IMG/VR virus record: IMGVR_UViG_3300008107_000341
Location: 1-64,000 of that record
DNA length: 64,000 nt
Direction: 5' to 3' (one strand)
DNA from: a virus
Under the pieces are notes generated by a model, which was given only the letters and a program-made list of their open reading frames with translations, did not search any database and was not told where the DNA came from. This document shows positions 1 to 64,000 of this stretch, piece after piece. The position numbers were made by a program, and so were the translations under genes. Each line of letters begins with the position of its first letter. The stretch's first letter is position 1.

Positions 1-2
1 TA

Positions 3-731
3 GATGTTGGCGGACCTCAAGGACCAAAGCCAGGTCAAGCGAACGAAGCACTGTTGAGAAAAGCACATGGTCAAGTTAGAGCATTCTTTATGAAGAACGC
101 CCCACAGAAAGGATTGTCATTGAAGTACTTGAGTGAAGCGGAAGTTGATAAGAGCTCCACGGGTAATCAAAAACGAGGTGGAACAGTTAAGTCATATAAT
201 AAAGGCGGCGTAGTTCAAAAACCTTGGTGGGATTTCATAGGAAATTTCATAGATACTCATCGCAATACCAAGTCAACTGATTATAAGAATCAAAATAATA
301 ATCCTCTTGCCTCGATGGCAAAGCAAAGAGAGATGATGAAAGAGTTGGGTTATGAAGAAGGAGGAACGGTAAAAAGACCAACAATCAGAGAAGATGTAGA
401 TGATATCAGAAGAATGATTGCTGCTTCAATGATGAGGCAACAGGATAGATATCTTCCTGGAGATAAAATACCAGTTGGAAATGATCTGATAACTAAATCA
501 GTAACACCAAAGGTATCACCAGCATCCCCACCAACAAGTGCCACATCTAAAGAGGGTGAAGGTTTAAATTCTGCTGCGATTATTAATATAGTTGGTGCTG
601 GGGGTGCGGGTATGACTATCCCATCATCGGCAGATGAGATGAATGAACAATCTACAGCAGAGTTTGTTTCAGATCCATGGCCAGGTGGTTTAGCATCTGT
701 TCTTTGTGTATCATCACCTTGGGGGAATTAA
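3..731 (+). CDS. Unknown structural-region protein, 5' end outside window
   Basis: The reading frame is open from base 3 with no start codon, so the N-terminus lies upstream. About 240 residues are visible. The sequence is polar and low in hydrophobics, with a repeated short element (GGTVK at residues near 60 and 120). The C-terminus is rich in Gly, Pro and Ser and ends SSPWGN. No family recognised. It stops 3 bases before the hub gene, so it probably belongs to the same late virion operon; a virion or assembly role is inferred from position only. Confidence 0.75.
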   Translation, partial: DVGGPQGPKPGQANEALLRKAHGQVRAFFMKNAPQKGLSLKYLSEAEVDKSSTGNQKRGGTVKSYNKGGVVQKPWWDFIGNFIDTHRNTKSTDYKNQNNNPLASMAKQREMMKELGYEEGGTVKRPTIREDVDDIRRMIAASMMRQQDRYLPGDKIPVGNDLITKSVTPKVSPASPPTSATSKEGEGLNSAAIINIVGAGGAGMTIPSSADEMNEQSTAEFVSDPWPGGLASVLCVSSPWGN

Positions 732-734
732 TAA

Positions 735-2150
735 ATGTCAGTAGATCTTAATGCTCACGTAAAGAACGTTGTTATTATTGATACAAACGGAGTCAAGCAT
801 CCTTTAACTGGTAAGAATCCAGAAGCGCAATTAAATGCTATTAAAATATACGAGAGTATAGAATTGAATACTGTAGTTGCTGAATTAATGGTTGTTGACA
901 CAGGAATTAACTTGATTGCTAGCGCACCTATCGTAGGCACAGAAACAGTTGAGATAGAACTAATAGCGCCTAATATTTCTGAAGAATCTTATAAGTGGAA
1001 GTTTGTAGTTTATGGGATTAGAAATAGAATAGTTTCTAAAAATATGCAAGTCTACATATTAGATTTGTTTTCTCCAGAAGCATTGAGAAATGAAACTTTA
1101 CGAATTGGAAAAGCTATATCAGGCACGGGCGACTCCATCGTTAGTCAAATCTTAAAGGATTACTTAGACACCGATAAAGATATATCATCGGAATCTTGTA
1201 AGTATAAAATGAAACAGATACCATCATTGAAAAGACCATTCGATGTTGTCTCATCAATGCTTCCTGAATGTGTATCTTCATCCGCTACAACTCCACTAGC
1301 CCCTCAACCATCTGCAACATCTTCTAAAGGTGGATCCACTAGTGCTTCTGGTGGTCAGACACAAGCTGCTACTAAAGAAACTGCAACTGTTGTTTCTGGT
1401 TCTGCTGGATACATGTTCTTTGAAACATATGATGGTTATGTTTTCAAATCTATAGATGCTTTAATACAAGAAAATCAAAACAAACACCCAGAATATGTTT
1501 ATGGTATGGCGCAAGATGATAATTCAAATGCACAAAAGAACTCTTATCTTATTTTGAATTATTCTTTTGGCAGTCAAGAAAATATTTTGAAAAAGATGCG
1601 TTATGGTGTTTACTCATCGATGATATCATTTTTCAATCCATCTAACTTAGAGTATGAAGAATACTTTTTTGATCTCAGTAAAGAATATCCTAGGATGGTT
1701 CACTTAGGAACTGATGAAGATATCCCAGAGACAATTAAAACTTTGGCAAAGTATCCTTCTAGAGTTATGTTACAATTTTTTGATCATGAAACATTCCATG
1801 ACGCAGATACAATTGCTGATCCACAGAAGGCTGGTGCTAGTGGAGGAACACAATACCCAGACTTCAGGAAGCAATGGATGGCTCAATCGATGAGCAGGCA
1901 TATGATTTTGAATAACCAGATACTAAATATCACTATACCTATTAATTTCGGAATTAGAGCTGGCGATAAACTGAACGTTAAGTTACCTAACCAATCAGTC
2001 TCCTCTAAAAGAGAAGAAGAAAAATATGATTTAGTGAACAGTGGTTTGTATCTAGTTAAGAAAATTTCTTATGATATAACTAGAGACTCTTCTAAGGGAT
2101 TGATCGCAGTTTGTAATTTGGAACTTATTAGAGATAATTTAGGGAGTTAG
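735..2150 (+). CDS. Baseplate hub protein, gp27-like
   Basis: 471 aa. The N-terminal 160 residues are beta-rich. A low-complexity Ser/Thr/Ala/Gly/Gln linker spans about residues 185-220. A second globular part follows, beginning near GYMFFETYDGYVFKS, and the end (LNVKLPNQS ... ISYDITRDSSKG) resembles the C-terminal part of phage hub/late-control-D proteins. In T4 the gp27 trimer caps the tail tube and carries the gp5 spike. The gp5-type gene two positions downstream supports this role. The linker inserted in the hub is unusual. Call rests on motif feel plus context, not on an alignment. Confidence 0.65.
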   Translation: MSVDLNAHVKNVVIIDTNGVKHPLTGKNPEAQLNAIKIYESIELNTVVAELMVVDTGINLIASAPIVGTETVEIELIAPNISEESYKWKFVVYGIRNRIVSKNMQVYILDLFSPEALRNETLRIGKAISGTGDSIVSQILKDYLDTDKDISSESCKYKMKQIPSLKRPFDVVSSMLPECVSSSATTPLAPQPSATSSKGGSTSASGGQTQAATKETATVVSGSAGYMFFETYDGYVFKSIDALIQENQNKHPEYVYGMAQDDNSNAQKNSYLILNYSFGSQENILKKMRYGVYSSMISFFNPSNLEYEEYFFDLSKEYPRMVHLGTDEDIPETIKTLAKYPSRVMLQFFDHETFHDADTIADPQKAGASGGTQYPDFRKQWMAQSMSRHMILNNQILNITIPINFGIRAGDKLNVKLPNQSVSSKREEEKYDLVNSGLYLVKKISYDITRDSSKGLIAVCNLELIRDNLGS

Positions 2151-2152
2151 TA

Positions 2153-2365
2153 ATGGAAAACATTCAAAAACATATAGAACACGATAAGAGAATCTTAGAT
2201 GATCCTCTATCTTCTTCTCAATCAAGAAGACATGCTGAAGAAGAACTGGAATCTTTGGAAGCATATCATTCTCGTCACCCAGAAGATGATCATGATCCAT
2301 CGCCATTGGAATTATACTGTGACGAAAATCCAAATGCTTTAGAGTGTAGAATTTACGACAACTAA
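2153..2365 (+). CDS. cp12: CP12-like Calvin-cycle regulator
   Basis: 70 aa, acidic, helical. The C-terminus PLELYCDENPNALECRIYDN is the CP12 signature: two Cys separated by eight residues (CDENPNALEC) followed by RIYD. In cyanobacteria CP12 bridges GAPDH and phosphoribulokinase and shuts off the Calvin cycle; the C-terminal Cys pair forms the redox-switched loop that binds GAPDH. The N-terminal Cys pair of plant CP12 is absent. Phage CP12 is known as an auxiliary metabolic gene that diverts NADPH away from CO2 fixation. Oddly, this copy sits inside the baseplate operon, 2 bases after the hub gene and 2 bases before gp5, so it would be expressed late. Confidence 0.85.
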   Translation: MENIQKHIEHDKRILDDPLSSSQSRRHAEEELESLEAYHSRHPEDDHDPSPLELYCDENPNALECRIYDN

Positions 2366-2367
2366 TT

Positions 2368-5022
2368 ATGTTGCTACCCGAATTAAATTTACCAGTAGGT
2401 TTTGCTGGCAAAGATGGTTTCTATTGGTGGATAGGTCAGATCGAAACAGATGTAGACAAAAAGTTCTCCAATAGATATAAAGTAAGAATTGTTGGGCAGC
2501 ATGTTAAGAGTTGCACTGCTGTTTCCGTTGAGGATTTACCTTGGGCGGTAGTTATGCTGCCTGTAACTGCTCCTTCATCGGAAGGTAATAGTTCATATCA
2601 TCCAGCAAGATTACAGAAAGGAGATTGGGTAGTAGGTTTCTTTTTAGATGGTGCTGAAGGTCAACACCCTGTTATCATGGGTAGTTTCCAGAAGGTAACC
2701 AAGTCAACAACTAATACATCATTATCAAATAATAATTCTACTGCAGAGTGTCTGGCATTCACAAGATATGTTCCAGATACTAATCCTAAAATGACTGTTC
2801 CAGAAGGCAGTCAGGATGCAACTGCTAGACCAGGAATTAAAAACGGAGAAGGATCTGGATCATCAACCATTTTAAATGCTACAAATGATCAGCAATCTGG
2901 AACTAATCCACATGGAAGATATGCATGTGTTTTGATTGCAGATCCTACATGTGAAGATACATCATCATCTCAATCTAAATTTGAGCAAACCCTATCAGAA
3001 TTTTTTGGAGCAGTTTCTAAAAATGGTGGGCAGTTAGGAACTCAGATGTTGAGCAGTGTCACTGGAAAACTCTACGATTATACTGGTGCTGCTGGTGGAT
3101 ATATTAGAAGAGTATTTGGATTAGCGAGAACTTATATTAAAGCTGGAAAGTTTCAACTGCTTGCTTTGATAAAGAAGGGAGTGCAAACTTTAATATCATT
3201 CTGTTTAGGAATACCTATCCCAACATCAAATCCTAAAGATGGCAAAGCAGTTAAATTAAAAAATCAAGGTATATTAAGTAAACTATTCCAGTGGTTGAAT
3301 GAACAACTCGGATTGATTAATTGTGCCATTGCAGGATTAGAAGATAGACTTCTAGATTTTTTAACAAACTTAATTTATGGTTTACTTACGGAAGTTGTAT
3401 CTGCTGCAACTTGTAAGATAGAACAGATTGTATCTCAAATTATTAATGAGATTGAAAGTTTTCTTACCGACGCAATAAGTGCAATTCTAGGACCTCTACA
3501 AGCTATCTTAGGAATTATTGCTAGCCCACTTAATATCTTGGGAGCAATTCTACAATACATATTCACACTGTTTGGTATCTCCTGCACAGGACCAGATAAA
3601 AAATGTAAGAAACCAGAACAGTCTCAGTTTTGCACTGGAGCTGCTAATAATAAGAAACCAGGGGAAGATGATTTCGCAGCACTAGATAAATTAATTGCTG
3701 ATGTTGCTGCAGGTGGTCAAGCAGATTTACAAACAAGTTGCACAGATTACACTACATTGCCTTGCCCAGCAGTCACAACAGCAAATGTATACGGCGGAGA
3801 ACCAGGAGACGGTTCTGGTGATCCAGAAACACCACCGCCAGATGTAGAAGATCCTTTCGATAATTTCTTTGATTCATTTAATCCGCCAACTGATGACGGT
3901 AATAGAGATGGATCAGATGATATTGACGAAGAGGTTGATGCGATACCAGTTAATGCGGCAGTTAATAGCACAGTTGGTTTAAGATTAACTAGCAACTCAA
4001 GGTATAGAATTGCATTAGCACAAAGAAGTGATTATACATGGAGGGGAACTTTAAACATCAACTTATCATCTACTTCTTCTGAAGTTAGAACGCAAGATAG
4101 ATACGAAGTTGATGTCGTTTCAGTTATACCACAGACAGAGACTAATATTATAACATATTCATTGACTGCTGACAAGACAAGAGTTAGACAAAGTGAAACA
4201 ATTTCATTTACATTAAGATTATTAAGTGGATCTGTTCCAGATGGAACAGTATTTAATTATTTTATGTTTGGTTTTATTCAAGCATCTGATTTTGCTAATG
4301 GAATAAACACAGGAAGAATGACAATGATTGACGGTGTTGCTACTGCAAACATAACAATCTCTTCACAAATAAGTATAGCAGATGAAGAAGAAGTGCTATT
4401 CAGTGTGACAGAAGCTGGTTTGTCTAGGCAGTTTATCATCTACAATCAGAATCCCGTAGTAACTACACCAACAGAACCACCTAGATCATTTGTTCCTCCC
4501 ACTTTAGGAATACCTGAAGTTGATGGGGAGGGTAGGATCATATACATACCTATCGTTGACCCAGGAGATCCATATGTAAGACCTCCATTTATTAATATAG
4601 CAGGAACTGGTAGTGGTGCTTCTGCTACTGCACTTTTAGATGATAGTGGTAGGTTGACGAAGATAAAGATAGAAAGACCTGGAAGGAATTATGTTCCAAA
4701 CAAATCTAACAAAACTAGTTGTGTAATAGATGGGTTTGTTGTCATTAGACCTGGATCTGGATACACATCAGAACCAACTGTAACTGTAAATGGAGAGCAA
4801 GGAATTGCCAGAGCAATTATAAGAGATGGATTTGTAGTTGATCTTGAAGTAATAAATAAGACGAAAACCTATGAAGATTTCCCTGCTGTCAGAGTGTTTG
4901 GTGGTGGTGGATCAGGAACCAGAGTTATTTCGTCGCTCTCTTGTTTAGAAAGAGAAACATACGAAGAGTTTGCATTATCTGTTGCTCCATCTGGAGAAGC
5001 ACAAGTAATCGATTGCCCATAA
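2368..5022 (+). CDS. Baseplate spike protein, gp5-like (OB-fold, no lysozyme seen)
   Basis: 884 aa. Residues about 15-110 form the gp5/VgrG OB-fold (GFYWWIGQIE ... RYKVRIVG ... LPWAVVMLPVTAP ... LQKGDWVVGFFLDG ... PVIMGSF). Residues about 220-410 are hydrophobic and amphipathic (long Leu/Ile stretches around LLDFLTNLIYGLL). An acidic Pro-rich segment follows near 470-520, then beta domains, and the C-terminus carries PGSGYTSEPTVTV and PGRNYVPN motifs. I see no T4-lysozyme catalytic segment, so peptidoglycan cleavage is not supported. ATG follows the CP12 stop by 2 bases. Confidence 0.8.
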   Translation: MLLPELNLPVGFAGKDGFYWWIGQIETDVDKKFSNRYKVRIVGQHVKSCTAVSVEDLPWAVVMLPVTAPSSEGNSSYHPARLQKGDWVVGFFLDGAEGQHPVIMGSFQKVTKSTTNTSLSNNNSTAECLAFTRYVPDTNPKMTVPEGSQDATARPGIKNGEGSGSSTILNATNDQQSGTNPHGRYACVLIADPTCEDTSSSQSKFEQTLSEFFGAVSKNGGQLGTQMLSSVTGKLYDYTGAAGGYIRRVFGLARTYIKAGKFQLLALIKKGVQTLISFCLGIPIPTSNPKDGKAVKLKNQGILSKLFQWLNEQLGLINCAIAGLEDRLLDFLTNLIYGLLTEVVSAATCKIEQIVSQIINEIESFLTDAISAILGPLQAILGIIASPLNILGAILQYIFTLFGISCTGPDKKCKKPEQSQFCTGAANNKKPGEDDFAALDKLIADVAAGGQADLQTSCTDYTTLPCPAVTTANVYGGEPGDGSGDPETPPPDVEDPFDNFFDSFNPPTDDGNRDGSDDIDEEVDAIPVNAAVNSTVGLRLTSNSRYRIALAQRSDYTWRGTLNINLSSTSSEVRTQDRYEVDVVSVIPQTETNIITYSLTADKTRVRQSETISFTLRLLSGSVPDGTVFNYFMFGFIQASDFANGINTGRMTMIDGVATANITISSQISIADEEEVLFSVTEAGLSRQFIIYNQNPVVTTPTEPPRSFVPPTLGIPEVDGEGRIIYIPIVDPGDPYVRPPFINIAGTGSGASATALLDDSGRLTKIKIERPGRNYVPNKSNKTSCVIDGFVVIRPGSGYTSEPTVTVNGEQGIARAIIRDGFVVDLEVINKTKTYEDFPAVRVFGGGGSGTRVISSLSCLERETYEEFALSVAPSGEAQVIDCP

Positions 5023-5028
5023 AAAATC

Positions 5029-6558
5029 ATGGCAAAAAGTTGGCTAGAACTACAAGAGAATTTAAGAACTGGAGCGGCAAAACTACCTAACCCAGTTCCT
5101 AATAGTAGTTGTGGGGTATCTGAAAATCAAACAGCACAAACAGATATACTTGGATTGCCTAATCTAGGTGAACTTACCCAACCAGTTAATGATTTCCTTT
5201 CTGGTGTTCAGGGTGAGATAGATCAGTTCGGTGCTGATGTCATGGGAGTGCTTCAAGATATTGGAGCATTTATTCCACCCGAATTACAGGGATCTGGTGG
5301 CAGCAACTCGACAACAGAAGACGGAAAATCTAAAGTTGCGGCTGTATCAAGTTTAAATCATACCATTCTAGCAAATGGCGAAGTAACAGTAACTGATGGT
5401 AGTGATTCTGATACTGGTGATAGTTTTTATTCTATAGTAACTAGTTCTGGTGGTGGAATAACATTAGATACTGATGGCAGTGTTATTTTAACAGCTGGAA
5501 AAAATCCATCTTCAGATCCAAAAACAGGAAGAGTAGATATAATTGCACAGGGAGCTGGCGTGCAAAAGTATGGTGAGTTTCTTGCCATAGAAGTTAATAA
5601 TGATAATGAGGCATTGTCAGCGGAAAATCCTTCAGTTAAAGGAGCTGCATTTTCTATTGTAGTTCATGGAAACGTTGAAATTCAATCAACATCTGGTGAT
5701 GTTAAAGTAGGTGGAAAAAATATTGTATTTTCTGCATCTGATTCTATCGAATTAAATGGAGCAGATATTAAATTATATGCTGGATCATCCAGCACAACTA
5801 CTGGTGGATCTTCTGGTAAAGCGAAAGAAGAACAAGGTGGAATCATAGAACTGAAGTGTGGATTATTAAAGAATTCTAGTGCCGCTCAACAAAATATTGA
5901 AGGTGGAACATATAACAAGGTAGATGGTGAGAAGTTTATCACCACTACTAATTCACAGGGTAACGTGACTATCGAATCCACAGGAACTCTTAATATTAAG
6001 AGTGGTGGAGACATGATAGAAGAAATTGGAGGAAGGAAACTTACTACCGTATTTGCTGCTCTCCCTGGAGTTAGCTTGGGTGGGGGGTTGATACCACCTA
6101 GACCACAAGTATTGGGAGTTTCCGCTGGATATTATATCACAAATAAGTATCCTATCATTCCTGCAGGAGGAACCTCAGCAGAAATTCCTCCTCTAGTTCA
6201 CATTGATTCAAATGTCAGTGCAGGTGGTCATGGATTCACTGTGGAAGCACCTATGGGCAACATAGGATTATACAGTAGATTTGGTAGCGTTGGTATGGCA
6301 ACCGATTTTTCTGCTTTTGCTGATATAACTCCACCTGGATTTGTTGGGGCAACTGTTCCTAAACCATTACTTCAATTAAAATCTCCTGGTGCATACATAA
6401 CAGCACTCGATAATTTAAGTATGGGTGCAAAAATTAACACCAGTCTATTCGCTGGTCCTATTCCTACAGGAGGAACACCACCTATCGATGACTCTATCAA
6501 TATTACTCCTGGAACTATCAGAGTATCTGCATTAAAGGGTGGTATTTTCTTAAACTAA
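5029..6558 (+). CDS. Beta-helical spike/needle protein (gp5 C-terminal-like)
   Basis: 509 aa. The centre (about residues 130-330) is a run of short beta repeats rich in Gly, Asp, Ser and Thr (ITLDTDGSVILTAG, VEIQSTSGDVKVGGKN, SIELNGADIKLYAGSS, VTIESTGTLNIKSGG). This is typical of the triple-stranded beta-helix that follows the OB domain in VgrG and the T4 gp5 needle. In this phage OB domain and needle appear to be separate genes. It starts 6 bases after gp5 and is the last gene of this virion cluster before the tRNA region. Confidence 0.65.
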   Translation: MAKSWLELQENLRTGAAKLPNPVPNSSCGVSENQTAQTDILGLPNLGELTQPVNDFLSGVQGEIDQFGADVMGVLQDIGAFIPPELQGSGGSNSTTEDGKSKVAAVSSLNHTILANGEVTVTDGSDSDTGDSFYSIVTSSGGGITLDTDGSVILTAGKNPSSDPKTGRVDIIAQGAGVQKYGEFLAIEVNNDNEALSAENPSVKGAAFSIVVHGNVEIQSTSGDVKVGGKNIVFSASDSIELNGADIKLYAGSSSTTTGGSSGKAKEEQGGIIELKCGLLKNSSAAQQNIEGGTYNKVDGEKFITTTNSQGNVTIESTGTLNIKSGGDMIEEIGGRKLTTVFAALPGVSLGGGLIPPRPQVLGVSAGYYITNKYPIIPAGGTSAEIPPLVHIDSNVSAGGHGFTVEAPMGNIGLYSRFGSVGMATDFSAFADITPPGFVGATVPKPLLQLKSPGAYITALDNLSMGAKINTSLFAGPIPTGGTPPIDDSINITPGTIRVSALKGGIFLN

Positions 6559-6638
6559 TAGTCATTTCAAAATTGACCTCCAATTACCAAAAGGTCGCAA
6601 AAAAAATCTCGGCAAATTTTTGGTCAAAAAAGTCGAGC

Positions 6639-6667
6639 TTGACAAAACCCCTAAATACCGCTAAACT
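6639..6667 (+). promoter_or_regulatory. Sigma70-type promoter upstream of small gene/tRNA
   Basis: TTGACA at 6639-6644, 17-base spacer, TAAACT at 6662-6667 (4 of 6 to TATAAT). The spacer contains CTAAATA, a relaxed late-promoter match. It lies 31 bases before the ATG at 6698. The preceding 80 bases (6559-6638) hold no gene. Confidence 0.6.
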
Positions 6668-6697
6668 AGCAATGTGGCGCTTTGAGAATCGAATTTT

Positions 6698-6886
6698 ATG
6701 AATCTCCAAAATCCTTCTGAACCAGCTCTTGACAAGATTACGGTTGACCTCTATAATAAGAAGGTAATCATCCGAGGTGAACATGGAACGACTCTTACCT
6801 TTCGATGTGCCACAATTAACGAGTTAGTTGAATTAAAGGAAAAATGTGGTAAACTGTTGAAGACAGATAACTTCATTTATCGCTGA
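6698..6886 (+). CDS. Small conserved-looking protein, unknown
   Basis: 62 aa. Contains DKITVDLYNKKVIIRGEHG then RCATINELVELKEKCGKLLK: a beta hairpin followed by an amphipathic helix. A promoter sits directly upstream and the stop codon abuts the tRNA at 6887. No function recognised. Confidence 0.6.
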   Translation: MNLQNPSEPALDKITVDLYNKKVIIRGEHGTTLTFRCATINELVELKEKCGKLLKTDNFIYR

Positions 6887-6959
6887 GCTCCTTTAGCAAT
6901 CTGGCGAATGCACCGAACTCATAATTCGGCTAAGGTGGGTTCGATCCCCTCAAGGAGCA
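6887..6959 (+). tRNA. tRNA with CAT anticodon (Met-type)
   Basis: Acceptor arms GCTCCTT (6887-6893) and AAGGAGC (6952-6958) pair fully. The anticodon stem CCGAA/TTCGG encloses loop CTCATAA, anticodon CAT. T-loop TTCGATC is present; the T-stem has one T-T mismatch. CAT can be elongator Met, initiator or a lysidine-modified Ile tRNA; I call it Met by default. Confidence 0.85.
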
Positions 6960-6960
6960 C

Positions 6961-6989
6961 TTGACAGTCATTACGGCACCTGCTATAAT
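6961..6989 (+). promoter_or_regulatory. Perfect sigma70 consensus promoter before tRNA-Leu
   Basis: TTGACA 6961-6966, 17-base spacer, TATAAT 6984-6989. Both hexamers are exact. It starts 2 bases after the first tRNA and fires into tRNA-Leu, implying early transcription by host RNA polymerase. Confidence 0.85.
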
Positions 6990-7003
6990 ACTGTCATCAT
7001 CAC

Positions 7004-7087
7004 GGGGCGGTGGTGGAATCGGTAGACACACCAGACTTAAAATCTGTTGGGGGCAACCCCGTGGGAGTTCAAGTCTCCCTCGCCCTA
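7004..7087 (+). tRNA. tRNA-Leu (TAA)
   Basis: Class II tRNA of 84 bases. D-arm GGTGGAATCGGTAGACAC is typical of Leu; the anticodon loop CTTAAAA gives TAA. A long variable arm (TTGGGGGCAACCCC) follows; T-loop TTCAAGT is present. Acceptor GGGGCGG pairs with TCGCCCT using two G-T wobbles. UUA is a common codon in AT-rich phage genes, so the tRNA would help late translation in a GC-richer host. Confidence 0.9.
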
Positions 7088-7088
7088 T

Positions 7089-7115
7089 TTCCCACTAAAT
7101 AATTTGTAGTGGGAA
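7089..7115 (+). repeat. 9-bp inverted repeat overlapping CTAAATA
   Basis: TTCCCACTA (7089-7097) and TAGTGGGAA (7107-7115) form a perfect stem with a 9-base AT loop, 4 bases before the ATG at 7120. The loop edge contains CTAAATA. It may be a terminator/processing hairpin for the tRNA transcript or an operator; no T-run follows. Confidence 0.6.
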
Positions 7116-7119
7116 TGTT

Positions 7120-7386
7120 ATGAAATACACATTATCACAAGCATATGTCTTCTACATGGGAGAAGTTGTGCGAATGTATTTCATACAAAATCTTCCATAT
7201 ACGTTTGATGAGTTACCTCAAATAATCCAAGATCATCCTTCTGTTCAAACAGAAGCACTTAGTCATCGTGATTATGATGATGAAGATCTTTACAGAGTTT
7301 CAAATTATCTTATAATGGAAGAAATGCATCCTTTGATGTTTGACTTAGAAATCGAAAATCCTGAATTGTTACCTAAAGATGATTGA
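7120..7386 (+). CDS. Unknown small protein upstream of cpeT
   Basis: 88 aa, acidic, Tyr-rich (MKYTLSQAYVFYMGEVVRMYF...). No family recognised. Its end overlaps the cpeT start by 8 bases, so the two are probably co-translated. Confidence 0.65.
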   Translation: MKYTLSQAYVFYMGEVVRMYFIQNLPYTFDELPQIIQDHPSVQTEALSHRDYDDEDLYRVSNYLIMEEMHPLMFDLEIENPELLPKDD

Positions 7387-7852
7387 CAAATTTTGTGAAT
7401 ATTTTGAAGGAACATTTGAGAATAAATTGCAAGCAATGTCTTATCCGACACAGTTTGCTATGATTGAACTGATTCACGAAAAAATCGATGAAAATCGTTT
7501 TCGTTGTATTCAACGTTATTATGTTGATAAAAACGAATATCGTAGAACAGTTATTGAGGTCATTCCGCAAGAAACTTCAATTCTAGTCAAAAATTATAAA
7601 GAAAAAGATGAGTTGACTTATCTTTCTGGGTGTGATATAATGTTCGAGCAGATAGGTGATGAATTTCACGGCAAAAATCTTTGTAAAACCTGCTTTGTCT
7701 CCTGGTCGGGAAAAGAAACCTATCTACAAACACAAAGTATTCTCGGAAACGGTTACTATCATGTAATTGATAAGGGATACGATATAAATACCGACGAACA
7801 TATTTGGGGTAGCTTTCACGGGCAATTCCAGTTCGTCAAATCGCCCTTGTAG
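7379..7852 (+). CDS. cpeT: CpeT/CpcT-like phycobiliprotein lyase
   Basis: 157 aa, slightly short for the family. The second half follows the CpeT pattern: LSGCDIMFEQIGDEFHG, then KTCFVSWSGKETYLQTQS, then DKGYDINTDEHIWGS, and a final GQFQFVKSPL. The SGC, TYL and D-G-x-D-x-x-T-x-E-x-x-W-G-S elements are family hallmarks. In Synechococcus these lyases attach phycoerythrobilin to phycobiliprotein cysteines; phage copies may keep antenna pigmentation or redirect bilins during infection. The stop codon lies inside the 5' acceptor stem of the next tRNA (10-base overlap). Confidence 0.85.
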   Translation: MIDKFCEYFEGTFENKLQAMSYPTQFAMIELIHEKIDENRFRCIQRYYVDKNEYRRTVIEVIPQETSILVKNYKEKDELTYLSGCDIMFEQIGDEFHGKNLCKTCFVSWSGKETYLQTQSILGNGYYHVIDKGYDINTDEHIWGSFHGQFQFVKSPL

Positions 7853-7914
7853 CTCAGTGGTAGAGCAGCGGTTTTGTAAACCGCTGGTCGTCTGTTCGAA
7901 TCAGATCGGGGGCT
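7843..7914 (+). tRNA. tRNA-Thr (TGT)
   Basis: GCCCTTG (7843-7849) pairs with CGGGGGC (7907-7913) using two T-G wobbles. D-arm AGCTCAGTGGTAGAGC, anticodon stem GCGGT/ACCGC with loop TTTGTAA (anticodon TGT), T-arm with TTCGAAT. CCA is not encoded. Confidence 0.9.
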
Positions 7915-7934
7915 CTCCGTGTGAAGGAAGTGAT

Positions 7935-7960
7935 ACCTGAGGTTCGCCTCAGGTTTTTTC
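7935..7960 (+). terminator. Rho-independent terminator after tRNA-Thr
   Basis: ACCTGAGG, loop TTCG, CCTCAGGT, then a T-run. This stable UUCG-capped hairpin ends the tRNA/cpeT transcript just before the late promoter at 7962. Confidence 0.9.
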
Positions 7961-7961
7961 T

Positions 7962-7969
7962 TATAAATA
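7962..7969 (+). promoter_or_regulatory. T4-type late promoter of the tail-fibre block
   Basis: Exact TATAAATA, 38 bases before the ATG at 8008 and right after the terminator. In T4-like phages this -10-like box is read by the gp55 sigma factor with gp33/gp45. Confidence 0.8.
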
Positions 7970-8007
7970 ACTCAGAAGAAATCTCCATACTACGGGTTAC
8001 TGAGAAG

Positions 8008-11000
8008 ATGCCATTAACAAGATTAGATAATCTTATTTCTAGTAAGACTGGTAAATATCTTTATGTTTCACCTGACGACTTTAATGCTACAGATGCCTTA
8101 GATAACAGAGGTAATTCTCCTCTAAGACCATTTGTTAGTATTCAAAGAGCATTTTTAGAAGCGGCAAGATTCTCGTATCTACCTAATGTAGATAATGACA
8201 GGTTTGACCAGTTTACAATCATGCTGTCGCCTGGCAATCACTATATTGATAACCGCCCTGGTGTGGAAGATGTTTCTACTCTTCCAATTTTTCAATTTAA
8301 TCAGGCAACACAAGAGTGGGAAGCAAATACTAATGTAAGCTTCGATCTCTCAGACCCAGATAATATTCTCTACAAGTTCAATGGTCGTGATGGTGGCGCA
8401 ACCATTCCTAGAGGAACTTCTCTTGTTGGAACAGATCTTCGCAGAACACAAGTTCGTGCTTTATATGTTCCAGATCCTGCTGATCCAGATGTTCCTCGCA
8501 CAGCTCTCTTTAATGTAACGGGTGGATGCTATTTCTGGCAGTTTACCATTCTAGATGGTGATTTAGAAGCAAGTTCGCCATTATATAATGTTGGATCTCC
8601 TGTTGGTGTTGGTAAAGTATACACGCAACCTGGCAGCACTACGAATTTAGCAATTCCTGAATTCTCTCACCACAAAATGACAAACTTTGTGTTTGCCGAC
8701 AGAGAGGATCTAGGTTTACTTTACAGAAAGATTGCTCGTGTATTCAGTGATTATCAACCAGCAATTGATGACGTATATGTAGAAGGTTCAAATACTCCTG
8801 TTACCGATTCTTGGTTTAGCACCACAACCTACCAGATTGGTGATAGGGTTCTTTATGATGGAAATGCTTATATAGCTAGTGCTGTATCCACAAATATTGC
8901 TCCTGATGCAGATGAAACAAAGTGGTCTCGTCTTGTAATTCGTGGTCGTGAATTTGATTTCAGGGTTCAAGAAAATAGAATCGTTGGTCCTCTTTCTGAC
9001 GCTGTTAGATTAGATGAGGTAACAATTTTAGATTCTAACCCCGCAGGAACAGTTACTGTTAAAGTAAGAACAAAAATTAATCATGGTTTCTTCCCTGGTC
9101 AATACGTTGCAATTTCCAATAATGGATTGAATACTACACTCAATGGTGTATTCAAAGTAACTGCTATCAGTCAAACTGATCCAAAAGAATTCGAATATAA
9201 AGTTGCAACCACAGCAACTGGTTTAGGATTGATTAGCGGAACTACTTACACTGCAGTATCTTCTCCATCACTTGACACTAACGCTACCGTACAGGCGGAG
9301 GTAGATAGCGTAGAATCAGCATCTCCATACGTCTTCAACGTTTCGATTCGTTCGACATGGGGTATTTGCGGTATTTGGGCTGATGGTCGCAAGGCGACTG
9401 GTTTCAAATCCATGGTTATCGCCCAGTATACTGGTGTTTCGCTACAGAAAGACGACAGAGCATTCATTCGTTACGACGAATTCAGCAACACATGGAACCA
9501 GGCACCACTAACTGATGCGTTTGCTACAACTCCTTATCACATCAAGGGAGATGCATATTGGAAGGATGATTGGAGAAACTTCCACGTTCGTGCTTCAGAT
9601 GACTCCTTCATTCAGAACGTTTCGATCTTCGCGGTAGGTTTTGCTGATCACTTCCTGCTTGAGTCAGGTGGTGACATGTCTATCACCAACTCGAACTCAA
9701 ACTTTGGTAACACTTCGATGCACTCGAAGGGATACAAAGGTTTTGCATTCTCGCAAGATAAAGGCGGATACATCACTCATATTGTTCCACCAAAATCTCT
9801 TTCTACTCTAAAAAATATTAAGCAACAGTATTATGTTCTGGATGCTCAATTAACTAGAGCTACTTCTAATCAAAATAGATTATATTTTGGATCTGATGAT
9901 GCTCGTAGCGCAGAAGATCGCCCAGCAGCATCGATTGGTGGGTATAGAATTGGTGCAAGAAGAAATGAAAAATTATTTGTAAAACTAGATACTTCTGCTG
10001 CTAAGCAAGCAGAACTTTCTCCATCTGGGTTTAAGAGATGGGTTTCTTCTCTATCCACAATTTCTCCAACTGGTTCTAGATCTGTAGAAGATATAAGTCG
10101 TTTGTATGTAACTAGCACTGTTGGATTTGCTTCAAATGATTTTGTTAAAGTTGATAACGAATTTTTCAGAATTACTGCAGTTAATCCTTCTAGTTTAAAT
10201 GTAGTAAGAGCACAATTGTCATCTGCAGCATCTGATCATGTTAATGCATCTATTGTTACAAAATATATTCAAAACGCTGTAGCGACTACTGTTCTTAATG
10301 AAGAAGTTGATGCTACTGAGACAGTATTTGACGTTCAGAGCACTACTGGTCTTGCTCCAAATATGTTTGCTAGTATTACTAATAGTCAAACATCTATTAA
10401 TGAAACAGTTAGAATTGTAACTATTGAGGGTGCTAGTCAAATTACAGTTCAGAGGGGTCAGTTAGGAACTATTGCTGTTGCTCAACCACAGACATCTTTA
10501 GTTACTCTAACAACACTTTCAAATACATATTCTCCTGCTTCTCCTAGTGTAACAACAACTCTCACTGAGAGATATCCAAGAATTACTCCTGCATCAAATG
10601 CATCAGAAAGAGATTATAATCTTGCACAAGATGCTGCGAATCTAATTGATTCAAATAAAACATTCATTCAAGCAGAAGCATTTGGATATGTTTTACAGAA
10701 ATATCCATATCTTCAAAATATTTCTTATGTAAACCCAAATATCACTGCGGAAACTGGTAGATATCGTGATGCCAGCAATTTGATTAAAGCAAATCGCCAA
10801 GAAATTATTGATTATGCTTTCACTCAAATGCAAGTTGCATTCCCTTCATTCGTTGTTCCAAACAATGAAAATGATAAGTGTAAGCGTGATATTGGATATA
10901 TTGTAGATGCAATCGCAAACGATTTATATGATGGTGGAAATGCAAGCATCATTGAGGCAACCAAAGCATATTTTGACAATAACGGATCTTTAATTACAAA

Positions 11001-12864
11001 TGGTGTTTTGGGTGAGCAAACTCAATCGGTATTTGCTTTCAATAGAGCAAGAGATTGGGCTAAGAAAGCAATTTCAAACCTTCTAGGAAATACTTCTCTA
11101 CTTGATGTAATTAGTATCACTTCATCTGGAACAACTGTCACCGTAACGACAGGAAATCCACATAATTTAGAAGCAGGTAATAAAGTAACAGTTGGCGGTG
11201 CAACTCAAACTGCATATAATGGAAAAGTAACTGTTCTTGCTTCTGGATTAACTGCTACCCAATTTAGATACACTGCATTATCTGCTCCTTCTGCGTCACC
11301 AGCTACTGGTGCATATTATGTTTCGACTGTAACTATTGATCCATCTAATGATTCTATTGTTGCTGGTAGATATAAGGATGCGAGCAACTTAGTTAAATCA
11401 AATCGTCAAGAAATTATTGATAGAGCTGCAGCTAAAGTTGCTATTGATTTTCCTGATTTTTATTATCCAGGTGATAGTCAATCAAATGCAACTTCTCGTT
11501 TTAAGGATTCGTATCGTCTAATTCAACAAAACAGACAAGAAATTATTGATAGAGCAGCTGCCGAAATCGCTGTTCAGCATCCAGATTTTTATTATCCAAA
11601 TGATGCTCAAACTACAAGCACATCGAGATATAAAGATGCTTATCGTTTGATCCAATTAAATAGACAAGAAATTATTAATGGAGCTTATGCTCAAATTGCT
11701 ATTGATTATCCTGGATTTACAAATCCAAATCCAACAAAGTGTCAAAGAGACATTGGATATTTTATTGATGCAATTTCTCTTGATATTTCAATTGGATCTG
11801 GTAATGTTTATTCGCGCAAGTTCACTCAGCAGTATTTTACTGTTAGTGGAGCTCCAATTAGTGATGGATTACTAGGAGAAGAAACACAATCGATTGCTGC
11901 ATTTAATAAAGCTCGTGATTTGATGAAATCGGCAATCACAAATCAATTAACGGTAAAAGATTTAACTGTTACTGTAGATCCTATTACTGGTTCTAATACA
12001 AATGTAAATTCTTGTTCTAATGTTCAACTTGCAATTACTAACTTAAGCGCAATTGTTACAAATGCTATTGGTGCTGGTAGTATTTCTGGTTTACCACCTG
12101 AAAATGTAGGAACTGTTCCTGCTGGAGAAACAAAATGCAAGAGAGATATTGGCATGTTTATTGATGCTATTTCTCTTGATATTGTTCAGGGAGGTGGTAA
12201 TGTTTATGCGCGTAAATTCATTCAACAGTATTTTAATCAGGCAGGAACTGCTTGGATAACTGGCGGATTACAAGGTGAAGAAGCTCAGTCTGTAACTGCA
12301 TTTAACAAAGCAAGAGATATAATGAAACTTGCTGTAGCAAACCAGTTATATGTAAAAGATCTTTCTATTACTGCTGATCCTGCTCCTGGTTCTAATTATG
12401 GAACTTCTGGATCTAATACTGATAATAATTTAAATCCTGCTCTATGTTCAGATGTTCAAAATGCAATTACAACTTTAACTTCTATTGTTACTGCTAGAGT
12501 AACTGCTGGAAATCTTACTGGATTACCTGCAGAAACACAAGCAACCATTCCAAATGGAGAAGCTAAGTGTAAGCGCGACATTGGTTATATTGTAGATTCT
12601 ATTGCCCAAGATTTATTCTGGGGTGGAAATGAATTTACTGTTGGTGCAGTAAGAGAATATTTTACTCTAGCAGGTGTTCCTATTTCTAATGGATTAGTTA
12701 ATGAAGAGAGTCAAACAGTAGTTGCTTTTAATGCTGCAAAAGATGTTGTTAAAAAAGCAGTTACAAATCAACTTTATTCTAAAAATTTAAATCTTTCTTA
12801 TGGTCCAGCAAATGCTGGTGGATCGGGTGGCCACAGTAGAAAACTTATTTGCAATTGCTACTAG
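8008..12864 (+). CDS. Giant tail/fibre structural protein, N-terminal part (frame broken)
   Basis: ATG at 8008 (MPLTRLDNLISSKTGKYLY) is chosen because the frame upstream of it runs through the terminator and the late promoter. Residues 1-650 are a beta-rich adhesin-like region. About residues 920-1600 are repeats of two kinds: NRQEIID helical units and K-C-[KQ]-R-D-I-G units followed by [FI][IV][DE]-A-I. The frame ends at 12864 with unrelated residues after GPANAGGSGG, while similarity continues in the next frame from about 12830. One extra base near 12830 explains this; 8008-19969 is 3n+1 long, so removing one base gives a single product of about 3,986 aa. Probably a virion fibre protein. 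Confidence 0.75.
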   Translation: MPLTRLDNLISSKTGKYLYVSPDDFNATDALDNRGNSPLRPFVSIQRAFLEAARFSYLPNVDNDRFDQFTIMLSPGNHYIDNRPGVEDVSTLPIFQFNQATQEWEANTNVSFDLSDPDNILYKFNGRDGGATIPRGTSLVGTDLRRTQVRALYVPDPADPDVPRTALFNVTGGCYFWQFTILDGDLEASSPLYNVGSPVGVGKVYTQPGSTTNLAIPEFSHHKMTNFVFADREDLGLLYRKIARVFSDYQPAIDDVYVEGSNTPVTDSWFSTTTYQIGDRVLYDGNAYIASAVSTNIAPDADETKWSRLVIRGREFDFRVQENRIVGPLSDAVRLDEVTILDSNPAGTVTVKVRTKINHGFFPGQYVAISNNGLNTTLNGVFKVTAISQTDPKEFEYKVATTATGLGLISGTTYTAVSSPSLDTNATVQAEVDSVESASPYVFNVSIRSTWGICGIWADGRKATGFKSMVIAQYTGVSLQKDDRAFIRYDEFSNTWNQAPLTDAFATTPYHIKGDAYWKDDWRNFHVRASDDSFIQNVSIFAVGFADHFLLESGGDMSITNSNSNFGNTSMHSKGYKGFAFSQDKGGYITHIVPPKSLSTLKNIKQQYYVLDAQLTRATSNQNRLYFGSDDARSAEDRPAASIGGYRIGARRNEKLFVKLDTSAAKQAELSPSGFKRWVSSLSTISPTGSRSVEDISRLYVTSTVGFASNDFVKVDNEFFRITAVNPSSLNVVRAQLSSAASDHVNASIVTKYIQNAVATTVLNEEVDATETVFDVQSTTGLAPNMFASITNSQTSINETVRIVTIEGASQITVQRGQLGTIAVAQPQTSLVTLTTLSNTYSPASPSVTTTLTERYPRITPASNASERDYNLAQDAANLIDSNKTFIQAEAFGYVLQKYPYLQNISYVNPNITAETGRYRDASNLIKANRQEIIDYAFTQMQVAFPSFVVPNNENDKCKRDIGYIVDAIANDLYDGGNASIIEATKAYFDNNGSLITNGVLGEQTQSVFAFNRARDWAKKAISNLLGNTSLLDVISITSSGTTVTVTTGNPHNLEAGNKVTVGGATQTAYNGKVTVLASGLTATQFRYTALSAPSASPATGAYYVSTVTIDPSNDSIVAGRYKDASNLVKSNRQEIIDRAAAKVAIDFPDFYYPGDSQSNATSRFKDSYRLIQQNRQEIIDRAAAEIAVQHPDFYYPNDAQTTSTSRYKDAYRLIQLNRQEIINGAYAQIAIDYPGFTNPNPTKCQRDIGYFIDAISLDISIGSGNVYSRKFTQQYFTVSGAPISDGLLGEETQSIAAFNKARDLMKSAITNQLTVKDLTVTVDPITGSNTNVNSCSNVQLAITNLSAIVTNAIGAGSISGLPPENVGTVPAGETKCKRDIGMFIDAISLDIVQGGGNVYARKFIQQYFNQAGTAWITGGLQGEEAQSVTAFNKARDIMKLAVANQLYVKDLSITADPAPGSNYGTSGSNTDNNLNPALCSDVQNAITTLTSIVTARVTAGNLTGLPAETQATIPNGEAKCKRDIGYIVDSIAQDLFWGGNEFTVGAVREYFTLAGVPISNGLVNEESQTVVAFNAAKDVVKKAVTNQLYSKNLNLSYGPANAGGSGGHSRKLICNCY

Positions 12865-13110
12865 TGTTGTAGCGTCTGGAACTTTAGCAAATCTTCCTCC
12901 AGTAACTAATGGATCTTACGATTGTGCTAATGTTAGAAATAGTATAGATACATTAACTGCAATTTTAACAACTGCGTTAGCATCAGGAAATCTATCTTCT
13001 TTACCTGAAGAGAATCCAGGATCATGGAGCACAGTTAGTGAGAGTAGTAAGTGTAAGCGTGATATTGGATATATTGTAGAGGCAGTTACTTCTGATCTAC
13101 GTTTGGGTGG
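10750..13110 (+). repeat. In-protein repeat arrays (RQEII and CKRDIG units)
   Basis: Five units with K-C-[KQ]-R-D-I-G lie at about 10,876, 11,738, 12,134, 12,566 and 13,049. Four NRQEI[IV][DN] units lie at about 10,795, 11,401, 11,530 and 11,659; the last three are tandem, about 43 residues apart, each followed by PDFYYP or PGFTNP. The frameshift falls in the last inter-repeat gap. Such arrays are prone to recombination and to assembly error. Confidence 0.8.
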
Positions 13111-16100
13111 AAATGAAAATACTATCAACGCAGCAGAAGCATACTATACAGCTGTTCCTCTCAACACTGACACTGTAGACGGAAGACAAGATGGATTTAC
13201 TCTAGATTATATTGAAAATGAGAGACCAGAAACTCTAGATGCATACAACTATGTAAGAAATTTGGCTATCTCAGCAATGAGAAACCACAATACTTATATC
13301 AATAATGCTTCCACTACTTTAAATTCTCCAATCGTTACAGTTCCAAGCACAATTGGTCTTGCTATTGGAATGCGTGTTAGAAGTGTCAATGCTATTCCAA
13401 CAGGTCCTTCTGATACAGTATCATTTACTTCTACTATTCCAGATACAGCATACATCAAAAAAATTGGTGATGGTCAAAATGGATTGGCATCGAATCAAAT
13501 AGAATTAGGAAGACTAGGAAGCAGATTTGATGATGGAGAAACTGTAAGTGCTCAGGGAACATCGTCTACTGTAAAATTATACGTTGAATTAAATCAAGGA
13601 TCTTGGGCAACAACAATTGCTCCTTCAACCGATAGCGCAGTTATTCAAGATTATAATTACACGGCTGCTGGCGATCCTTCAACTGGATCTCCAGGAGGAG
13701 AGTGCGCTACTGTTGCTAATTCAATTGTTAATTATTTCAATATTATTTCAACAATTATCAACAATGGTGTTGGTGTTGTTCCTAGAGTTGCTTCTTCTCT
13801 TAACACAGCATCCCTCGCTCAAAGAGGATCTCTATTCACTTTAACTGAATATGATAGCAATGGAAATCCAACATCAAACCCCCACCAGTTAGAAACTGGA
13901 ACTCCAGTAAGACTTGTTCCATCTCCTAGACCAGGAACTAATCCAGACAAGAGACTGGTTAGACTTCCAAAAGGATTTGATACAAATACTATTTACTATG
14001 TAATTGCTCCTGGCAGAAGAACAGATCCTTTTGATTATTCTAATTCTATCGGATTTAATGGCGCAAATCAGCAAACATTGATGCTTGCTACTAGTGAAGA
14101 GAATGCTGCCGCAGGTATTTACATTTATTCTTCCGAGACTGATAGTGTAGATCCAGATGTAAATATTGATGTTTATCAGTATGTTCTAGATCTTAAGTAT
14201 GATCTACATCAATATGAAACTAAAATTGCTAATAATAGCAGCACCGAATTTGAAACCACTAGACCACATATTTTTGACAAACCAGCTGATGGAGTTGAAC
14301 CTCAGTTAGTGTTCTTTAGAGTTGGAAGTGATATTATTGGATCATCGTTGCCTACTCTATCTTCTAATTTTGGTGGAACTGTTATTTCAGAAAAGCAACA
14401 GTATTATGTTCGTTATGTAAGTTCCAGAAGATTTACGATTCACCAAACATTTACTGATGCTAGAGATAATATTAATCCTGTAACTTTCCAACCAGGAAGC
14501 ACCGCAGTATTCTACGCATTTGCTAGCAAGAGAAGATCTCCTCTCAAATATGATCCTGTTGTAGGTGGTGCAAATGATGGTTGCTGGTATTTAAACACCT
14601 TAACTGCAGGAAATGAAATTGTTCCTAGATTGAAGTTCAGTGATTATGCAGGAAGAATTAGAACAACTGATACTTACTTTGAACGTATTGAAGATAATAG
14701 AACGGAAGATGATCGTGTATATAGATTCCGTTATGTAATTCCTAAGAATCTTAAAACCGTTCGTGATCCTCTACGTGGATTTGTGTTTAAGATTAGAACA
14801 GATGAAAAGAGAAGATTGCTCCCCCAGAAAATATTACTGAAACCAACTGCATCTGGTTCTTCACTTGCCACAATTAATGCTCCTGTCACTGGTGAAAGAC
14901 TAGGTTTAACTGTATCTGAACTATACAGTCAAACTGGTAAAGATTCTACTTACGATCCAGGTCCTCAGGGTAATCCTAAGAGAATCGAAACAGATTCTAA
15001 GATTTCTTTCACAGTTCAATCTGCCAGAAAGAGAACTATTCAAAATAGAGATTATTTAGAATTAACTGTATTTGATATTGGTGTAGATGCCGAAGCATAT
15101 AAGACTAAACTCTTCACAACGGTTAAAATTTCTGCTCCTGAGGGTGGAGATGGATCCTTTATTGAAAGTATTCCAAATTCTAATAACACAAATAAAATTA
15201 CTTGGGATGGTAATAGCAAGGGAACTGCATATGTTCACGCATATTTTTCTTATGAAAACGATTACTACATGATTCTTAAGGATCTCACTGGTAATTCTGA
15301 AATTAAGTATGATAGTAATACAGTTACTACCTTTACTCAAGGATCTGTAACTGCTACTTTACTTGATCAACCAAATGGCGGAAGATCTGACATTTCTAAT
15401 TTCCTTTATGTTGTGGAAGGAGCAAACGTTTACACTATGACTCCTGGCGACACTTTAAATGATGATCAAGGAGTGTCGTATACAATTGCTGAAGTAGAAG
15501 ATTCTTCTGAACTTGAAAGCACTTTCTACATTTTTGATATTGATACTATCCGTAGAAGAATTGCTGGTCAACAAGATGGTGTGTATTATCTCACATGTTT
15601 ACGTGGAGATATTAGACCTTTCCCAACTGGTTCTGGTGTTGGTGAAAACTTCAGAAACTTCAGATTCTCTCAACCAGTATCTAAGTTATATCCAGAATTC
15701 TATAAGAACGACCCAGAATGGTATAAGGGAATAAGTGCAGCAACTGCCACGTTACTTGATCCACCACCAACAATTTCTGCGGCAGACAACTATATCCATG
15801 GTTTAGTTACGGTTAATGATTCCAAAGGATCTGTAACTAGAGAAACCGTTCTTGATTTTGTTGCTGATCCTGGAACAGGAAATTATACATATTCTGGAAA
15901 TAATACAATTCAAGCTCAACCAGGATCAGCTTCTGCTGGATCTGAAGGCAGATTGATTCCTATTTCTGGCGATTCTCCATATCCAACAGAAGGAAAACTT
16001 ATTGCGCGTTCTGGCAACCATACCTTTGAATACCTTGGTTTCGGTCCTGGTAACTACTCAACTGGTTTCCCTGCGCGTCAGGAAGTGGTCTTAACTGATG

Positions 16101-19100
16101 TTCAAGACTTCTATGCTCAAGCTAAGCGTGAAGACGCTGGTATCGTCTTCTACACGGGTCTGAACTCCAATGGTGACCTCTACATTGGTAATCGCAAGAT
16201 CAATGCTATTACTGGTGAAGAAACATTCCTAGAAAGAGCGGCATTAGTTGAATCTGAGGATGAAGGAGATAGTATTGGCAATCTTGTAACTACTTTTGAT
16301 ACTCCAGTTACATTTAATCAAATCATCACAATTAATGGTGGTGATGGATCTGATGAAAGTTTCTTCAATTCTCCAGTTGTAATTAATAATGCAACTTCTT
16401 TCGGAACGGTAGAAAATTATCCTTCACTTAAGATTGTTACTGGAGAAGGAACTCCTGTTGGATTTGATCAGTATTTAGAATATAATACTGTTGGTCAAAG
16501 AACAGGTGATATCGTCATTCATCAAAACAGAATTACTGCAGCTGTATTTGATTTCAATCCAAGAGGAACACAAGATTATACTATTAGAACTTCCATATCA
16601 AATATCACTCCAGATTTTAACAATACATTTGGGCAAACTACAGGATTTACTTCTCAAATTTTAGCAACTAATTTTGGAACTAGAGATCCGTTGAAGTCAG
16701 GTGATATGCTATTGAAGGGAGATCAAACTTCCTTTACTGGATCGTTAGGTTGGATATATGCTAATGATTACATTGCTATAACTAACAGATCTGATGGTCA
16801 AACAACACCTCAAGTTGTAGGTATTCAGGGTAATGCTACTGGAACATTTGCTAGAATTAACTGGAATACTGGTATTAATAATGGTTCTCTAAGTATTAAT
16901 AGTTCTACTCAAATTAGAATTACTAATGCTACTGGAACATTAGCAGTTACAAATGGTGTTTGGAATATTGTTCCAGGAAGTTTTAACGCTTCTAACAATT
17001 ATATTGATGTTATTCTGAACTCTAATCTTTCTGTGTATCCAGTTAATCTTAATAATGGTAAAGGATACCCAGTTGATCAAGTAGCACAACCAAATATTGC
17101 AATCGCTCGTTCGTCTTCTCAATTTAAGGAGTGGGGTGTTCTAGGTGCAGAAGCAATTAGAACAGAAACTTCTTCGATTGGAAATTACAAGTTAGGTATT
17201 AATACCGTTGCTCGTTCTCCACATTCTGCATATCTGACAGCATTTGTTTCTCCAGAAACAACGCCAAGAGCAAATCTTGATGTTGTCGGTAATGCATTTA
17301 TCAGTGGTAAGGCAATTAATTCTTATTTAACTGAGCAAACATCTACGAAGACAGAAACTAATTTAGACAATGCTTTGGTTGTTGGTGGCAATAGTTTGAG
17401 TCTAAATGGTCCTGCTACATTCCGTGTTCAGACAACGAATAATGGTAGAGTAGGAATTAATACTTCTCTAGTTGATGTCGTAAATCCATCCAACGTTCTT
17501 GATAGAAATTTTGTAGTTGTAGGTAATGCTAGAATTACTTCAGATTTTGAATTAACAGGTGACCTTCAAGTTAATGGTGGTGATTTAACTACAACTTCTC
17601 CATCTTTCAATTTATTAAATACTTCTTCTCCAGACATTTTAAACTTTGCTGGTGGTGCAGAAATATTTAATATTGGTCACACGACAACTGGAGCTCAAAC
17701 AATTAATGTCGGCAATGCTGCTTCATCTAGTTATATTCAAGTTGGTAACGTTGCTACAGAATCTGTTTTCAGAATTCATAGAAATTCATTAAACGCAATT
17801 GTTGATATTGCTTCCGTTGCTGATACTGTTGGTAATAGTTGTGAAGTTCAAATTGGCGGAGCATGGAACAATACTGCTAGCTTCACTGAAATACGCACCA
17901 GACAAACATTAATTGCTGGAGAATTAGAATTTGGAACTAGGTATGCTTCTGGAACTAGTCAGTCTAGAATTTTCACTCAGACTAGAGTTCTGAATGCATT
18001 TGATGGTGATCAAACCAATACAGTTAATCTTGCTACTAATGCAACTACCTTCAACCTCGGATCTCTTGGTGGTAATACTACCATTAGAAATACTCTTAAT
18101 GTTCTTGCAAGTGAAAACGTTAATGGTAATATTAGACTGAATGGTGGATTAAATGCAGGTATTGGTAGAATAATTGATACTCAAGGTGTTGCACAATGGG
18201 GAGGAACTTCGTTCTTGGTTGCTGGTGGTCAAATTGCTGGTATTGATACTATTACAAATACTGGCGGAACAAATAGAAATCCTGGAACATATAGTTTCAT
18301 TCCAGCAACAGGTGGAACTGGAACGGGTGCTACATTTACTATTAGCATTGCTAACGATAAAACTCTTAATATTGATATTGTTAGCCCTGGATCTGGATAT
18401 ACTGATAATGACCTATTAATAATTACTGCTGCACAAATTGGTGGTGGAACTGGTGCTGGCAATCTTACATTCCAAGTAAATGGTGTAAATGCTGGTGGAT
18501 CTAGCTATTATCTACCAATTTCTACTCCTGGTGTGTTTGATTTCAGAGTTGGTGATCTTATTCTCATAGATCGTGGTGATGCAGCAACACCAGATAGTGT
18601 TGTTGTTTCTGGTGGTGGAAGCATTACTGGATTAAGAAATCAAGCAAACAGTGAGATTGTTCGTGTTACTGGATTAACAAACTTAAGTAATCCAAATGAT
18701 CCAGAAGGTTTCCGAGTTCAAGTTATTCGTGGTCAGGAAGGAACACAGGTAAGAACAGATCACCCACAAGGTTGTGTGCTTGCTAAATTAATTAAACAAA
18801 CAAATGCAAGTTATATTACAGGATCTGATCTTAATAATGATGGAGTTTTAGATACACCTGTGACGGGTATTTCAAATTCCTCTGTCAATGTTAATATTGG
18901 TGTTGCTGAATTTGGTGGAGTTCTTACTACCAGAGACTTCTTGAGATTATCTGGTTCAGAAATCGTTGGTATTGCTAGAACGGTATCCACTGATATTCAA
19001 GTTCTTGAAGTTAACGATGGATCTTTAACACCCGCTACAGTATTCAAAGTAGAATCTACTACTGGTAATACAATTATTGGTGGTAATCTTGGGGTTGGAA

Positions 19101-19969
19101 CTGGATTTAATAAATTTACAGTTACTGGATCATCTGGAAACACTAATATTGCTGGAACATTAACAACAGAGAACACATTAACTATTAATGGATCTACTAT
19201 TCCTAATACTCAATTCTTTACTATTACTAACGGTGGTGCTACAGGAACTCCATTGAGAACTACATTCCAGATTGATACTGCGAATGGTAATGTTAGAATG
19301 AATGGTGGAAACATCAACATCTATGGAACTGATGGAACAACACCTAGACTAACGTTTGTCAATTCTTCGGGTGACTTTACCACATATGGTTCTTTCTCTG
19401 CTCTTGGAACGGGTGCTAGCACTTTTGGTGGTGATATTGTTGCTGCAGGTGATTTAACAATTAATGGTGGTGATATCACTGTTAATTCTGGAGGTAATCC
19501 TATTTTTGAGGTAAATAGTAATGGTTCTATGCGTATTGCTGGAATCAATAATTACTTTACTCAAACGGGTGGTCGAAGATGGGAGTATGCCGATGGATTT
19601 GTCATTAATGCTTTGGCAAACGTTAATTATTTTGTTAATGCTACACAAAATACGCTATTTAAACTTCCTCAAAATGCTCTAATTGGTGATATGATTCGTA
19701 TTATAGATATTGGTGGAAACTTAAATTATAATTTAAGTTTGATTGTAAGAGCTCCTGACAACGTAAAAGTTCAGAACGCATCTGATAATACTGCAAGAAA
19801 TATTGCTTCTGGTATTCCAGTTTCTGATTTTGTTGGATATAATGGTGGTGAAATGGTTGTTCAAACTCCATACGCTGCATTTGCACTAGTTTTTGCAGGA
19901 TCTACAACTCCAGATGGCAACACTGCTGTTCCATCATCTATCGCTGGTTGGTATTTAATCGAAGTCTAA
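12800..19969 (+). CDS. Giant tail/fibre structural protein, C-terminal part
   Basis: Continuation of the frame broken near 12830; the ATG at 12800 is probably not a real start and has no visible ribosome-binding site. Credible protein begins near VATVENLFAIATSVVASGT. It has one more CKRDIGYIVEAV unit, then long beta-rich repeats with many G-N, N-G-G and T-I-N-G turns (DLTINGGDITVNSGG near the end) typical of trimeric fibre shafts, and a PGSGYTDND motif near residue 1860. The sequence is Asn/Thr/Ser/Gly-rich with few charges. It ends 1 base before the collar-fibre gene, so the fibre genes form one operon. Confidence 0.75.
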   Translation: MVQQMLVDRVATVENLFAIATSVVASGTLANLPPVTNGSYDCANVRNSIDTLTAILTTALASGNLSSLPEENPGSWSTVSESSKCKRDIGYIVEAVTSDLRLGGNENTINAAEAYYTAVPLNTDTVDGRQDGFTLDYIENERPETLDAYNYVRNLAISAMRNHNTYINNASTTLNSPIVTVPSTIGLAIGMRVRSVNAIPTGPSDTVSFTSTIPDTAYIKKIGDGQNGLASNQIELGRLGSRFDDGETVSAQGTSSTVKLYVELNQGSWATTIAPSTDSAVIQDYNYTAAGDPSTGSPGGECATVANSIVNYFNIISTIINNGVGVVPRVASSLNTASLAQRGSLFTLTEYDSNGNPTSNPHQLETGTPVRLVPSPRPGTNPDKRLVRLPKGFDTNTIYYVIAPGRRTDPFDYSNSIGFNGANQQTLMLATSEENAAAGIYIYSSETDSVDPDVNIDVYQYVLDLKYDLHQYETKIANNSSTEFETTRPHIFDKPADGVEPQLVFFRVGSDIIGSSLPTLSSNFGGTVISEKQQYYVRYVSSRRFTIHQTFTDARDNINPVTFQPGSTAVFYAFASKRRSPLKYDPVVGGANDGCWYLNTLTAGNEIVPRLKFSDYAGRIRTTDTYFERIEDNRTEDDRVYRFRYVIPKNLKTVRDPLRGFVFKIRTDEKRRLLPQKILLKPTASGSSLATINAPVTGERLGLTVSELYSQTGKDSTYDPGPQGNPKRIETDSKISFTVQSARKRTIQNRDYLELTVFDIGVDAEAYKTKLFTTVKISAPEGGDGSFIESIPNSNNTNKITWDGNSKGTAYVHAYFSYENDYYMILKDLTGNSEIKYDSNTVTTFTQGSVTATLLDQPNGGRSDISNFLYVVEGANVYTMTPGDTLNDDQGVSYTIAEVEDSSELESTFYIFDIDTIRRRIAGQQDGVYYLTCLRGDIRPFPTGSGVGENFRNFRFSQPVSKLYPEFYKNDPEWYKGISAATATLLDPPPTISAADNYIHGLVTVNDSKGSVTRETVLDFVADPGTGNYTYSGNNTIQAQPGSASAGSEGRLIPISGDSPYPTEGKLIARSGNHTFEYLGFGPGNYSTGFPARQEVVLTDVQDFYAQAKREDAGIVFYTGLNSNGDLYIGNRKINAITGEETFLERAALVESEDEGDSIGNLVTTFDTPVTFNQIITINGGDGSDESFFNSPVVINNATSFGTVENYPSLKIVTGEGTPVGFDQYLEYNTVGQRTGDIVIHQNRITAAVFDFNPRGTQDYTIRTSISNITPDFNNTFGQTTGFTSQILATNFGTRDPLKSGDMLLKGDQTSFTGSLGWIYANDYIAITNRSDGQTTPQVVGIQGNATGTFARINWNTGINNGSLSINSSTQIRITNATGTLAVTNGVWNIVPGSFNASNNYIDVILNSNLSVYPVNLNNGKGYPVDQVAQPNIAIARSSSQFKEWGVLGAEAIRTETSSIGNYKLGINTVARSPHSAYLTAFVSPETTPRANLDVVGNAFISGKAINSYLTEQTSTKTETNLDNALVVGGNSLSLNGPATFRVQTTNNGRVGINTSLVDVVNPSNVLDRNFVVVGNARITSDFELTGDLQVNGGDLTTTSPSFNLLNTSSPDILNFAGGAEIFNIGHTTTGAQTINVGNAASSSYIQVGNVATESVFRIHRNSLNAIVDIASVADTVGNSCEVQIGGAWNNTASFTEIRTRQTLIAGELEFGTRYASGTSQSRIFTQTRVLNAFDGDQTNTVNLATNATTFNLGSLGGNTTIRNTLNVLASENVNGNIRLNGGLNAGIGRIIDTQGVAQWGGTSFLVAGGQIAGIDTITNTGGTNRNPGTYSFIPATGGTGTGATFTISIANDKTLNIDIVSPGSGYTDNDLLIITAAQIGGGTGAGNLTFQVNGVNAGGSSYYLPISTPGVFDFRVGDLILIDRGDAATPDSVVVSGGGSITGLRNQANSEIVRVTGLTNLSNPNDPEGFRVQVIRGQEGTQVRTDHPQGCVLAKLIKQTNASYITGSDLNNDGVLDTPVTGISNSSVNVNIGVAEFGGVLTTRDFLRLSGSEIVGIARTVSTDIQVLEVNDGSLTPATVFKVESTTGNTIIGGNLGVGTGFNKFTVTGSSGNTNIAGTLTTENTLTINGSTIPNTQFFTITNGGATGTPLRTTFQIDTANGNVRMNGGNINIYGTDGTTPRLTFVNSSGDFTTYGSFSALGTGASTFGGDIVAAGDLTINGGDITVNSGGNPIFEVNSNGSMRIAGINNYFTQTGGRRWEYADGFVINALANVNYFVNATQNTLFKLPQNALIGDMIRIIDIGGNLNYNLSLIVRAPDNVKVQNASDNTARNIASGIPVSDFVGYNGGEMVVQTPYAAFALVFAGSTTPDGNTAVPSSIAGWYLIEV

Positions 19970-19970
19970 T

Positions 19971-21200
19971 ATGTTTTACCAAGAAGTAAAATCCGCAAGG
20001 GCAGCTGCAATAGGCACCATCATGCCCTGGACAGGACCAATTAGTGACGTTCCTAAGGGATGGGTATTCTGTAATGGTCAAACTGTTACAGCAAGTGAGT
20101 ATCCATTATTAGTTCAGGCAATAGGTGATACCTATAATGCAGGAACTTCAGATCTTGGTGGGTCTTTTCCTAATTATAGTGGAAGTATAGTTCTTCCTAG
20201 TTTAAATGGAAAAGCATTGATGGATTTGGAAGAATCATATTTTGCTAGTAGAGCAAGTGGTGGCACTGGAAGAGCAGCGGATACAAATACAGAGGCAAGA
20301 ACTATTATTTCTCCGTATATTGGAACTAACTCTGATAATTCTATTCCAGTTATTTTTAATGATGTCTATACTGATGTTATTTTTACATTAAATGATAGAA
20401 GTGGATATGGTGGTAGGATCAGAGGATCTAGTATTCAAAGAGGTGAGGCTTCTAGAACAGTTTATATTGCTCCAAGAAAATTAGGTAGAAATCATCTTAG
20501 GGGTCATAGACATTCTGGTAGTTACGACACCATATCTAGAACTCCAGATTCATCTCCTGGTGATGGGGTAATTCCTTGGGATAATATGGAATTCAAATTT
20601 GGTCTTGGTATTCAAGACGTTGAACCAGGACCTCAGGGTGATGTTTATGGTTTGAACTTTCAAATGACGAGAGGTGATACGTGGTCGGATATAGAAAGCA
20701 GAAGTGGTTTTGGTAGTGGTCAGGCAGGAAGAACTGTTGCTGCTGTTTGGTCTGAAAATCCTCCCATAAACTTATTTCCTCAATCTGTTCGTAGAACTCC
20801 TATTTCTGGTGCATTGCAAGATGCAAGATTAACTTCTGGCAGAACTGTTTCTTATGGTATAGGTGGAGGAACTGTTACTGTTCCTAGTGGGTATACAAAT
20901 TATTATGCTGATCTTGGAACATCTACAAATTATGGAACATTAAATAGTCATCCAGCATATGATTTCAATCAAAACTCAGGAGCAATTGGATTTAATCCAG
21001 TTATAGAACCACATAATCATGACGAAATAGATGTAACTTTTGATACTGGAAATCTTAGACCACAAAGTTCTTTGACGGCTAGTGCAAACATACCAGTAAC
21101 TACTACATTAGATAATACTCAAAATAGATCGGTATTGCAAGTTAATTTTAATACTTCGCAACCAGGATTAAATTGCATTTATATCATCAGAGCATACTAG
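19971..21200 (+). CDS. Tail-fibre protein with collar domain
   Basis: 409 aa. The N-terminus (AIGTIMPWTGPISDVPKGWVFCNGQTVTASEYPLL) is the phage tail-collar domain: G-x-I-x-P, W-x-x-C-N/D-G, then Y-P-L-L. A His-containing tip follows (RGHRHSGSYDT, EPHNHDEIDV), like the metal-binding tips of T4 gp12/gp37. It ends NCIYIIRAY, an ending also seen in the fibre at 26860. Likely receptor-binding. Confidence 0.75.
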   Translation: MFYQEVKSARAAAIGTIMPWTGPISDVPKGWVFCNGQTVTASEYPLLVQAIGDTYNAGTSDLGGSFPNYSGSIVLPSLNGKALMDLEESYFASRASGGTGRAADTNTEARTIISPYIGTNSDNSIPVIFNDVYTDVIFTLNDRSGYGGRIRGSSIQRGEASRTVYIAPRKLGRNHLRGHRHSGSYDTISRTPDSSPGDGVIPWDNMEFKFGLGIQDVEPGPQGDVYGLNFQMTRGDTWSDIESRSGFGSGQAGRTVAAVWSENPPINLFPQSVRRTPISGALQDARLTSGRTVSYGIGGGTVTVPSGYTNYYADLGTSTNYGTLNSHPAYDFNQNSGAIGFNPVIEPHNHDEIDVTFDTGNLRPQSSLTASANIPVTTTLDNTQNRSVLQVNFNTSQPGLNCIYIIRAY

Positions 21201-21259
21201 GATAAAAAAGTTATTTAAAATGTGATGGCACGGTAAAGAGTGTTAGAGATTTTTATGCT

Positions 21260-21979
21260 TTGGCTCAAATTCTTGGTGTTGGTGACGATTGTAGATTTAA
21301 AAAAGATGGAACTCAATTAAGAAATGCTGATCCCACGACAGGAGATTTGGGTCAATTTCAACTTCCAGATTTAGGATCTAAAGTTATTCTCCCAAACAGA
21401 TCAACAGGAACATACGTTAATGATAGAGTAGAAACGGATGGTGGAACAACATCCACAAATATTGTTAATAGAGTGGGACCTCAAATTGAGGTCGCTAGTA
21501 ATGTGGGAAATCGTATAGAAGTAAATTATTCTGGAAATCTACAAGTAACTGCTGCAAGTGGAATTAATTTTAGTGGAAATGCAAAATACAATATGGTAAG
21601 CACTTTATCCACTACAACATTAGGAATTGAAAATTTCCAAGGTCATGCTCACAATTCATCGCAAAGTTATTTAAATTTTTCTGCTACCCATAGAGTTGGA
21701 TCAACAGGTGGTAAAGATGGTGGTAACTTAAGTGGAAATAGTGGATCTGGTAATGTGTTTGGAGAAACTCAGACAAATACTTCATCTCCATCAACACATA
21801 GTCATGGTATAATACGACCAACAACATATAATCCTAATCCATTTACTTATTCTTATTCTCAATTTAACGCTCCACTAGATAATGTAGTTTCATATGTTGA
21901 TATTGATATTCAAAATCAAGATAAATTAGATCAGGTTGTAACTCCTTTTATTCTAATTGAATATTTAATTAAGTTCTAA
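21260..21979 (+). CDS. Collar-domain fibre protein, apparently 5'-truncated
   Basis: The first usable start is TTG at 21260, but the same frame is open from 21206 and encodes YLKCDGTVKSVRDFYALAQIL, the collar motif of its two paralogues (WVFCNGQT...YPLL and YLLCDGSS...YPVL). There is no ATG/GTG/TTG before 21260 and a TAA closes the frame at 21203. The first 15-25 residues of the collar domain therefore seem lost. The rest has fibre-tip His motifs (GHAHNSS, THSHG). It could be a decayed gene, or it could start at a non-standard codon. Confidence 0.55.
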   Translation: MAQILGVGDDCRFKKDGTQLRNADPTTGDLGQFQLPDLGSKVILPNRSTGTYVNDRVETDGGTTSTNIVNRVGPQIEVASNVGNRIEVNYSGNLQVTAASGINFSGNAKYNMVSTLSTTTLGIENFQGHAHNSSQSYLNFSATHRVGSTGGKDGGNLSGNSGSGNVFGETQTNTSSPSTHSHGIIRPTTYNPNPFTYSYSQFNAPLDNVVSYVDIDIQNQDKLDQVVTPFILIEYLIKF

Positions 21980-23688
21980 TGCCACAGTTAGCATCTATCA
22001 CCAACACTCAAAATTATACTATACCACAAGATGTTTATAGTATGCGTATACGCATCTATGGAGCAGGAGGTGGTGGAGAATTTATTAATAATAATGTTGC
22101 ACTAACATCCACTGCTGGAACTTCTGGTGGATCTTCGTCTTTTCTTGGATTAATTGCTGGTGGGGGAACTGGGGGTGGAATTGGTGGTAAAAATTCTGGT
22201 GGAAATGGGGGAGGAACTTCATTTACTTACAATTGGTCTAATTTAGGAGCTACTATTTCTACAGTTTCTGGTTCTAGTGGTGGAATTAGCACAGGTGGAA
22301 CTGGTGGAAATATTGCGGGGGTTACAAAAAATGGAGGAAACGGTACACCAGGGCAAGTTAGCTATACATCTAATGTATATCATGAATTTAATAATGAGAC
22401 TAATGTTACTCTTTTTACTAGCAATAGCCCTGATTTGACAGTTTCAATTAATAACACTGGATCTCCTGACGGAACTCCATGTGGATTACCTCCTAGTGGA
22501 AAAAATTATGGAGTTTATTTTAATGTTCCTTTTGTTGATTCTAGTTATAGTGTAAGTGTATTTGGAGTATGTCAGCAAGCAGCTGCGGGTGGAACAGCTG
22601 GTGCTCCATATTCTTTGGATGGAATTGGTGCTAAAAGTGCAAATGGATTTCAAATATGGTTTACTACGGGAGCTTGTAAAAATACTTACATTAGATGTTT
22701 TAGTTTTACTGCTACAGGATTGAAGGTAGGAGCGCGTGGGAGAGGAGGTGGTGGTGGTGGAGCCCTAGAAACTACTCTTACTAGAGAAATGTTATTGGGA
22801 TCTGGGGGGACATATTCACCAGGAACTACGCATACTGCTACAGTTGGGGGTGGTGGATCTAGAGGAGGGAATACTGCATTTGATGGTGCAAGTGGGTTGA
22901 TTGATTTATATCTTTTGATTATTCCTAGGATTAGTTTAAGTGCTACTAGAACACAAATTGCAGTTGGGGAATCTACTACATTAAATTGGTCAACCACTGG
23001 CGATGCTAGTAGTATTTCTTGGTCATCTGGAGGATTAACGAATGGAAATTTAGCTAGTAGCGCAACAGTTTCGCCAACAGTTACTACTACATATACTGCT
23101 ACCGCGAGTGGATTGGGTGGAACTTCCCCACCAGCAAGTGTTACTATAGTAGTTTATCAGAGACCTACGGCTTCAATTACAGTTCCTTCTACTTTATTGT
23201 ATGGTCAACAGGGAACAATTAGTTACGATACAAATTACGCTAATACTAGTATCACAATAACGCCAACATATAGTTATGATAATGGCACTGTAACTGGAAC
23301 CGTAGTTAATATCACTCCAGCTGCTTCTGCTGAAAATGGCTCAGCAGGAACTCAAGTTGCTGGTAGTTTCACATCATCAATACCCTACAATAATTATGGA
23401 CCTAGAACAGTTCAATATACTTTAAATGCAGTTGGATCTGGTGGTAATACTACAGCACCTGTTACTAATACTACAATTATTATTGACGAAACTCCAGAAA
23501 ATGTTAATATTCCTGAAACGGAAGATGCGTTTAAAAACCAAGATCCGGTTTTCTCTCCTGATTATGATGTTACTTCGAGTTATTTGCAAGTATTAGATAT
23601 TGATATTCCAGTAGAAATTAAAGCTAGTGCCCCAATTAAAGTAGATAAAAATTTACAAGAAAACTGGCAGGATGTAAGGAGATTATAA
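21979..23688 (+). CDS. Gly-rich/Ig-like fibre adhesin, paralogue 1
   Basis: 569 aa. Begins with a beta segment (ITNTQNYTIPQDVYSMRIRIYGAGGGG), then a Gly-rich region (residues 30-290, runs such as GRGGGGGGAL), then an Ig-like module (IAVGESTTLNWSTTGDASS) and a shared C-terminal domain from DETPENVNIPETE to NWQDVRRL. The C-terminus is common to three consecutive genes. Gly-rich regions of this type occur in adhesins of T4-related phages. ATG overlaps the preceding stop by 1 base. Confidence 0.65.
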   Translation: MPQLASITNTQNYTIPQDVYSMRIRIYGAGGGGEFINNNVALTSTAGTSGGSSSFLGLIAGGGTGGGIGGKNSGGNGGGTSFTYNWSNLGATISTVSGSSGGISTGGTGGNIAGVTKNGGNGTPGQVSYTSNVYHEFNNETNVTLFTSNSPDLTVSINNTGSPDGTPCGLPPSGKNYGVYFNVPFVDSSYSVSVFGVCQQAAAGGTAGAPYSLDGIGAKSANGFQIWFTTGACKNTYIRCFSFTATGLKVGARGRGGGGGGALETTLTREMLLGSGGTYSPGTTHTATVGGGGSRGGNTAFDGASGLIDLYLLIIPRISLSATRTQIAVGESTTLNWSTTGDASSISWSSGGLTNGNLASSATVSPTVTTTYTATASGLGGTSPPASVTIVVYQRPTASITVPSTLLYGQQGTISYDTNYANTSITITPTYSYDNGTVTGTVVNITPAASAENGSAGTQVAGSFTSSIPYNNYGPRTVQYTLNAVGSGGNTTAPVTNTTIIIDETPENVNIPETEDAFKNQDPVFSPDYDVTSSYLQVLDIDIPVEIKASAPIKVDKNLQENWQDVRRL

Positions 23689-23689
23689 A

Positions 23690-25099
23690 ATGCCAATATA
23701 TTCAACTAGTAGAGATGTAGGGTGGAATGCATGTAGTAACTCTAATTGGAGTTCATTCATGAATAGTTATGCATCAACTCCTTATAATCCAAGTCAAACT
23801 ACTGGGTTGAGGGGAGTTGTAATAACTGGAGGTTGGAATATTAATGCTCCTTATTCTGGCAACTATACATTGACAGTTGCTACAGATGATTATGGAACTA
23901 TAAATTATAGTGGAACTACATTTAGTTCTGGTGGATTCACTACAAGTGGAAATAGTTCTACTAAGTATTTTTCTCAAGGGCAAAATATTGCGTGGTCTTG
24001 GAGTGTGCAGAATAGCACTAGTTCTGATAGTTTTATATTTAATCCTGTTGCTATCGCTTTTACTTTAGATGGTCCTTCTAGACCAAATGCTCCATCTGTA
24101 AGTATTTCTGTAAACCCTTCTTCTATTATTAATAATGGATCATCTTCAGCAACATTATCTTGGTCTGCTTCTGGAAACGTAAGTAGTGTTAGTGTTACTG
24201 ATGTAAGTAGCCCTGGAACATCAGGAAGCAGAACTGTTCAGCCAACCTCTACTAGAACATATACTATCACTGCAAGCGGTGAAGGTGGAACAAGTAATGC
24301 AAGTACAACTCTTACTGTATATCAACCACCAAATCTTACGTTATCTTTAGACAGATCTTCTATTGCCGCAGGAGAATCTACTACACTTAGATGGTCAACT
24401 ACTGGAGACGCAAGCACAATTACATGGACTTCTGGTGGTATTACTAATGGCAACTTGAATAGTTTTACTACAGTTTCACCAACACAATCACAAACTTATT
24501 CTGCAACTGTTTCTGGATTAGGTGGTAGTGATAGTGATAGTATTAGATTAACAGTATATCAAAGACCAACAGTTTCATTGACTGTTCCAACTACATTAAA
24601 TTATGGTCAACAGGGTATTATAAGTTATGAGAGTTGTTATAGCAATACATCATTAACAATTACTCCATCTTACAGTTACTCTAATTCTTCTGGATCATCA
24701 ACTGTAACTGGTGATGCTATTGCTCTACCCACACCAAATTCTGCTGAAGAAGGTGTTGGAATAAATTGTGTTAGTGGAACGTTAAATACTACTATACCTT
24801 ACACTAGTTCTGGTCCTAGAACAGTTACTTACTCTTTAGCTGCAGTAGGTTCTGGCGGCGATCGAACAATTACTAATAGTGTAACAATTAATATCGATGA
24901 AACTCCAGAAAATATTAATGTTCCTGAAACAGATGAGTTATATAAACAACAAGAACCAATTTATACACCAAACTACACAATAACATCAAATTATTTAGAA
25001 ATTGCTGATATTGATATCCCCGTGGAGATAAAATCTAATTTTCCGATTAAAGTGGATAGAAATAGACAAGACAACTGGCAAGATTTAAGACAAATATAA
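23690..25099 (+). CDS. Ig-like fibre adhesin, paralogue 2
   Basis: 469 aa. The N-terminus differs from its neighbours: no Gly-rich region but a PA14-like or jelly-roll-like stretch (NYTLTVATDDYGTINYSG). Two Ig-like modules follow (SATLSWSASGNVSS; ESTTLRWSTTGDAST), then the shared C-terminal domain (DETPENINVPETDE ... NWQDLRQI). It shares exact DNA repeats with paralogue 3. Confidence 0.65.
   Translation: MPIYSTSRDVGWNACSNSNWSSFMNSYASTPYNPSQTTGLRGVVITGGWNINAPYSGNYTLTVATDDYGTINYSGTTFSSGGFTTSGNSSTKYFSQGQNIAWSWSVQNSTSSDSFIFNPVAIAFTLDGPSRPNAPSVSISVNPSSIINNGSSSATLSWSASGNVSSVSVTDVSSPGTSGSRTVQPTSTRTYTITASGEGGTSNASTTLTVYQPPNLTLSLDRSSIAAGESTTLRWSTTGDASTITWTSGGITNGNLNSFTTVSPTQSQTYSATVSGLGGSDSDSIRLTVYQRPTVSLTVPTTLNYGQQGIISYESCYSNTSLTITPSYSYSNSSGSSTVTGDAIALPTPNSAEEGVGINCVSGTLNTTIPYTSSGPRTVTYSLAAVGSGGDRTITNSVTINIDETPENINVPETDELYKQQEPIYTPNYTITSNYLEIADIDIPVEIKSNFPIKVDRNRQDNWQDLRQI
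24365..24463 (+). repeat. 99-bp exact direct repeat, copy 1
   Basis: Identical over 99 bases to 26097-26195 in the next paralogue. A second exact block, 24521-24588, matches 26253-26320 (68 bases). Both encode the Ig-like module around STTLRWSTTGDASTITW. Flanking DNA has diverged, which points to recent gene conversion or domain shuffling. Confidence 0.9.
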
Positions 25100-25100
25100 G

Positions 25101-26825
25101 ATGGCAACATACACAACAAATCAAACCGTAACAATACCAGCAAACGCAGCAAATGTTAGAGTTCAAGTTGCTGGAGCTCGCGGTGGTAATGGTGGAAATG
25201 ACGGAAATCCTGGAGGAACTGGTGGTAATGGTAGAAGAGGAACTTTTTATCTATCCGATTTTACTGCTAGAACATTAACATTAAATATTGGTCAATCTGG
25301 TGGTAACGGATTTGGGTGTGTTTCTAATAGTGGATCTGGTGGTGGAGGATCTGGAGTTGCTAGTGGTGGTAATGGTGGTCTTACTGGTCCTCAAGGATGC
25401 TCTGGTGGTGGTGGCGGCGGCGGCGGTGCTACTGGAGTATATGATTCTGTTGCTAGTGGTTGGATAATTGTCGCGGCTGGGGGTGGCGGAGCGGGTGGAG
25501 CTAGTTATCCTGATAGTTTTTTACGTGGTGGTGATGGTGGTTTTGGATTGGGTTTCCTTACTGGTGATGTAAATAGCATATCTAGAGGTGGTAATGGATC
25601 ATCGCAAGGATTTGATGGGGGAGGTGGAGGTGGTGGTGGTGGTGGATGCCCAGGAGGCGGCGGTGGTAGAGAAGGAGCTGATGATAGAGCAGGTAGATAT
25701 CCATCTGGAGGTGGTAGTGGAGGTGCCAGTTCATATAATTCTAGTTATGCTACTTTGAGTGGATCTGGCGATACTCATAATGGAAGTGGTTATGTAGATA
25801 TTACTTACGATTTAATTAGCCCTAGTGCCACTAGTTTTACTGCTACTCCTTCTTCAATTATACGAGGTCAATCTACTAGATTGGAGTGGACTACAACTAA
25901 TACAGTTAGTGCATCAATTAATAATGGCGTTGGTAATGTAACGGTTCCTAATAGTTTTGTTGATGTGTATCCCACTCAAACTACAACATATGTTCTTAAT
26001 TTAGTTGGATATGGTAATGCAACTGGATCTGCTCAAGTTACGATTACTGTATATCAACCACCTATTTTAACTTTCACATTAGATAGAAATCCAATAGCCG
26101 CAGGAGAATCTACTACACTTAGATGGTCAACTACTGGAGACGCAAGCACAATTACATGGACTTCTGGTGGTATTACTAATGGCAACTTGAATAGTAATGC
26201 CATAGTTTCTCCTTCAGAAAGCACAACATATTCAGCAGTTGTTTCTGGATTGGGTGGTAGTGATAGTGATAGTATTAGATTAACAGTATATCAAAGACCA
26301 ACAGTTTCATTGACTGTTCCTGCAAGTATAAATTATGGTCAACAAGGAACAATATCTTATAGTAGTTCATATTCTAATACGAGTTTAATATTGCAACCTG
26401 TTTATACTTACGGAAGAGGAGTTGGAACAATTAACGGAACTGCAATAACTTTAACAAAACCAACTTCTGCTGAAAGTGGTGTTGGTATAACTACTGTTAA
26501 TGGAACAATAACAACAGAAATACCATATAATACTACTGGTCCTTTTTCTGTTTCTTATACTCTTACTGGTGTTGGTGGTGGTGGAGAAGCTTCCACTACT
26601 TCAGAAATACAAATTATAGTGGATGAAACACCCGAAAATATTAATCTACCAGAAACTGAAAATGTTTATAAATTGCAAGAACCAATTAATACACCAGATT
26701 ATACTGTAACATCAAATTATCTTGCAGTTGATGGTGTTGACATTCCAGTTGAAGTAAGATCAAATAGACCTATTAAGGTAGATAGAAATCAGCAACAGGA
26801 TTGGCAAGATATAAGACAACTATAA
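25101..26825 (+). CDS. Gly-rich/Ig-like fibre adhesin, paralogue 3
   Basis: 574 aa. N-terminal beta segment (TNQTVTIPANAANVRVQVAGARGGNG), Gly-rich region to about residue 240 with runs up to ten Gly, two Ig-like modules (one nearly identical at DNA level to paralogue 2), and the shared C-terminal domain (DETPENINLPETE ... DWQDIRQL). The stop codon lies inside the late promoter of the next gene. Confidence 0.65.
   Translation: MATYTTNQTVTIPANAANVRVQVAGARGGNGGNDGNPGGTGGNGRRGTFYLSDFTARTLTLNIGQSGGNGFGCVSNSGSGGGGSGVASGGNGGLTGPQGCSGGGGGGGGATGVYDSVASGWIIVAAGGGGAGGASYPDSFLRGGDGGFGLGFLTGDVNSISRGGNGSSQGFDGGGGGGGGGGCPGGGGGREGADDRAGRYPSGGGSGGASSYNSSYATLSGSGDTHNGSGYVDITYDLISPSATSFTATPSSIIRGQSTRLEWTTTNTVSASINNGVGNVTVPNSFVDVYPTQTTTYVLNLVGYGNATGSAQVTITVYQPPILTFTLDRNPIAAGESTTLRWSTTGDASTITWTSGGITNGNLNSNAIVSPSESTTYSAVVSGLGGSDSDSIRLTVYQRPTVSLTVPASINYGQQGTISYSSSYSNTSLILQPVYTYGRGVGTINGTAITLTKPTSAESGVGITTVNGTITTEIPYNTTGPFSVSYTLTGVGGGGEASTTSEIQIIVDETPENINLPETENVYKLQEPINTPDYTVTSNYLAVDGVDIPVEVRSNRPIKVDRNQQQDWQDIRQL
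26097..26195 (+). repeat. 99-bp exact direct repeat, copy 2
   Basis: Partner of 24365-24463, with the second block 26253-26320. The distance between copies is 1,732 bases for both blocks, so the pair lies in register as one conversion tract with a variable 57-base interior. Confidence 0.9.
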
Positions 26826-26828
26826 ATA
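26821..26828 (+). promoter_or_regulatory. Late promoter overlapping stop codon of paralogue 3
   Basis: Exact TATAAATA; its TAA is the stop of the previous gene. The next ATG is at 26860 behind GAACGAGG. Confidence 0.75.
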
Positions 26829-26859
26829 ACATGGGAACTCATAACTAGACTGAACGAGG

Positions 26860-29784
26860 ATGCCATATCAATATTCTACAACACCGCTATACGTTGCTGA
26901 GGGTGATATTCTTCAGTTTAGATATCAAGCACCTCCTTTTTGGGATTATACCGAAACAATTACTATTCAGATTGGTGGATTAACAACATACTGGTATGTT
27001 ACTACAGTTCCAGAAGATTTTAGACCAGATCCTTTTCCTTTAAATGAAGTTAATGATGCTTTGTTGGATACATATTATTATTTTGATCCAGTAGTATTCC
27101 AAGCAACAACTGGCAATTCAAATACTGTAACTGGATTAACTCCAACAACACAAGCTTCTGTTAGTTTGACTTCTAATTTTATCGGAACCGTTACTGATTA
27201 TTCTTTGAGAATAAATGATGGAGCATGGTTTATTCCAGGATCTTCGACAACTGTTCAAAATGGAGATAAAATTGCTTTACGATTAAAATCTGGTGCTGGG
27301 AACCAAGAACTTAGAGAATTAGTTCTTGGTATTGGAACTGGGTATGAAACGTGGAGAGTAACTACTATAGCTATACCAAGAAATGAACCTATTCCATTTC
27401 CAAATTTTACAGATCTTACTGCTCAGTCATTAAACAAAGTAATTTATAGTAATGTTCTTCGTATTCAGGGATTGTTGAGACCAGCTGCTGTTCAAGTAGA
27501 TAACGGCGCTTCATTTGCAATATCTAGCACAAATACAACAACTACAAATGCAGATGGATTTGATGTATTAGATGGAGTAACGTTTGGAACTACAGGAACA
27601 ATTTCAAACGGTCAATATTTGCAACTTAGAATGACCAGCCCAAGCACAGAGTTTACTTCTAAAACTACTGTTTTGGGGATTGGTGATATCACTAGTGGTT
27701 CTGATTGGGTTATCACAACAGGTCAAAGCTTATCAACTACTCCAACTAGTTTTACATTTCCTGATATTAGTGGAGCAATTGAAAATTTCCTTCAACCATC
27801 TGCTGCTAGACCTGTTGGGGGAATAACTGGATTGGGAACTGGAATTAGTGTTCCTGTGGAATTAGTTTCAACTACTGCTTCTGAGGTTAAAGTTAAAATT
27901 AATAATTCTTCGATTGGTGTATTTCCTGCTACCGTTTCAAACGGAGACACAATAACTTTATATGCTAGATCTTCTTCTACTTTTGGGGCAAGTGTTGAGG
28001 TTAATGTGAAAGTTGGTGGAACTACGATTCCTACATGGAGAGTTCAAACAAATACAGGACCAGACACAACAGCAGATTTTACTCCACCAACAAATAAAAC
28101 AAACCAAGTTCCAGGAACTTATGTATCTAGTTCGGTAGTTAGCATTACTGGAATTAATAGGTCAATAACAATTAGTGCTACAAATAATGCATTAATTTCA
28201 ATCGATTATGATACTGCAGTTGCTGGACCCAGAACATTTGATCCTACTGTAAATACTTCATTTTATTTGGTGTTACAATCTTCTTCTTCATTAAATACTA
28301 CTGTTTCTACGAGTGTGACAGTAGGAACAGGAACTACAAATAATCCATTTACGTGGTCAGTTGGAACTTATGCAGTTGCACCTCCAGCACCTAGTTACGT
28401 TGGATCTTGGTATAGCAAAAAGAATGAGAAAGTAATTAGAAATGGATCAGGAACAATCACTTCTATCCAGAAAACAAAATATGATGGATATTCAGTGGGA
28501 ACTATTTTACCAATCTTGAAAGAAAGCACAGCTGCTGGTTATGGAACTTTAACCGCTGGAAGTCTTACTGCTAGATTCCCAGGATATTTACTTTGTGATG
28601 GATCTTCGTATAATGTAGCAGATTATCCAGTATTGTGGGAAGTAATTGGTAATACATATGGTGGAACTGGATCATATAATACTACAACAAAAGCATATAG
28701 TGGAACATTCAATGTTCCTGATTATAGAAATGTTAGAATGTGTGGAACTGGATTGATAGATGGTAACAAAGGATCTTCGGCATTCTTGCCAGTTGATGGT
28801 GGTAGTGTCTTTAGTGTTGGATCAACGGGGGGATTTTGGTTTGTTGATAGTGTTGGTGTTGCTGGTCCTCTTCCATACGAACAAGTCGAAGCATCTTCAA
28901 ACACTGCTACTACAGGAACTACCAGCCCATTCTTTACTTTGGGAACAGTAAAAACTACTGGTGCTAACTTAGTTACAGCAGAAGTAAGTTTTACTACAAT
29001 AGGAACTATTACTGCTCAGGTCGGACCAGTTTCTAGTGTCACTACTTCTGCTCCTTCGCATAGTCATACATATCTCAGTGCTGTGGTTGATGGTGATAGA
29101 GGAGATCCACTAATTCCTTGGGGAGCTAGAGCATTATTTGGAACTACTGCTGGTCCCATTGATACTGGAAATGATTACGCGGGAGAATTTCCAGATGAAT
29201 CTGAAGCAACCAATGCTCCTGGTGTTTGGCGACAGTTCCTCACTGGAAGATTTCCAAATTTGGCAGCTGAATTGACTGCTGCTGGAACTTCTATTGGTGA
29301 ATTGACAGGTCAGTTGACACGAGAAGGTGACACAAGAATTCAATACGAAAATCTATGGCCCAGTAATCTCACTGGATTAGATACAAGCAAATTAATTACT
29401 CTGAATACTACTGGAAATCGTGAAGTTGCTGGTGTTATTGATACAAATGCGACGACTTTTAGAATAGATGATTTTGTTTCTACATCTGGTTCGACGGAAA
29501 CACACTCTCATTATATTACAACATCCATAGTTACCAATCCATTAACTGATTATTCTTATGGAAATTCTTCTGGTTCTGGAACCAAGAATGGTTTGGGTGA
29601 TGCTGCAAATACTTTAAGTATTTCTTTCAATGCATCTGAAACAGGAATAGGCGTTAATGAAGGAACTTTTACAATGAATTCTACCATAAAAAATCCAGTT
29701 CCAGAAGTTGCTTTATCTCCAAATAGAACAGTTCCTATTTTAGCACCATTCCACAAAGTTAGATATATAATTAAAGCATACTGA
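26860..29784 (+). CDS. Large tail-fibre protein with collar domain
   Basis: 974 aa. Residues 1-500 are beta-rich repeats (IGTGYETWRVTT, VKVGGTTIPTWRVQ). Residues about 540-640 hold the collar domain (GTILPILKE ... GYLLCDGSSYNVADYPVLWEVIGNTYG ... FNVPDYRNVRM). The tip has SHSHTY and ETHSHY His pairs and ends VRYIIKAY, like the fibre at 19971. It has its own late promoter and ribosome-binding site (CGAGGATG), unlike the three genes before it. Probably a distal fibre or adhesin. Confidence 0.75.
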   Translation: MPYQYSTTPLYVAEGDILQFRYQAPPFWDYTETITIQIGGLTTYWYVTTVPEDFRPDPFPLNEVNDALLDTYYYFDPVVFQATTGNSNTVTGLTPTTQASVSLTSNFIGTVTDYSLRINDGAWFIPGSSTTVQNGDKIALRLKSGAGNQELRELVLGIGTGYETWRVTTIAIPRNEPIPFPNFTDLTAQSLNKVIYSNVLRIQGLLRPAAVQVDNGASFAISSTNTTTTNADGFDVLDGVTFGTTGTISNGQYLQLRMTSPSTEFTSKTTVLGIGDITSGSDWVITTGQSLSTTPTSFTFPDISGAIENFLQPSAARPVGGITGLGTGISVPVELVSTTASEVKVKINNSSIGVFPATVSNGDTITLYARSSSTFGASVEVNVKVGGTTIPTWRVQTNTGPDTTADFTPPTNKTNQVPGTYVSSSVVSITGINRSITISATNNALISIDYDTAVAGPRTFDPTVNTSFYLVLQSSSSLNTTVSTSVTVGTGTTNNPFTWSVGTYAVAPPAPSYVGSWYSKKNEKVIRNGSGTITSIQKTKYDGYSVGTILPILKESTAAGYGTLTAGSLTARFPGYLLCDGSSYNVADYPVLWEVIGNTYGGTGSYNTTTKAYSGTFNVPDYRNVRMCGTGLIDGNKGSSAFLPVDGGSVFSVGSTGGFWFVDSVGVAGPLPYEQVEASSNTATTGTTSPFFTLGTVKTTGANLVTAEVSFTTIGTITAQVGPVSSVTTSAPSHSHTYLSAVVDGDRGDPLIPWGARALFGTTAGPIDTGNDYAGEFPDESEATNAPGVWRQFLTGRFPNLAAELTAAGTSIGELTGQLTREGDTRIQYENLWPSNLTGLDTSKLITLNTTGNREVAGVIDTNATTFRIDDFVSTSGSTETHSHYITTSIVTNPLTDYSYGNSSGSGTKNGLGDAANTLSISFNASETGIGVNEGTFTMNSTIKNPVPEVALSPNRTVPILAPFHKVRYIIKAY

Positions 29785-29791
29785 TTAATTT

Positions 29792-30451
29792 ATGACAATA
29801 CAACCATATAGACCACTTGAGTTGATGCGAAATGATGCATTTACTAAATCTTCCTTTGATGATTTCATTGGAGTGTGGGAAGATTTTGTTCCGACATCAT
29901 TTTGTGAAGAACTTATTCAGTATTTCGAAGATACGAGATCTTTGAATAGTAGTATTGCTCCAGGTGATTTGGAATCTGACTATCAAGAATTTGTTAGAGG
30001 TGAAGATCAGTATCAAGGAGCATTACATAGGAAAGATGTTTCTATGTTATTGAACTACCATCAACAAGAATTGTCTTATAAAGTGCATCAATTTTTAACA
30101 TCTTGTGTATTGCATTACATTGTTGAGTATGATCAACTTAGGAAAGTTCCTATGTTTTCCACTGATATAAAATTTCAAAAAACTTCCCCTGGCGGCGGGT
30201 ATCATTTATGGCACTATGAAAATTCTGCAGCATCACATGCTCAGAGAGAATTAACATGGATGATTTATTTAAATGATATTCCAGATGGAGAAGGAGAGAC
30301 AGAATTTTTATATCAAAGAAGAAGAATTAAACCAAAGCAAGGAACTGTTGTTATATGGCCTGCTGGTATGACTCATGTTCATAAAGGAAATACAGTTCTA
30401 ACAACAGATAAATACATATTAACAGGATGGTATATTAAATCAGGAAAATAA
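29792..30451 (+). CDS. 2OG-Fe(II) oxygenase (1 of 5)
   Basis: 219 aa. Iron/2-oxoglutarate motif: GGGYHLWHYEN supplies H-x-E, then TWMIYLND, then KQGTVVIWPAGMTHVHKGN supplies the distal His; a basic residue near the C-terminus would bind 2OG. An acidic Glu in place of Asp is tolerated in the family. Substrate unknown; its place directly after the fibre genes suggests hydroxylation of fibre proteins or the host surface, but that is inference. Confidence 0.75.
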   Translation: MTIQPYRPLELMRNDAFTKSSFDDFIGVWEDFVPTSFCEELIQYFEDTRSLNSSIAPGDLESDYQEFVRGEDQYQGALHRKDVSMLLNYHQQELSYKVHQFLTSCVLHYIVEYDQLRKVPMFSTDIKFQKTSPGGGYHLWHYENSAASHAQRELTWMIYLNDIPDGEGETEFLYQRRRIKPKQGTVVIWPAGMTHVHKGNTVLTTDKYILTGWYIKSGK

Positions 30452-30454
30452 ATC

Positions 30455-31354
30455 ATGCCATATCAACCAATTTTTAGAACAGCTATAGTTGAGGCTGATT
30501 TCTTAAATAAAATTCTGATTACAACACCAACATTTGTTGAGGCGGGAGAAAAGATTCCTCTCAATAGAGTAAATATATCAGAAGAAATTTGTGAAAGATT
30601 TTTAAATGAACAAGTAGATTCATATTGGCACTCTGAAAAAGATAAATTAGAATATTTTGTTGCATATAATGATGGAACTTACTATTGTCAAAGAAAAAGA
30701 GTAAGGTATGATTTCGAAACAAAAACAAATTATTGGTCAACATATAATTTTAATGGAGCCTCTAAAGATCAAATAGAAGCATTAACAAATAAAATTCTTG
30801 ATCTTACCGCTGCTCTTAGGGAATATAAAATTGCTGAGTATGAGGGTGTTCTTGAAAAGATTGATCAAGAGTTTATTTTCTTTGATCAAAGATGGTTGAA
30901 GAAATTCAGAGAAAAACAAATGATGTTATCTGCTTCTGATTGGAGAGTTCTTCCTGATGTTGAGGATTCATATCCAGGCGAAAAGGATATGTGGATAAAG
31001 TGGCGTTCTACGATGAGATCGGAGACTGTAAAGAAACCTCAGGAATTTGAAACGAATTTAGAATTTTTAAAATATTTGTATGACCATAAGTGGCCAATAG
31101 ATCCAAAAAGATATAAAGAAAAATATCCAGATTCTGATGTTGAATACCTTTCTACTGAAGATCAATGGGTTAGTTATGATAGTGAAGCATCTACTGATTT
31201 TGTTGATTCTAGACTTGTCAATATTCTCAGTTCCAGTGGTGTTTATAGAGAAAAAATTGTTGATATTAAACGATCTGTATTCGAACTTATTAAAGATCTT
31301 AGACTGGAAGACTTCACAGAAATTAATTACGATCAATATAATATTATAGAATGA
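30455..31354 (+). CDS. Tail-fibre assembly-like protein
   Basis: 299 aa. The centre (LSASDWRVLPDVEDSYPGEKDMWIKWRSTMR, residues about 168-200, quoted here by its landmarks SDW, LPDV, W..WR..MR) resembles the C-terminal motif of phage tail-fibre assembly chaperones. The N-terminal 100 residues and the acidic C-terminus are not recognised. Location after the fibre genes agrees with a chaperone role. Confidence 0.5.
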   Translation: MPYQPIFRTAIVEADFLNKILITTPTFVEAGEKIPLNRVNISEEICERFLNEQVDSYWHSEKDKLEYFVAYNDGTYYCQRKRVRYDFETKTNYWSTYNFNGASKDQIEALTNKILDLTAALREYKIAEYEGVLEKIDQEFIFFDQRWLKKFREKQMMLSASDWRVLPDVEDSYPGEKDMWIKWRSTMRSETVKKPQEFETNLEFLKYLYDHKWPIDPKRYKEKYPDSDVEYLSTEDQWVSYDSEASTDFVDSRLVNILSSSGVYREKIVDIKRSVFELIKDLRLEDFTEINYDQYNIIE

Positions 31355-31830
31355 TACATGAAATTGATTTACTAAATGATGATCAACTTCAATATATTAA
31401 TGATTATTTTAACTATCTGACATTTAAAGATGGAAAAATTAGCAATCCTGGTATTTTGAAAGTATGTGAAACTGTTTTTGATGGTCCAGGTATTGCAGAA
31501 CTTAATGATTATTGTCAGCAAATTATTTTAAATACAAATTTACCATTTTTGGTATCTAGAATATCACAAATTTATTTTGTAAAATATAGCGTTGGTGGTC
31601 AATATAAAGATCACTATGATTCTAATCCTTGTGGTGGAGTTAGACCAGATTACAGTATGACTTGTTTTTTGAGTGATGATTATGATGGTGGTGAATTAGT
31701 TATAGAAAATGAAAAATCTGTAAAATTGAAAAGGGGCAAAGCAGTAGTATATCCAGGCAATTTACTTCATAGAGTAAATAAAGTAATGTCTGGAAGACGA
31801 GATGTTTTTATATGTTGGATTGAAATATGA
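31351..31830 (+). CDS. 2OG-Fe(II) oxygenase, PKHD type (2 of 5)
   Basis: 159 aa. GGQYKDHYDSN supplies H-x-D, YSMTCFLSDDYDGGELVI is the core strand, GKAVVYPGNLLHRVN supplies the second His, and GRRDVFICWIE the 2OG-binding Arg. Typical prolyl-4-hydroxylase-like (PKHD) layout. Overlaps both neighbours by 4 bases. Confidence 0.85.
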   Translation: MIHEIDLLNDDQLQYINDYFNYLTFKDGKISNPGILKVCETVFDGPGIAELNDYCQQIILNTNLPFLVSRISQIYFVKYSVGGQYKDHYDSNPCGGVRPDYSMTCFLSDDYDGGELVIENEKSVKLKRGKAVVYPGNLLHRVNKVMSGRRDVFICWIEI

Positions 31831-32345
31831 CTGAAATACTGTGTTATGATAATTTTTTTGAACAAAATGAATTCAAAAAAATACTTGAATATGTGGGCAG
31901 ACCTTGTTGGGGATTTGGTCATGGAACATTTGATGAATCACATCCTCAATATAAGAATAGCATTCCTTTTTGGGGTATGAATTTAGATGGAGAAGAGTAT
32001 TTTACTAATTTTCTTCTAAATAAGATACAGGATAAAACTCAAACGAGATTTAAACTGCTGACAGTGTATGCTAATGGGCATACTTTTGGAACAAAAGGAT
32101 CGTTTCACCAAGATTGGTATGACTATAGTGGGAGAACATTTCTTTTATATGCAAATACTGATTGGAATGTAGAATGGGGTGGAAACACGGTTTTTGATTT
32201 GGGAAACGAAGAATATCAATTCTCTGTTCCTAAACCAAATACTGCTCTTTTATTCCCTGGTGTTATACCACATTATGCAGATGCCACTACCAGATTGTAT
32301 ACTGGTTTAAGAATAACAATAGCTTGGAAGTTACTTTTGGAGTAA
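31827..32345 (+). CDS. 2OG-Fe(II) oxygenase (3 of 5)
   Basis: 172 aa. GSFHQDWYD supplies H-x-D, WNVEWGGNTVF the core, ALLFPGVIPHYAD the distal His, and TGLRITIAWK the Arg. Overlaps the previous oxygenase gene by 4 bases, so two oxygenases are made from one transcript. Confidence 0.8.
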   Translation: MTEILCYDNFFEQNEFKKILEYVGRPCWGFGHGTFDESHPQYKNSIPFWGMNLDGEEYFTNFLLNKIQDKTQTRFKLLTVYANGHTFGTKGSFHQDWYDYSGRTFLLYANTDWNVEWGGNTVFDLGNEEYQFSVPKPNTALLFPGVIPHYADATTRLYTGLRITIAWKLLLE

Positions 32346-32346
32346 A

Positions 32347-32688
32347 ATGAAACAGGATTACGAAGTATTATACTTTCAAAATTTCATAGAAGAATCTGTA
32401 AAATCTTTAGGTAAACCTGCAATTTACCTCAGATCTTATGGGTGGAACAACAGCACAGACATTCAGAAAATCAATGATTCAATGGATGTTTATAGATCCA
32501 TGCTTCCAGTTGACATGTTTAATGCACTTCATGATTCTGAATTTGTTTTTCTTTTACTAGAAGATATGGAGGAAGCAATTCAATTTTGTGAAGATACATT
32601 TCCAAAAGATCAAGCAAGTTGTGAGAAAGAATTTTATATTCATTGCTCGATAATCAACGAGCAGGGTCAAACGATATATTCAAATTAA
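32347..32688 (+). CDS. Unknown 113-aa protein
   Basis: Acidic, with Phe/Glu-rich helices (FVFLLLEDMEEAIQFCEDTF). No family recognised. 1 base after an oxygenase gene and 1 base before the next gene. Confidence 0.65.
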   Translation: MKQDYEVLYFQNFIEESVKSLGKPAIYLRSYGWNNSTDIQKINDSMDVYRSMLPVDMFNALHDSEFVFLLLEDMEEAIQFCEDTFPKDQASCEKEFYIHCSIINEQGQTIYSN

Positions 32689-32689
32689 T

Positions 32690-33568
32690 ATGTTTTCAGC
32701 AGAATTCACTACTTTTCACAAGTATAATTTGAGAACAAAAGAGAAAGTATCTACGGTTTCTATTATGCCGTATGATTACACTTCTTTGTATGACCCTCAG
32801 TATCTACCAGAATTGTCTGAAAAATCTTTTGATGTATTGAAGTCTTATTGTGCATATAGATTTCTTCATACAGCCTATCCTTTGTATGATGATGCAAAAT
32901 TAGTTAAAATTGAACACTGTGATGATAATATATTAAAATATGAAATAGTAAATTCTTTTCCTTACCATTTAATTTATACTGATACTAGAAATTGGAATCA
33001 TTTTGTTTCTAGTATTCAGTGTGAAGAAATGAGATCATGTAAAAAATACATTGACAGAATGACTGACATAACTGATATTGGTGTCACTTATTTAACATCG
33101 GTAGAATATGATGAAAATTGTAATTTTTCTTATGTGAATATATTTGATTCTGATTACAATTTAGTCGGATACGATGATAATATATCACTTCATTCGATGA
33201 ATAATTATTGCAAATCTTTTGGTGGAACTAACTTGAAACCAGTGGGAGTGATTGGTTTTTCTCCATCTGGTAATATAAAATTTAATCTTAAACTTAATTA
33301 CTATGATGGTGTCTATAGGTATGAAAAACTGTCACCCCTTCCTTCTAAAATAGAAAATACTAGTAAGTCTTCGCAAAGAGAACAACAAATCAGTCAAATG
33401 GTTGCACATGGATTATTGGAACCAGAAGATCTTGATTTTATAGATTCTATTTCTACGGATGAAACACGCTGCGATTTCGAATATTTCCTGAACGAAGATG
33501 GTTCTATAAAAGAAATTTATGTATACAACTGCGTTGTATATGAATTTAAAAACCTTTTGGGGGCTTGA
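32690..33568 (+). CDS. Unknown 292-aa protein
   Basis: Tyr/Asp/Ser-rich. It has beta-rich stretches (LIYTDTRNWNHFVSSIQ; TYLTSVEYDENCNFSYVN). No family recognised. Last gene of the fibre/oxygenase run; the next promoter overlaps its stop. Confidence 0.65.
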   Translation: MFSAEFTTFHKYNLRTKEKVSTVSIMPYDYTSLYDPQYLPELSEKSFDVLKSYCAYRFLHTAYPLYDDAKLVKIEHCDDNILKYEIVNSFPYHLIYTDTRNWNHFVSSIQCEEMRSCKKYIDRMTDITDIGVTYLTSVEYDENCNFSYVNIFDSDYNLVGYDDNISLHSMNNYCKSFGGTNLKPVGVIGFSPSGNIKFNLKLNYYDGVYRYEKLSPLPSKIENTSKSSQREQQISQMVAHGLLEPEDLDFIDSISTDETRCDFEYFLNEDGSIKEIYVYNCVVYEFKNLLGA

Positions 33569-33594
33569 CAAGCGGTTGACATCCGTGCTACAGT
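33565..33594 (+). promoter_or_regulatory. Sigma70-type promoter opening the early region
   Basis: TTGACA 33565-33570, 18-base spacer, TACAGT 33589-33594. A second TTGACA at 33576 lies in the spacer. First of the early-type promoters of the 33-56 kb region. Confidence 0.6.
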
Positions 33595-33618
33595 AGCAGA
33601 GCACTGAACAAGACACCC

Positions 33619-33852
33619 ATGAAAGGCATCATCGATTACGGTGACGACGGCGTAGTTCCGATGATTGATTCGGATGACGTTGAGAATGTCGTAGAAACCA
33701 TTCTTGAGTATGTAGAGAATCGCTTTGAACTTCTTCACAAAGAAGGAGGTCGTGATCGTGACATCTTTGCTCACGTTGAAGAGTTCCAAGAGTGGGGAGC
33801 TGCTGAGCAAGGCGACGAAATTTCTTACTTTACTTGCCCTACTTTTGGTTGA
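33619..33852 (+). CDS. Unknown 77-aa acidic protein
   Basis: Acidic helices (DSDDVENVVETILEYVENRFELL) and a Cys near the end (SYFTCPTFG). Preceded by a promoter at 33565. No function recognised. Confidence 0.6.
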   Translation: MKGIIDYGDDGVVPMIDSDDVENVVETILEYVENRFELLHKEGGRDRDIFAHVEEFQEWGAAEQGDEISYFTCPTFG

Positions 33853-33857
33853 TTATC

Positions 33858-34343
33858 ATGCTTTGGAACATTGACGCTCAAAAAGTTGCTGACGGTTACG
33901 GTATTAGTCTGGATGATTTTATTGACACCGTAAACGGTAGCGGCACATCACCAATTACAGAAGTAGCAGTTGCTAACATTCTTGGTGGTCAACGTGTCGT
34001 TGGTAAACAACTTCCTTACGATGTGATTGCCAAGGAACGTATTAATCAATTGGTAGAAGTTCGTAATATTTGCAAGACACAATATGTTTATTTTTCGCCC
34101 TCTACCGCTACTGGTAAAGGTCGTTTTTACGATGAAAATGACTACCAAAAGAAATTGAGTTCGATTGATTCTTATGTCTTCTGTGATCTTCGTGCTCGCT
34201 TCACTGAACCTCCTAAGTTCTATGAAATTCCAGTTGACAAAGTAGTAGAATTGACGGATAATGGAACAATCAAAGATGGTAAAGTAACGGTCAAGCAATT
34301 CTTTGATCTCTTCCCCTACGAACAATACGCTCTCAAACCCTGA
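33858..34343 (+). CDS. Unknown 161-aa protein
   Basis: ATG at 33858 (MLWNIDAQKVADGYG) is preferred over an in-frame TTG at 33834 inside the previous gene. The sequence has a helix-turn-helix-like start and a C-terminal segment resembling a small regulator (VVELTDNGTIKDGKVTVKQFF). No firm family. Followed 1 base later by the methyltransferase. Confidence 0.6.
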   Translation: MLWNIDAQKVADGYGISLDDFIDTVNGSGTSPITEVAVANILGGQRVVGKQLPYDVIAKERINQLVEVRNICKTQYVYFSPSTATGKGRFYDENDYQKKLSSIDSYVFCDLRARFTEPPKFYEIPVDKVVELTDNGTIKDGKVTVKQFFDLFPYEQYALKP

Positions 34344-34344
34344 T

Positions 34345-35286
34345 ATGAAAACAAACATCATTCACGTTGGAGACAACATCACCAATCTGAAGAATCTTCC
34401 TGATTCTTCTGTGGATTTGTGTGTCACTTCGCCACCTTATTATAACCTGCGTGACTATCAGAATGCAGGTCAAATTGGTGTGGAAAATACTGTGAGTGAG
34501 TATGTAGAGAATCTTTGCAAAGTATTTGATGAGATCTATCGTGTATTGAAACCGACTGGATCGTGTTGGGTCAATATTGCTGATACATACGATAAGAAGC
34601 GTTTGCTTCAGGTTCCTAGTCGTTTTGAGATTGCCATGTGTGATCGTGGATGGCAGCTCAGAAATGAAATTATTTGGAACAAACCTAATCCACAACCAAT
34701 CTCTTCGAAGGATCGTTTCTGGTCTAATCATGAGAAGTTCTTTTGGTTTGTGAAGGATGTGAAAAAATACTATTTTGATCGAGATCCTATTCTTGTGCCA
34801 CAAGCAGAGATTAGTATTCGACGCATGTTCTCTAAGAACAATGTAGATAAGCGTAAGGATGCTAATGCATCTGAAAAGGAAGGATTTGCGATTTCATCCG
34901 TGAGTCAGGATAAGCATTATGCCCGTATGCGAGAAGAGATGGGTATCTCCAAAGATTTTGATTATGAGGCATTGATTGCTGCTGGCAAGTGCCCCATGCG
35001 ACCAGAATTCAGCGTCTGGGAGGTCGCTAGCACCACCTACAAGGGCGCTCACTTCGCTGTCTACCCTCCCGATCTGATCGCCAAACCTGTTCTCTCGTGC
35101 TGCCCCTTAGACGGCGTTGTGGTCGATCCTTTTATGGGGTCTGGAACCACGGGTGAAGTGGCAAAAGCAAATCAGCGTAAGTATATTGGGTTTGAACTGA
35201 ATCCAGAATATGCTAAACTGGCGGAGCAACGTATCGCGTCGGTCTCGGGGGCTTCTCTGGGGAAATTCCTTGACACGGTTGCCTGA
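34345..35286 (+). CDS. Beta-class DNA methyltransferase (N4-C/N6-A type)
   Basis: 313 aa from the ATG at 34345. Catalytic motif IV is near the N-terminus (CVTSPPYYNLRDYQ) and the AdoMet-binding motif I near the C-terminus (VVDPFMGSGTTGEVA, then KYIGFELNPEY). This IV-to-I order defines the beta class. SPPY is most common in N4-cytosine enzymes but also occurs in N6-adenine ones. No restriction partner is adjacent, so it is an orphan: protection from host restriction or epigenetic control of phage genes. Translation starts 1 base after the previous stop. Confidence 0.85.
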   Translation: MKTNIIHVGDNITNLKNLPDSSVDLCVTSPPYYNLRDYQNAGQIGVENTVSEYVENLCKVFDEIYRVLKPTGSCWVNIADTYDKKRLLQVPSRFEIAMCDRGWQLRNEIIWNKPNPQPISSKDRFWSNHEKFFWFVKDVKKYYFDRDPILVPQAEISIRRMFSKNNVDKRKDANASEKEGFAISSVSQDKHYARMREEMGISKDFDYEALIAAGKCPMRPEFSVWEVASTTYKGAHFAVYPPDLIAKPVLSCCPLDGVVVDPFMGSGTTGEVAKANQRKYIGFELNPEYAKLAEQRIASVSGASLGKFLDTVA

Positions 35287-35298
35287 AACCTATATAAT
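35270..35298 (+). promoter_or_regulatory. Perfect sigma70 promoter in methyltransferase 3' end
   Basis: TTGACA 35270-35275, 17-base spacer, TATAAT 35293-35298, both exact. It drives the small genes from 35319. Confidence 0.85.
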
Positions 35299-35318
35299 GG
35301 TGGAAACGCGACGGATCG

Positions 35319-35444
35319 ATGACCACGCCCAACTGGCAGCACCACTCTAAGAAAGAGCAGAAGCGCACCCTGAAACCACAGGCGATGCGTCAAGCAAAAG
35401 CTCGCAAGCAAGCACTTAAGCGTCAACTGGAGGTAATCAAATGA
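35319..35444 (+). CDS. Small basic protein, unknown
   Basis: 41 aa, MTTPNWQHHSKKEQKRTLKP then an Arg/Lys/Gln-rich helix. The strong charge suggests nucleic-acid binding. It sits 20 bases after a perfect promoter and ends in an ATGA overlap with the next gene. Confidence 0.65.
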   Translation: MTTPNWQHHSKKEQKRTLKPQAMRQAKARKQALKRQLEVIK

Positions 35445-35626
35445 CTCATTATGATCAACTGATTGATTCTATCATTGATGAAATTTATTATGTGTGGACA
35501 GAATGCTCCAGTTGGAATGAAGATGATCAAGAAACTGCAAAAGAAGCAGCACACCGTATTCTTCAACACGTAGAAGAGTTTCAATCTGTTCGCACTAAAC
35601 TTGGACAATGGAGAGCAAGTGACTAA
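35441..35626 (+). CDS. Unknown 61-aa protein
   Basis: Acidic helical (LIDSIIDEIYYVWTECSSW). Overlaps its neighbours by 4 bases (ATGA) and 1 base (TAATG). Confidence 0.65.
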   Translation: MTHYDQLIDSIIDEIYYVWTECSSWNEDDQETAKEAAHRILQHVEEFQSVRTKLGQWRASD

Positions 35627-35832
35627 TGGCATTATCTAAACAAGTAGAAGAATCACTAGACGAAGCACAATCATCATTGCGTAATGCACTTGCATATGCA
35701 GCACGAAATGAACGTGCTGTAGTTAATCAAGGTATTGCAGATTTGATGTGTAGCATTGAAAAACTAAAATCTGTAGACCAACTGTTTGATACCCTTGATA
35801 AGTGGAAAGATGAGTCTTCTAAAAATCAATAA
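35626..35832 (+). CDS. Unknown 68-aa helical protein
   Basis: Mostly helix (VEESLDEAQSSLRNALAYAARN). Starts 1 base into the previous stop. No family recognised. Confidence 0.65.
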   Translation: MALSKQVEESLDEAQSSLRNALAYAARNERAVVNQGIADLMCSIEKLKSVDQLFDTLDKWKDESSKNQ

Positions 35833-36019
35833 ATCATCTCTGGTCGAAGAACCAGTAAAAACGACACCAGAAAATGTTAGGGAAGCAAACGAAGGATTGT
35901 TTCATGCTAAAATGACACTTCCTGCTGCAGCAAAGCATTGTGGTATGACTAAAAAAGAGATGAAACTTACATTTTTTGAATATTTGAAGTATCATCCTCC
36001 TACTTATGAACTATCGTGA
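35810..36019 (+). CDS. Unknown 69-aa protein, possible HTH
   Basis: ATG at 35810 is chosen as the most downstream plausible start (MSLLKINKSSLVEEP). The segment HAKMTLPAAAKHCGMTKKEMKLTF looks like a helix-turn-helix, close to small DNA-binding proteins of T4-like phages. Overlaps the carbamoyltransferase gene by 14 bases. Confidence 0.55.
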   Translation: MSLLKINKSSLVEEPVKTTPENVREANEGLFHAKMTLPAAAKHCGMTKKEMKLTFFEYLKYHPPTYELS

Positions 36020-36542
36020 AGTAGCAGAACTAATAGCAAATCAAAATATCGTTGCTATTTTTCAAGGAAAGTGTGAAGCTGGTCCTAGAGCATTAGGAAA
36101 TAGATCTATTTTATATGATCCCAGAGATCCTAATGCTCAGAAAAGAATCAATAGAATAAAAAAGAGAGAATGGTATCGACCTTTTGCCGCTACCGTTCTC
36201 TTTGAGTATGCACATGAATGGTTTGAAATGTATTCTTTACAGGATTCCAAATTCATGATGTATGCTACAAAAGCAAAACAACATGTTATTGATCTTATTC
36301 CAGGAGTTCTACATGTAGACAATACTTGTAGAATACAAACGATCACAGAAGAAGAAAATTATCATTATTATCACATTATACAGCAATTTTATAATATAAC
36401 CAATATTCCATTATTATTTAATACTTCTTTTAATTTAGCTGGAGAAGTGATAGTATATACTGAAGAAGACGCTATTTCTACTCTTGAAAGATCAGAAATA
36501 GATTATGTCTATTTTCCAGAAAAGTCATTATGTATATCTTAG
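36006..36542 (+). CDS. Carbamoyltransferase C-terminal domain as a separate gene
   Basis: 178 aa, entirely the C-terminal (YrdC/Sua5-like) domain of the NodU/TobZ carbamoyltransferase family: GKCEAGPRALGNRSILYDPR, WYRPFAATVL, GVLHVDNTCRIQTI, LLFNTSFNLAGEVIV. In family members this domain follows the N-terminal one in a single chain of about 550 aa and builds carbamoyl-adenylate from carbamoyl phosphate and ATP. Here it precedes, in a different frame, the gene for the N-terminal domain. All recognised motifs are intact, so a two-subunit enzyme is likely. Confidence 0.9.
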   Translation: MNYREVAELIANQNIVAIFQGKCEAGPRALGNRSILYDPRDPNAQKRINRIKKREWYRPFAATVLFEYAHEWFEMYSLQDSKFMMYATKAKQHVIDLIPGVLHVDNTCRIQTITEEENYHYYHIIQQFYNITNIPLLFNTSFNLAGEVIVYTEEDAISTLERSEIDYVYFPEKSLCIS

Positions 36543-37519
36543 CAGTAAATATATCACATCATGCGTCAGTTTGTTTATTGCATGATGGTGATATTATTTT
36601 CTTCTTAGAAGAAGAACGTGTTTCTAAGATAAAACACCATCCTGTTGGGGTATCACATAATTTAAAATGCTTAGAACTAATTCCTGTGAAGCATGTAGAT
36701 TATTTGGTAATATGCTCAGCTTCAAAAGATAATTATATTCACAACTCTTCTGTGGTAAAACAGATATTAAATTTTCCACATTCAAATTACGTTGAATATT
36801 CAGATCATCATCTATTTCATGCAGCAAGTGCTTTTTATAATTCTGGATTTGATGATGCTGTTTGTTTAGTTGTTGATGGTGGTGGATGGGAAATAAAAAA
36901 ATTCTATTCAGAAATAGAAAGTTTATATAGTTGTTCATATAACAATTTTGAACCATTGTATAAGCATTATTCCACTAAAAATATAACAACCAATCATTCT
37001 TATTTGTATAAAAACGCATATATGTCTGATAGTTTAGGATCTGGTAATTTATTTCGTAGATTTACAAAACTTTTAGGTCTCGGATATGAATCTGGTAAAC
37101 TTATGGGTATGTCTACTTATGGTTCCAATGCATATGCAGATGATTGGTTTTATTATGATGATACTATTTGTTTGTGGAGAACAAACAATAGTATAATCAA
37201 TCAAAAATTTATTAAAAAATATAGTTCGTTTACATCGAAAGCAAATTTAGCACATAAGATTCAACTTGAAACAAAATATCATACTATAAAACTTTTAGAG
37301 AAAGCTTTTTTACATAATGATAAAGTTGTTTTGTCTGGTGGTTATTTTCAAAATTGCGTAAACAACTACGAATATGTAAAATATTTTCCATCTAAACAAT
37401 TTTTTATTGATCCGATTTGTCATGATGGTGGAACTTCCATTGGCGCAGCAAAATATTTGTGGCATCACTTGACAAATGACAAAACCTCTCGTAAACTAAA
37501 AACTCTTTATTTGGGATGA
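36530..37519 (+). CDS. Carbamoyltransferase N-terminal (Kae1-like) domain as a separate gene
   Basis: 329 aa. Family motifs in order: NISHHASVCLLHDG, FFLEEERVSKIKHHP, the metal-binding SDHHLFHAASAFY, CLVVDGGG, GYESGKLMGMSTYG, VVLSGGYFQNCVNN, CHDGGTSIGAAKY. This domain transfers the carbamoyl group to the acceptor, often a sugar hydroxyl. It overlaps the C-domain gene by 13 bases. Possible acceptors are a phage glycan, modified DNA or a host surface sugar; nothing here decides. Confidence 0.9.
   Translation: MYILAVNISHHASVCLLHDGDIIFFLEEERVSKIKHHPVGVSHNLKCLELIPVKHVDYLVICSASKDNYIHNSSVVKQILNFPHSNYVEYSDHHLFHAASAFYNSGFDDAVCLVVDGGGWEIKKFYSEIESLYSCSYNNFEPLYKHYSTKNITTNHSYLYKNAYMSDSLGSGNLFRRFTKLLGLGYESGKLMGMSTYGSNAYADDWFYYDDTICLWRTNNSIINQKFIKKYSSFTSKANLAHKIQLETKYHTIKLLEKAFLHNDKVVLSGGYFQNCVNNYEYVKYFPSKQFFIDPICHDGGTSIGAAKYLWHHLTNDKTSRKLKTLYLG
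37469..37497 (+). promoter_or_regulatory. Promoter in carbamoyltransferase 3' end
   Basis: TTGACA 37469-37474, 17-base spacer, TAAACT 37492-37497. It drives the small-gene run from 37516; codon and base use change to a less AT-rich style right after it. Confidence 0.7.
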
Positions 37520-37971
37520 TAGACTACGGTAACGAAAAACTCAATCAAATATTTCAAGATACATGGCCAAACTTAGGATGGGCAAAAAAAGACATGGATA
37601 TCAAATTTGCTGGTAATTACCCAGGACCACTATATGCACCTCACCCTGATATTAAGAAAATGACACACGAAGAAATGCTTGAAGAAGCAGAGCGTCGTGA
37701 GAAGAGCAATCGTGTTCTTCAACGATATAATGACTATTACAACATGGAATGTGCTGGTTTACCTCACGGAACGCCAATCACACCAGAGCATCAACAAATT
37801 ATTACTCTACAATCTATGATTGATGCTATTCGTTGTGAGTATCTTAATCGTGAATATAATGACATTGCCATTTCTGATATTGAAGATTTGATTCAACGAC
37901 TTGATGAGCAGGCAACAGCATTTCTTAAAAGAGTGAAAGAGTTTAAAGATAGTGCGGATGGTGTAGCATGA
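37516..37971 (+). CDS. Unknown 151-aa protein
   Basis: Polar, helical C-terminal half (MIDAIRCEYLNREYN, IEDLIQRLDEQATAFLKRVK). A Pro-rich stretch NYPGPLYAPHPD lies near residue 33. First gene after a promoter. Confidence 0.65.
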   Translation: MIDYGNEKLNQIFQDTWPNLGWAKKDMDIKFAGNYPGPLYAPHPDIKKMTHEEMLEEAERREKSNRVLQRYNDYYNMECAGLPHGTPITPEHQQIITLQSMIDAIRCEYLNREYNDIAISDIEDLIQRLDEQATAFLKRVKEFKDSADGVA

Positions 37972-38150
37972 GTAGATTCACTAAAAATCCAGACGAGATT
38001 GTGCTGGAAGATATTAAAATGTTTCATTATGAAACGATGGAGGAAGGTCGTGCTGTGTGGATTGGCATCTATACTAACGACGGTAAAATCTACCACATGA
38101 ATATCGGTGGTGACAATCTTTATGTGAATTATTCCGATGAGACTTGTTAA
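37968..38150 (+). CDS. Unknown 60-aa protein
   Basis: Beta-rich (GRAVWIGIYTNDGKIYHMNIGG). ATGA overlap with the previous gene; overlaps the next by 14 bases. Confidence 0.6.
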   Translation: MSRFTKNPDEIVLEDIKMFHYETMEEGRAVWIGIYTNDGKIYHMNIGGDNLYVNYSDETC

Positions 38151-38337
38151 ACAAACACAGTGGGAAGATTTCCTTGAGGGATATCACAACTTCATGTATG
38201 CTTGGGATAGCTATGACACCCCAGAATTCTGGGAAGCATTGTGCTATGGATGGTATGACGAATATATCTATCCATACGATGATCCATTTGTTATACACAT
38301 CCCTTCACCACAGCGTAAACTGAGGTTAGCAGAATGA
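38137..38337 (+). CDS. Unknown 66-aa aromatic-rich protein
   Basis: Rich in Trp, Tyr and Phe (WEDFLEGYHNFMYAWDSYD). Linked by ATGA to the next gene. No function recognised. Confidence 0.55.
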   Translation: MRLVKQTQWEDFLEGYHNFMYAWDSYDTPEFWEALCYGWYDEYIYPYDDPFVIHIPSPQRKLRLAE

Positions 38338-38612
38338 AACTCTTTGATTACTACCACTACGAAGATTACGGGCACGAATGGTATTTCCAACTGCTTGGGT
38401 GGTATCCACATTTCGCATTGATGGATGTTGTTATTCAGTGGGATGAGTTTCCTGCCACTGAAATATTCCCAATGCTGCTGATTAGCTTCGGTAGTCGCTC
38501 ACTCACAGGATTCTCATTCCGCTGGAAGTGGTTTGAGATTCGCTGTGATTTTCTCACATCTGCACCACGCAACTATGACAAATACCATCGTTATGGAGAA
38601 TCATATCAATGA
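38334..38612 (+). CDS. Unknown 92-aa aromatic-rich protein
   Basis: Beta-rich, many aromatic residues (YYHYEDYGHEWYFQLLGWYPHF). ATGA overlaps on both sides. Confidence 0.6.
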   Translation: MKLFDYYHYEDYGHEWYFQLLGWYPHFALMDVVIQWDEFPATEIFPMLLISFGSRSLTGFSFRWKWFEIRCDFLTSAPRNYDKYHRYGESYQ

Positions 38613-39145
38613 CTAACCCACTGATTGAAAAATACGAAGAAATCTACGGCGAGAAGAAAGAGGAAGTCGTAGAAGAAAAAAATCCGCCTCTATCTATCAA
38701 AGAGATGAAAGAAAGATACACATCATCTGGCCTGCTTGGAGGTATGGGAGATGATATTCTCTCTTTTGGTGGTGCTAATAGTATTACATCCATCCCACCT
38801 AACACCAATCCAGGATTAACTATCAATGGTGGGTCAGAAATCATGGATAGTGGAGCATTTGTCATTCCTGCTGCTACTGTAAACAATGGTGCCATAACTA
38901 TGGATGGCAGCTATATCAGACCAAACGCATTGATTAGCAATGGCACAACTGTATCAGCACATACACCAAATACATTCATGTTGCCACAAAACACACAGAT
39001 GGATAAGCATCTGTGTAAGGTGATGGATGATTTAGCAAAAGGAAAAGCAGTGTTATCTGCTATCTCAGCAGACGTTGACACATCATTTACTGGATTCGGC
39101 GGTCAGATAAGATATACTATTGAGATTGTTGGCAGGTATCCATGA
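38609..39145 (+). CDS. Unknown 178-aa protein with repeat-like centre
   Basis: N-terminal 45 residues are charged; the centre has beta-helix-like rungs (PGLTINGGSEIMDSGAFVIPAA, VNNGAITMDGSYIRPNA); the C-terminus is helical. May be a small virion or surface protein, but its context is early. No family recognised. Confidence 0.6.
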   Translation: MTNPLIEKYEEIYGEKKEEVVEEKNPPLSIKEMKERYTSSGLLGGMGDDILSFGGANSITSIPPNTNPGLTINGGSEIMDSGAFVIPAATVNNGAITMDGSYIRPNALISNGTTVSAHTPNTFMLPQNTQMDKHLCKVMDDLAKGKAVLSAISADVDTSFTGFGGQIRYTIEIVGRYP

Positions 39146-39282
39146 ACCCGTCTGATAAGGATAAGTTATACATCACATTATTTTTACTAATGCTCTTCCT
39201 ACTTGACATGGGCGTGGTTGCTGGTGTATTATTACATGGTAAAGCAAACTTCCCCGAACTCATCAATCATCTGCGATCATGA
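39142..39282 (+). CDS. Single-pass membrane peptide
   Basis: 46 aa. One hydrophobic segment (YITLFLLMLFLLDMGVVAGVLL) between a charged start and a short polar tail. ATGA overlaps at both ends support a real gene. Membrane role unknown. Confidence 0.6.
   Translation: MNPSDKDKLYITLFLLMLFLLDMGVVAGVLLHGKANFPELINHLRS
39203..39232 (+). promoter_or_regulatory. Probable promoter inside the membrane-peptide gene
   Basis: TTGACA 39203-39208, 18-base spacer, TATTAT 39227-39232 (5 of 6). Lies 47 bases before the ATG at 39279. It may be a chance match within coding DNA. Confidence 0.45.
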
Positions 39283-39494
39283 GGAAAGTCACTGTAAAAC
39301 CCAAATCTAGCAAGGCAAAGAATCGTCTTGCTAACATCATGGAAGGCAATCCTGTTTGTATTGTAGAACAGGATACTGGTGGTGAGTTATTCTTAGCATC
39401 AGAGAATCGCAAATACTTTATGTGGGTTAGCACCCGCACTGGCACAAATCGTTTTGGTGACAAATCTGACGCACATTGGGAGGTGATTGAATGA
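39279..39494 (+). CDS. Unknown 71-aa protein
   Basis: Basic N-terminus (KVTVKPKSSKAKNRLANIM) followed by a beta sheet-like part (NPVCIVEQDTGGELFLAS ... FMWVSTRTG). ATGA overlaps at both ends. Confidence 0.65.
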   Translation: MRKVTVKPKSSKAKNRLANIMEGNPVCIVEQDTGGELFLASENRKYFMWVSTRTGTNRFGDKSDAHWEVIE

Positions 39495-39664
39495 ACTACC
39501 TTTGTCTTGTTGATGGTGTTGTTGAGTTTGGTAGCACCAGTTTGAGTGACTTTGCTCACTATCAACTGGTGTATGCTGAAGAGCACCAAGGTGCTGATGT
39601 AGAGTATCTTACTCTCACTGATGAAGAGTATGCTAATCTGTTTCTTGTGGAGGATGAAGAATGA
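39491..39664 (+). CDS. Unknown 57-aa acidic protein
   Basis: MNYLCLVDGVVEFGS then an acidic tail. Starts in the ATGA of the previous gene and ends in the ATGA of the next. Confidence 0.6.
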   Translation: MNYLCLVDGVVEFGSTSLSDFAHYQLVYAEEHQGADVEYLTLTDEEYANLFLVEDEE

Positions 39665-39843
39665 AACCTAAGTTCCGTGTTATTTTAGAACAAGCAATCG
39701 AAGAAGGTGTGCGTCGTGGTTGGCATCAGGCACACAAACATGTAGAGAATCCTTTACCAAGTGCCGTTATGGAGCGCATTGACGATGCTGTAATGTCTGC
39801 AATCTACGAATACTTTACTTTTGACGAGGAAGACTACCAATGA
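39661..39843 (+). CDS. Unknown 60-aa protein
   Basis: Helical (FRVILEQAIEEGVRRGWHQAHKH) with an acidic end. ATGA overlaps on both sides. Confidence 0.6.
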   Translation: MKPKFRVILEQAIEEGVRRGWHQAHKHVENPLPSAVMERIDDAVMSAIYEYFTFDEEDYQ

Positions 39844-40037
39844 CCTACGATCAACTCTACAAGCACATTACTCATTATGTTGCTCAACCATTGGATGATA
39901 AACGTAAAGCATGTTTGATTCTAGGTGCATTTATGGAGTTTATTCTTGACTGCCAAGAAGAAGGTGTTGATGCAAATACTATTGATGTGACTTATTTTAT
40001 TCACGAAAAACTTGATGAAATTGAGGCAGTAAAATGA
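39840..40037 (+). CDS. Unknown 65-aa protein
   Basis: Helical and acidic (CLILGAFMEFILDCQEEG). ATGA overlaps on both sides; no function recognised. Confidence 0.6.
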   Translation: MTYDQLYKHITHYVAQPLDDKRKACLILGAFMEFILDCQEEGVDANTIDVTYFIHEKLDEIEAVK

Positions 40038-40333
40038 GCGGCGGACACTTTGGAGATTGTGGTTACGATTACTACAAGGTAGCACAGTTTGCTGATGAGT
40101 TGGAAGTAGAGATTGAGAATAATGGTAAGGCGAGGAATGAAGATCGCACTTATGGTTATGAATGGTATCCCAACCATGACCCTGATGTGATTGATGTTTT
40201 ACGAGAGCAAATCCCTAAACTGCGTAAGATGGCAACGATTATGAGAGACATTGATTATCTTTACAGTGGTGATATTGGTGATGACACTTTCCTGCTGCGT
40301 ATGAAAGAAACGGAGGCTAAATATGACTTCTAA
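40034..40333 (+). CDS. Unknown 99-aa protein
   Basis: MSGGHFGDCGYDYYKVAQFADELE is a pattern I associate with small phage proteins of unknown role starting MSGGH. Overlaps the next gene by 11 bases. Confidence 0.65.
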   Translation: MSGGHFGDCGYDYYKVAQFADELEVEIENNGKARNEDRTYGYEWYPNHDPDVIDVLREQIPKLRKMATIMRDIDYLYSGDIGDDTFLLRMKETEAKYDF

Positions 40334-40505
40334 AGTAAAGTTTGTTTATGTGACCCGCACGATTGACCCAAAGACACGCATTCATTACTTGGATGCGATT
40401 GACGAGAATGGTCAACACTGGATGGCAGAAATGTCACACAAAGAAGAGCCATGGTTGTGCTTCACTGATGTGTGGAAGAAAGATGTGCAGGTGCCTTATG
40501 ATTGA
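40323..40505 (+). CDS. Unknown 60-aa protein
   Basis: Two-strand start (VKFVYVTRTIDPKTRIHYLDAI) and Trp-rich end (HKEEPWLCFTDVWKK). Overlaps the RlpA-like gene by 8 bases. Confidence 0.6.
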   Translation: MTSKVKFVYVTRTIDPKTRIHYLDAIDENGQHWMAEMSHKEEPWLCFTDVWKKDVQVPYD

Positions 40506-40812
40506 AACTTTGATTGCTGGTCTTACTTGTGGACTTGCTACATATTATGGAGTCGGAGATGGATTTCATGGACAAAAAACCGCTAATGGTGAACGGTTTG
40601 ATGCTTATCGTTGGACTGCAGCTCATCCTTATCTGCCTATGGGTAGCAAAATACGGGTGACGAATCAAGACAATGGCAAACAAGTAATTGTTAGAGTAAA
40701 TGATCGTGGCCCTTATTCTCATGCTGATTTGGATCTCTCTTATGCTGCTTTTGCTCACATTCAACCTGCGCGTAAAGGTAACGCTACCGTCTGCTGGAGA
40801 GTAGTAGGGTGA
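40498..40812 (+). CDS. RlpA-like double-psi beta-barrel protein
   Basis: 104 aa from the ATG at 40498; the longer frame upstream overlaps a convincing gene. Motifs: GLATYYG, GQKTANGERFD, TAAHPYLPMGSKIRVTN, VIVRVNDRGPY, DLDLSYAAF. Glu (NGERFD), His (TAAHP) and Asp (NDRGPY) match the residues important in RlpA lytic transglycosylases, which cut denuded peptidoglycan. A short hydrophobic N-terminus (IETLIAGLTCGLA) could be a weak export signal. It lacks the SPOR domain of RlpA. A cell-wall role in lysis or superinfection exclusion is plausible. Confidence 0.85.
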   Translation: MIETLIAGLTCGLATYYGVGDGFHGQKTANGERFDAYRWTAAHPYLPMGSKIRVTNQDNGKQVIVRVNDRGPYSHADLDLSYAAFAHIQPARKGNATVCWRVVG

Positions 40813-40961
40813 CTGGAGTTGCAGCATGGGTCTTGACAATGTGCTTGGAGGGTAATATACTGTGTGTGCGTGGTCAGGTTCCTCCCACTAAATATTACGA
40901 ACCTGGCAAATCCTGTTACATTGAAGGAGTCTTTTACGAATCATGCCCAAAGCGAAACTGA
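40809..40961 (+). CDS. Possible small Cys-containing protein (weak)
   Basis: GTG start overlapping the RlpA-like stop (GTGA). 50 aa with four Cys (LTMCLEGNILCV; GKSCYIEGVFYESCPK) and a moderately hydrophobic start. A strong promoter lies inside it and it overlaps the next gene by 19 bases, so it may not be translated. Confidence 0.4.
   Translation: MTGVAAWVLTMCLEGNILCVRGQVPPTKYYEPGKSCYIEGVFYESCPKRN
40833..40861 (+). promoter_or_regulatory. Strong sigma70 promoter before exported protein
   Basis: TTGACA 40833-40838, 17-base spacer, TATACT 40856-40861. The leader to the ATG at 40943 is about 75 bases and contains CTAAATA and a GAAGGAG ribosome-binding site. Confidence 0.75.
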
Positions 40962-41317
40962 TTGCTATTCTTTCTCTCTTTATTGCTTCTCCTGCATTCG
41001 CACAACAACAAATTTATCGCCCATTTCGTTATGAAACTCCTTGCCTCTTAGAGCAGGGTATTCAAACCTATCCTGATACATGTGTTGTGATTGAGACTCG
41101 TGAAAAAGGTGGGGCACTTCGCACTCGTAATATCTTTTCTAATAAGCATGGTCTGACTATTAAAGGTCGCTTTGACAAAGAAAAAGGTTATATGACTTGG
41201 GATAGTCACAACAAGTTTGAATATGAGTGGGAATATAAAGTTGGTGGCAATAATGATCTCGGTGCATGGACTTATGTGATGCCTGGTTTCCTTGTTCAAA
41301 ACGTTAGCTGGGATTGA
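40943..41317 (+). CDS. Exported protein, unknown
   Basis: 124 aa. Clear signal peptide: MPKAKLIAILSLFIASPAFA with cleavage after AFA, leaving QQQIYRPF. The mature part has two Cys (PCLLEQGI, DTCVVIET), suggesting a periplasmic disulfide, and basic beta strands. It sits beside the RlpA-like gene, so both may act at the envelope. Confidence 0.75.
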   Translation: MPKAKLIAILSLFIASPAFAQQQIYRPFRYETPCLLEQGIQTYPDTCVVIETREKGGALRTRNIFSNKHGLTIKGRFDKEKGYMTWDSHNKFEYEWEYKVGGNNDLGAWTYVMPGFLVQNVSWD

Positions 41318-41318
41318 G

Positions 41319-42122
41319 ATGATTGATTTCAATGACATAAAAAAAATATTTTCTGAATCCGAATGGGATATCGCTTATCTTTCTGAAGAAAATTTAAAAA
41401 GATCTTCTAGTGCTCCAATAAAAGTTAAATTGCATGTATTTGGTCATGATATGACCAATGCTATTCATGCCACGTCACCAAATGGTATTATATTAGCAAA
41501 ATATTCTACAGAATCAAATGATTATTCTTTATATACAGAATCTTATGACAAATTACTGAATCTTTTTAGTAAGGAAGATTTTGTTCCTGCTTATGTTAAT
41601 TTTAAGGAAGCTGCAATACTATCTGGTTTTGGAGCAAGAGCTAAAAATTCATTAGTTTACAATAGAAAATTTGGTTTTCAATGTAAATTTTGTGTCTATA
41701 TTTTTAGAGATAAAATAACAAATCATGAAATATTAAAACCACAACGGCAAACTTTAGATTTGTGTGAAGAGTGTGAGGATTGTATTATAAATTGCCCTGT
41801 GAACGCTATTCATGAAGATTGGGTTGATGCTGAAAAATGTGATAATTTTATTGGATATGGAAATGATCCAAATATTTCTTCTTTGAAATGGTTTTGGTAT
41901 GAAAAAATGAATCCTAAAAATGTTTCTAAAGAACAAATATATCAATGGGATTCACATGCGAAATATGGAAAAAATATTCTTTGGGGGAATGGTCTAGATG
42001 GTTTCTATGAATTAACAATCGAAGGATTGATGAAAGATGGTAAATCGGTGAAGATACCTCATTGCAGAAAATGTCAAGAACAACCAAAATGTAGTAAAGC
42101 TCCCTTCATCAATGAACAATAA
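41319..42122 (+). CDS. QueG-like Fe-S protein
   Basis: 267 aa from ATG 41319. Residues about 95-130 (FKEAAILSGFGARAKNSLVYN) match the GLG-x-x-GKN-x-L segment of epoxyqueuosine reductase (QueG) and related corrinoid proteins. A 4Fe-4S motif follows: CEECEDCIINCPVNAI (C-x2-C-x2-C-x3-CP). A second Cys group near the end (HCRKCQEQPKCSKAP) could hold another cluster but is not a standard motif. QueG makes the last step of queuosine in tRNA. The active site cannot be confirmed, so this may be a divergent relative. Base use is much more AT-rich than its neighbours. Confidence 0.6.
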   Translation: MIDFNDIKKIFSESEWDIAYLSEENLKRSSSAPIKVKLHVFGHDMTNAIHATSPNGIILAKYSTESNDYSLYTESYDKLLNLFSKEDFVPAYVNFKEAAILSGFGARAKNSLVYNRKFGFQCKFCVYIFRDKITNHEILKPQRQTLDLCEECEDCIINCPVNAIHEDWVDAEKCDNFIGYGNDPNISSLKWFWYEKMNPKNVSKEQIYQWDSHAKYGKNILWGNGLDGFYELTIEGLMKDGKSVKIPHCRKCQEQPKCSKAPFINEQ

Positions 42123-42126
42123 AAAT

Positions 42127-42402
42127 ATGACTGAAATCCATTTATTCGTGCAGGAAGGATGTAGACCCTGCTTGTATGCTGAAACACAACTGAAGAAGGT
42201 TGATGGTTGGGAGAATGTTGTCACCATCACCAACGCTAAAGAGGGCAAACAGTGGACTCAGTTTGCTACTGATTGTGGAGTAGTTGCAACACCAACTCTA
42301 ATTGCCTTGATTGATGGTGTAGTGGTTGCTAAGATTGAAGGGTCGAATAACATGACATCAGACTTTTGGAGGGCTACGGTAGAGAAGCATGGGAATGTTT
42401 GA
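42127..42402 (+). CDS. Thioredoxin/glutaredoxin-like protein
   Basis: 91 aa. Redox motif CRPC (EGCRPCLYAETQLKK) at residue 10 onward, then a beta/helix pattern with cis-Pro segment VVATPTLIALIDGVVVAKIEG. Small thioredoxin fold. ATG at 42127 preferred; 42112 is also possible. It could supply electrons to phage or host enzymes, or regulate CP12-type switches (inference). Confidence 0.8.
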   Translation: MTEIHLFVQEGCRPCLYAETQLKKVDGWENVVTITNAKEGKQWTQFATDCGVVATPTLIALIDGVVVAKIEGSNNMTSDFWRATVEKHGNV

Positions 42403-42784
42403 TTACTTTCGTTCGTCCTATGATTTGGGTGAGCAGTTTACAAATGTGGTGTGTCAAACCAAAGATATTGAGGATGGTATTGGTGGCACAATGACAGACT
42501 ATTGGTTAGATCCCAATGGTCTGTTATGGTATCCAAGCTATATTGGATGTCACACAATGGAAATCTATGAAGAAGGTCATCCAAAGTATAATCCAGATAG
42601 AAAGTTTTTAAACTTTGAATGGATTCCAACAGGCGTTCGTGGTAAGTATCAACCATGTATGCTTACAAAGTATATTGAAGTCTATCCTGCCAACTGGAAA
42701 GGCAAATGGGAAGATTGGCCTCGCTTGCGCTTGCACCTGAAATATGGTAAACTACAAGACCACACTGATGTGACAGGGCGATGA
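42389..42784 (+). CDS. Unknown 131-aa protein (MGMFDYF family)
   Basis: The start MGMFDYFRSSYDLGE followed by FTNVVCQTKDI resembles a widespread group of phage proteins of unknown function. Starts within the end of the thioredoxin gene and ends in ATGA with the next. Confidence 0.65.
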   Translation: MGMFDYFRSSYDLGEQFTNVVCQTKDIEDGIGGTMTDYWLDPNGLLWYPSYIGCHTMEIYEEGHPKYNPDRKFLNFEWIPTGVRGKYQPCMLTKYIEVYPANWKGKWEDWPRLRLHLKYGKLQDHTDVTGR

Positions 42785-43083
42785 GCACAACAACTTTCAC
42801 TTACAAAAGCGACGAACTGGTGTGCATGGGTGAACGCTACCCAGGCAAGACACTGACAATCTCAACAAAGTGTGACGACCTCAATGCACACGAGTTGCTT
42901 GACATTTTTAAATCTTTCATGTTAGGATGTGGTTATGCCGAAAAAAGTTTCTACGATGCCTGCTACGAAGTCTGCCAAGAACACCCGCGCTATCGCCAAA
43001 GCGGAAACGGATCAAAACTGGGGCAAACTGACAAAACAGAAGAAGGATACAAAGATCCCTACACCTACCCAACAGGAATGTAG
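42781..43083 (+). CDS. Unknown 100-aa protein
   Basis: The first 65 residues look real (GKTLTISTKCDDLNAHELLDIFKSFMLGCGY). The last 50 residues overlap the next gene by 149 bases in another frame and look random, so the natural stop may have been moved by a mutation. Confidence 0.55.
   Translation: MSTTTFTYKSDELVCMGERYPGKTLTISTKCDDLNAHELLDIFKSFMLGCGYAEKSFYDACYEVCQEHPRYRQSGNGSKLGQTDKTEEGYKDPYTYPTGM
42899..42928 (+). promoter_or_regulatory. Possible promoter inside 42781 gene
   Basis: TTGACA 42899-42904, 18-base spacer, TAGGAT 42923-42928 (4 of 6). The -10 ends only 7 bases before ATG 42935, so transcripts would be leaderless or start at the internal ATG 42956. Confidence 0.4.
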
Positions 43084-43315
43084 TCTTAAACTCAGCAATG
43101 ACCCCGCTAAGTTTCCTCACACTGGTTTCCCTATTCGTCTAGAATACAAAGACGGCAACGACAAGAAAACCTGCTGGTTTCAATGCTACGACCACTACAT
43201 TAAACATATCACACGATACAAAGTAACTGACTATGAAGCAATCACGAATGATGTGGCGCTGGTGGGCAAAAGCACTGGGGCAAAAAGCAAGCAACAAAGA
43301 TCACGAAGCAGATAA
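42935..43315 (+). CDS. Unknown 126-aa basic protein
   Basis: Basic, Lys/Thr/Ala-rich N-terminal 45 residues, then a compact domain (IRLEYKDGNDKKTCWFQCYDHYIKHITRYK) and a basic tail. ATG at 42935 is used; an internal ATG at 42956 is possible. Starts inside the 42781 gene. Confidence 0.65.
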   Translation: MPKKVSTMPATKSAKNTRAIAKAETDQNWGKLTKQKKDTKIPTPTQQECSLKLSNDPAKFPHTGFPIRLEYKDGNDKKTCWFQCYDHYIKHITRYKVTDYEAITNDVALVGKSTGAKSKQQRSRSR

Positions 43316-43559
43316 GGTTGCTATCATTCGCACTATTATCTTCGCTACATATCTTGTTACCAACTGCTTTATTGTAGCTGGTGTAATCAGGCACTGGAAT
43401 GACAAACAAACTATTAACATTGAAATCTATGAAACTCCAAACTATTCCGAAGTCTTACACTCAGAAGGATGGAACAATCTGGGAGTGGCAAGAAACACCA
43501 GAGTTGAGGGCGTATATCACTCAGCAACAATCAAAAATCGCAATGGTGAATTTGAATGA
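43233..43559 (+). CDS. Single-pass membrane protein
   Basis: 108 aa. Basic start (MKQSRMMWRWWAKALGQKAS), one membrane helix (AIIRTIIFATYLVTNCFIVAGVI), then a tail. The tail after about residue 60 overlaps another likely coding frame (43399) and looks less protein-like. Confidence 0.55.
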   Translation: MKQSRMMWRWWAKALGQKASNKDHEADKVAIIRTIIFATYLVTNCFIVAGVIRHWNDKQTINIEIYETPNYSEVLHSEGWNNLGVARNTRVEGVYHSATIKNRNGEFE

Positions 43560-43581
43560 ACCTCCCAAACGAGCATCCTGA
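43399..43581 (+). CDS. Unknown 60-aa protein, nested start
   Basis: SYTQKDGTIWEWQETPELRAYI reads like a genuine globular segment, better than the overlapping frame. It overlaps the previous gene by 161 bases and the next by 26. One extra base near 43,430 in the previous gene would join the two. Confidence 0.5.
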   Translation: MTNKLLTLKSMKLQTIPKSYTQKDGTIWEWQETPELRAYITQQQSKIAMVNLNEPPKRAS

Positions 43582-43792
43582 AATCGCAGAACATGAATGG
43601 ATTGATGATACATTCCGTGTTGAAGAGACTCGCTGGAAAACTTACAGAAGTTTTTCCAAAGATGGTAAAGAACTCGTCACCTCATTACAGCGAGACTCTT
43701 GTATTAATGCAACCAGATTTTACCTTAAAGGATGCCAAGAAGGTTGGGTTGCTACCCAAACATATGAGGGCACAGTAGGTGGAAAACTCTAA
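43556..43792 (+). CDS. Unknown 78-aa protein
   Basis: EWIDDTFRVEETRWKTYRSFSKDGKEL: charged beta hairpins and one Cys pair. No family recognised. Confidence 0.65.
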   Translation: MNLPNEHPEIAEHEWIDDTFRVEETRWKTYRSFSKDGKELVTSLQRDSCINATRFYLKGCQEGWVATQTYEGTVGGKL

Positions 43793-43946
43793 AGATTACC
43801 CATACCATGAGCTAGACCCAACTACGCCATGGTATGAGTTTTTAATGTATTGTGAGATTTGTCATCAGTTGGGAGTTAAAGACCAACCTAAGTTGGGCAG
43901 ATATCATGCATATCGTAGGTATTTAAAATACATGGGAATTATATAA
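43779..43946 (+). CDS. Unknown 55-aa protein, GTG start
   Basis: GTG at 43779 overlaps the previous gene by 14 bases. Sequence ELDPTTPWYEFLMYCEICHQLG then basic RYHAYRRYLKYMG. A C-x2-C pair is present. From 43947 to 44022 there is no gene. Confidence 0.5.
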   Translation: MENSKDYPYHELDPTTPWYEFLMYCEICHQLGVKDQPKLGRYHAYRRYLKYMGII

Positions 43947-44022
43947 TTGTTACAAAGTGTAAAGTAAATAAAAATAAAGTATTAAGAAATCCCCATTTAT
44001 CAGCAAATCCACATAAAATACT

Positions 44023-44205
44023 ATGGTAACCGCCAAAGAAACCATGACAGATCAAGAATGGAAAGAACTGACAGAAATGCGAGATTGTATTCGCAAATCG
44101 GGTTCAGTTACTGCATTCGACAGCAAATACATGGAACATTATACTTATCTTCTTGCTAAATCTCTTCAAGGAAAAGGTGATGGAGTAGTATACAATGACC
44201 GATAA
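44023..44205 (+). CDS. Unknown 60-aa protein
   Basis: MTDQEWKELTEMRDCIRKSGS, helical and acidic. An internal ATG (44044) could be the true start. Overlaps the next gene by 11 bases. Confidence 0.55.
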   Translation: MVTAKETMTDQEWKELTEMRDCIRKSGSVTAFDSKYMEHYTYLLAKSLQGKGDGVVYNDR

Positions 44206-44374
44206 AGAACGCTTGACATTTCTTGAAGATAAGGTTAAAATTCTTGAGCAAGAAAATATAGAAACTACCAACGCATTATATGAGCTGGAGAATCGTCTTC
44301 AGGCACAACTTGATGCGTTGATTAATTATACTATGATGAATAGAAATTGGGAAGAACCAAATGACGTATACTGA
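44195..44374 (+). CDS. Coiled-coil peptide
   Basis: 59 aa with heptad-like spacing (LTFLEDKVKILEQENIETTN, LYELENRLQAQLDALI). The DNA also contains TTGACA (44213) and TAAAAT (44236) with 17-base spacing, a possible internal promoter. Confidence 0.6.
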   Translation: MTDKERLTFLEDKVKILEQENIETTNALYELENRLQAQLDALINYTMMNRNWEEPNDVY

Positions 44375-44543
44375 AGATTCTCTCACAGTTACTGAGAATG
44401 AAGATGGCACACTTGGAATTGAGTGGGATTCAAATGACCCAAAATATATGTTCTTAAATGAAATGACGCAAGATGAGTTGCAAAAATATTTCACTAGGGC
44501 TCTGGAAGAATTCATTAAACAATATGAATCTACAGGATCTTAA
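44361..44543 (+). CDS. Unknown 60-aa acidic protein
   Basis: EDSLTVTENEDGTLGIEWDS then a helix. Overlaps the previous gene by 14 and the next by 20 bases. Confidence 0.6.
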   Translation: MTYTEDSLTVTENEDGTLGIEWDSNDPKYMFLNEMTQDELQKYFTRALEEFIKQYESTGS

Positions 44544-44838
44544 ATATATGGCACAATATAGTGATGAAGAACTGATGCAAATGGAATACGATGCCATGAA
44601 GAAAGAAAGAGATTCTTGGCGTCGTAACTTTGAAGAATTAAAAATTAAATATCAAGAACTTCAAAATTTATTTGTAGAGACAGATGATGAACTTAACGAG
44701 TATCGTGATAAGTTCGTTAATGAATCTATTCAGCATGAGTATTTGAAGAATGATTATGGATATTTGATATCGGATATGGAAGAGCTAAAGAGTAGAGTAT
44801 CTGTTCTTGAAGCAATGCTAAAAAATTTAAATGCCTAA
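44524..44838 (+). CDS. Coiled-coil protein, unknown
   Basis: 104 aa from ATG 44524. Almost all heptad repeats (WRRNFEELKIKYQELQNLF, DMEELKSRVSVLEAML). Overlaps the oxygenase gene by 8 bases. Confidence 0.65.
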   Translation: MNLQDLKYMAQYSDEELMQMEYDAMKKERDSWRRNFEELKIKYQELQNLFVETDDELNEYRDKFVNESIQHEYLKNDYGYLISDMEELKSRVSVLEAMLKNLNA

Positions 44839-45424
44839 TATAATAGAAAGATTTTGTTTCCGAGAGATTATAACTAAGTTTGCTGGTTGTGAATCAGTGA
44901 ATGATAGTTGTGTCTCTTTTGTGTATGAAATGTTAAATGATAACAATGTTCGCAAGAACAAGTTATCAATTCGTGAGGGTGTGCAACTGAGAGATATGCA
45001 CACAAATGAGACATGGTGTGAGTTGTTTGAGAAAAATGTATCTGCAATATATGATACCGCATCAGATTGGATAAAACATTCTTGGTCTATTGATGATCTA
45101 TCTGATGTTGCATTTGGTATAAACAATATGTGGATCAATTATAGCCCGCCAGGTGCATATAATGTGTTACATCATCATCCACATGCAAATATATCTGGTG
45201 TTTTCTACTTGAAAGCAGAAGAAAATTCAGGTGCAATAGTATTTCCACATCCATTTCCTCATGAGCTAAGTGCATCTAGATCACATAGAGTATATCCAGA
45301 ACCAAACACAGGATTACTATTTTACAGTGGATTGCAGCACTACGTTGATGTAAATCATTCAGATGCTGATAGAATATCCGTATCATTTAATATAATGGTA
45401 ACTGATCGCTCTCATCGTTTCTGA
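44831..45424 (+). CDS. 2OG-Fe(II) oxygenase (4 of 5)
   Basis: 197 aa, resembling the family of putative 2OG oxygenases found in marine phages: WINYSPPGAYNVLHHHPHANISGVFYL with the first iron ligand in the HHHPH cluster, SGAIVFPHP, then LLFYSGLQHYVDVN with the distal His and RISVSFNIMV with the Arg. Substrate unknown. Confidence 0.75.
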   Translation: MPNIIERFCFREIITKFAGCESVNDSCVSFVYEMLNDNNVRKNKLSIREGVQLRDMHTNETWCELFEKNVSAIYDTASDWIKHSWSIDDLSDVAFGINNMWINYSPPGAYNVLHHHPHANISGVFYLKAEENSGAIVFPHPFPHELSASRSHRVYPEPNTGLLFYSGLQHYVDVNHSDADRISVSFNIMVTDRSHRF

Positions 45425-45448
45425 TAAGTAACACTAATCGATCACCTA

Positions 45449-45477
45449 TTGACTCCTGCCTCTGGATGCCCTATATT
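45449..45477 (+). promoter_or_regulatory. Cassette-type promoter
   Basis: TTGACT 45449-45454, 17-base spacer, TATATT 45472-45477, then leader acctaggtaatcgagag. First example of the promoter-leader module repeated through 56 kb. Confidence 0.75.
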
Positions 45478-45500
45478 ACCTAGGTAATCGAGAGACACCG

Positions 45501-45626
45501 ATGCCTGACACCTACGGATTCGGCGGCGATGCTATCACCTTCCTTGGTTTGGTTGGTGTTGTATCTACGCTGATCATTGTTGTTACTTCTTTCCGACGCT
45601 ACTACAATTCTCCTCTTCGCAAATGA
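45501..45626 (+). CDS. Small membrane peptide (41 aa)
   Basis: One hydrophobic helix (AITFLGLVGVVSTLIIVVTS) and a basic C-terminus (FRRYYNSPLRK). Promoter 24 bases upstream; ATGA overlap with the next gene. Confidence 0.65.
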   Translation: MPDTYGFGGDAITFLGLVGVVSTLIIVVTSFRRYYNSPLRK

Positions 45627-45763
45627 CTTACGTTGTTAAACTCTACGTTGGTGGTAAAGTCTTTGATGAAGAAGTTATTGCCACCAACCCACAAGATGCG
45701 CGTGAAACTGCACTTGCTCGCAATCCAAAAGCTAAAATCGTTGGTGTTAATGTGAAGTTCTAA
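45623..45763 (+). CDS. Unknown 46-aa protein
   Basis: Compact beta-alpha-beta pattern (YVVKLYVGGKVFDEEVIATN ... RNPKAKIVGVNVKF). Overlaps both neighbours; sits between two membrane peptides. Confidence 0.6.
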   Translation: MTYVVKLYVGGKVFDEEVIATNPQDARETALARNPKAKIVGVNVKF

Positions 45764-45849
45764 TGAACATTGTTGACCTTTCACTGCTTGCCACCTTTGT
45801 TCTTTTAGTGGGTGGCATTGTGTTTTTCTTCAAAGCAATTTACCGTTAA
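45763..45849 (+). CDS. 28-aa single-helix membrane peptide
   Basis: MNIVDLSLLATFVLLVGGIV then FFFKAIYR: one transmembrane helix and almost nothing else. Size and form are like the minor subunits of photosystems or cytochrome b6f (PetN, PsbI and others), but I see no specific match. Starts in the TAATG of the previous gene. Confidence 0.5.
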   Translation: MNIVDLSLLATFVLLVGGIVFFFKAIYR

Positions 45850-45854
45850 TCATC

Positions 45855-46244
45855 ATGGCAACTCGCTCTCGCATTGGTATTCAACTCGCTGACGAATCTG
45901 TGCTCTCAGTGTATCACCATTGGGATGGTTACCCTGAGTGGCTGGGTCGCATTCTTCGCACTCATTACAACACCAAAGAGAAAGCTGCTGAACTCATTGA
46001 TGGTGGCGACATGAGTGTTGCTTGGAATGATGATCATCAACCAGAGTATTATTCTGCTCGTGGTGAAGATTGCCCTCCTCGCCTTGATGAAAACAAATAT
46101 GGTTATCTGTGTGGTAACAACTCTGGTGAAGAGTATGCTTACCTGTTTGTAAACAACGAGTGGGTGTGCTATAATCTTCACCTGTTTGAAGAAAACACTA
46201 TGCCTACTGTCGCTGAAATCCCTACTGGTGCCCTTGCTGTTTAA
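45855..46244 (+). CDS. Conserved-looking phage protein (MATRSRIGI)
   Basis: 129 aa. MATRSRIGIQLADESVLSVY, HHWDGYPEWLGRIL and the tail resemble a common phage/bacterial protein of unknown function that starts MATRSRI. 5 bases after the membrane peptide. Confidence 0.7.
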   Translation: MATRSRIGIQLADESVLSVYHHWDGYPEWLGRILRTHYNTKEKAAELIDGGDMSVAWNDDHQPEYYSARGEDCPPRLDENKYGYLCGNNSGEEYAYLFVNNEWVCYNLHLFEENTMPTVAEIPTGALAV

Positions 46245-46259
46245 TTTTTGAGGTAAATT

Positions 46260-46673
46260 ATGACTCGTTACAAGGATCCTAACACTTCTGTTGCTATTGT
46301 TTTTGGTTCTGGATTTTTAGTTGTGGTTACTCTACTGTTTTTCGGTGGCCCACAATATAATGTTTGGCAACAATCGCTAGCTGGTAAAGCAGAACTTCAG
46401 AAAGCAGAATATACTCGTCAGGTAGCAGTGTTGGAAGCACAAGCAAAGAAAGATAGTGCTCAACAACTTGCTGAAGCAGAAGTGATTCGTGCTCAAGGTG
46501 TTGCCAAAGCAAACCAAATCATCGGTGATAGTCTGAAAGATAATCGTGAATATCTTCAGTATCTGTATATCACTGGTATTGAAGATGGCGCTAAGAATGG
46601 TAACGTGACCATCTATGTTCCGACTGAAGGTGGAATGCCTGTTCCTACTCTGTCATACGATAAGCAACGCTAA
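46260..46673 (+). CDS. Band-7/prohibitin-like membrane protein
   Basis: 137 aa. N-terminal membrane helix (VAIVFGSGFLVVVTLLFFGG), then an Ala/Glu/Gln-rich coiled coil (LQKAEYTRQVAVLEAQAKKD, AEAEVIRAQGVAKANQIIG) and a short beta tail (VTIYVPTEGGMPVP). This matches the C-terminal half of SPFH/band-7 proteins; the SPFH domain itself is missing. Could be a lysis or anti-superinfection membrane scaffold (inference). Its last 15 bases recur at 48081. Confidence 0.65.
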   Translation: MTRYKDPNTSVAIVFGSGFLVVVTLLFFGGPQYNVWQQSLAGKAELQKAEYTRQVAVLEAQAKKDSAQQLAEAEVIRAQGVAKANQIIGDSLKDNREYLQYLYITGIEDGAKNGNVTIYVPTEGGMPVPTLSYDKQR

Positions 46674-46674
46674 T
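46660..46674 (+). repeat. 15-bp direct repeat flanking the 46.7-48.1 kb module
   Basis: ATAAGCAACGCTAAT at 46660-46674 (coding end of the band-7-like gene) recurs at 48081-48095 in non-coding DNA. Both copies are followed by a G-run and a promoter. Confidence 0.8.
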
Positions 46675-46685
46675 CAATCAGGGGG

Positions 46686-46714
46686 TTGACCCCCTCCCCT
46701 TTTTCCCCTATACT
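46686..46714 (+). promoter_or_regulatory. Cassette-type promoter
   Basis: TTGACC 46686-46691, 17-base spacer, TATACT 46709-46714. The 24 bases 46705-46728 are identical to 49711-49734 (promoter -10 plus leader). Confidence 0.8.
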
Positions 46715-46732
46715 ACTAAGGTAATCAAAGGA

Positions 46733-46906
46733 ATGGCATTGAACTACTTCAACACCAACATTGTTGCTCGTCACGATGATATCATGACTCTGAATGCTTG
46801 GCAGGTTGATTTCTTCAACATGATACTCAATTTTCCTTGGTTGAATGATGCCGAGCGTGACTTCTACGAGGATGAAATGGCATCCTATCTTTGCTACGAC
46901 GTTTGA
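46733..46906 (+). CDS. Unknown 57-aa acidic protein
   Basis: MALNYFNTNIVARHDDIMTL ... ERDFYEDEMASYLCYDV. Monocistronic layout behind the 46686 promoter. No function recognised. Confidence 0.6.
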   Translation: MALNYFNTNIVARHDDIMTLNAWQVDFFNMILNFPWLNDAERDFYEDEMASYLCYDV

Positions 46907-46937
46907 TTCTTTTCCAAAACACTTCGCTTTTTTTATT

Positions 46938-47111
46938 ATGACTAACCAACTGATGATTTCCATGCTCAAGCAAGCTAACACTGGCGAGGAAATGCTGAAT
47001 GTTCTTGATGCTATCACTAGTGTTGATGAAGAAAAAGAAACTGTTGCGTTTGCTATGATGCCTAGTTCTGGTATGATTCTCAACCACAAGGGTGAAGAAG
47101 TAGTGTTCTGA
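46938..47111 (+). CDS. Unknown 57-aa protein
   Basis: ATG 46938 (MTNQLMISMLKQANTGEEML) is used; the longer upstream frame overlaps the previous gene and reads as noise. C-terminal beta hairpin (AFAMMPSSGMILNHKGEEVVF). Confidence 0.6.
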   Translation: MTNQLMISMLKQANTGEEMLNVLDAITSVDEEKETVAFAMMPSSGMILNHKGEEVVF

Positions 47112-47126
47112 TTTATTAACATGGGG

Positions 47127-47155
47127 TTGCCAGATCCCCTCAAAACTGGTATAAT
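47127..47155 (+). promoter_or_regulatory. Promoter of the ParB-like gene
   Basis: TTGCCA 47127-47132, 17-base spacer, TATAAT 47150-47155. A 57-base leader with hairpin GCTCAAA/TTTGAGC (47163-47169, 47182-47188) precedes the ATG at 47213. Confidence 0.75.
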
Positions 47156-47212
47156 ACTCTCATGCTCAAAGCGAATTGCAATTTGAGCAACCACATTATT
47201 TAATTAAACACA

Positions 47213-48072
47213 ATGAAAAAAGTTAAATAGAAGGTTGGGCAGTTAAACTGTGGCCTCTTGCTATCTTCCGTTCTGCTGATGGCACTGAAGTATTGTTTGA
47301 TGGTCGCCACACTCTTCGTGCTATGAAGAACATTGGAGTTTATTCTGCTCCTGTTGCTATCTATGAGCGTGCGGTGACAGGTAATCCTGTGCTGGATTCT
47401 ATGTCTGATGAAACTGCACTGGGTTTGATGGGTCTGTTTATCAACGCTACTGAGGGTGGATATGTAAACGCTGTTCAGTGTGATTTCACTCGCATGATTT
47501 CTGCAGCGTGTGCTGATGAATCTATCCCTCTCACCAACAAGAATGTTCGTCTGCTGATGGATATTTGTGGCGTGAATATTCGTTATAACCATAAACCAAC
47601 TGTTACAGCTATCTATAACGCAATCACCAACCAAACAACTTCATCTGTGCGCGTGTTCAATACTACGAAAGAAGAAGTGAAGAAGTATATTACTGACAAC
47701 CCGTTCTTTGGTTATAACAACACTTCTGATGAAGATGGTGTAACTCTTCGCACGAAGATCATCGACCACCAGTTTAACTATCGCTACGCTGGTGATATTC
47801 TTCGATGGTATTTCGAGTCTGAGAATGGTCTTCGTGTTGCTGTTTCCAGCAAGGCAGGAGATGAGAAGAAAATCGAAGACGAACGCGAAGAGATCTTGTC
47901 TTATATTGAAGAGATTTATCTCAACAATGCCAAGCATTATGCATCTCGTTTGCGTGAGAAATTTGGTTCTCTGATTAACCTTCCCGAACCTTCTCTCGAT
48001 GACTTGAATGGTCTTGAACTTTGGGGAATTCCTCAAATTGAAGGAGAAAATGCATCAGTTCAGCTCTTCTGA
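47213..48072 (+). pseudogene. ParB-like nuclease-domain protein with N-terminal frameshift
   Basis: The protein is readable from about 47230 (EGWAVKLWPLAIFRSADGTE, then VLFDGRHTLRAMKNIGVYSA, the ParB-like DGRHR/LRAxKxxG motif) to 48072, roughly 280 aa. The well-placed ATG at 47213 gives MKKVK and stops at TAG. One additional A in the GTTAAATAG stretch would give MKKVKIEGWAVKLW in a single frame. So the gene is either inactivated by a one-base deletion, mis-assembled, or starts internally at TTG 47293, which would remove the ParB-like strand. ParB-like domains in phages bind or nick DNA. Confidence 0.7.
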
Positions 48073-48080
48073 TCTATAGC

Positions 48081-48095
48081 ATAAGCAACGCTAAT
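48081..48095 (+). repeat. 15-bp direct repeat, second copy
   Basis: Same ATAAGCAACGCTAAT as 46660-46674. Here it follows the ParB-like stop and is not coding; it looks like the relic 3' end of the band-7-like gene. Confidence 0.8.
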
Positions 48096-48106
48096 GGGCA
48101 GGGGTC

Positions 48107-48135
48107 TTGACGATCCCTGCTTTTTCCTGTATATT
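48107..48135 (+). promoter_or_regulatory. Helicase promoter
   Basis: TTGACG 48107-48112, 17-base spacer, TATATT 48130-48135; helicase ATG at 48158. Confidence 0.75.
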
Positions 48136-48157
48136 ATATTTGTTGAAACGACACGGC

Positions 48158-49408
48158 ATGAAACTTCGCTCTCACCAACCTCGCACCATTGCCGCCATGC
48201 AGAAAGCATGTAAAGGCATTGTAATTCAACCTACGGGTGCTGGCAAGACTCTAGAGCAGATTCTGCACTTGCAGGGGCGTCTAGATGCCTCTCAGAGCGG
48301 TCTTACTGCAGTAATTGTTGCTCCGCGTCTGCTCCTGTGTAATCAATTGTCTGACGAATATCTGCAGGTAATTGACACCAAGAAGGTTCACATTTTGCAC
48401 GTTCACTCTGGTGAAACGCACCACTTCAGCAGCACCAAATCTGATACGATTGCACTGTTCAACAATACTGCTCGTGCTGCTGGTGAGTCTTGCCTGATCT
48501 TCACCACCTATCATTCTCTGCATCGTATTGTTGATGCTGGTATTGATATTGATGTTGCTTACTTCGATGAAGCACACAATGCTACCAGCAAGCAATTCTT
48601 TCCCAAGACTGCTATGGTATCTGAGATGGCAAACAACTGCTATTTCTTTACTGCAACGCCTCGTCATTCTAAGAATCCGAAAGGTCGTGGCATGAACAAC
48701 TCTCTGGTGTTTGGTGATGTGATTGAGATCACGCCTGCACAGGAACTGATTGAGTCTGGTAGCATCATTCCTCCCTCGATTCAGATTCACGAACAACCTG
48801 CAGTTGCTCGCACTAAAGCTAACGCTCACGAGTGTGATGCCAACACTGTGCTGGAGATTGTAGACAATCTCGATGCTGAGTCTGGGCAGAAAGTTCTGAT
48901 CGCTGCACCATCCTCCAAGATCATTTGGAACATGGTTGCTGCTACTGCACTGCTGCAGGATCTATCTGAGCGTGGTTACGATGTGATGCACATCACTGCT
49001 AAGCACGGTGCCTACGTTAACAAAACCAAAGTGAACCGTGAGGTATTCTTTGACACGCTGACTGCATGGGGCAAAGACCCCAACCGTAAGTTTGTGGTGT
49101 TTCACTATAGCATTCTGTCTGAGGGTATCAATGTTCCTGGTCTGACGCATTGTGTGCTGCTTCGTAACCTCAACATTGTGGAGATGGCACAAACCATTGG
49201 TCGTGTAATCCGCATGAATGTGGATGATGCGCGTGATATTGCGGAAGGCAAACTCACTGCTGGTGACCTGGGTAACTATCGCAAACCGTTTGGTTTCGTG
49301 ACTGTGCCCATCTACGGTAACTATGGCGCACAGATTCAGAAGCGTCTGCAGAATGTTGTAGATGCTATCTTCGTCAAGGGTGTGCCGCCCACTTCCATTA
49401 TTGCATGA
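48158..49408 (+). CDS. SF2 DNA/RNA helicase, DEAH type
   Basis: 416 aa from ATG 48158. Motifs: LRSHQPRTIAAM (Q-like), QPTGAGKTLEQ (I), VIVAPRLLLCNQ (Ia), FTTYHSLHRI (Ib), VAYFDEAHN (II), FFTATPRH (III), FHYSILSEGINVPG (V), MAQTIGRVIRM (VI). All motor motifs are intact. Related to UvsW-type and type III restriction-type helicases; it lacks the extra N-terminal domain of T4 UvsW, so the name is not given. Likely works in replication, recombination or R-loop removal. Confidence 0.85.
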   Translation: MKLRSHQPRTIAAMQKACKGIVIQPTGAGKTLEQILHLQGRLDASQSGLTAVIVAPRLLLCNQLSDEYLQVIDTKKVHILHVHSGETHHFSSTKSDTIALFNNTARAAGESCLIFTTYHSLHRIVDAGIDIDVAYFDEAHNATSKQFFPKTAMVSEMANNCYFFTATPRHSKNPKGRGMNNSLVFGDVIEITPAQELIESGSIIPPSIQIHEQPAVARTKANAHECDANTVLEIVDNLDAESGQKVLIAAPSSKIIWNMVAATALLQDLSERGYDVMHITAKHGAYVNKTKVNREVFFDTLTAWGKDPNRKFVVFHYSILSEGINVPGLTHCVLLRNLNIVEMAQTIGRVIRMNVDDARDIAEGKLTAGDLGNYRKPFGFVTVPIYGNYGAQIQKRLQNVVDAIFVKGVPPTSIIA

Positions 49409-49493
49409 GTGTCAAGGGGCGGCAGCATGACCTGTTGCCCCATCCCTGCAGCCAGATCACCGAAAAAATCAAAAGTATAATATAGGAGACACA

Positions 49494-49709
49494 ATGATCA
49501 CCAAAGATGGATATGCAGCAGTGCCATGGGGCACCAGATACGTTATACTTTACAATGGAGAGCAGATTTCAGACGTTGCGACGGCGGAAGAGGCGGTAGC
49601 ATACATTCGAAATGCTCAAAAAAGCACGAATCAAAAGCAGCCCCGATCGACCACCCCCAAGACCCATAAGAAAAGCAAATCGAAAGGGCGCTTGACACTC
49701 GACCCCTGA
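49494..49709 (+). CDS. Unknown 71-aa protein with basic tail
   Basis: N-terminal beta domain (YAAVPWGTRYVILYNGEQIS), helix, then a Lys/Gln/Ser/Thr-rich disordered tail. Strong ribosome-binding site AGGAGA and TATAAT at 49476 upstream without a clear -35. Confidence 0.65.
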   Translation: MITKDGYAAVPWGTRYVILYNGEQISDVATAEEAVAYIRNAQKSTNQKQPRSTTPKTHKKSKSKGRLTLDP

Positions 49710-49720
49710 TCCCCTATACT
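49692..49720 (+). promoter_or_regulatory. Cassette-type promoter
   Basis: TTGACA 49692-49697, 17-base spacer, TATACT 49715-49720. Shares a 24-base identical -10/leader block with 46705-46728. Its -35 overlaps the previous stop region. Confidence 0.85.
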
Positions 49721-49745
49721 ACTAAGGTAATCAACGGAACACCCT

Positions 49746-50018
49746 ATGACTGACTATCTGCTCATCACCTTCGGTCCTGCTGAAGATGTAGAGCGTAACG
49801 GTTGGTATAACTGCAAAGAGCGTTTTAATTACAAAGGCGCTGCTATTCGCAAAGGTCTTGATTCTCTTTGCATTGGTGGTTGTTTTGGTTATGTTGTGAT
49901 TGAAGAGGGTGAAGATTGGTGGGAAATTGTTGATGAGTCTGGCACTGAGAATGCTAGCATCACTGCTAATCGCTTCACTTTCACTGTTCAACCTGCTCCC
50001 AAACTGGTGATGGTCTGA
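49746..50018 (+). CDS. Unknown 90-aa protein
   Basis: Beta-rich (YLLITFGPAEDVERNGWYNC, GGCFGYVVIEEGEDWWEIVD). Overlaps the next gene by 1 base (TGATG). Confidence 0.65.
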   Translation: MTDYLLITFGPAEDVERNGWYNCKERFNYKGAAIRKGLDSLCIGGCFGYVVIEEGEDWWEIVDESGTENASITANRFTFTVQPAPKLVMV

Positions 50019-50179
50019 TGAGAACCACTTACATTTTCCTTGCCTTTATTGGCATTTTGATGTATAATGTTTTTCTGATTCAACGTGATCAAAAAATGTT
50101 TGAAGCATACGATAAAGCGTGTGCTACACTACCTCAACCTCACCCTGATTGTCACTATGCAAAACAACAACCTCGATGA
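50018..50179 (+). CDS. Small membrane protein
   Basis: 53 aa. N-terminal helix YIFLAFIGILMYNVFLI, then a charged tail with two Cys. Overlaps both neighbours. Confidence 0.6.
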   Translation: MRTTYIFLAFIGILMYNVFLIQRDQKMFEAYDKACATLPQPHPDCHYAKQQPR

Positions 50180-50303
50180 TGCTTTACTCGATATTGATGA
50201 ATATCGTGAGAAAGAATTGATTGATTACTATGTGGAAGATCTAGAGCGTCTTGCTGCAGAAGCACAAGTGACTGTAGATTATTACATTGCAGAGTTTGTA
50301 TGA
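50157..50303 (+). CDS. Unknown 48-aa acidic peptide
   Basis: LDDALLDIDEYREKELIDYY: strongly acidic helix, possibly a DNA mimic by composition only. ATG 50157 is used because the frame upstream lies in the previous gene. Confidence 0.55.
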   Translation: MQNNNLDDALLDIDEYREKELIDYYVEDLERLAAEAQVTVDYYIAEFV

Positions 50304-50455
50304 ACACACTCTCGATTCCTAATCTTCTTTATGAAGAATTGATCATGCTACAGGATATCATGGTGATGCTCGACAAATCTGATTTTGCATCAAATCTAGA
50401 TCCTACAGAGCGTGAGATCTTCAATGACCTTTACACTAAGATCATTCAATCATAA
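50300..50455 (+). CDS. Unknown 51-aa peptide
   Basis: MNTLSIPNLLYEELIMLQDI, helical. ATGA and TAATG overlaps on its two sides. Confidence 0.55.
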   Translation: MNTLSIPNLLYEELIMLQDIMVMLDKSDFASNLDPTEREIFNDLYTKIIQS

Positions 50456-50673
50456 TGGATAAAGTATCACACTGCCCAGCATGTAATAGTTTATGGCATA
50501 CGCTAGCTATACCTGAGCATTTACATGATCAGTATTCTCCACCATACTATTACAGCACAGTGATTGCTGTTCAATCATGGGAGACAGATCGCACACATTA
50601 CTATTTGTGTCCTGATTGCGGAACCAAATTTGACCTTTGCGGAACTGTTAAGAACGATGACGCCAACGCTTGA
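50455..50673 (+). CDS. Zinc-ribbon protein
   Basis: 72 aa. Two Cys pairs: CPACN near residue 7 and CPDCG near residue 52, the pattern of a zinc ribbon. Such small proteins often bind RNA polymerase or DNA. The next promoter overlaps its stop. Confidence 0.7.
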   Translation: MDKVSHCPACNSLWHTLAIPEHLHDQYSPPYYYSTVIAVQSWETDRTHYYLCPDCGTKFDLCGTVKNDDANA

Positions 50674-50698
50674 CATGAGCTGGCATCCCTGGTATGAT
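50670..50698 (+). promoter_or_regulatory. Cassette-type promoter
   Basis: TTGACA 50670-50675, 17-base spacer, TATGAT 50693-50698, then ctcagttca as in the leaders at 54898 and 55494. It moves the likely start of the next gene to 50720. Confidence 0.7.
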
Positions 50699-50719
50699 GC
50701 TCTCAGTTCAGACAAACCA

Positions 50720-50974
50720 ATGATCGACAACAACAGCGGTATTCTCTACCAACGCAACTTCAAAGAGTTGGTATGGTATCAAGAGTATATCTATCAGAAT
50801 GGTGATCTGATTGGTGAGATCTTTACTAACATCGATGGTGTTGGTTACAATCTCAAGAAAGCAACAAATGTAAAAAATCTGCATGGGCAGTCTATTGTTG
50901 TGATGGAAACGATTGCACAGTTCAATACTGTTGCAGATGCCAAAGAGTTTGTTAATCAAGCAGGAGGTCTTTGA
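50720..50974 (+). CDS. Unknown 84-aa protein
   Basis: ATG 50720 (MIDNNSGILYQRNFKELVWY) is chosen because a cassette promoter and leader end just before it; ATG 50657 in the same frame would span the promoter. Beta-rich first half, then QFNTVADAKEFVNQAGG. Confidence 0.6.
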   Translation: MIDNNSGILYQRNFKELVWYQEYIYQNGDLIGEIFTNIDGVGYNLKKATNVKNLHGQSIVVMETIAQFNTVADAKEFVNQAGGL

Positions 50975-51093
50975 TGACTAACAAGATTGTTGATTTATTG
51001 ATCCTTGAATTGAAACTCTATATAGAGGGTCATACAGCAGCATCCATTTCAATTGAAAACTATCGCCGTGGTATTGCCACGCTCTACAAATGA
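50974..51093 (+). CDS. Unknown 39-aa peptide
   Basis: MTNKIVDLLILELKLYIEGH, helical with a basic tail. TGATG and ATGA overlaps support translation. Confidence 0.55.
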   Translation: MTNKIVDLLILELKLYIEGHTAASISIENYRRGIATLYK

Positions 51094-51209
51094 TTACTAC
51101 TATCATGGCTGCATTTGCGTTTGGTTATTGTGTCACTGATATTATTCAAAACTATCGTGCCAACAAACGCATCGAACAATTTGTCAAAGATCTGGAGAAA
51201 CCCGAATGA
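51090..51209 (+). CDS. Small membrane-anchored peptide
   Basis: 39 aa. Hydrophobic start (MITTIMAAFAFGYCVTDII) and a charged tail. ATGA overlaps at both ends. Confidence 0.55.
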   Translation: MITTIMAAFAFGYCVTDIIQNYRANKRIEQFVKDLEKPE

Positions 51210-51409
51210 TCACTCTACAAACCATCAATCCCACCACCTATAAAGTGGTTCTTCAAACCGAAGATCTTACTGAAGAAGAGCGCACTAAACTGATCAGAAA
51301 GCGTGACTTCTTCCCTGCTGAGTTTGTTCACGCACTCATTGATCTTCTCCCACCTGATCAAACATTTGACACATACGATCACTATAACATGACTCTATAT
51401 GTCAAATGA
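51206..51409 (+). CDS. Unknown 67-aa protein
   Basis: Beta start (TLQTINPTTYKVVLQTEDLT), acidic helix, aromatic C-terminus. No family recognised. Confidence 0.6.
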   Translation: MITLQTINPTTYKVVLQTEDLTEEERTKLIRKRDFFPAEFVHALIDLLPPDQTFDTYDHYNMTLYVK

Positions 51410-51620
51410 ACAGCAATACAATGAATTAATCGATTGGGCGGGGGATCGTATAGATCTCCTGCTCTCTCGTAGTAAAGCATGTAAAACATCACAACGTAAA
51501 ACAACACATAGACTGAACGCACAAGCATTAGAAGAAGAGTTCTTTGATTGGTTCGCTGCTAGACATTCAGACTCTACTCAAAATGTTCTCTTCATACCCT
51601 ATCATGGAAAACTATCCTAG
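51399..51620 (+). CDS. Unknown 73-aa protein
   Basis: Charged helical (QYNELIDWAGDRIDLLLSRS). Overlaps the previous gene by 11 bases and the oxygenase start by up to 38. Confidence 0.55.
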   Translation: MSNEQQYNELIDWAGDRIDLLLSRSKACKTSQRKTTHRLNAQALEEEFFDWFAARHSDSTQNVLFIPYHGKLS

Positions 51621-52239
51621 GTGCTCTACTGTAGGTGTCATTCAAACTCACCTACCACATACAATCATTGATACAATTAGAACTGAATGCCACGCCTACG
51701 ATAATCAAATCAAACAAGCAAACACATTCAATAATAATACTAATTACCGTAAGACATTCATCAAAGCAATATCATCCTATGAATGGTTCGCTGGTATGCT
51801 CTGGCATTATATCTCACGAGCTAATAGAGAGAACTTTCTATTTGATATCACCTGCCTAGAGAATGAAGGATTAAATCATCTCATCTATCCTCCTGGGCAT
51901 TACTATCATTGGCATCAAGATCAAGCATTGACATCATGCCTTCGCCCAACAATACTACCATCAGTCTATAACTCTACAATACAAGAGTCTTTGACTGTAG
52001 AACACCAATGGATAAGAAAAATTTCTTTCTCATTACAACTAACAGATAGTAATGACTATACAGGGGGCGATCTACAATTCCATAATAATAATTACACTAA
52101 GGAAGGAGTAATCACTGCACCTAGAGAGAAAGGATCATTGATTATATTTGATAGTAGATTATCACATAGGGTAACAAGAGTAAGAGAAGGAACAAGAGAA
52201 GCATTGGTAGGATGGGTATTAGGACCACGATGGAAATAG
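51583..52239 (+). CDS. 2OG-Fe(II) oxygenase, PKHD type (5 of 5)
   Basis: 218 aa from ATG 51583; ATG 51604 is an alternative. IYPPGHYYHWHQDQ supplies H-x-D, ISFSLQLTDSNDYTGGDLQF the core, GSLIIFDSRLSHRVTRV the distal His and TREALVGWVLGP the Arg. Complete PKHD set. The last gene before the AT-rich element; its stop merges with the first TTTTCCACA box. Confidence 0.85.
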   Translation: MFSSYPIMENYPRCSTVGVIQTHLPHTIIDTIRTECHAYDNQIKQANTFNNNTNYRKTFIKAISSYEWFAGMLWHYISRANRENFLFDITCLENEGLNHLIYPPGHYYHWHQDQALTSCLRPTILPSVYNSTIQESLTVEHQWIRKISFSLQLTDSNDYTGGDLQFHNNNYTKEGVITAPREKGSLIIFDSRLSHRVTRVREGTREALVGWVLGPRWK

Positions 52240-52280
52240 TTTTCCACAGGGTTGTGGAAAAAGTATAGAGTTTTTCCACA
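52240..52280 (+). repeat. Cluster of three TTTTCCACA boxes (DnaA-box form)
   Basis: Exact boxes at 52240-52248 (+), 52253-52261 (-) and 52272-52280 (+). The first two form a 9-bp hairpin with a 4-base loop. TTTTCCACA is the DnaA-box consensus described for Synechococcus. From 52281 to 52436 I see no gene; there is only a hairpin GTAGA/TCTAC near 52326-52340. Confidence 0.85.
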
Positions 52281-52436
52281 GATTTAAATGTGTTAAAAAA
52301 TAGTATTGGGTTTTCTATGTGCTTCGTAGAATGTGTCTACAAATAGTCTGATGATACTGTGAAAGGTCTCAGAATCTTCAGAGTTGTTGTAGTCTTAGCA
52401 CGCGAGCTAACGAGTTGTCAAGCGTTTGTCACAAAA

Positions 52437-52571
52437 CTCAAAAATCTCAAAAAACTCAAAAATCTCAAAAACGACAAAACTGAGATTTCTGAGAATTCTG
52501 TATTTCCAAGGTTTTTTGAGTTTTTTCGAATTTTAAAAAACTTAATTTTTTAGTTTTTTGAGATTTTTGAG
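52437..52571 (+). repeat. CTCAAAAA iterons and perfect 19-bp inverted repeat
   Basis: Four 9-bp units CTCAAAAAN run without a gap from 52437 to 52472. The 19 bases 52437-52455 are the exact reverse complement of 52553-52571; more TTTTTGAG copies lie at 52513-52520 and to 52580. The region to 52620 is very AT-rich (poly-A/T runs, TTATAATTATAA). No credible gene. This could melt easily or fold into a long cruciform. Confidence 0.9.
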
Positions 52572-52641
52572 ACTTTTGAGAATTTTAAAGTCTTATAATT
52601 ATAACTTATCATTATAATAAGGGTTACTAATCAATAAAGGG

Positions 52642-52670
52642 TTGACAAACCATCGAAAATACAGTATTAT
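52642..52670 (+). promoter_or_regulatory. Cassette-type promoter
   Basis: TTGACA 52642-52647, 17-base spacer, TATTAT 52665-52670, then tactaagtaatcaatcaaag as in the other leaders. Confidence 0.8.
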
Positions 52671-52697
52671 TACTAAGTAATCAATCAAAGACATCGA

Positions 52698-52940
52698 ATG
52701 ACTGTCAAAAACTACACTGATCTTCCTAGTTCTGCTATCAAAAACATCACTATTGATACTGTAAAGAACACTGTATCAGTAGAGTATACTACTGGTAACA
52801 AACAGTATACTTACAGCACCGAAGATGCTGAAGGTTTTGATCAGCAACTGCTGTCAGAATTCGACTCTGATGATATCTCAGTGGGTCGATTCATGAATCA
52901 GAGCGTCACAAATGGCACTCTGAATCTGCTTGTTGACTGA
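52698..52940 (+). CDS. KTSC-like domain protein (AT-rich copy)
   Basis: 80 aa. SAIKNITIDTVKNTVSVEYT, NKQYTYSTEDAEG, then SVGRFMNQSV: the S-x-I...Y/F-x-Y...S.G..x-N pattern of KTSC domains (a domain also seen at lysyl-tRNA synthetase C-termini). A diverged GC-rich relative is at 54918. Function in phages unknown. Confidence 0.65.
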   Translation: MTVKNYTDLPSSAIKNITIDTVKNTVSVEYTTGNKQYTYSTEDAEGFDQQLLSEFDSDDISVGRFMNQSVTNGTLNLLVD

Positions 52941-53045
52941 CCCTACCACAGATAAATACGTTTGTCAAGGGGTAAAGACACCAATTTGGTTGTCAATATC
53001 CCTTCCAGACGATTCTAGACACCTCTCAGAGAACATTTCAAACCG

Positions 53046-53210
53046 ATGGCTAAATCCAAAGCAGGAAACTACAAGGATAATTTCTATAACGAATTCGATG
53101 AATTCGAAGAGCATGAAGTAGAACAAAAGTATGGTGTGAAAGTGAAGAATATTGGTCGCACTCCAAAGAAACAGAAAAAGCTTAAATTTGATGGTGATTT
53201 TGAATGGTAA
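53046..53210 (+). CDS. Small charged protein, unknown
   Basis: 54 aa. Acidic middle (NEFDEFEEHEVEQKYG) and basic end (IGRTPKKQKKLKFDG). Lies between the two box clusters. A GATAAATA at 52951 and a weak TTGTCA at 52990 are the only promoter-like signals upstream. Confidence 0.6.
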   Translation: MAKSKAGNYKDNFYNEFDEFEEHEVEQKYGVKVKNIGRTPKKQKKLKFDGDFEW

Positions 53211-53223
53211 TCTAATAAAATAG

Positions 53224-53287
53224 TTTTCCACAGATATACTAAAACCTGTGGAAAACTTTCAATAGTTTTCCACAACCCTGTGGAAAA
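53224..53287 (+). repeat. Cluster of four TTTTCCACA boxes (DnaA-box form)
   Basis: Exact boxes at 53224-53232 (+), 53247-53255 (-), 53266-53274 (+) and 53279-53287 (-), arranged as two inverted pairs that extend to 11-12 bp stems (AGTTTTCCACAG/CTGTGGAAAACT). No T-run follows, so simple termination is less likely. Confidence 0.85.
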
Positions 53288-53297
53288 CTCTCATAAG

Positions 53298-53340
53298 CCC
53301 CCCTAATCAGACCCATAAGCAAAGGTGATGGTTAGGGGGG
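53298..53340 (+). repeat. 9-bp C/G-rich inverted repeat at a promoter
   Basis: CCCCCCTAA (53298-53306) and TTAGGGGGG (53332-53340), 25-base loop, ending directly at the -35 of the next promoter. May be an operator or a terminator of the upstream unit. Confidence 0.65.
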
Positions 53341-53369
53341 TTGACTTTTGCCCCGATCTGACCCATACT
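53341..53369 (+). promoter_or_regulatory. Cassette-type promoter
   Basis: TTGACT 53341-53346, 17-base spacer, CATACT 53364-53369, leader acctaagtcaacagcaaacg. Confidence 0.75.
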
Positions 53370-53393
53370 ACCTAAGTCAACAGCAAACGACCC

Positions 53394-53705
53394 ATGCGCC
53401 TCATCGAACGCCAAATGAACGCTGCTATCACCAACAGCAAAGATTGGCAGAAAGACAATACCATGGTGAGCAACGCTGATGGTGTTTCTTTCGTGTTTCT
53501 TCATGGTAACTGTATCGCCCAGATTGGTGATACGTTTGTGCGACTGTTTGATGGTGGTTGGCAAACTAACACCACCAAATCTCGCCTGAATGCTATCCTG
53601 ACTGCACACGGCAACGGTGAGCGTGTTTTCCAGAAGAATTTCAATTGGTTTGTTAGCACTGCTGCAGGCGATGTTGAGTTCGAATCTGGTATGCTTCTCG
53701 CCTGA
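53394..53705 (+). CDS. Conserved-looking phage protein, unknown
   Basis: 103 aa. LIERQMNAAITNSKDWQKDN, VFLHGNCIAQIGD, then GGWQTNTTKSRLNAIL match a pattern I recall in many phages with no known function. Well-placed cassette promoter. Confidence 0.7.
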   Translation: MRLIERQMNAAITNSKDWQKDNTMVSNADGVSFVFLHGNCIAQIGDTFVRLFDGGWQTNTTKSRLNAILTAHGNGERVFQKNFNWFVSTAAGDVEFESGMLLA

Positions 53706-53745
53706 ACTTTACACTACATACTAACTGAAACCCATGGAGGATTAC

Positions 53746-53874
53746 ATGACCATTTCTGAAATGTATCAAGAGATTGTTGATCAAGAGGTGGCAGACATTT
53801 TCCTTGATAGTGATAGTTTGATCGTTGACGATTATGCTCTCGAAGATGTAATCGAAGAGGTCTACGATTTGTAA
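53746..53874 (+). CDS. Acidic 42-aa peptide
   Basis: VDQEVADIFLDSDSLIVDDY: 15 Asp/Glu, almost no basic residues. ATG 53746 follows GGAGG at the right distance, so it is preferred over the in-frame ATG at 53734. Composition suggests a DNA mimic or partner-binding helix (inference). Confidence 0.55.
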   Translation: MTISEMYQEIVDQEVADIFLDSDSLIVDDYALEDVIEEVYDL

Positions 53875-53893
53875 TACAAACTGATCAGCCGCC

Positions 53894-53952
53894 CGACCAG
53901 TTGGGGAACTGTCACACCACTGGTCGCCGCGGCCACCCCCTGCCCTTATACT
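53894..53952 (+). promoter_or_regulatory. Inverted repeat plus TATACT cassette promoter
   Basis: CGACCAGT (53894-53901) and ACTGGTCG (53919-53926) form an 8-bp stem. TATACT is at 53947-53952, followed by atagaagtcaaacgc. No recognisable -35; the stem covers where it should be, so an activator may be needed. Confidence 0.55.
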
Positions 53953-53977
53953 ATAGAAGTCAAACGCACCGAGACCT

Positions 53978-54106
53978 ATGTGGGATGAGATCCAAGACAT
54001 GCCTGGTGAGATCTTCGATATCGAAGATTGGGGGCACCCCCTAGCAGAGTGCTGGCACGATATGGAGCTGAATGTGCCAGATGAAGAGGTGGCACAGGAG
54101 GGGTGA
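53978..54106 (+). CDS. Acidic 42-aa peptide
   Basis: MWDEIQDMPGEIFDIEDWGH then PDEEVAQEG: very acidic, Trp-containing. GC-rich codons. Monocistronic cassette. Confidence 0.5.
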   Translation: MWDEIQDMPGEIFDIEDWGHPLAECWHDMELNVPDEEVAQEG

Positions 54107-54158
54107 CCCTCCCCCCTCTCCTGCCTCTATACTGATCAAGTCAACCACACACGAGACC

Positions 54159-54326
54159 ATGACCCGCTTCGAAGTTTACGTGCCCTCTGCCCCTTACGAG
54201 TCCGAGAGCACCTGGGATCTCGATCGTGCCTGGGATCTGTGCCTCTCGCTGAGCGAGGAGTTCGGATACGCTCAGGTTCGCCAGGATGGTATCATCCTGG
54301 GAGACTACACCAACGGGGGTGTGTGA
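54159..54326 (+). CDS. Unknown 55-aa protein
   Basis: MTRFEVYVPSAPYESESTWD then LSLSEEFGYAQVRQDG. ATG 54159 follows TATACT (54128-54133) and a leader that is 24-base identical to the next cassette's (54124-54147 and 54373-54396). Confidence 0.6.
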   Translation: MTRFEVYVPSAPYESESTWDLDRAWDLCLSLSEEFGYAQVRQDGIILGDYTNGGV

Positions 54327-54406
54327 CACTCTAGAAACTGGCACAAGGGGTCACCACAGACCCCACCCTGACCCTCTATACTGATCAAGTCAACCAAACA
54401 AAGCAA

Positions 54407-54835
54407 ATGACCGTGACTCTGACCTCCAACTATCGTGACATGCTCGCTGCTGCCACTGTTGAGAAGATCGATGAATTGCTCGATGAGAACTATGCTCTCG
54501 ATGACATGCTCGAATTCATCGATGAGCGTAATGAGAACGATTTTGTAGCATACTATGAAGAGTATTGCCGTTGTGGTGAAGCAATCGGTTACGATGCTGT
54601 AGATGCTCTCATCGATGAGATGGGGTGCGTTTCTGACATCGAAGGGTGTGATGATCGCTTCCGTGGTTGGTATGAATCGACCGCTGATTTCGCTGAAGAG
54701 TTTTATACTGATACCTACGATGTTCCCTCTGCATTGGTGATCGATTGGGAGGCAACTTACGATAGCACCCTCCGCTACGATTACACTGCCTGTGAGAAAG
54801 GTTATCGTCAGGTGGCGATCTTCTCTGATTACTGA
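54407..54835 (+). CDS. ArdA-like antirestriction protein
   Basis: 142 aa with a heavy excess of Asp/Glu. IDERNENDFVAYYEEYC, DDRFRGWYESTADFAEEFY, then the Ile-Asp-Trp-Glu-Ala stretch and a VAIFSDY end follow the middle and C-terminal domains of ArdA (E-x-Y-x-G-x-Y-x-S...FA-E..., ID-x-E-A, terminal VxxF). The N-terminal ArdA domain is absent (usual length about 165-180 aa). ArdA mimics bent DNA and blocks type I restriction enzymes. It has its own TATACT cassette promoter (54377-54382). Confidence 0.6.
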   Translation: MTVTLTSNYRDMLAAATVEKIDELLDENYALDDMLEFIDERNENDFVAYYEEYCRCGEAIGYDAVDALIDEMGCVSDIEGCDDRFRGWYESTADFAEEFYTDTYDVPSALVIDWEATYDSTLRYDYTACEKGYRQVAIFSDY

Positions 54836-54917
54836 GTGACAGTCTGAGAGGTGGCACACGCTGCCTCTCAGCACCCCATCCTAGCCCCTATACTGATCTC
54901 AGTTCAAACGACACACG

Positions 54918-55118
54918 ATGTTCAAGGCATTCACCCTCGGATCTACCGCCATCAGCAAGATGACCGCCGATCCTATCACGGGCACCGTTCGCGTTCGCTT
55001 TCGTGGGGGCACTAAGTTCTACCGCTTCGAGAACGTCTCCCGTCGCGCCATCGTGGCGATGCTGCTGCGCCCTCCCGTGAGCATGGGCCAGTGGGTAAAC
55101 CGTCACTGCCTCGCCTGA
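54918..55118 (+). CDS. KTSC-like domain protein (GC-rich copy)
   Basis: 66 aa. STAISKMTADPITGTVRVRF, TKFYRFENVS, then SMGQWVNRHCLA: the same layout as 52698-52940 but basic and in GC-rich codons. TATACT at 54889-54894; hairpin TGAGAGG/CCTCTCA (54845-54851, 54864-54870) upstream. Confidence 0.65.
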   Translation: MFKAFTLGSTAISKMTADPITGTVRVRFRGGTKFYRFENVSRRAIVAMLLRPPVSMGQWVNRHCLA

Positions 55119-55163
55119 TCAGGTCGCCTGACCCTGTAGACTAATCACATCAGCAAACAACCC

Positions 55164-55325
55164 ATGAGAATCGAAGTTCGTTACCAGACTCCCTACAATG
55201 CTTGTGAGTGGCGCTCGCAGTGGTTTAAGGATCTGGCAGAGGCAGAGCGTATGGTAGAATTCTATCGCTCCTGTGGGTCACCCTCTCACATCGCCCCTTC
55301 CTCCCTCGCTCAGTTCGATCGCTGA
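55164..55325 (+). CDS. Unknown 53-aa protein
   Basis: MRIEVRYQTPYNACEWRSQW then LAEAERMVEFYRS. Upstream TAGACT at 55137-55142 and leader aatcacatcagc. GC-rich. Confidence 0.55.
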   Translation: MRIEVRYQTPYNACEWRSQWFKDLAEAERMVEFYRSCGSPSHIAPSSLAQFDR

Positions 55326-55332
55326 TTCTACC

Positions 55333-55473
55333 ATGCCGAACCTCATCCGCCTTTCCCTGGTCGCCGCCATCTGCCTGATGTTCGCCAACACCCTAGGATC
55401 GGTGTTCGCCCTAGCCCAGACCCTAGACCGTGTGACAGCCGAGAAGGTGGCACAGATCGCCGCCATCGACTGA
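55333..55473 (+). CDS. Small exported or membrane peptide
   Basis: 46 aa. Hydrophobic start with Ala sites (MPNLIRLSLVAAICLMFANT, then LGSVFALAQ) like a signal peptide with cleavage after ALA, leaving about 18 residues. 7 bases after the previous stop. Confidence 0.55.
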   Translation: MPNLIRLSLVAAICLMFANTLGSVFALAQTLDRVTAEKVAQIAAID

Positions 55474-55512
55474 CCCCGACCCTGTAGACTGATCTCAGTT
55501 CAAACAAAGCAA

Positions 55513-55686
55513 ATGACCAACCCCAAGATCGACCTCGCCGCCATCATGGCAGACTACACCACCCGCTACAATGAGATGCAGGCACGGTCTGCCGCCAACC
55601 GCCAGGCATTCGCTGAGGGTCGCCCCTTCCCCTTCCCCGCCCCCGAGTGCCAGTCTGACACCTGGAACATCAGCGACCGCCACTGA
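55513..55686 (+). CDS. Unknown 57-aa protein
   Basis: MTNPKIDLAAIMADYTTRYN, helical, then Pro-rich RPFPFPAPE. Upstream TAGACT 55485-55490 and gatctcagttcaaac leader (identical to 54895-54909). Confidence 0.55.
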   Translation: MTNPKIDLAAIMADYTTRYNEMQARSAANRQAFAEGRPFPFPAPECQSDTWNISDRH

Positions 55687-55732
55687 GCGGCGCTGCCTGT
55701 AGAATTCTCTCAGTTCAACCGACAGACGACCG

Positions 55733-55927
55733 ATGATCCTCAGCATGGCATCCGACCTTCAGACCCGCCGCATCGTGTGGGCAGGTCGCAAGACAGAGAC
55801 CGCACAGCAGACCATGGGGCAAGATCTGCCCCTGACCGTAGAGAGTGAGTGGATCGCGGGCGCTTACTCTGACCGCTGGCATGATGAGGCGATCGCCGCC
55901 CTGCCCCTGTTCACCCACGCCGACTGA
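55733..55927 (+). CDS. Unknown 64-aa protein
   Basis: LQTRRIVWAGRKTETAQQTM then YSDRWHDEAIAALPLF. Upstream TAGAAT 55700-55705 and ctctcagttcaacc leader. Among the most GC-rich DNA in the window. Confidence 0.55.
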   Translation: MILSMASDLQTRRIVWAGRKTETAQQTMGQDLPLTVESEWIAGAYSDRWHDEAIAALPLFTHAD

Positions 55928-55930
55928 CCC

Positions 55931-56125
55931 ATGAAAAAAATCGAGCGCGAGCGCCTGATGATCATGACCCGTGAGGGATGGGCAGAGAAGCGACGCACGG
56001 GAGGGCACATCGTATGGCAGCACCCCCGCTATGGCACAACCACCACCAGCGCCACGCCCAGCGACATTAACTCACTGCGACAGATCGAGCGCCAGCTGCG
56101 ACGCATCGCCGCCGCTGCTGCCTGA
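55931..56125 (+). CDS. HicA-like (YcfA) small protein
   Basis: 64 aa. MTREGWAEKRRTGGHIVWQH then a Thr-rich strand and a C-terminal helix (SLRQIERQLRRIAA). The x-GW-x(5)-GGH-x(3)-HP core is the HicA dsRBD-like fold, where the His is catalytic for mRNA cleavage. No HicB partner lies next to it; the gene is 3 bases after 55733-55927, which does not look like HicB. May be a toxin-derived RNA-targeting protein. Confidence 0.65.
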   Translation: MKKIERERLMIMTREGWAEKRRTGGHIVWQHPRYGTTTTSATPSDINSLRQIERQLRRIAAAAA

Positions 56126-56141
56126 CCCGCCATCCTAGCAC

Positions 56142-56167
56142 ACTGCCCCCTAGGGGGCAGTTATTTT
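56142..56167 (+). terminator. Rho-independent terminator ending the GC-rich island
   Basis: Palindrome CTGCCCCCTAGGGGGCAG (56143-56160) followed by TTATTTT. Base composition drops back to AT-rich right after it. Confidence 0.8.
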
Positions 56168-56285
56168 ATAACGATACCGTTATGGCGGCGCGGCCGAGCG
56201 AAAAGTCATAGATACTATTAACCTACAAAACTTTGAAAACGCTCGATCGATTACACGTTCATAAAAAAAATTTTTCCCTAACAAA

Positions 56286-56393
56286 ATGACTCAAAAAACC
56301 TCAATGAGCACAAAGACCACAACAGCAGAGGAATTCGGATATATTTGGATGACTTTGAAGGAACTCGTAAGGATCTTGACAAATCGCACATAG
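56286..56393 (+). CDS. Possible 35-aa peptide
   Basis: MTQKTSMSTKTTTAEEFGYI then WMTLKELVRILTN. Weak support: it lies in a 490-base stretch (56126-56617) with no convincing large gene and has no clear ribosome-binding site. Confidence 0.3.
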   Translation: MTQKTSMSTKTTTAEEFGYIWMTLKELVRILTNRT

Positions 56394-56405
56394 ATACACT
56401 ATAAT
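56376..56405 (+). promoter_or_regulatory. Sigma70 promoter before the AbrB-like operon
   Basis: TTGACA 56376-56381, 18-base spacer, TATAAT 56400-56405. Leader of more than 120 bases before the first credible start at 56535; the leader holds a 42-codon frame (56462-56590) that I do not trust. Confidence 0.75.
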
Positions 56406-56534
56406 CTGTAAGACTTTTAGTGTTTGAACAAATAAGTCATGTTGAAATAGATCTCAGAAATATGTGTATCTACGCCACTAGTGACCTTGGAAGACGTTTA
56501 AGAATTTCATTTTATACGATCGAACACTTTCAGT

Positions 56535-56621
56535 ATGCCTGCCAGCGATGCCATCAATGGCTACCCACTGAAAGAATTCGTAGATTCTGAACTATATAAA
56601 AAAGATTCCATAAAATTATGA
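56535..56621 (+). CDS. Possible 28-aa peptide coupled to AbrB-like gene
   Basis: MPASDAINGYPLKEFVDSEL then YKKDSIKL. Ends in an ATGA overlap with the AbrB-like gene, the usual coupling in this genome. Confidence 0.4.
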   Translation: MPASDAINGYPLKEFVDSELYKKDSIKL

Positions 56622-56824
56622 GTAAAGTATATCAATCAACAGTAGAATACAACGAAGATTTCAACGAATACTACCTAACGATTCCCGACGAGCTTTTAGA
56701 TAATCTCGGATGGGAAGAAGGGGATGTATTAGAGTGGCATACAAATAAAGATGGCACTGTATTACTCGAAAGAGTAGATGAATATTTTGATGGAGAGAAT
56801 GAGAGTGATGACGAACAATCCTAA
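56618..56824 (+). CDS. AbrB/MazE-like swapped-hairpin protein
   Basis: 68 aa. EYYLTIPDELLDNLGWEEGD then VLEWHTNKDGTVLLERV: the SpoVT/AbrB DNA-binding hairpin (xIPxxLLxxLGWxxGDxL). Acidic tail. Could be an autoregulator or an antitoxin-type DNA binder; no toxin is adjacent. Common near the baseplate genes in my memory of cyanophages, but not certain. Confidence 0.75.
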   Translation: MSKVYQSTVEYNEDFNEYYLTIPDELLDNLGWEEGDVLEWHTNKDGTVLLERVDEYFDGENESDDEQS

Positions 56825-57113
56825 GAAAATACAATACAAGGTAGTTGATAAAAGCGGAAACGTTGTAAGTGACGAAACGTTTGAAGATTACGAAAAACTA
56901 GCAGATCATATGCTAGACATAGCAGACAAATATTATCAAGGTCTTTACACCGTAGATGATAGCGTTAATATTTCAACGTTTGATGAGTCTGGAGAATTAA
57001 TTTATGAAGACACTGCAAGCTTTGGAAGCAATGTAGTAACAAACGAAGAGATGGAAGATGAATTCAGAACAGAATCAAAGCGAAGAAATTCAGGTCAAGG
57101 ATTTGGCAGTTAA
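56808..57113 (+). CDS. Unknown 101-aa acidic protein
   Basis: ATG 56808 (MTNNPKKIQYKVVDKSGNVV) overlaps the AbrB-like gene by 17 bases. Beta hairpin, helix, acidic C-terminus, last residues RRNSGQGFGS. Confidence 0.65.
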   Translation: MTNNPKKIQYKVVDKSGNVVSDETFEDYEKLADHMLDIADKYYQGLYTVDDSVNISTFDESGELIYEDTASFGSNVVTNEEMEDEFRTESKRRNSGQGFGS

Positions 57114-57297
57114 ACTACTTGGTCTGATTGATGCATTAAGTGCAAGAATCAGCAAGTTAGAAGAAAAAATGCCAGAAACTTTTGATATTTTTTATCGCCC
57201 ACCTGGCGCTGAGAGTCATCAAAAGTTACACTTGTCATTAGACGAGTTATATGGTAAAATAAATAGTATTGAGACGCGACTTAACGATGCCAGGTAG
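57058..57297 (+). CDS. Unknown 79-aa coiled-coil protein
   Basis: KLLGLIDALSARISKLEEKM heptads, then FDIFYRPPGAESHQKLHLSL. Overlaps PAAR by 11 bases; perhaps a chaperone for the spike tip (inference). Confidence 0.6.
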   Translation: MNSEQNQSEEIQVKDLAVKLLGLIDALSARISKLEEKMPETFDIFYRPPGAESHQKLHLSLDELYGKINSIETRLNDAR

Positions 57298-57622
57298 AGT
57301 TGTTGCAACTTTCACAGGTTCTGACAGTGGTGGTATTTGCCCATGTGTAACACCACCACAGACACTCTCACCACCTGCGCCAGATAGGAGAGTCTTTGTG
57401 AATAAGATTCCTGTTATGGCGGCTGGTGATGTTCTGTCACCTTCCCCTGGGCAAGACTGCAGTAGTGAACCATCACCATGCACCTCACCAAGAACCGTAG
57501 TGTCAGCTGGCAGAGTTTTCGTGAATAAGAAGCCAATTGCTCACATTGGAGACATTCTCAATCAATCAACGAACATAAAGATCGTTGGAGTTCCATCACA
57601 AGTATTTGCAGGAGAATCATAG
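57287..57622 (+). CDS. PAAR-domain spike tip protein
   Basis: 111 aa from ATG 57287 (MPGRVVATFTGS). RRVFVNKIPVMAAGD, then CSSEPSPCTSPRTV, then GRVFVNKKPIAHIGD are the PAAR layout with two VNK-x-P-(V/I) strands. PAAR proteins cap the needle of T4-like (gp5.4) and T6SS spikes and bind a metal. It would sit on the protein encoded at 5029-6558. Confidence 0.85.
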   Translation: MPGRVVATFTGSDSGGICPCVTPPQTLSPPAPDRRVFVNKIPVMAAGDVLSPSPGQDCSSEPSPCTSPRTVVSAGRVFVNKKPIAHIGDILNQSTNIKIVGVPSQVFAGES

Positions 57623-57624
57623 TT

Positions 57625-57771
57625 ATGGCAAAAGCAAAAATCGGTCTGGTCAAAACGAATTACGTGCCAGGCAAACCTAAAATGACCAGTCAAGGTCGTT
57701 CGAAGAACACAAATCTTGCTGCGACTAGTCGAAATGGTCGCAAAAAGCGTTATCGCGGGCAAGGAAACTGA
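57625..57771 (+). CDS. Small basic protein
   Basis: 48 aa, Lys/Arg/Asn-rich (MAKAKIGLVKTNYVPGKPKM ... RNGRKKRYRGQGN). 2 bases after PAAR and followed by a strong terminator. Very basic; may bind nucleic acid or virion protein. Confidence 0.65.
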   Translation: MAKAKIGLVKTNYVPGKPKMTSQGRSKNTNLAATSRNGRKKRYRGQGN

Positions 57772-57776
57772 GATCA

Positions 57777-57799
57777 AGCGCCTTTTTGGCGCTTTTTTT
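57777..57799 (+). terminator. Rho-independent terminator after PAAR operon
   Basis: AGCGCC, loop TTTTT, GGCGCT and a run of seven T. Confidence 0.9.
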
Positions 57800-57893
57800 G
57801 TGAAAAAAATCAAAAATTTGCGATAATTCTCGGTAATTTCGGGATAGCAACCCCGTAAAAAGTTCTGTTTTAATCAATTTTGAGGAAAAACAG

Positions 57894-58085
57894 ATGGCAA
57901 AATACCAAGTAGACAGAGATATCTCGTATATGAGAGAACATTGGGGCACTACGAAGCTCATTACAGACTATGGGGCGCTGACTCCGACAGATACTAAGAA
58001 GAAAAACGACCCACCTACAGATAGAATGTCTAGACCTTGTGGCGGCAAGGGAGGATTTGATGATTATGTAGAGAGATGGCACTGA
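57894..58085 (+). CDS. Unknown 63-aa protein upstream of gp25
   Basis: MAKYQVDRDISYMREHWGTT, then Pro/Lys-rich linker, then RPCGGKGGFDDYVERWH. Good ribosome-binding site (TGAGGAAAAACAG). Confidence 0.65.
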   Translation: MAKYQVDRDISYMREHWGTTKLITDYGALTPTDTKKKNDPPTDRMSRPCGGKGGFDDYVERWH

Positions 58086-58102
58086 AGCTCCGTCAATCTG
58101 GG

Positions 58103-58122
58103 TATAAATAATGGTATAAATA
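58103..58122 (+). promoter_or_regulatory. Two tandem late promoters before gp25
   Basis: Exact TATAAATA at 58103-58110 and 58115-58122, set by a 12-base repeat (GGTATAAATA twice). gp25 ATG at 58133. Confidence 0.85.
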
Positions 58123-58132
58123 TGGTATTTTT

Positions 58133-58528
58133 ATGCCGATCAGCAGGTCTTTTAAAGATATTAGTATAACGTTTGACAAGAATTTCGTGACCGATGATCT
58201 TGCGGTCACGAAAGATTTTAATGCTATCAAACAATCGGTTAAAAATTTGGTTACTACTGTTCCTGGAGAGCGATTTTTTAACCCAAATATCGGAAGCAGA
58301 ATCACAGATCTGTTATTTGAACCATTAGATTTTATTAATGCAAATTTAGTTAAGTCTGAAATTACTTATACCATCAATGCATTTGAACCAAGAGTAAAAT
58401 TAATTGATGTAACCGTTGATCAAAACATGGATGATAATGGTTATGATGTTCAAGTAGAATTTGAGGTTATTGGTTTACCAGAAAAAACTCAAGAATTAAC
58501 ATTTTTTCTAGAAAGAACTAGAGCATAG
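58133..58528 (+). CDS. gp25: Baseplate wedge protein gp25
   Basis: 131 aa, family length. VTTVPGERFFNPNIGSRITD then LLFEPLDFINANLVKSEI is the gp25/W-like (T6SS TssE-like) signature with the E-R-x-F-x-P-x-x-G-S core. It joins the wedge to the sheath in T4. Confidence 0.92.
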   Translation: MPISRSFKDISITFDKNFVTDDLAVTKDFNAIKQSVKNLVTTVPGERFFNPNIGSRITDLLFEPLDFINANLVKSEITYTINAFEPRVKLIDVTVDQNMDDNGYDVQVEFEVIGLPEKTQELTFFLERTRA

Positions 58529-58533
58529 AATCA

Positions 58534-60339
58534 ATGGCATACAATCAACTAACAAACTTAGATTATTTTGATATAAAAAATGCTCTTAGAGACTATCTAA
58601 AAGCGAACTCTGACTTTAGTGATTATGATTTTGAGGGTTCTACTCTCGGTATGCTATTGGATGTTCTGGCATACAACACGTATTACACGGCATTTAATGC
58701 CAATATGGTTGTCAATGAAGCATTTTTAGATTCTGCAACTGTAAGAGATAATGTAGTATCGTTAGCTAAGCAATTAGGATACACTCCTCGCTCAGCGGTT
58801 GCAGCACAAGCTGCTGTTGATTTACGTTTATCATTGACTTCTAGCACTACATTACCAGAAACAGTATTTTTAAAGAGAGGTAATGCCTTTGTTTCTAATG
58901 TAAATGATTCATTGTATCAGTTTGTTATTGTTGATGATGTTCAAGCACAGGTTTTACCTAGCAACGAAGTCTATTTTCCTGGATTGAAAATTTACCAGGG
59001 ATCTTTTGTTAGTAACAAATATACAGTATCGTCAACTGATCAGTTTACCGTAATACTACAAAACGCTGGAATAGACATTACCAGTATTAGAGTTAATGTA
59101 TATCAATCATCAACATCTTCTACTTTCGAAAAATTCTATCAGTCTGATAATATTTTAAATGTAAATCCAGATTCTGCTTCATATTTTGTCAATGAAGTAG
59201 AAGATGAGAATTACAAACTTAGCTTTGGTGATGGAGTTTTTGGTAAGAAACTCACTCCAGGGCAAGTTGTTGAAGTTAGTTATATTGTTACTAGTGGAGC
59301 AGAAACAAATGGAACTAGTAATTTTACATTTAATGGTATAGTAACGGATGTTTCTGGCAATACTACATTTTTATATAATGTAAGTAATTTTACATTATTA
59401 ACAAGAGCATTTGGTGGTGCTGCTATTGAAAGCATTGACAGTATTAAGAGAAATGCTCCTGCAATGTATGGAACACAAAATCGCGCAGTAACTGCTACTG
59501 ATTATACTGCTATCATTCGTAGGGCATATCCAGCAGCTGCAGATGTTATTACATATGGTGGAGAAGAAGCAGATCCTCCAGAATATGGCAAAGTTAAAAT
59601 TTCTGTCAAACCTAGAAATTTAACATATCTTTCATCATACACAAAAAATTTAATTCTCACTGAGATTAAGAAGTTTTCCGTTGCATCAGTTGTTCCTGAG
59701 TTAGTTGATGCCTCTGTTATTTTTGTTGAACTCTATAGCAGAATATTTTATGATCAAACTATCACAAATCAAACATCAGATGCGATCAAAGGAAAAGTAA
59801 TTGAAAATTTATCAAAATATATTGAAAGTAGTGACACGGAAAAGTTTGGTGGTAAGTTTAGATACAGTAAATTCATTAGCACCATTGATAGTTCAGATCG
59901 CTCTATTAGATCTAATCTCACTGATATTGTAATGAGAAAGGATTTTTATCCTTCATTAAATAATAATGCATACTATGAACTTTGTTTTAGTAATCCATTT
60001 GATGACGATATTGATACCCAGACTTTGACTTCTACTGGATTTGTTGTTCAGCAATATCCAAATTATGTTGTATACCTTGAAGATCGTGGCGAGAAAATAG
60101 TTCTCTATCGATTAGATTCTCAAACTGGAGATAAAATTGTATTGAATGAGAGTCAAGGATTGATTAATTATGCTAAAGGTGAATTAAGAATTTATAATTT
60201 AAATATTATTAAAGGAACTTTCTCCGATAATAAAATTGAAGTAAGACTAAAACCACAATATAATGACATCATCGCAAAAAGAGAAATATTTTTGGATGTT
60301 GACATCGATAAAAGTTCATTCACCCTTATTCAAGAGTAG
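58534..60339 (+). CDS. gp6: Baseplate wedge protein gp6
   Basis: 601 aa. N-terminus NLDYFDIKNALRDYLKANSD and LGMLLDVLAYNTYYTAFNAN, then LAKQLGYTPRSAVAAQAAVD, match gp6/J-like wedge proteins; FGDGVFGKKLTPGQVVEVSY and NRAVTATDYTAIIRRAYP are further conserved parts. Follows gp25 by 5 bases, as in T4-like genomes. gp6 dimers form the inner ring of the baseplate. Confidence 0.92.
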   Translation: MAYNQLTNLDYFDIKNALRDYLKANSDFSDYDFEGSTLGMLLDVLAYNTYYTAFNANMVVNEAFLDSATVRDNVVSLAKQLGYTPRSAVAAQAAVDLRLSLTSSTTLPETVFLKRGNAFVSNVNDSLYQFVIVDDVQAQVLPSNEVYFPGLKIYQGSFVSNKYTVSSTDQFTVILQNAGIDITSIRVNVYQSSTSSTFEKFYQSDNILNVNPDSASYFVNEVEDENYKLSFGDGVFGKKLTPGQVVEVSYIVTSGAETNGTSNFTFNGIVTDVSGNTTFLYNVSNFTLLTRAFGGAAIESIDSIKRNAPAMYGTQNRAVTATDYTAIIRRAYPAAADVITYGGEEADPPEYGKVKISVKPRNLTYLSSYTKNLILTEIKKFSVASVVPELVDASVIFVELYSRIFYDQTITNQTSDAIKGKVIENLSKYIESSDTEKFGGKFRYSKFISTIDSSDRSIRSNLTDIVMRKDFYPSLNNNAYYELCFSNPFDDDIDTQTLTSTGFVVQQYPNYVVYLEDRGEKIVLYRLDSQTGDKIVLNESQGLINYAKGELRIYNLNIIKGTFSDNKIEVRLKPQYNDIIAKREIFLDVDIDKSSFTLIQE

Positions 60340-60344
60340 GATAA

Positions 60345-63300
60345 ATGGCATCTAAGGTAAGAAATCTATCATCCCTGGTAGACAAGCAACTACCAGAATT
60401 TATTTCGTCAGAATATCCTAAATTTTCTGCGTTTTTGCAAAAATATTATGAGCACCTTGAATTAACGGGTGAGCCGATAGATTTAATCTCAAATCTATCG
60501 AAGTATCGTGATATCGATACTTATGAGAAAAATTTACTGAAAGAAAATACATCACTTACTCAAAATCTAAGTGATTCTGCTACTACGATCAACGTAGAAA
60601 GCACTGTCGGATTTCCATCCGAAAATGGATATGTATTAATTGGTGATGAAGCTATATTTTACAAGTCAAAAACCAATACTTCATTTCTAAATTGCTATAG
60701 AAATGTAACTCATACAACTAAACTAGGTGATTTATATACAAAATCTGATATTACTACAGTTGATTACTCTGATATTGGATCAGGTAAGCAACATCTTACT
60801 GGAGATCTAGTCTTAAATATCAGTAATCTGGTATTATATGCTTTAGTTAGAAATTTTGAGCAAGAGTATCTTGGAGCATTTCCAGAAAAATCTTTAAAGA
60901 ATGCCGTTGATAAGTCAGTTTTAATTAAGAACATTAAAAAGTTCTATGCAGCAAAAGGAACTGATCAATCTATTCGTTTTATATTTAACTCGATTGTTGC
61001 AAAAGAACCTAACGATATTCCAACAGTATACTACCCAAAAGATAGCACATACAAGTCGTCTAATGGTCAATGGATTGATAAGTTTGCGTTAAAGGTAAGA
61101 GTAATCTCTGGTGATATCAGTAAAATTATTGGCGAAAAAATTATTCAAGAAGAAAACCCATTTGACTTGAATGTAAGATCTGCTTTTTCATATGTAGACA
61201 ATATTATTGATATTGGTGATAATTTTCATGAAGTAATTTTGTCTAGAAATGATATTGTTGGAGAATTTGCTGTTTCCACAGAAACATACCTCACAAAAAA
61301 CTTATTATCAACGGATTCGACCAACAAGAGAATTAATGTTTATTCTACTTTAGGATGGAAACAGCAGTCTGGTCAACTTATAATTGGAAATGAATTAATT
61401 ACATACAAGCAAAAAAATGTTTCTCAATTTGTTATTGACTCTAGAGGTGTATTACCATCAACTTACACAGTAAATGAACCTGTATATAATTATTCTAATG
61501 TTTACTGTGATTATATTGACGGTTCTGGCACAAAACAAAGAGTTAAGCTATTAGTATTAGGAATATTATATTCATTAACTCCATCAGAGTCTTTACCTTA
61601 TTCCAAAGAAGATGATATTGTTCAAATATCAGATTCTGGGTTTGAAACTAGAGACACTATTATTTTTGATAAATTTTCAAATGATACAAGATGGATTATC
61701 AATGAAACTAACACTATTCCATCATCAGATCATGCAAATATTTCTTCTCAATTATCTGAGATTATTTCTGATGTAACTGCAGTATATGAAGATAATCAAT
61801 ATTATTATATTGCTACATCTGGATATCCTTCTCACAAAATTGGAAAGGCAAATTGGGGTGTTACATTTTTAGATCAGAAAAAATTAAAACTAATCAAGAA
61901 AGTTCCATCGGCAACCACAGAAATTTATCCAACACCTTCTAATGAAGTTGGAATTTTTGTCAATGGAACAACTGCTAGATCTTTCAAAGACACTGATGAA
62001 AATTTGATTGTTTTTGGAGAAATTCAAAAAATAAATTTAACTAATCCAGGAAGCGGATATAAAAAACCTCCATACGTTTTGGTTCAAGATGGAGCAGGAT
62101 CTTTAGTAGCATCTGCAGAAGCAATATTAAATGGGGAAGTTATCGATCGCATTGAAGTCGTAGAATCTGGTAGTGGATTTTTCCCACCAGTTCCAGTAAT
62201 TACAATTACTTCTGGAAGAGGAGCTGTAATTACACCTGTTGTTACTGGCGATAAAATAACTAGTTTGAAAATTATTAATCCAGGTGAATATTACTCTTCT
62301 CCACCTCAAGTGGTTATTAAAGATTCTACTGGAAAAGGTAGATTTGCTAGATTTGAAGCTGTTGTTAGTGATGATGGGCAAATAATAGATTTCAAAAAAT
62401 TAGACGAAGGAAAATTCTACACTCAGAGCACTACGACAGTAGAAATAATTCCATCTGGGAGTGGTGCCACTGCAATATCCAGTGTTAGATCTTGGAGAAG
62501 AAATTTATACAACAAACATTTCAATAATTTAGATAATGATAACGGATTTTACTTTTTAAATAATGATATATCTTTAGAGTATGGTTATAGCTACTTAGCA
62601 AATCCGAAATCATTAAGAATTGCTTTATCTGATAATTTAGATCAATCTGGTAATATAACAAACACATTATCACATTCTCCTATTTTAGGATATGCATTTG
62701 ATGGCAATCCAATATATGGTCCATATGCATATTCTGATCCATCTGATCCTACAACATCTATAACTAGGATGACTTCTAGTTATTCTTTAAATAATAGAAG
62801 ACCCAGCGGACCATCAATAGTAACATATCCTTTAGGTTCTTTTGTTGAGGATTATCAATATAATCACAGATCTGGTTCTCTAGATGAAAATAATGGAAGA
62901 TTTTGCGTCACCCCTGATTACCCAGAAGGAACATACGCTTATTTCTTGACAGTAGACTCAACAGGGCAACCAGCTTTCCCATATATTTTGGGAAATAATT
63001 TTTATTCTCTTCCAGTAGATTCAAATTATTCCAAAAAAATATCACAAGATGATATTCCTACTAATATTATAAGATTAAAAACTCAAAAAACTCCTAATGA
63101 TGGAAAAGGAGCACAATCTTATATTAATACAATTTCTAGTGGTTCGATTTCTTCTGCTTTAATAGAATATTCTCCCTCCACATTTTCAACAGGTAGTTTA
63201 ATTGAAGTTAATTCATCTGGAACTGATGGTAAAGATTTATTAGCACAAGTTAGTTCTGTAAACGGAAAAAATGTAACTTCTATCCAATCACAGCAAACAA

Positions 63301-64000
63301 AAGCAATAAAATTTACTACAGAAAATCCCGCATATTTTTTTGCAGATAGTATTATTACACAAAGAAATACTAATGCAACTGGAAGATGTTTGGGGAATGT
63401 ATTTGATGGCAAAACTATAGTATTATATAATGTAAATGGATCATTCAATGATGTTGATGATTTATATTCTTCAACTGTAGTCTATAATTTGTTATTAGAC
63501 AAAGAATCTGATTATACAAGAGGAGAAACTTTAAGTTTAACTAATGGCAAGCAATCTATAATTATCCGAACAGAGAATTCTTCATTTGTCGTAGCACAAA
63601 ATTTATTTGAAGACGGGGAACCTATTATATTCACAAATAGTTTTTCTGGAATAATTGCAAATCAAATATACTACATTACACAATCAACCGCAACCACATT
63701 TAAAGTATCAACTAGTATTGGTGGAACTGCTGTTGTAGTCACAAGTAATAATTCTCCTGGAGCAGTTGCTATTAGCAGAAAGGCAACAGGATTAATTTTA
63801 GAAACAACAACTAATAGAAATTTAGTTAAAGTGCAATTATTGCAGGGAAATTTTGCAATTGATTCTGAGTATTTCTTAAGAAGCACTTCATTAAATGATA
63901 CTATTGGTAGTAAAATATCACAAAGATTTATATTAAGTGACGAAATTATTCCATTATCTTTAAATGATAAAGTTGCTATTGTATCCACTTCACAAAATCA
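60345..64000 (+). CDS. Large baseplate/tail protein with YHYH-like domain, 3' end outside window
   Basis: More than 1,218 residues, still open at the window end. N-terminus SLVDKQLPEFISSEYPKFSA then FLQKYYEHLELTGEP is shared by T4-like proteins placed after gp6. About residues 560-690 hold PGSGY-type beta repeats (NPGSGYKKPPYV, ESGSGFFPPVPVI, NPGEYYSSPPQVV). About residues 780-890 have ILGYAFDGNPIYGPYAY and PEGTYAYFLTVD...FPYILGNNF, the core of the YHYH domain of unknown role. Position suggests a gp7-like wedge protein. Confidence 0.75.
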   Translation, partial: MASKVRNLSSLVDKQLPEFISSEYPKFSAFLQKYYEHLELTGEPIDLISNLSKYRDIDTYEKNLLKENTSLTQNLSDSATTINVESTVGFPSENGYVLIGDEAIFYKSKTNTSFLNCYRNVTHTTKLGDLYTKSDITTVDYSDIGSGKQHLTGDLVLNISNLVLYALVRNFEQEYLGAFPEKSLKNAVDKSVLIKNIKKFYAAKGTDQSIRFIFNSIVAKEPNDIPTVYYPKDSTYKSSNGQWIDKFALKVRVISGDISKIIGEKIIQEENPFDLNVRSAFSYVDNIIDIGDNFHEVILSRNDIVGEFAVSTETYLTKNLLSTDSTNKRINVYSTLGWKQQSGQLIIGNELITYKQKNVSQFVIDSRGVLPSTYTVNEPVYNYSNVYCDYIDGSGTKQRVKLLVLGILYSLTPSESLPYSKEDDIVQISDSGFETRDTIIFDKFSNDTRWIINETNTIPSSDHANISSQLSEIISDVTAVYEDNQYYYIATSGYPSHKIGKANWGVTFLDQKKLKLIKKVPSATTEIYPTPSNEVGIFVNGTTARSFKDTDENLIVFGEIQKINLTNPGSGYKKPPYVLVQDGAGSLVASAEAILNGEVIDRIEVVESGSGFFPPVPVITITSGRGAVITPVVTGDKITSLKIINPGEYYSSPPQVVIKDSTGKGRFARFEAVVSDDGQIIDFKKLDEGKFYTQSTTTVEIIPSGSGATAISSVRSWRRNLYNKHFNNLDNDNGFYFLNNDISLEYGYSYLANPKSLRIALSDNLDQSGNITNTLSHSPILGYAFDGNPIYGPYAYSDPSDPTTSITRMTSSYSLNNRRPSGPSIVTYPLGSFVEDYQYNHRSGSLDENNGRFCVTPDYPEGTYAYFLTVDSTGQPAFPYILGNNFYSLPVDSNYSKKISQDDIPTNIIRLKTQKTPNDGKGAQSYINTISSGSISSALIEYSPSTFSTGSLIEVNSSGTDGKDLLAQVSSVNGKNVTSIQSQQTKAIKFTTENPAYFFADSIITQRNTNATGRCLGNVFDGKTIVLYNVNGSFNDVDDLYSSTVVYNLLLDKESDYTRGETLSLTNGKQSIIIRTENSSFVVAQNLFEDGEPIIFTNSFSGIIANQIYYITQSTATTFKVSTSIGGTAVVVTSNNSPGAVAISRKATGLILETTTNRNLVKVQLLQGNFAIDSEYFLRSTSLNDTIGSKISQRFILSDEIIPLSLNDKVAIVSTSQN

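Follow-up and report, generated by a model that had tools for sequence, protein, structure and literature searches.

Phages of the T4 type start replication without DnaA and are thought to be independent of this host initiator. The T4 origin oriF, or ori(uvsY), is located between gene 25 and uvsY and carries no cluster of DnaA boxes. T4-like cyanophages are among the most abundant marine viruses, and the one prediction found on their replication start is a single theta origin for Syn9 (PMC2984593). No report of DnaA boxes in T4-like cyanophages was found in the open-licence papers searched.

The DnaA consensus is TTWTNCACA (PMC4585315), and the DnaA box published for cyanobacteria is TTTTCCACA (PMC6323995). 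Domain IV of the Cyanothece DnaA binds two or three boxes, whereas binding to a single box is not clear (PMC4674748). In a cyanobacterial genome (MAG), we found six TTTTCCACA boxes within ~550 bp immediately upstream of dnaN; the comparison with host boxes made here rests on the published box, the Cyanothece binding data, and this MAG rather than on the oriC of marine Synechococcus. Among the E. coli loci, the DARS sites are described as being marked by a head-to-head orientation of box I and box II, in contrast to the halves of oriC and to datA (PMC5742627). The DARS1 core (MG1655) has box I on the plus strand, box II on the minus strand at +14, and box III, also on the minus strand, at +26, and the same spacing gives the best fit for DARS2. 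The halves of E. coli oriC are head-to-tail arrays, and the essential boxes of datA all have one direction (PMC5742627).

By DNA similarity, the locus described here comes from the genome of an S-PM2-like member of the T4-like cyanophages (Kyanoviridae). The fragment that contains it, hereafter the window, is the whole stretch of 64 kb that was analyzed and is part of a record of 92,395 bp. We read the locus as a module for host DnaA that may have a role in initiating phage replication, a reading that appears the best one for the sequence and to which we assign a probability of about one-half. In its head-to-head arrangement, it is closer to the E. coli DARS core than to oriC or datA; the chief competing reading is a DARS-like function, alone or combined with initiation.

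Two Clusters of Cyanobacterial-Type DnaA Boxes

Seven exact copies of TTTTCCACA form two clusters in the window, three within 41 bp (52240–52280) and four within 64 bp (53224–53287), and this recount reproduces the numbers of an earlier note on the same DNA. The whole window contains 9 copies vs. 1.29 ± 1.23 expected, a number reached in none of 100 dinucleotide shuffles, and the Poisson probability of at least seven boxes inside 1048 bp is ~4e-16. The isolated boxes at 34479 (minus strand) and 36772 (plus strand) are as numerous as chance predicts.

Most boxes are paired head-to-head, a feature absent from the earlier note. In cluster 1, box 1 (52240–52248, plus strand) directly follows the upstream ORF's stop codon and faces box 2 (52253–52261, minus strand; 13 bp start to start, 4-bp spacer), whereas the exact box 3 (52272–52280, plus strand) is extra. 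In cluster 2, the exact box 4 (53224–53232, plus strand) faces box 5 (53247–53255, minus strand; 23 bp start to start, 14-bp spacer), and the exact box 6 (53266–53274, plus strand) faces box 7 (53279–53287, minus strand) with the same 13-bp distance and 4-bp spacer as in the first pair. The form TTTTCCACA-N4-TGTGGAAAA is therefore present at 52240/52253 and 53266/53279, and its N14 counterpart at 53224/53247, the order of strands being +,-,+ in cluster 1 and +,-,+,- in cluster 2.

One-mismatch variants found near the clusters keep the 3′ end of the box: TTATCCACA is the most enriched of them, substitutions are tolerated at positions 1, 2, 5, and 6 as well as an A at position 3, and none of the variants is altered at positions 8 and 9. 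Judged by sequence, this tolerance is close to the degeneracy of the DnaA consensus cited above. In the window overall, one-mismatch TTATCCACA is not enriched (31 vs. 24.9). Both the box sequence and the tolerated variants agree with the earlier assignment of the boxes to the cyanobacterial type, and the locus is very probably a module that binds DnaA in one way or another. None of the eight cyanophage records tested encodes a DnaA domain IV.

Conservation at a Fixed Distance Range from gp25

The position of the locus in relatives is fixed by the baseplate gene gp25 (58142–58522, plus strand, in the window). Relatives that carry boxes have one box locus per genome, 2.5–8.6 kb upstream of gp25. 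The carriers include S-PM2, S-RIM32, S-WAM1, S-SZBM1, Syn9, S-SM2, P-SSM7, and several IMG/VR genomes, as well as ACG-2014g, S-RIM2, S-RIM12, S-M1, QB2, and S-CREM1, the last six being found via the box region and hence biased toward carrying boxes. For example, the boxes are located at 19231–19264 in S-PM2 (gp25 at 26866), 60807–61880 in S-RIM32 (gp25 at 66279), 52565–52597 in Syn9 (gp25 at 58309), and 45973–46631 in P-SSM7 (gp25 at 51596). The three-pair layout of the window recurs in two IMG/VR contigs (L016 and L029/L056).

A panel of loci assembled through gp25, not through the boxes, contains 46 boxes in 288 kb upstream of gp25 vs. 6 in 569 kb downstream, and four scrambled 9-mers show no enrichment upstream of gp25 in this panel. 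Clusters of at least two boxes are present in 8/13 panel loci with at least 7.5 kb of upstream sequence. Among eight cyanophages pre-chosen by accession, three have a cluster (Syn9, S-SM2, and P-SSM7) and five have none (P-SSM2, P-SSM4, S-RSM4, P-HM1, and S-SSM7); no box cluster was found in T4, P-SSP7, or HTVC008M. The same boxes at the same locus, a comparison proposed in the earlier note, are thus shared by many related cyanophages, though not by all. In S-PM2 (NC_006820, region 12691–32359), an annotated tRNA-Asn (19177–19249) overlaps the boxes; this annotation looks doubtful, since ARAGORN detects no tRNA in that stretch.

Sequence Context of the Clusters

The right edge of cluster 1 is followed by an AT-rich tract (TTAAATGTGTTAAAAAATAGTATT, 52281–52310) that is conserved in relatives. 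The 50 bp to the right of cluster 1 are 72% AT in the window, and the 50-bp flank on the right-hand side reaches or exceeds the 87th percentile for AT in 13/17 loci. Beyond the tract lies TCTTAGCACG...TGTCAA, which on the other strand reads TTGACA-N17/18-TAAGAC toward the boxes. This conserved leftward sigma70-like element (52383–52421, minus strand; TTGACA at 52421–52416, TAAGAC at 52397–52392) is aimed at cluster 1, with a spacing of 18 bp in the window and 17 bp in most relatives, and would by its sequence act as a promoter; no plausible gene is located downstream of it. With no more than one mismatch allowed, the core of the element is found 260 bp or less from 31/148 clusters, one of them out of register, compared with fewer than one expected by chance according to our own estimate from 66 matches in the whole set. 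Other isolates have, judged by eye, a promoter-like TTGACA-17-TANNNT with a different core in the same place. Promoter-like sites in general (score of at least 8.5) are enriched around the clusters in both directions, 58% toward and 53% away vs. 24% in random DNA, so promoter direction alone is no proof. In S-RSM4 (133200–148000), the AT-rich tract and the promoter element are present with no TTTTCCACA box; hence, the boxes are not strictly required.

The DNA between the clusters includes an AT-rich inverted repeat (52437–52580) with arms at 52437–52471 and 52546–52580 that are 89% complementary and a single-strand fold of z = -3.8; a similar hairpin is found in S-PM2 and S-RIM32. The four 9-bp repeats CTCAAAAAT/CTCAAAAAA/CTCAAAAAT/CTCAAAAAC at 52437–52472, previously described as iterons, are real, but the term is not the best one, as they make up the left arm of this inverted repeat. 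The very AT-rich stretch reported near the boxes proved to be the 100-bp segment with the highest AT content in the 64 kb (52521–52620, 85% AT) and is a candidate unwinding region. To the right of it, a rightward sigma70-like promoter sequence, TTGACA-17-TATTAT (52642–52670, plus strand, 11/12 match), precedes an ORF of 80 aa (phrog_4357; 52698–52940, plus strand), with an ORF of 54 aa farther on (53046–53210, plus strand), both having no assigned function. Cluster 2 is adjoined by a strong GC hairpin, CCCCCCTAATCA...TGGTTAGGGGGG (53298–53340), and then by a TTGACT promoter-like site. A G+C-rich island (54001–56000, 53–60% GC) in this phage of ~38% GC contains an anti-restriction gene and small ORFs.

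Helical Phasing of the Boxes

The spacing of the sites follows the turns of the DNA helix. Among the matches listed, inverted TTTTCCACA pairs in IMG/VR have spacers of 3–5 and 12–16 bp (119 in phase vs. 3 out), and the longer spacers among them are 25–27, ~36, and 46–47 bp. This phasing corresponds to P ~1e-28 before correction for relatedness, and such P values are guides only, because related sequences inflate the counts. Direct repeats of the box are 11–12, 21–22, 32–33, and 42–44 bp apart, and the best period of box spacing is ~10.75 bp. A scan of newly fetched contigs for longer spacers again gave peaks at 26 and 36 bp (25–27 and 36), on a broader background. The scrambled-pair control yielded 19 matches in all IMG/VR, unphased, and the same pair pattern in bacterial genomes at large was in phase in 83 cases vs. 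42 out of phase. The counts from two of the scans for box pairs are samples, comprising the matches listed; the first scan used head-to-head pairs as its seed and is therefore uninformative on the frequency of that orientation, which is better judged from the gp25 panel and the isolates. Helical phasing argues that a protein binds DNA here and that the pairs are not RNA hairpins.

Functional Interpretation

In the preferred reading, the two clusters would constitute a cis-acting module that binds host DnaA in vivo. DnaA monomers would occupy the boxes mainly as head-to-head pairs along one face of the helix, and their assembly may bend or melt the adjoining AT-rich tract, into which the conserved leftward element, as an early promoter, would also transcribe. 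The resulting RNA or opened bubble could then be offered to the T4-type replisome of the phage (gp43, gp41/gp59/gp61, and gp32). An origin-type role fits the locus, since it is single and fixed, contains AT-rich DNA, and has a promoter-like element that would send a gene-less transcript into this DNA. T4 oriF offers a partial parallel: both are loci of T4-type phages near gene 25 with a promoter, here a putative one, aimed into candidate unwinding DNA, although oriF is on the opposite side of gene 25 and at most 100 bp away from it.

The resemblance to a bacterial oriC, suggested in the earlier note, is supported in part but not in detail. The locus shares with the dnaN-linked TTTTCCACA clusters of cyanobacteria the box sequence, the clustering, and the AT-rich surroundings, including a candidate unwinding element next to host-type boxes; it differs in not being beside dnaN and in having fewer boxes. 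Its predominantly head-to-head order is unlike the head-to-tail arrays of the E. coli oriC halves. DnaA-trios (BUS) beside the boxes are not enriched (42/328 flanks vs. 36.6 ± 5.2 in shuffles; 1 vs. 3.7 for the stricter form). Cumulative GC skew, which had been proposed as a check, lends no support to an origin: the curves of S-RIM2, Syn9, S-PM2, and P-SSM7 do not reach a minimum there, the test being weak because coding in these phages is nearly one-way. Together with the several relatives that have no boxes and with the DnaA-independent start of T4-type replication, the missing trio and skew signals count against an origin role.

Sequence cannot settle whether the locus functions as an origin, as a decoy, or in a DARS-like manner, and the alternatives differ in how much of the locus they account for. 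There is hardly any probability that the inverted boxes work as RNA hairpins or terminators: the pairs can fold, and the minus strand of cluster 2 gives two terminator-like matches, but the phasing with spacers of up to ~47 bp and the phased direct repeats led us to reject this explanation, which the earlier note had named as one that would undo its proposal. Moreover, the T run is inside the stem rather than behind it, so no intrinsic terminator (a G+C stem followed by a U run) was recognized, and Rfam gave no credible match. There is a slim chance that the boxes are a decoy titrating host DnaA and thereby halting host replication. Their exact, high-affinity-type sequence would suit this purpose, and phage copy number would presumably multiply them; a decoy, however, needs neither so few boxes per genome nor a fixed position, nor does it require that spacing and non-coding neighbors be conserved. 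The fixed locus and these neighbors favor an acting site over a plain decoy. The locus has in common with E. coli datA a compact cluster of DnaA boxes, from which the mostly head-to-head phage clusters differ in orientation.

A role of DnaA as a transcription factor for divergent early promoters at the locus is distinctly unlikely, though less so. The enrichment of promoter-like sites in both directions is in line with such a role, but the boxes are located far past the leftward start site, the distance between boxes and promoter differs among genomes, and a single promoter has no need of a second cluster ~200–1000 bp off. A DARS-like site is possible, if on the whole unlikely: head-to-head boxes would cause host DnaA to release its ADP and return to the ATP-bound form, so that the initiator stays active, or becomes over-active, during infection whether or not the locus is an origin. 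Some phage sites share with the DARS1/DARS2 core a head-to-head pair I/II and a tandem box III, and the DARS spacing of 14/12 is matched exactly by S-RIM32 and an IMG/VR genome (G002). S-PM2 and others have 13/12, and ~15 loci have 23–24/12, one helical turn longer than DARS. However, the box order in both clusters of the window differs from that of DARS, and the phage sites belong to a lytic virus and adjoin an AT-rich tract and a promoter-like element, whose conservation a DARS function leaves unexplained. We know of no description of DARS in cyanobacteria.

If the preferred reading, a host-DnaA module that initiates phage replication, is true, these phages would recruit the host initiator, most likely to begin copying their own DNA, and phage replication would be tied to host replication control. 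In cyanobacteria, this control is sensitive to light and to the state of growth. With a conserved DnaA module confined to a single locus, there is also a precise, testable site. Beyond the cyanobacterial box, TTATCCACA-N-TGTGGATAA pairs in further IMG/VR loci (L522 onward) have the same in-phase spacers (90 vs. 25 among the matches listed). DnaA boxes paired head-to-head may therefore be widespread among phages that infect many different hosts. Tentatively, and with odds well against it, one may imagine a portable DARS-like module, joined in modular fashion to the conserved AT-rich/promoter core, that would capture the host initiator, restore its activity, and so fire a phage origin; because the TTATCCACA pairs are phased alike, phased head-to-head pairs would then be a general phage device.
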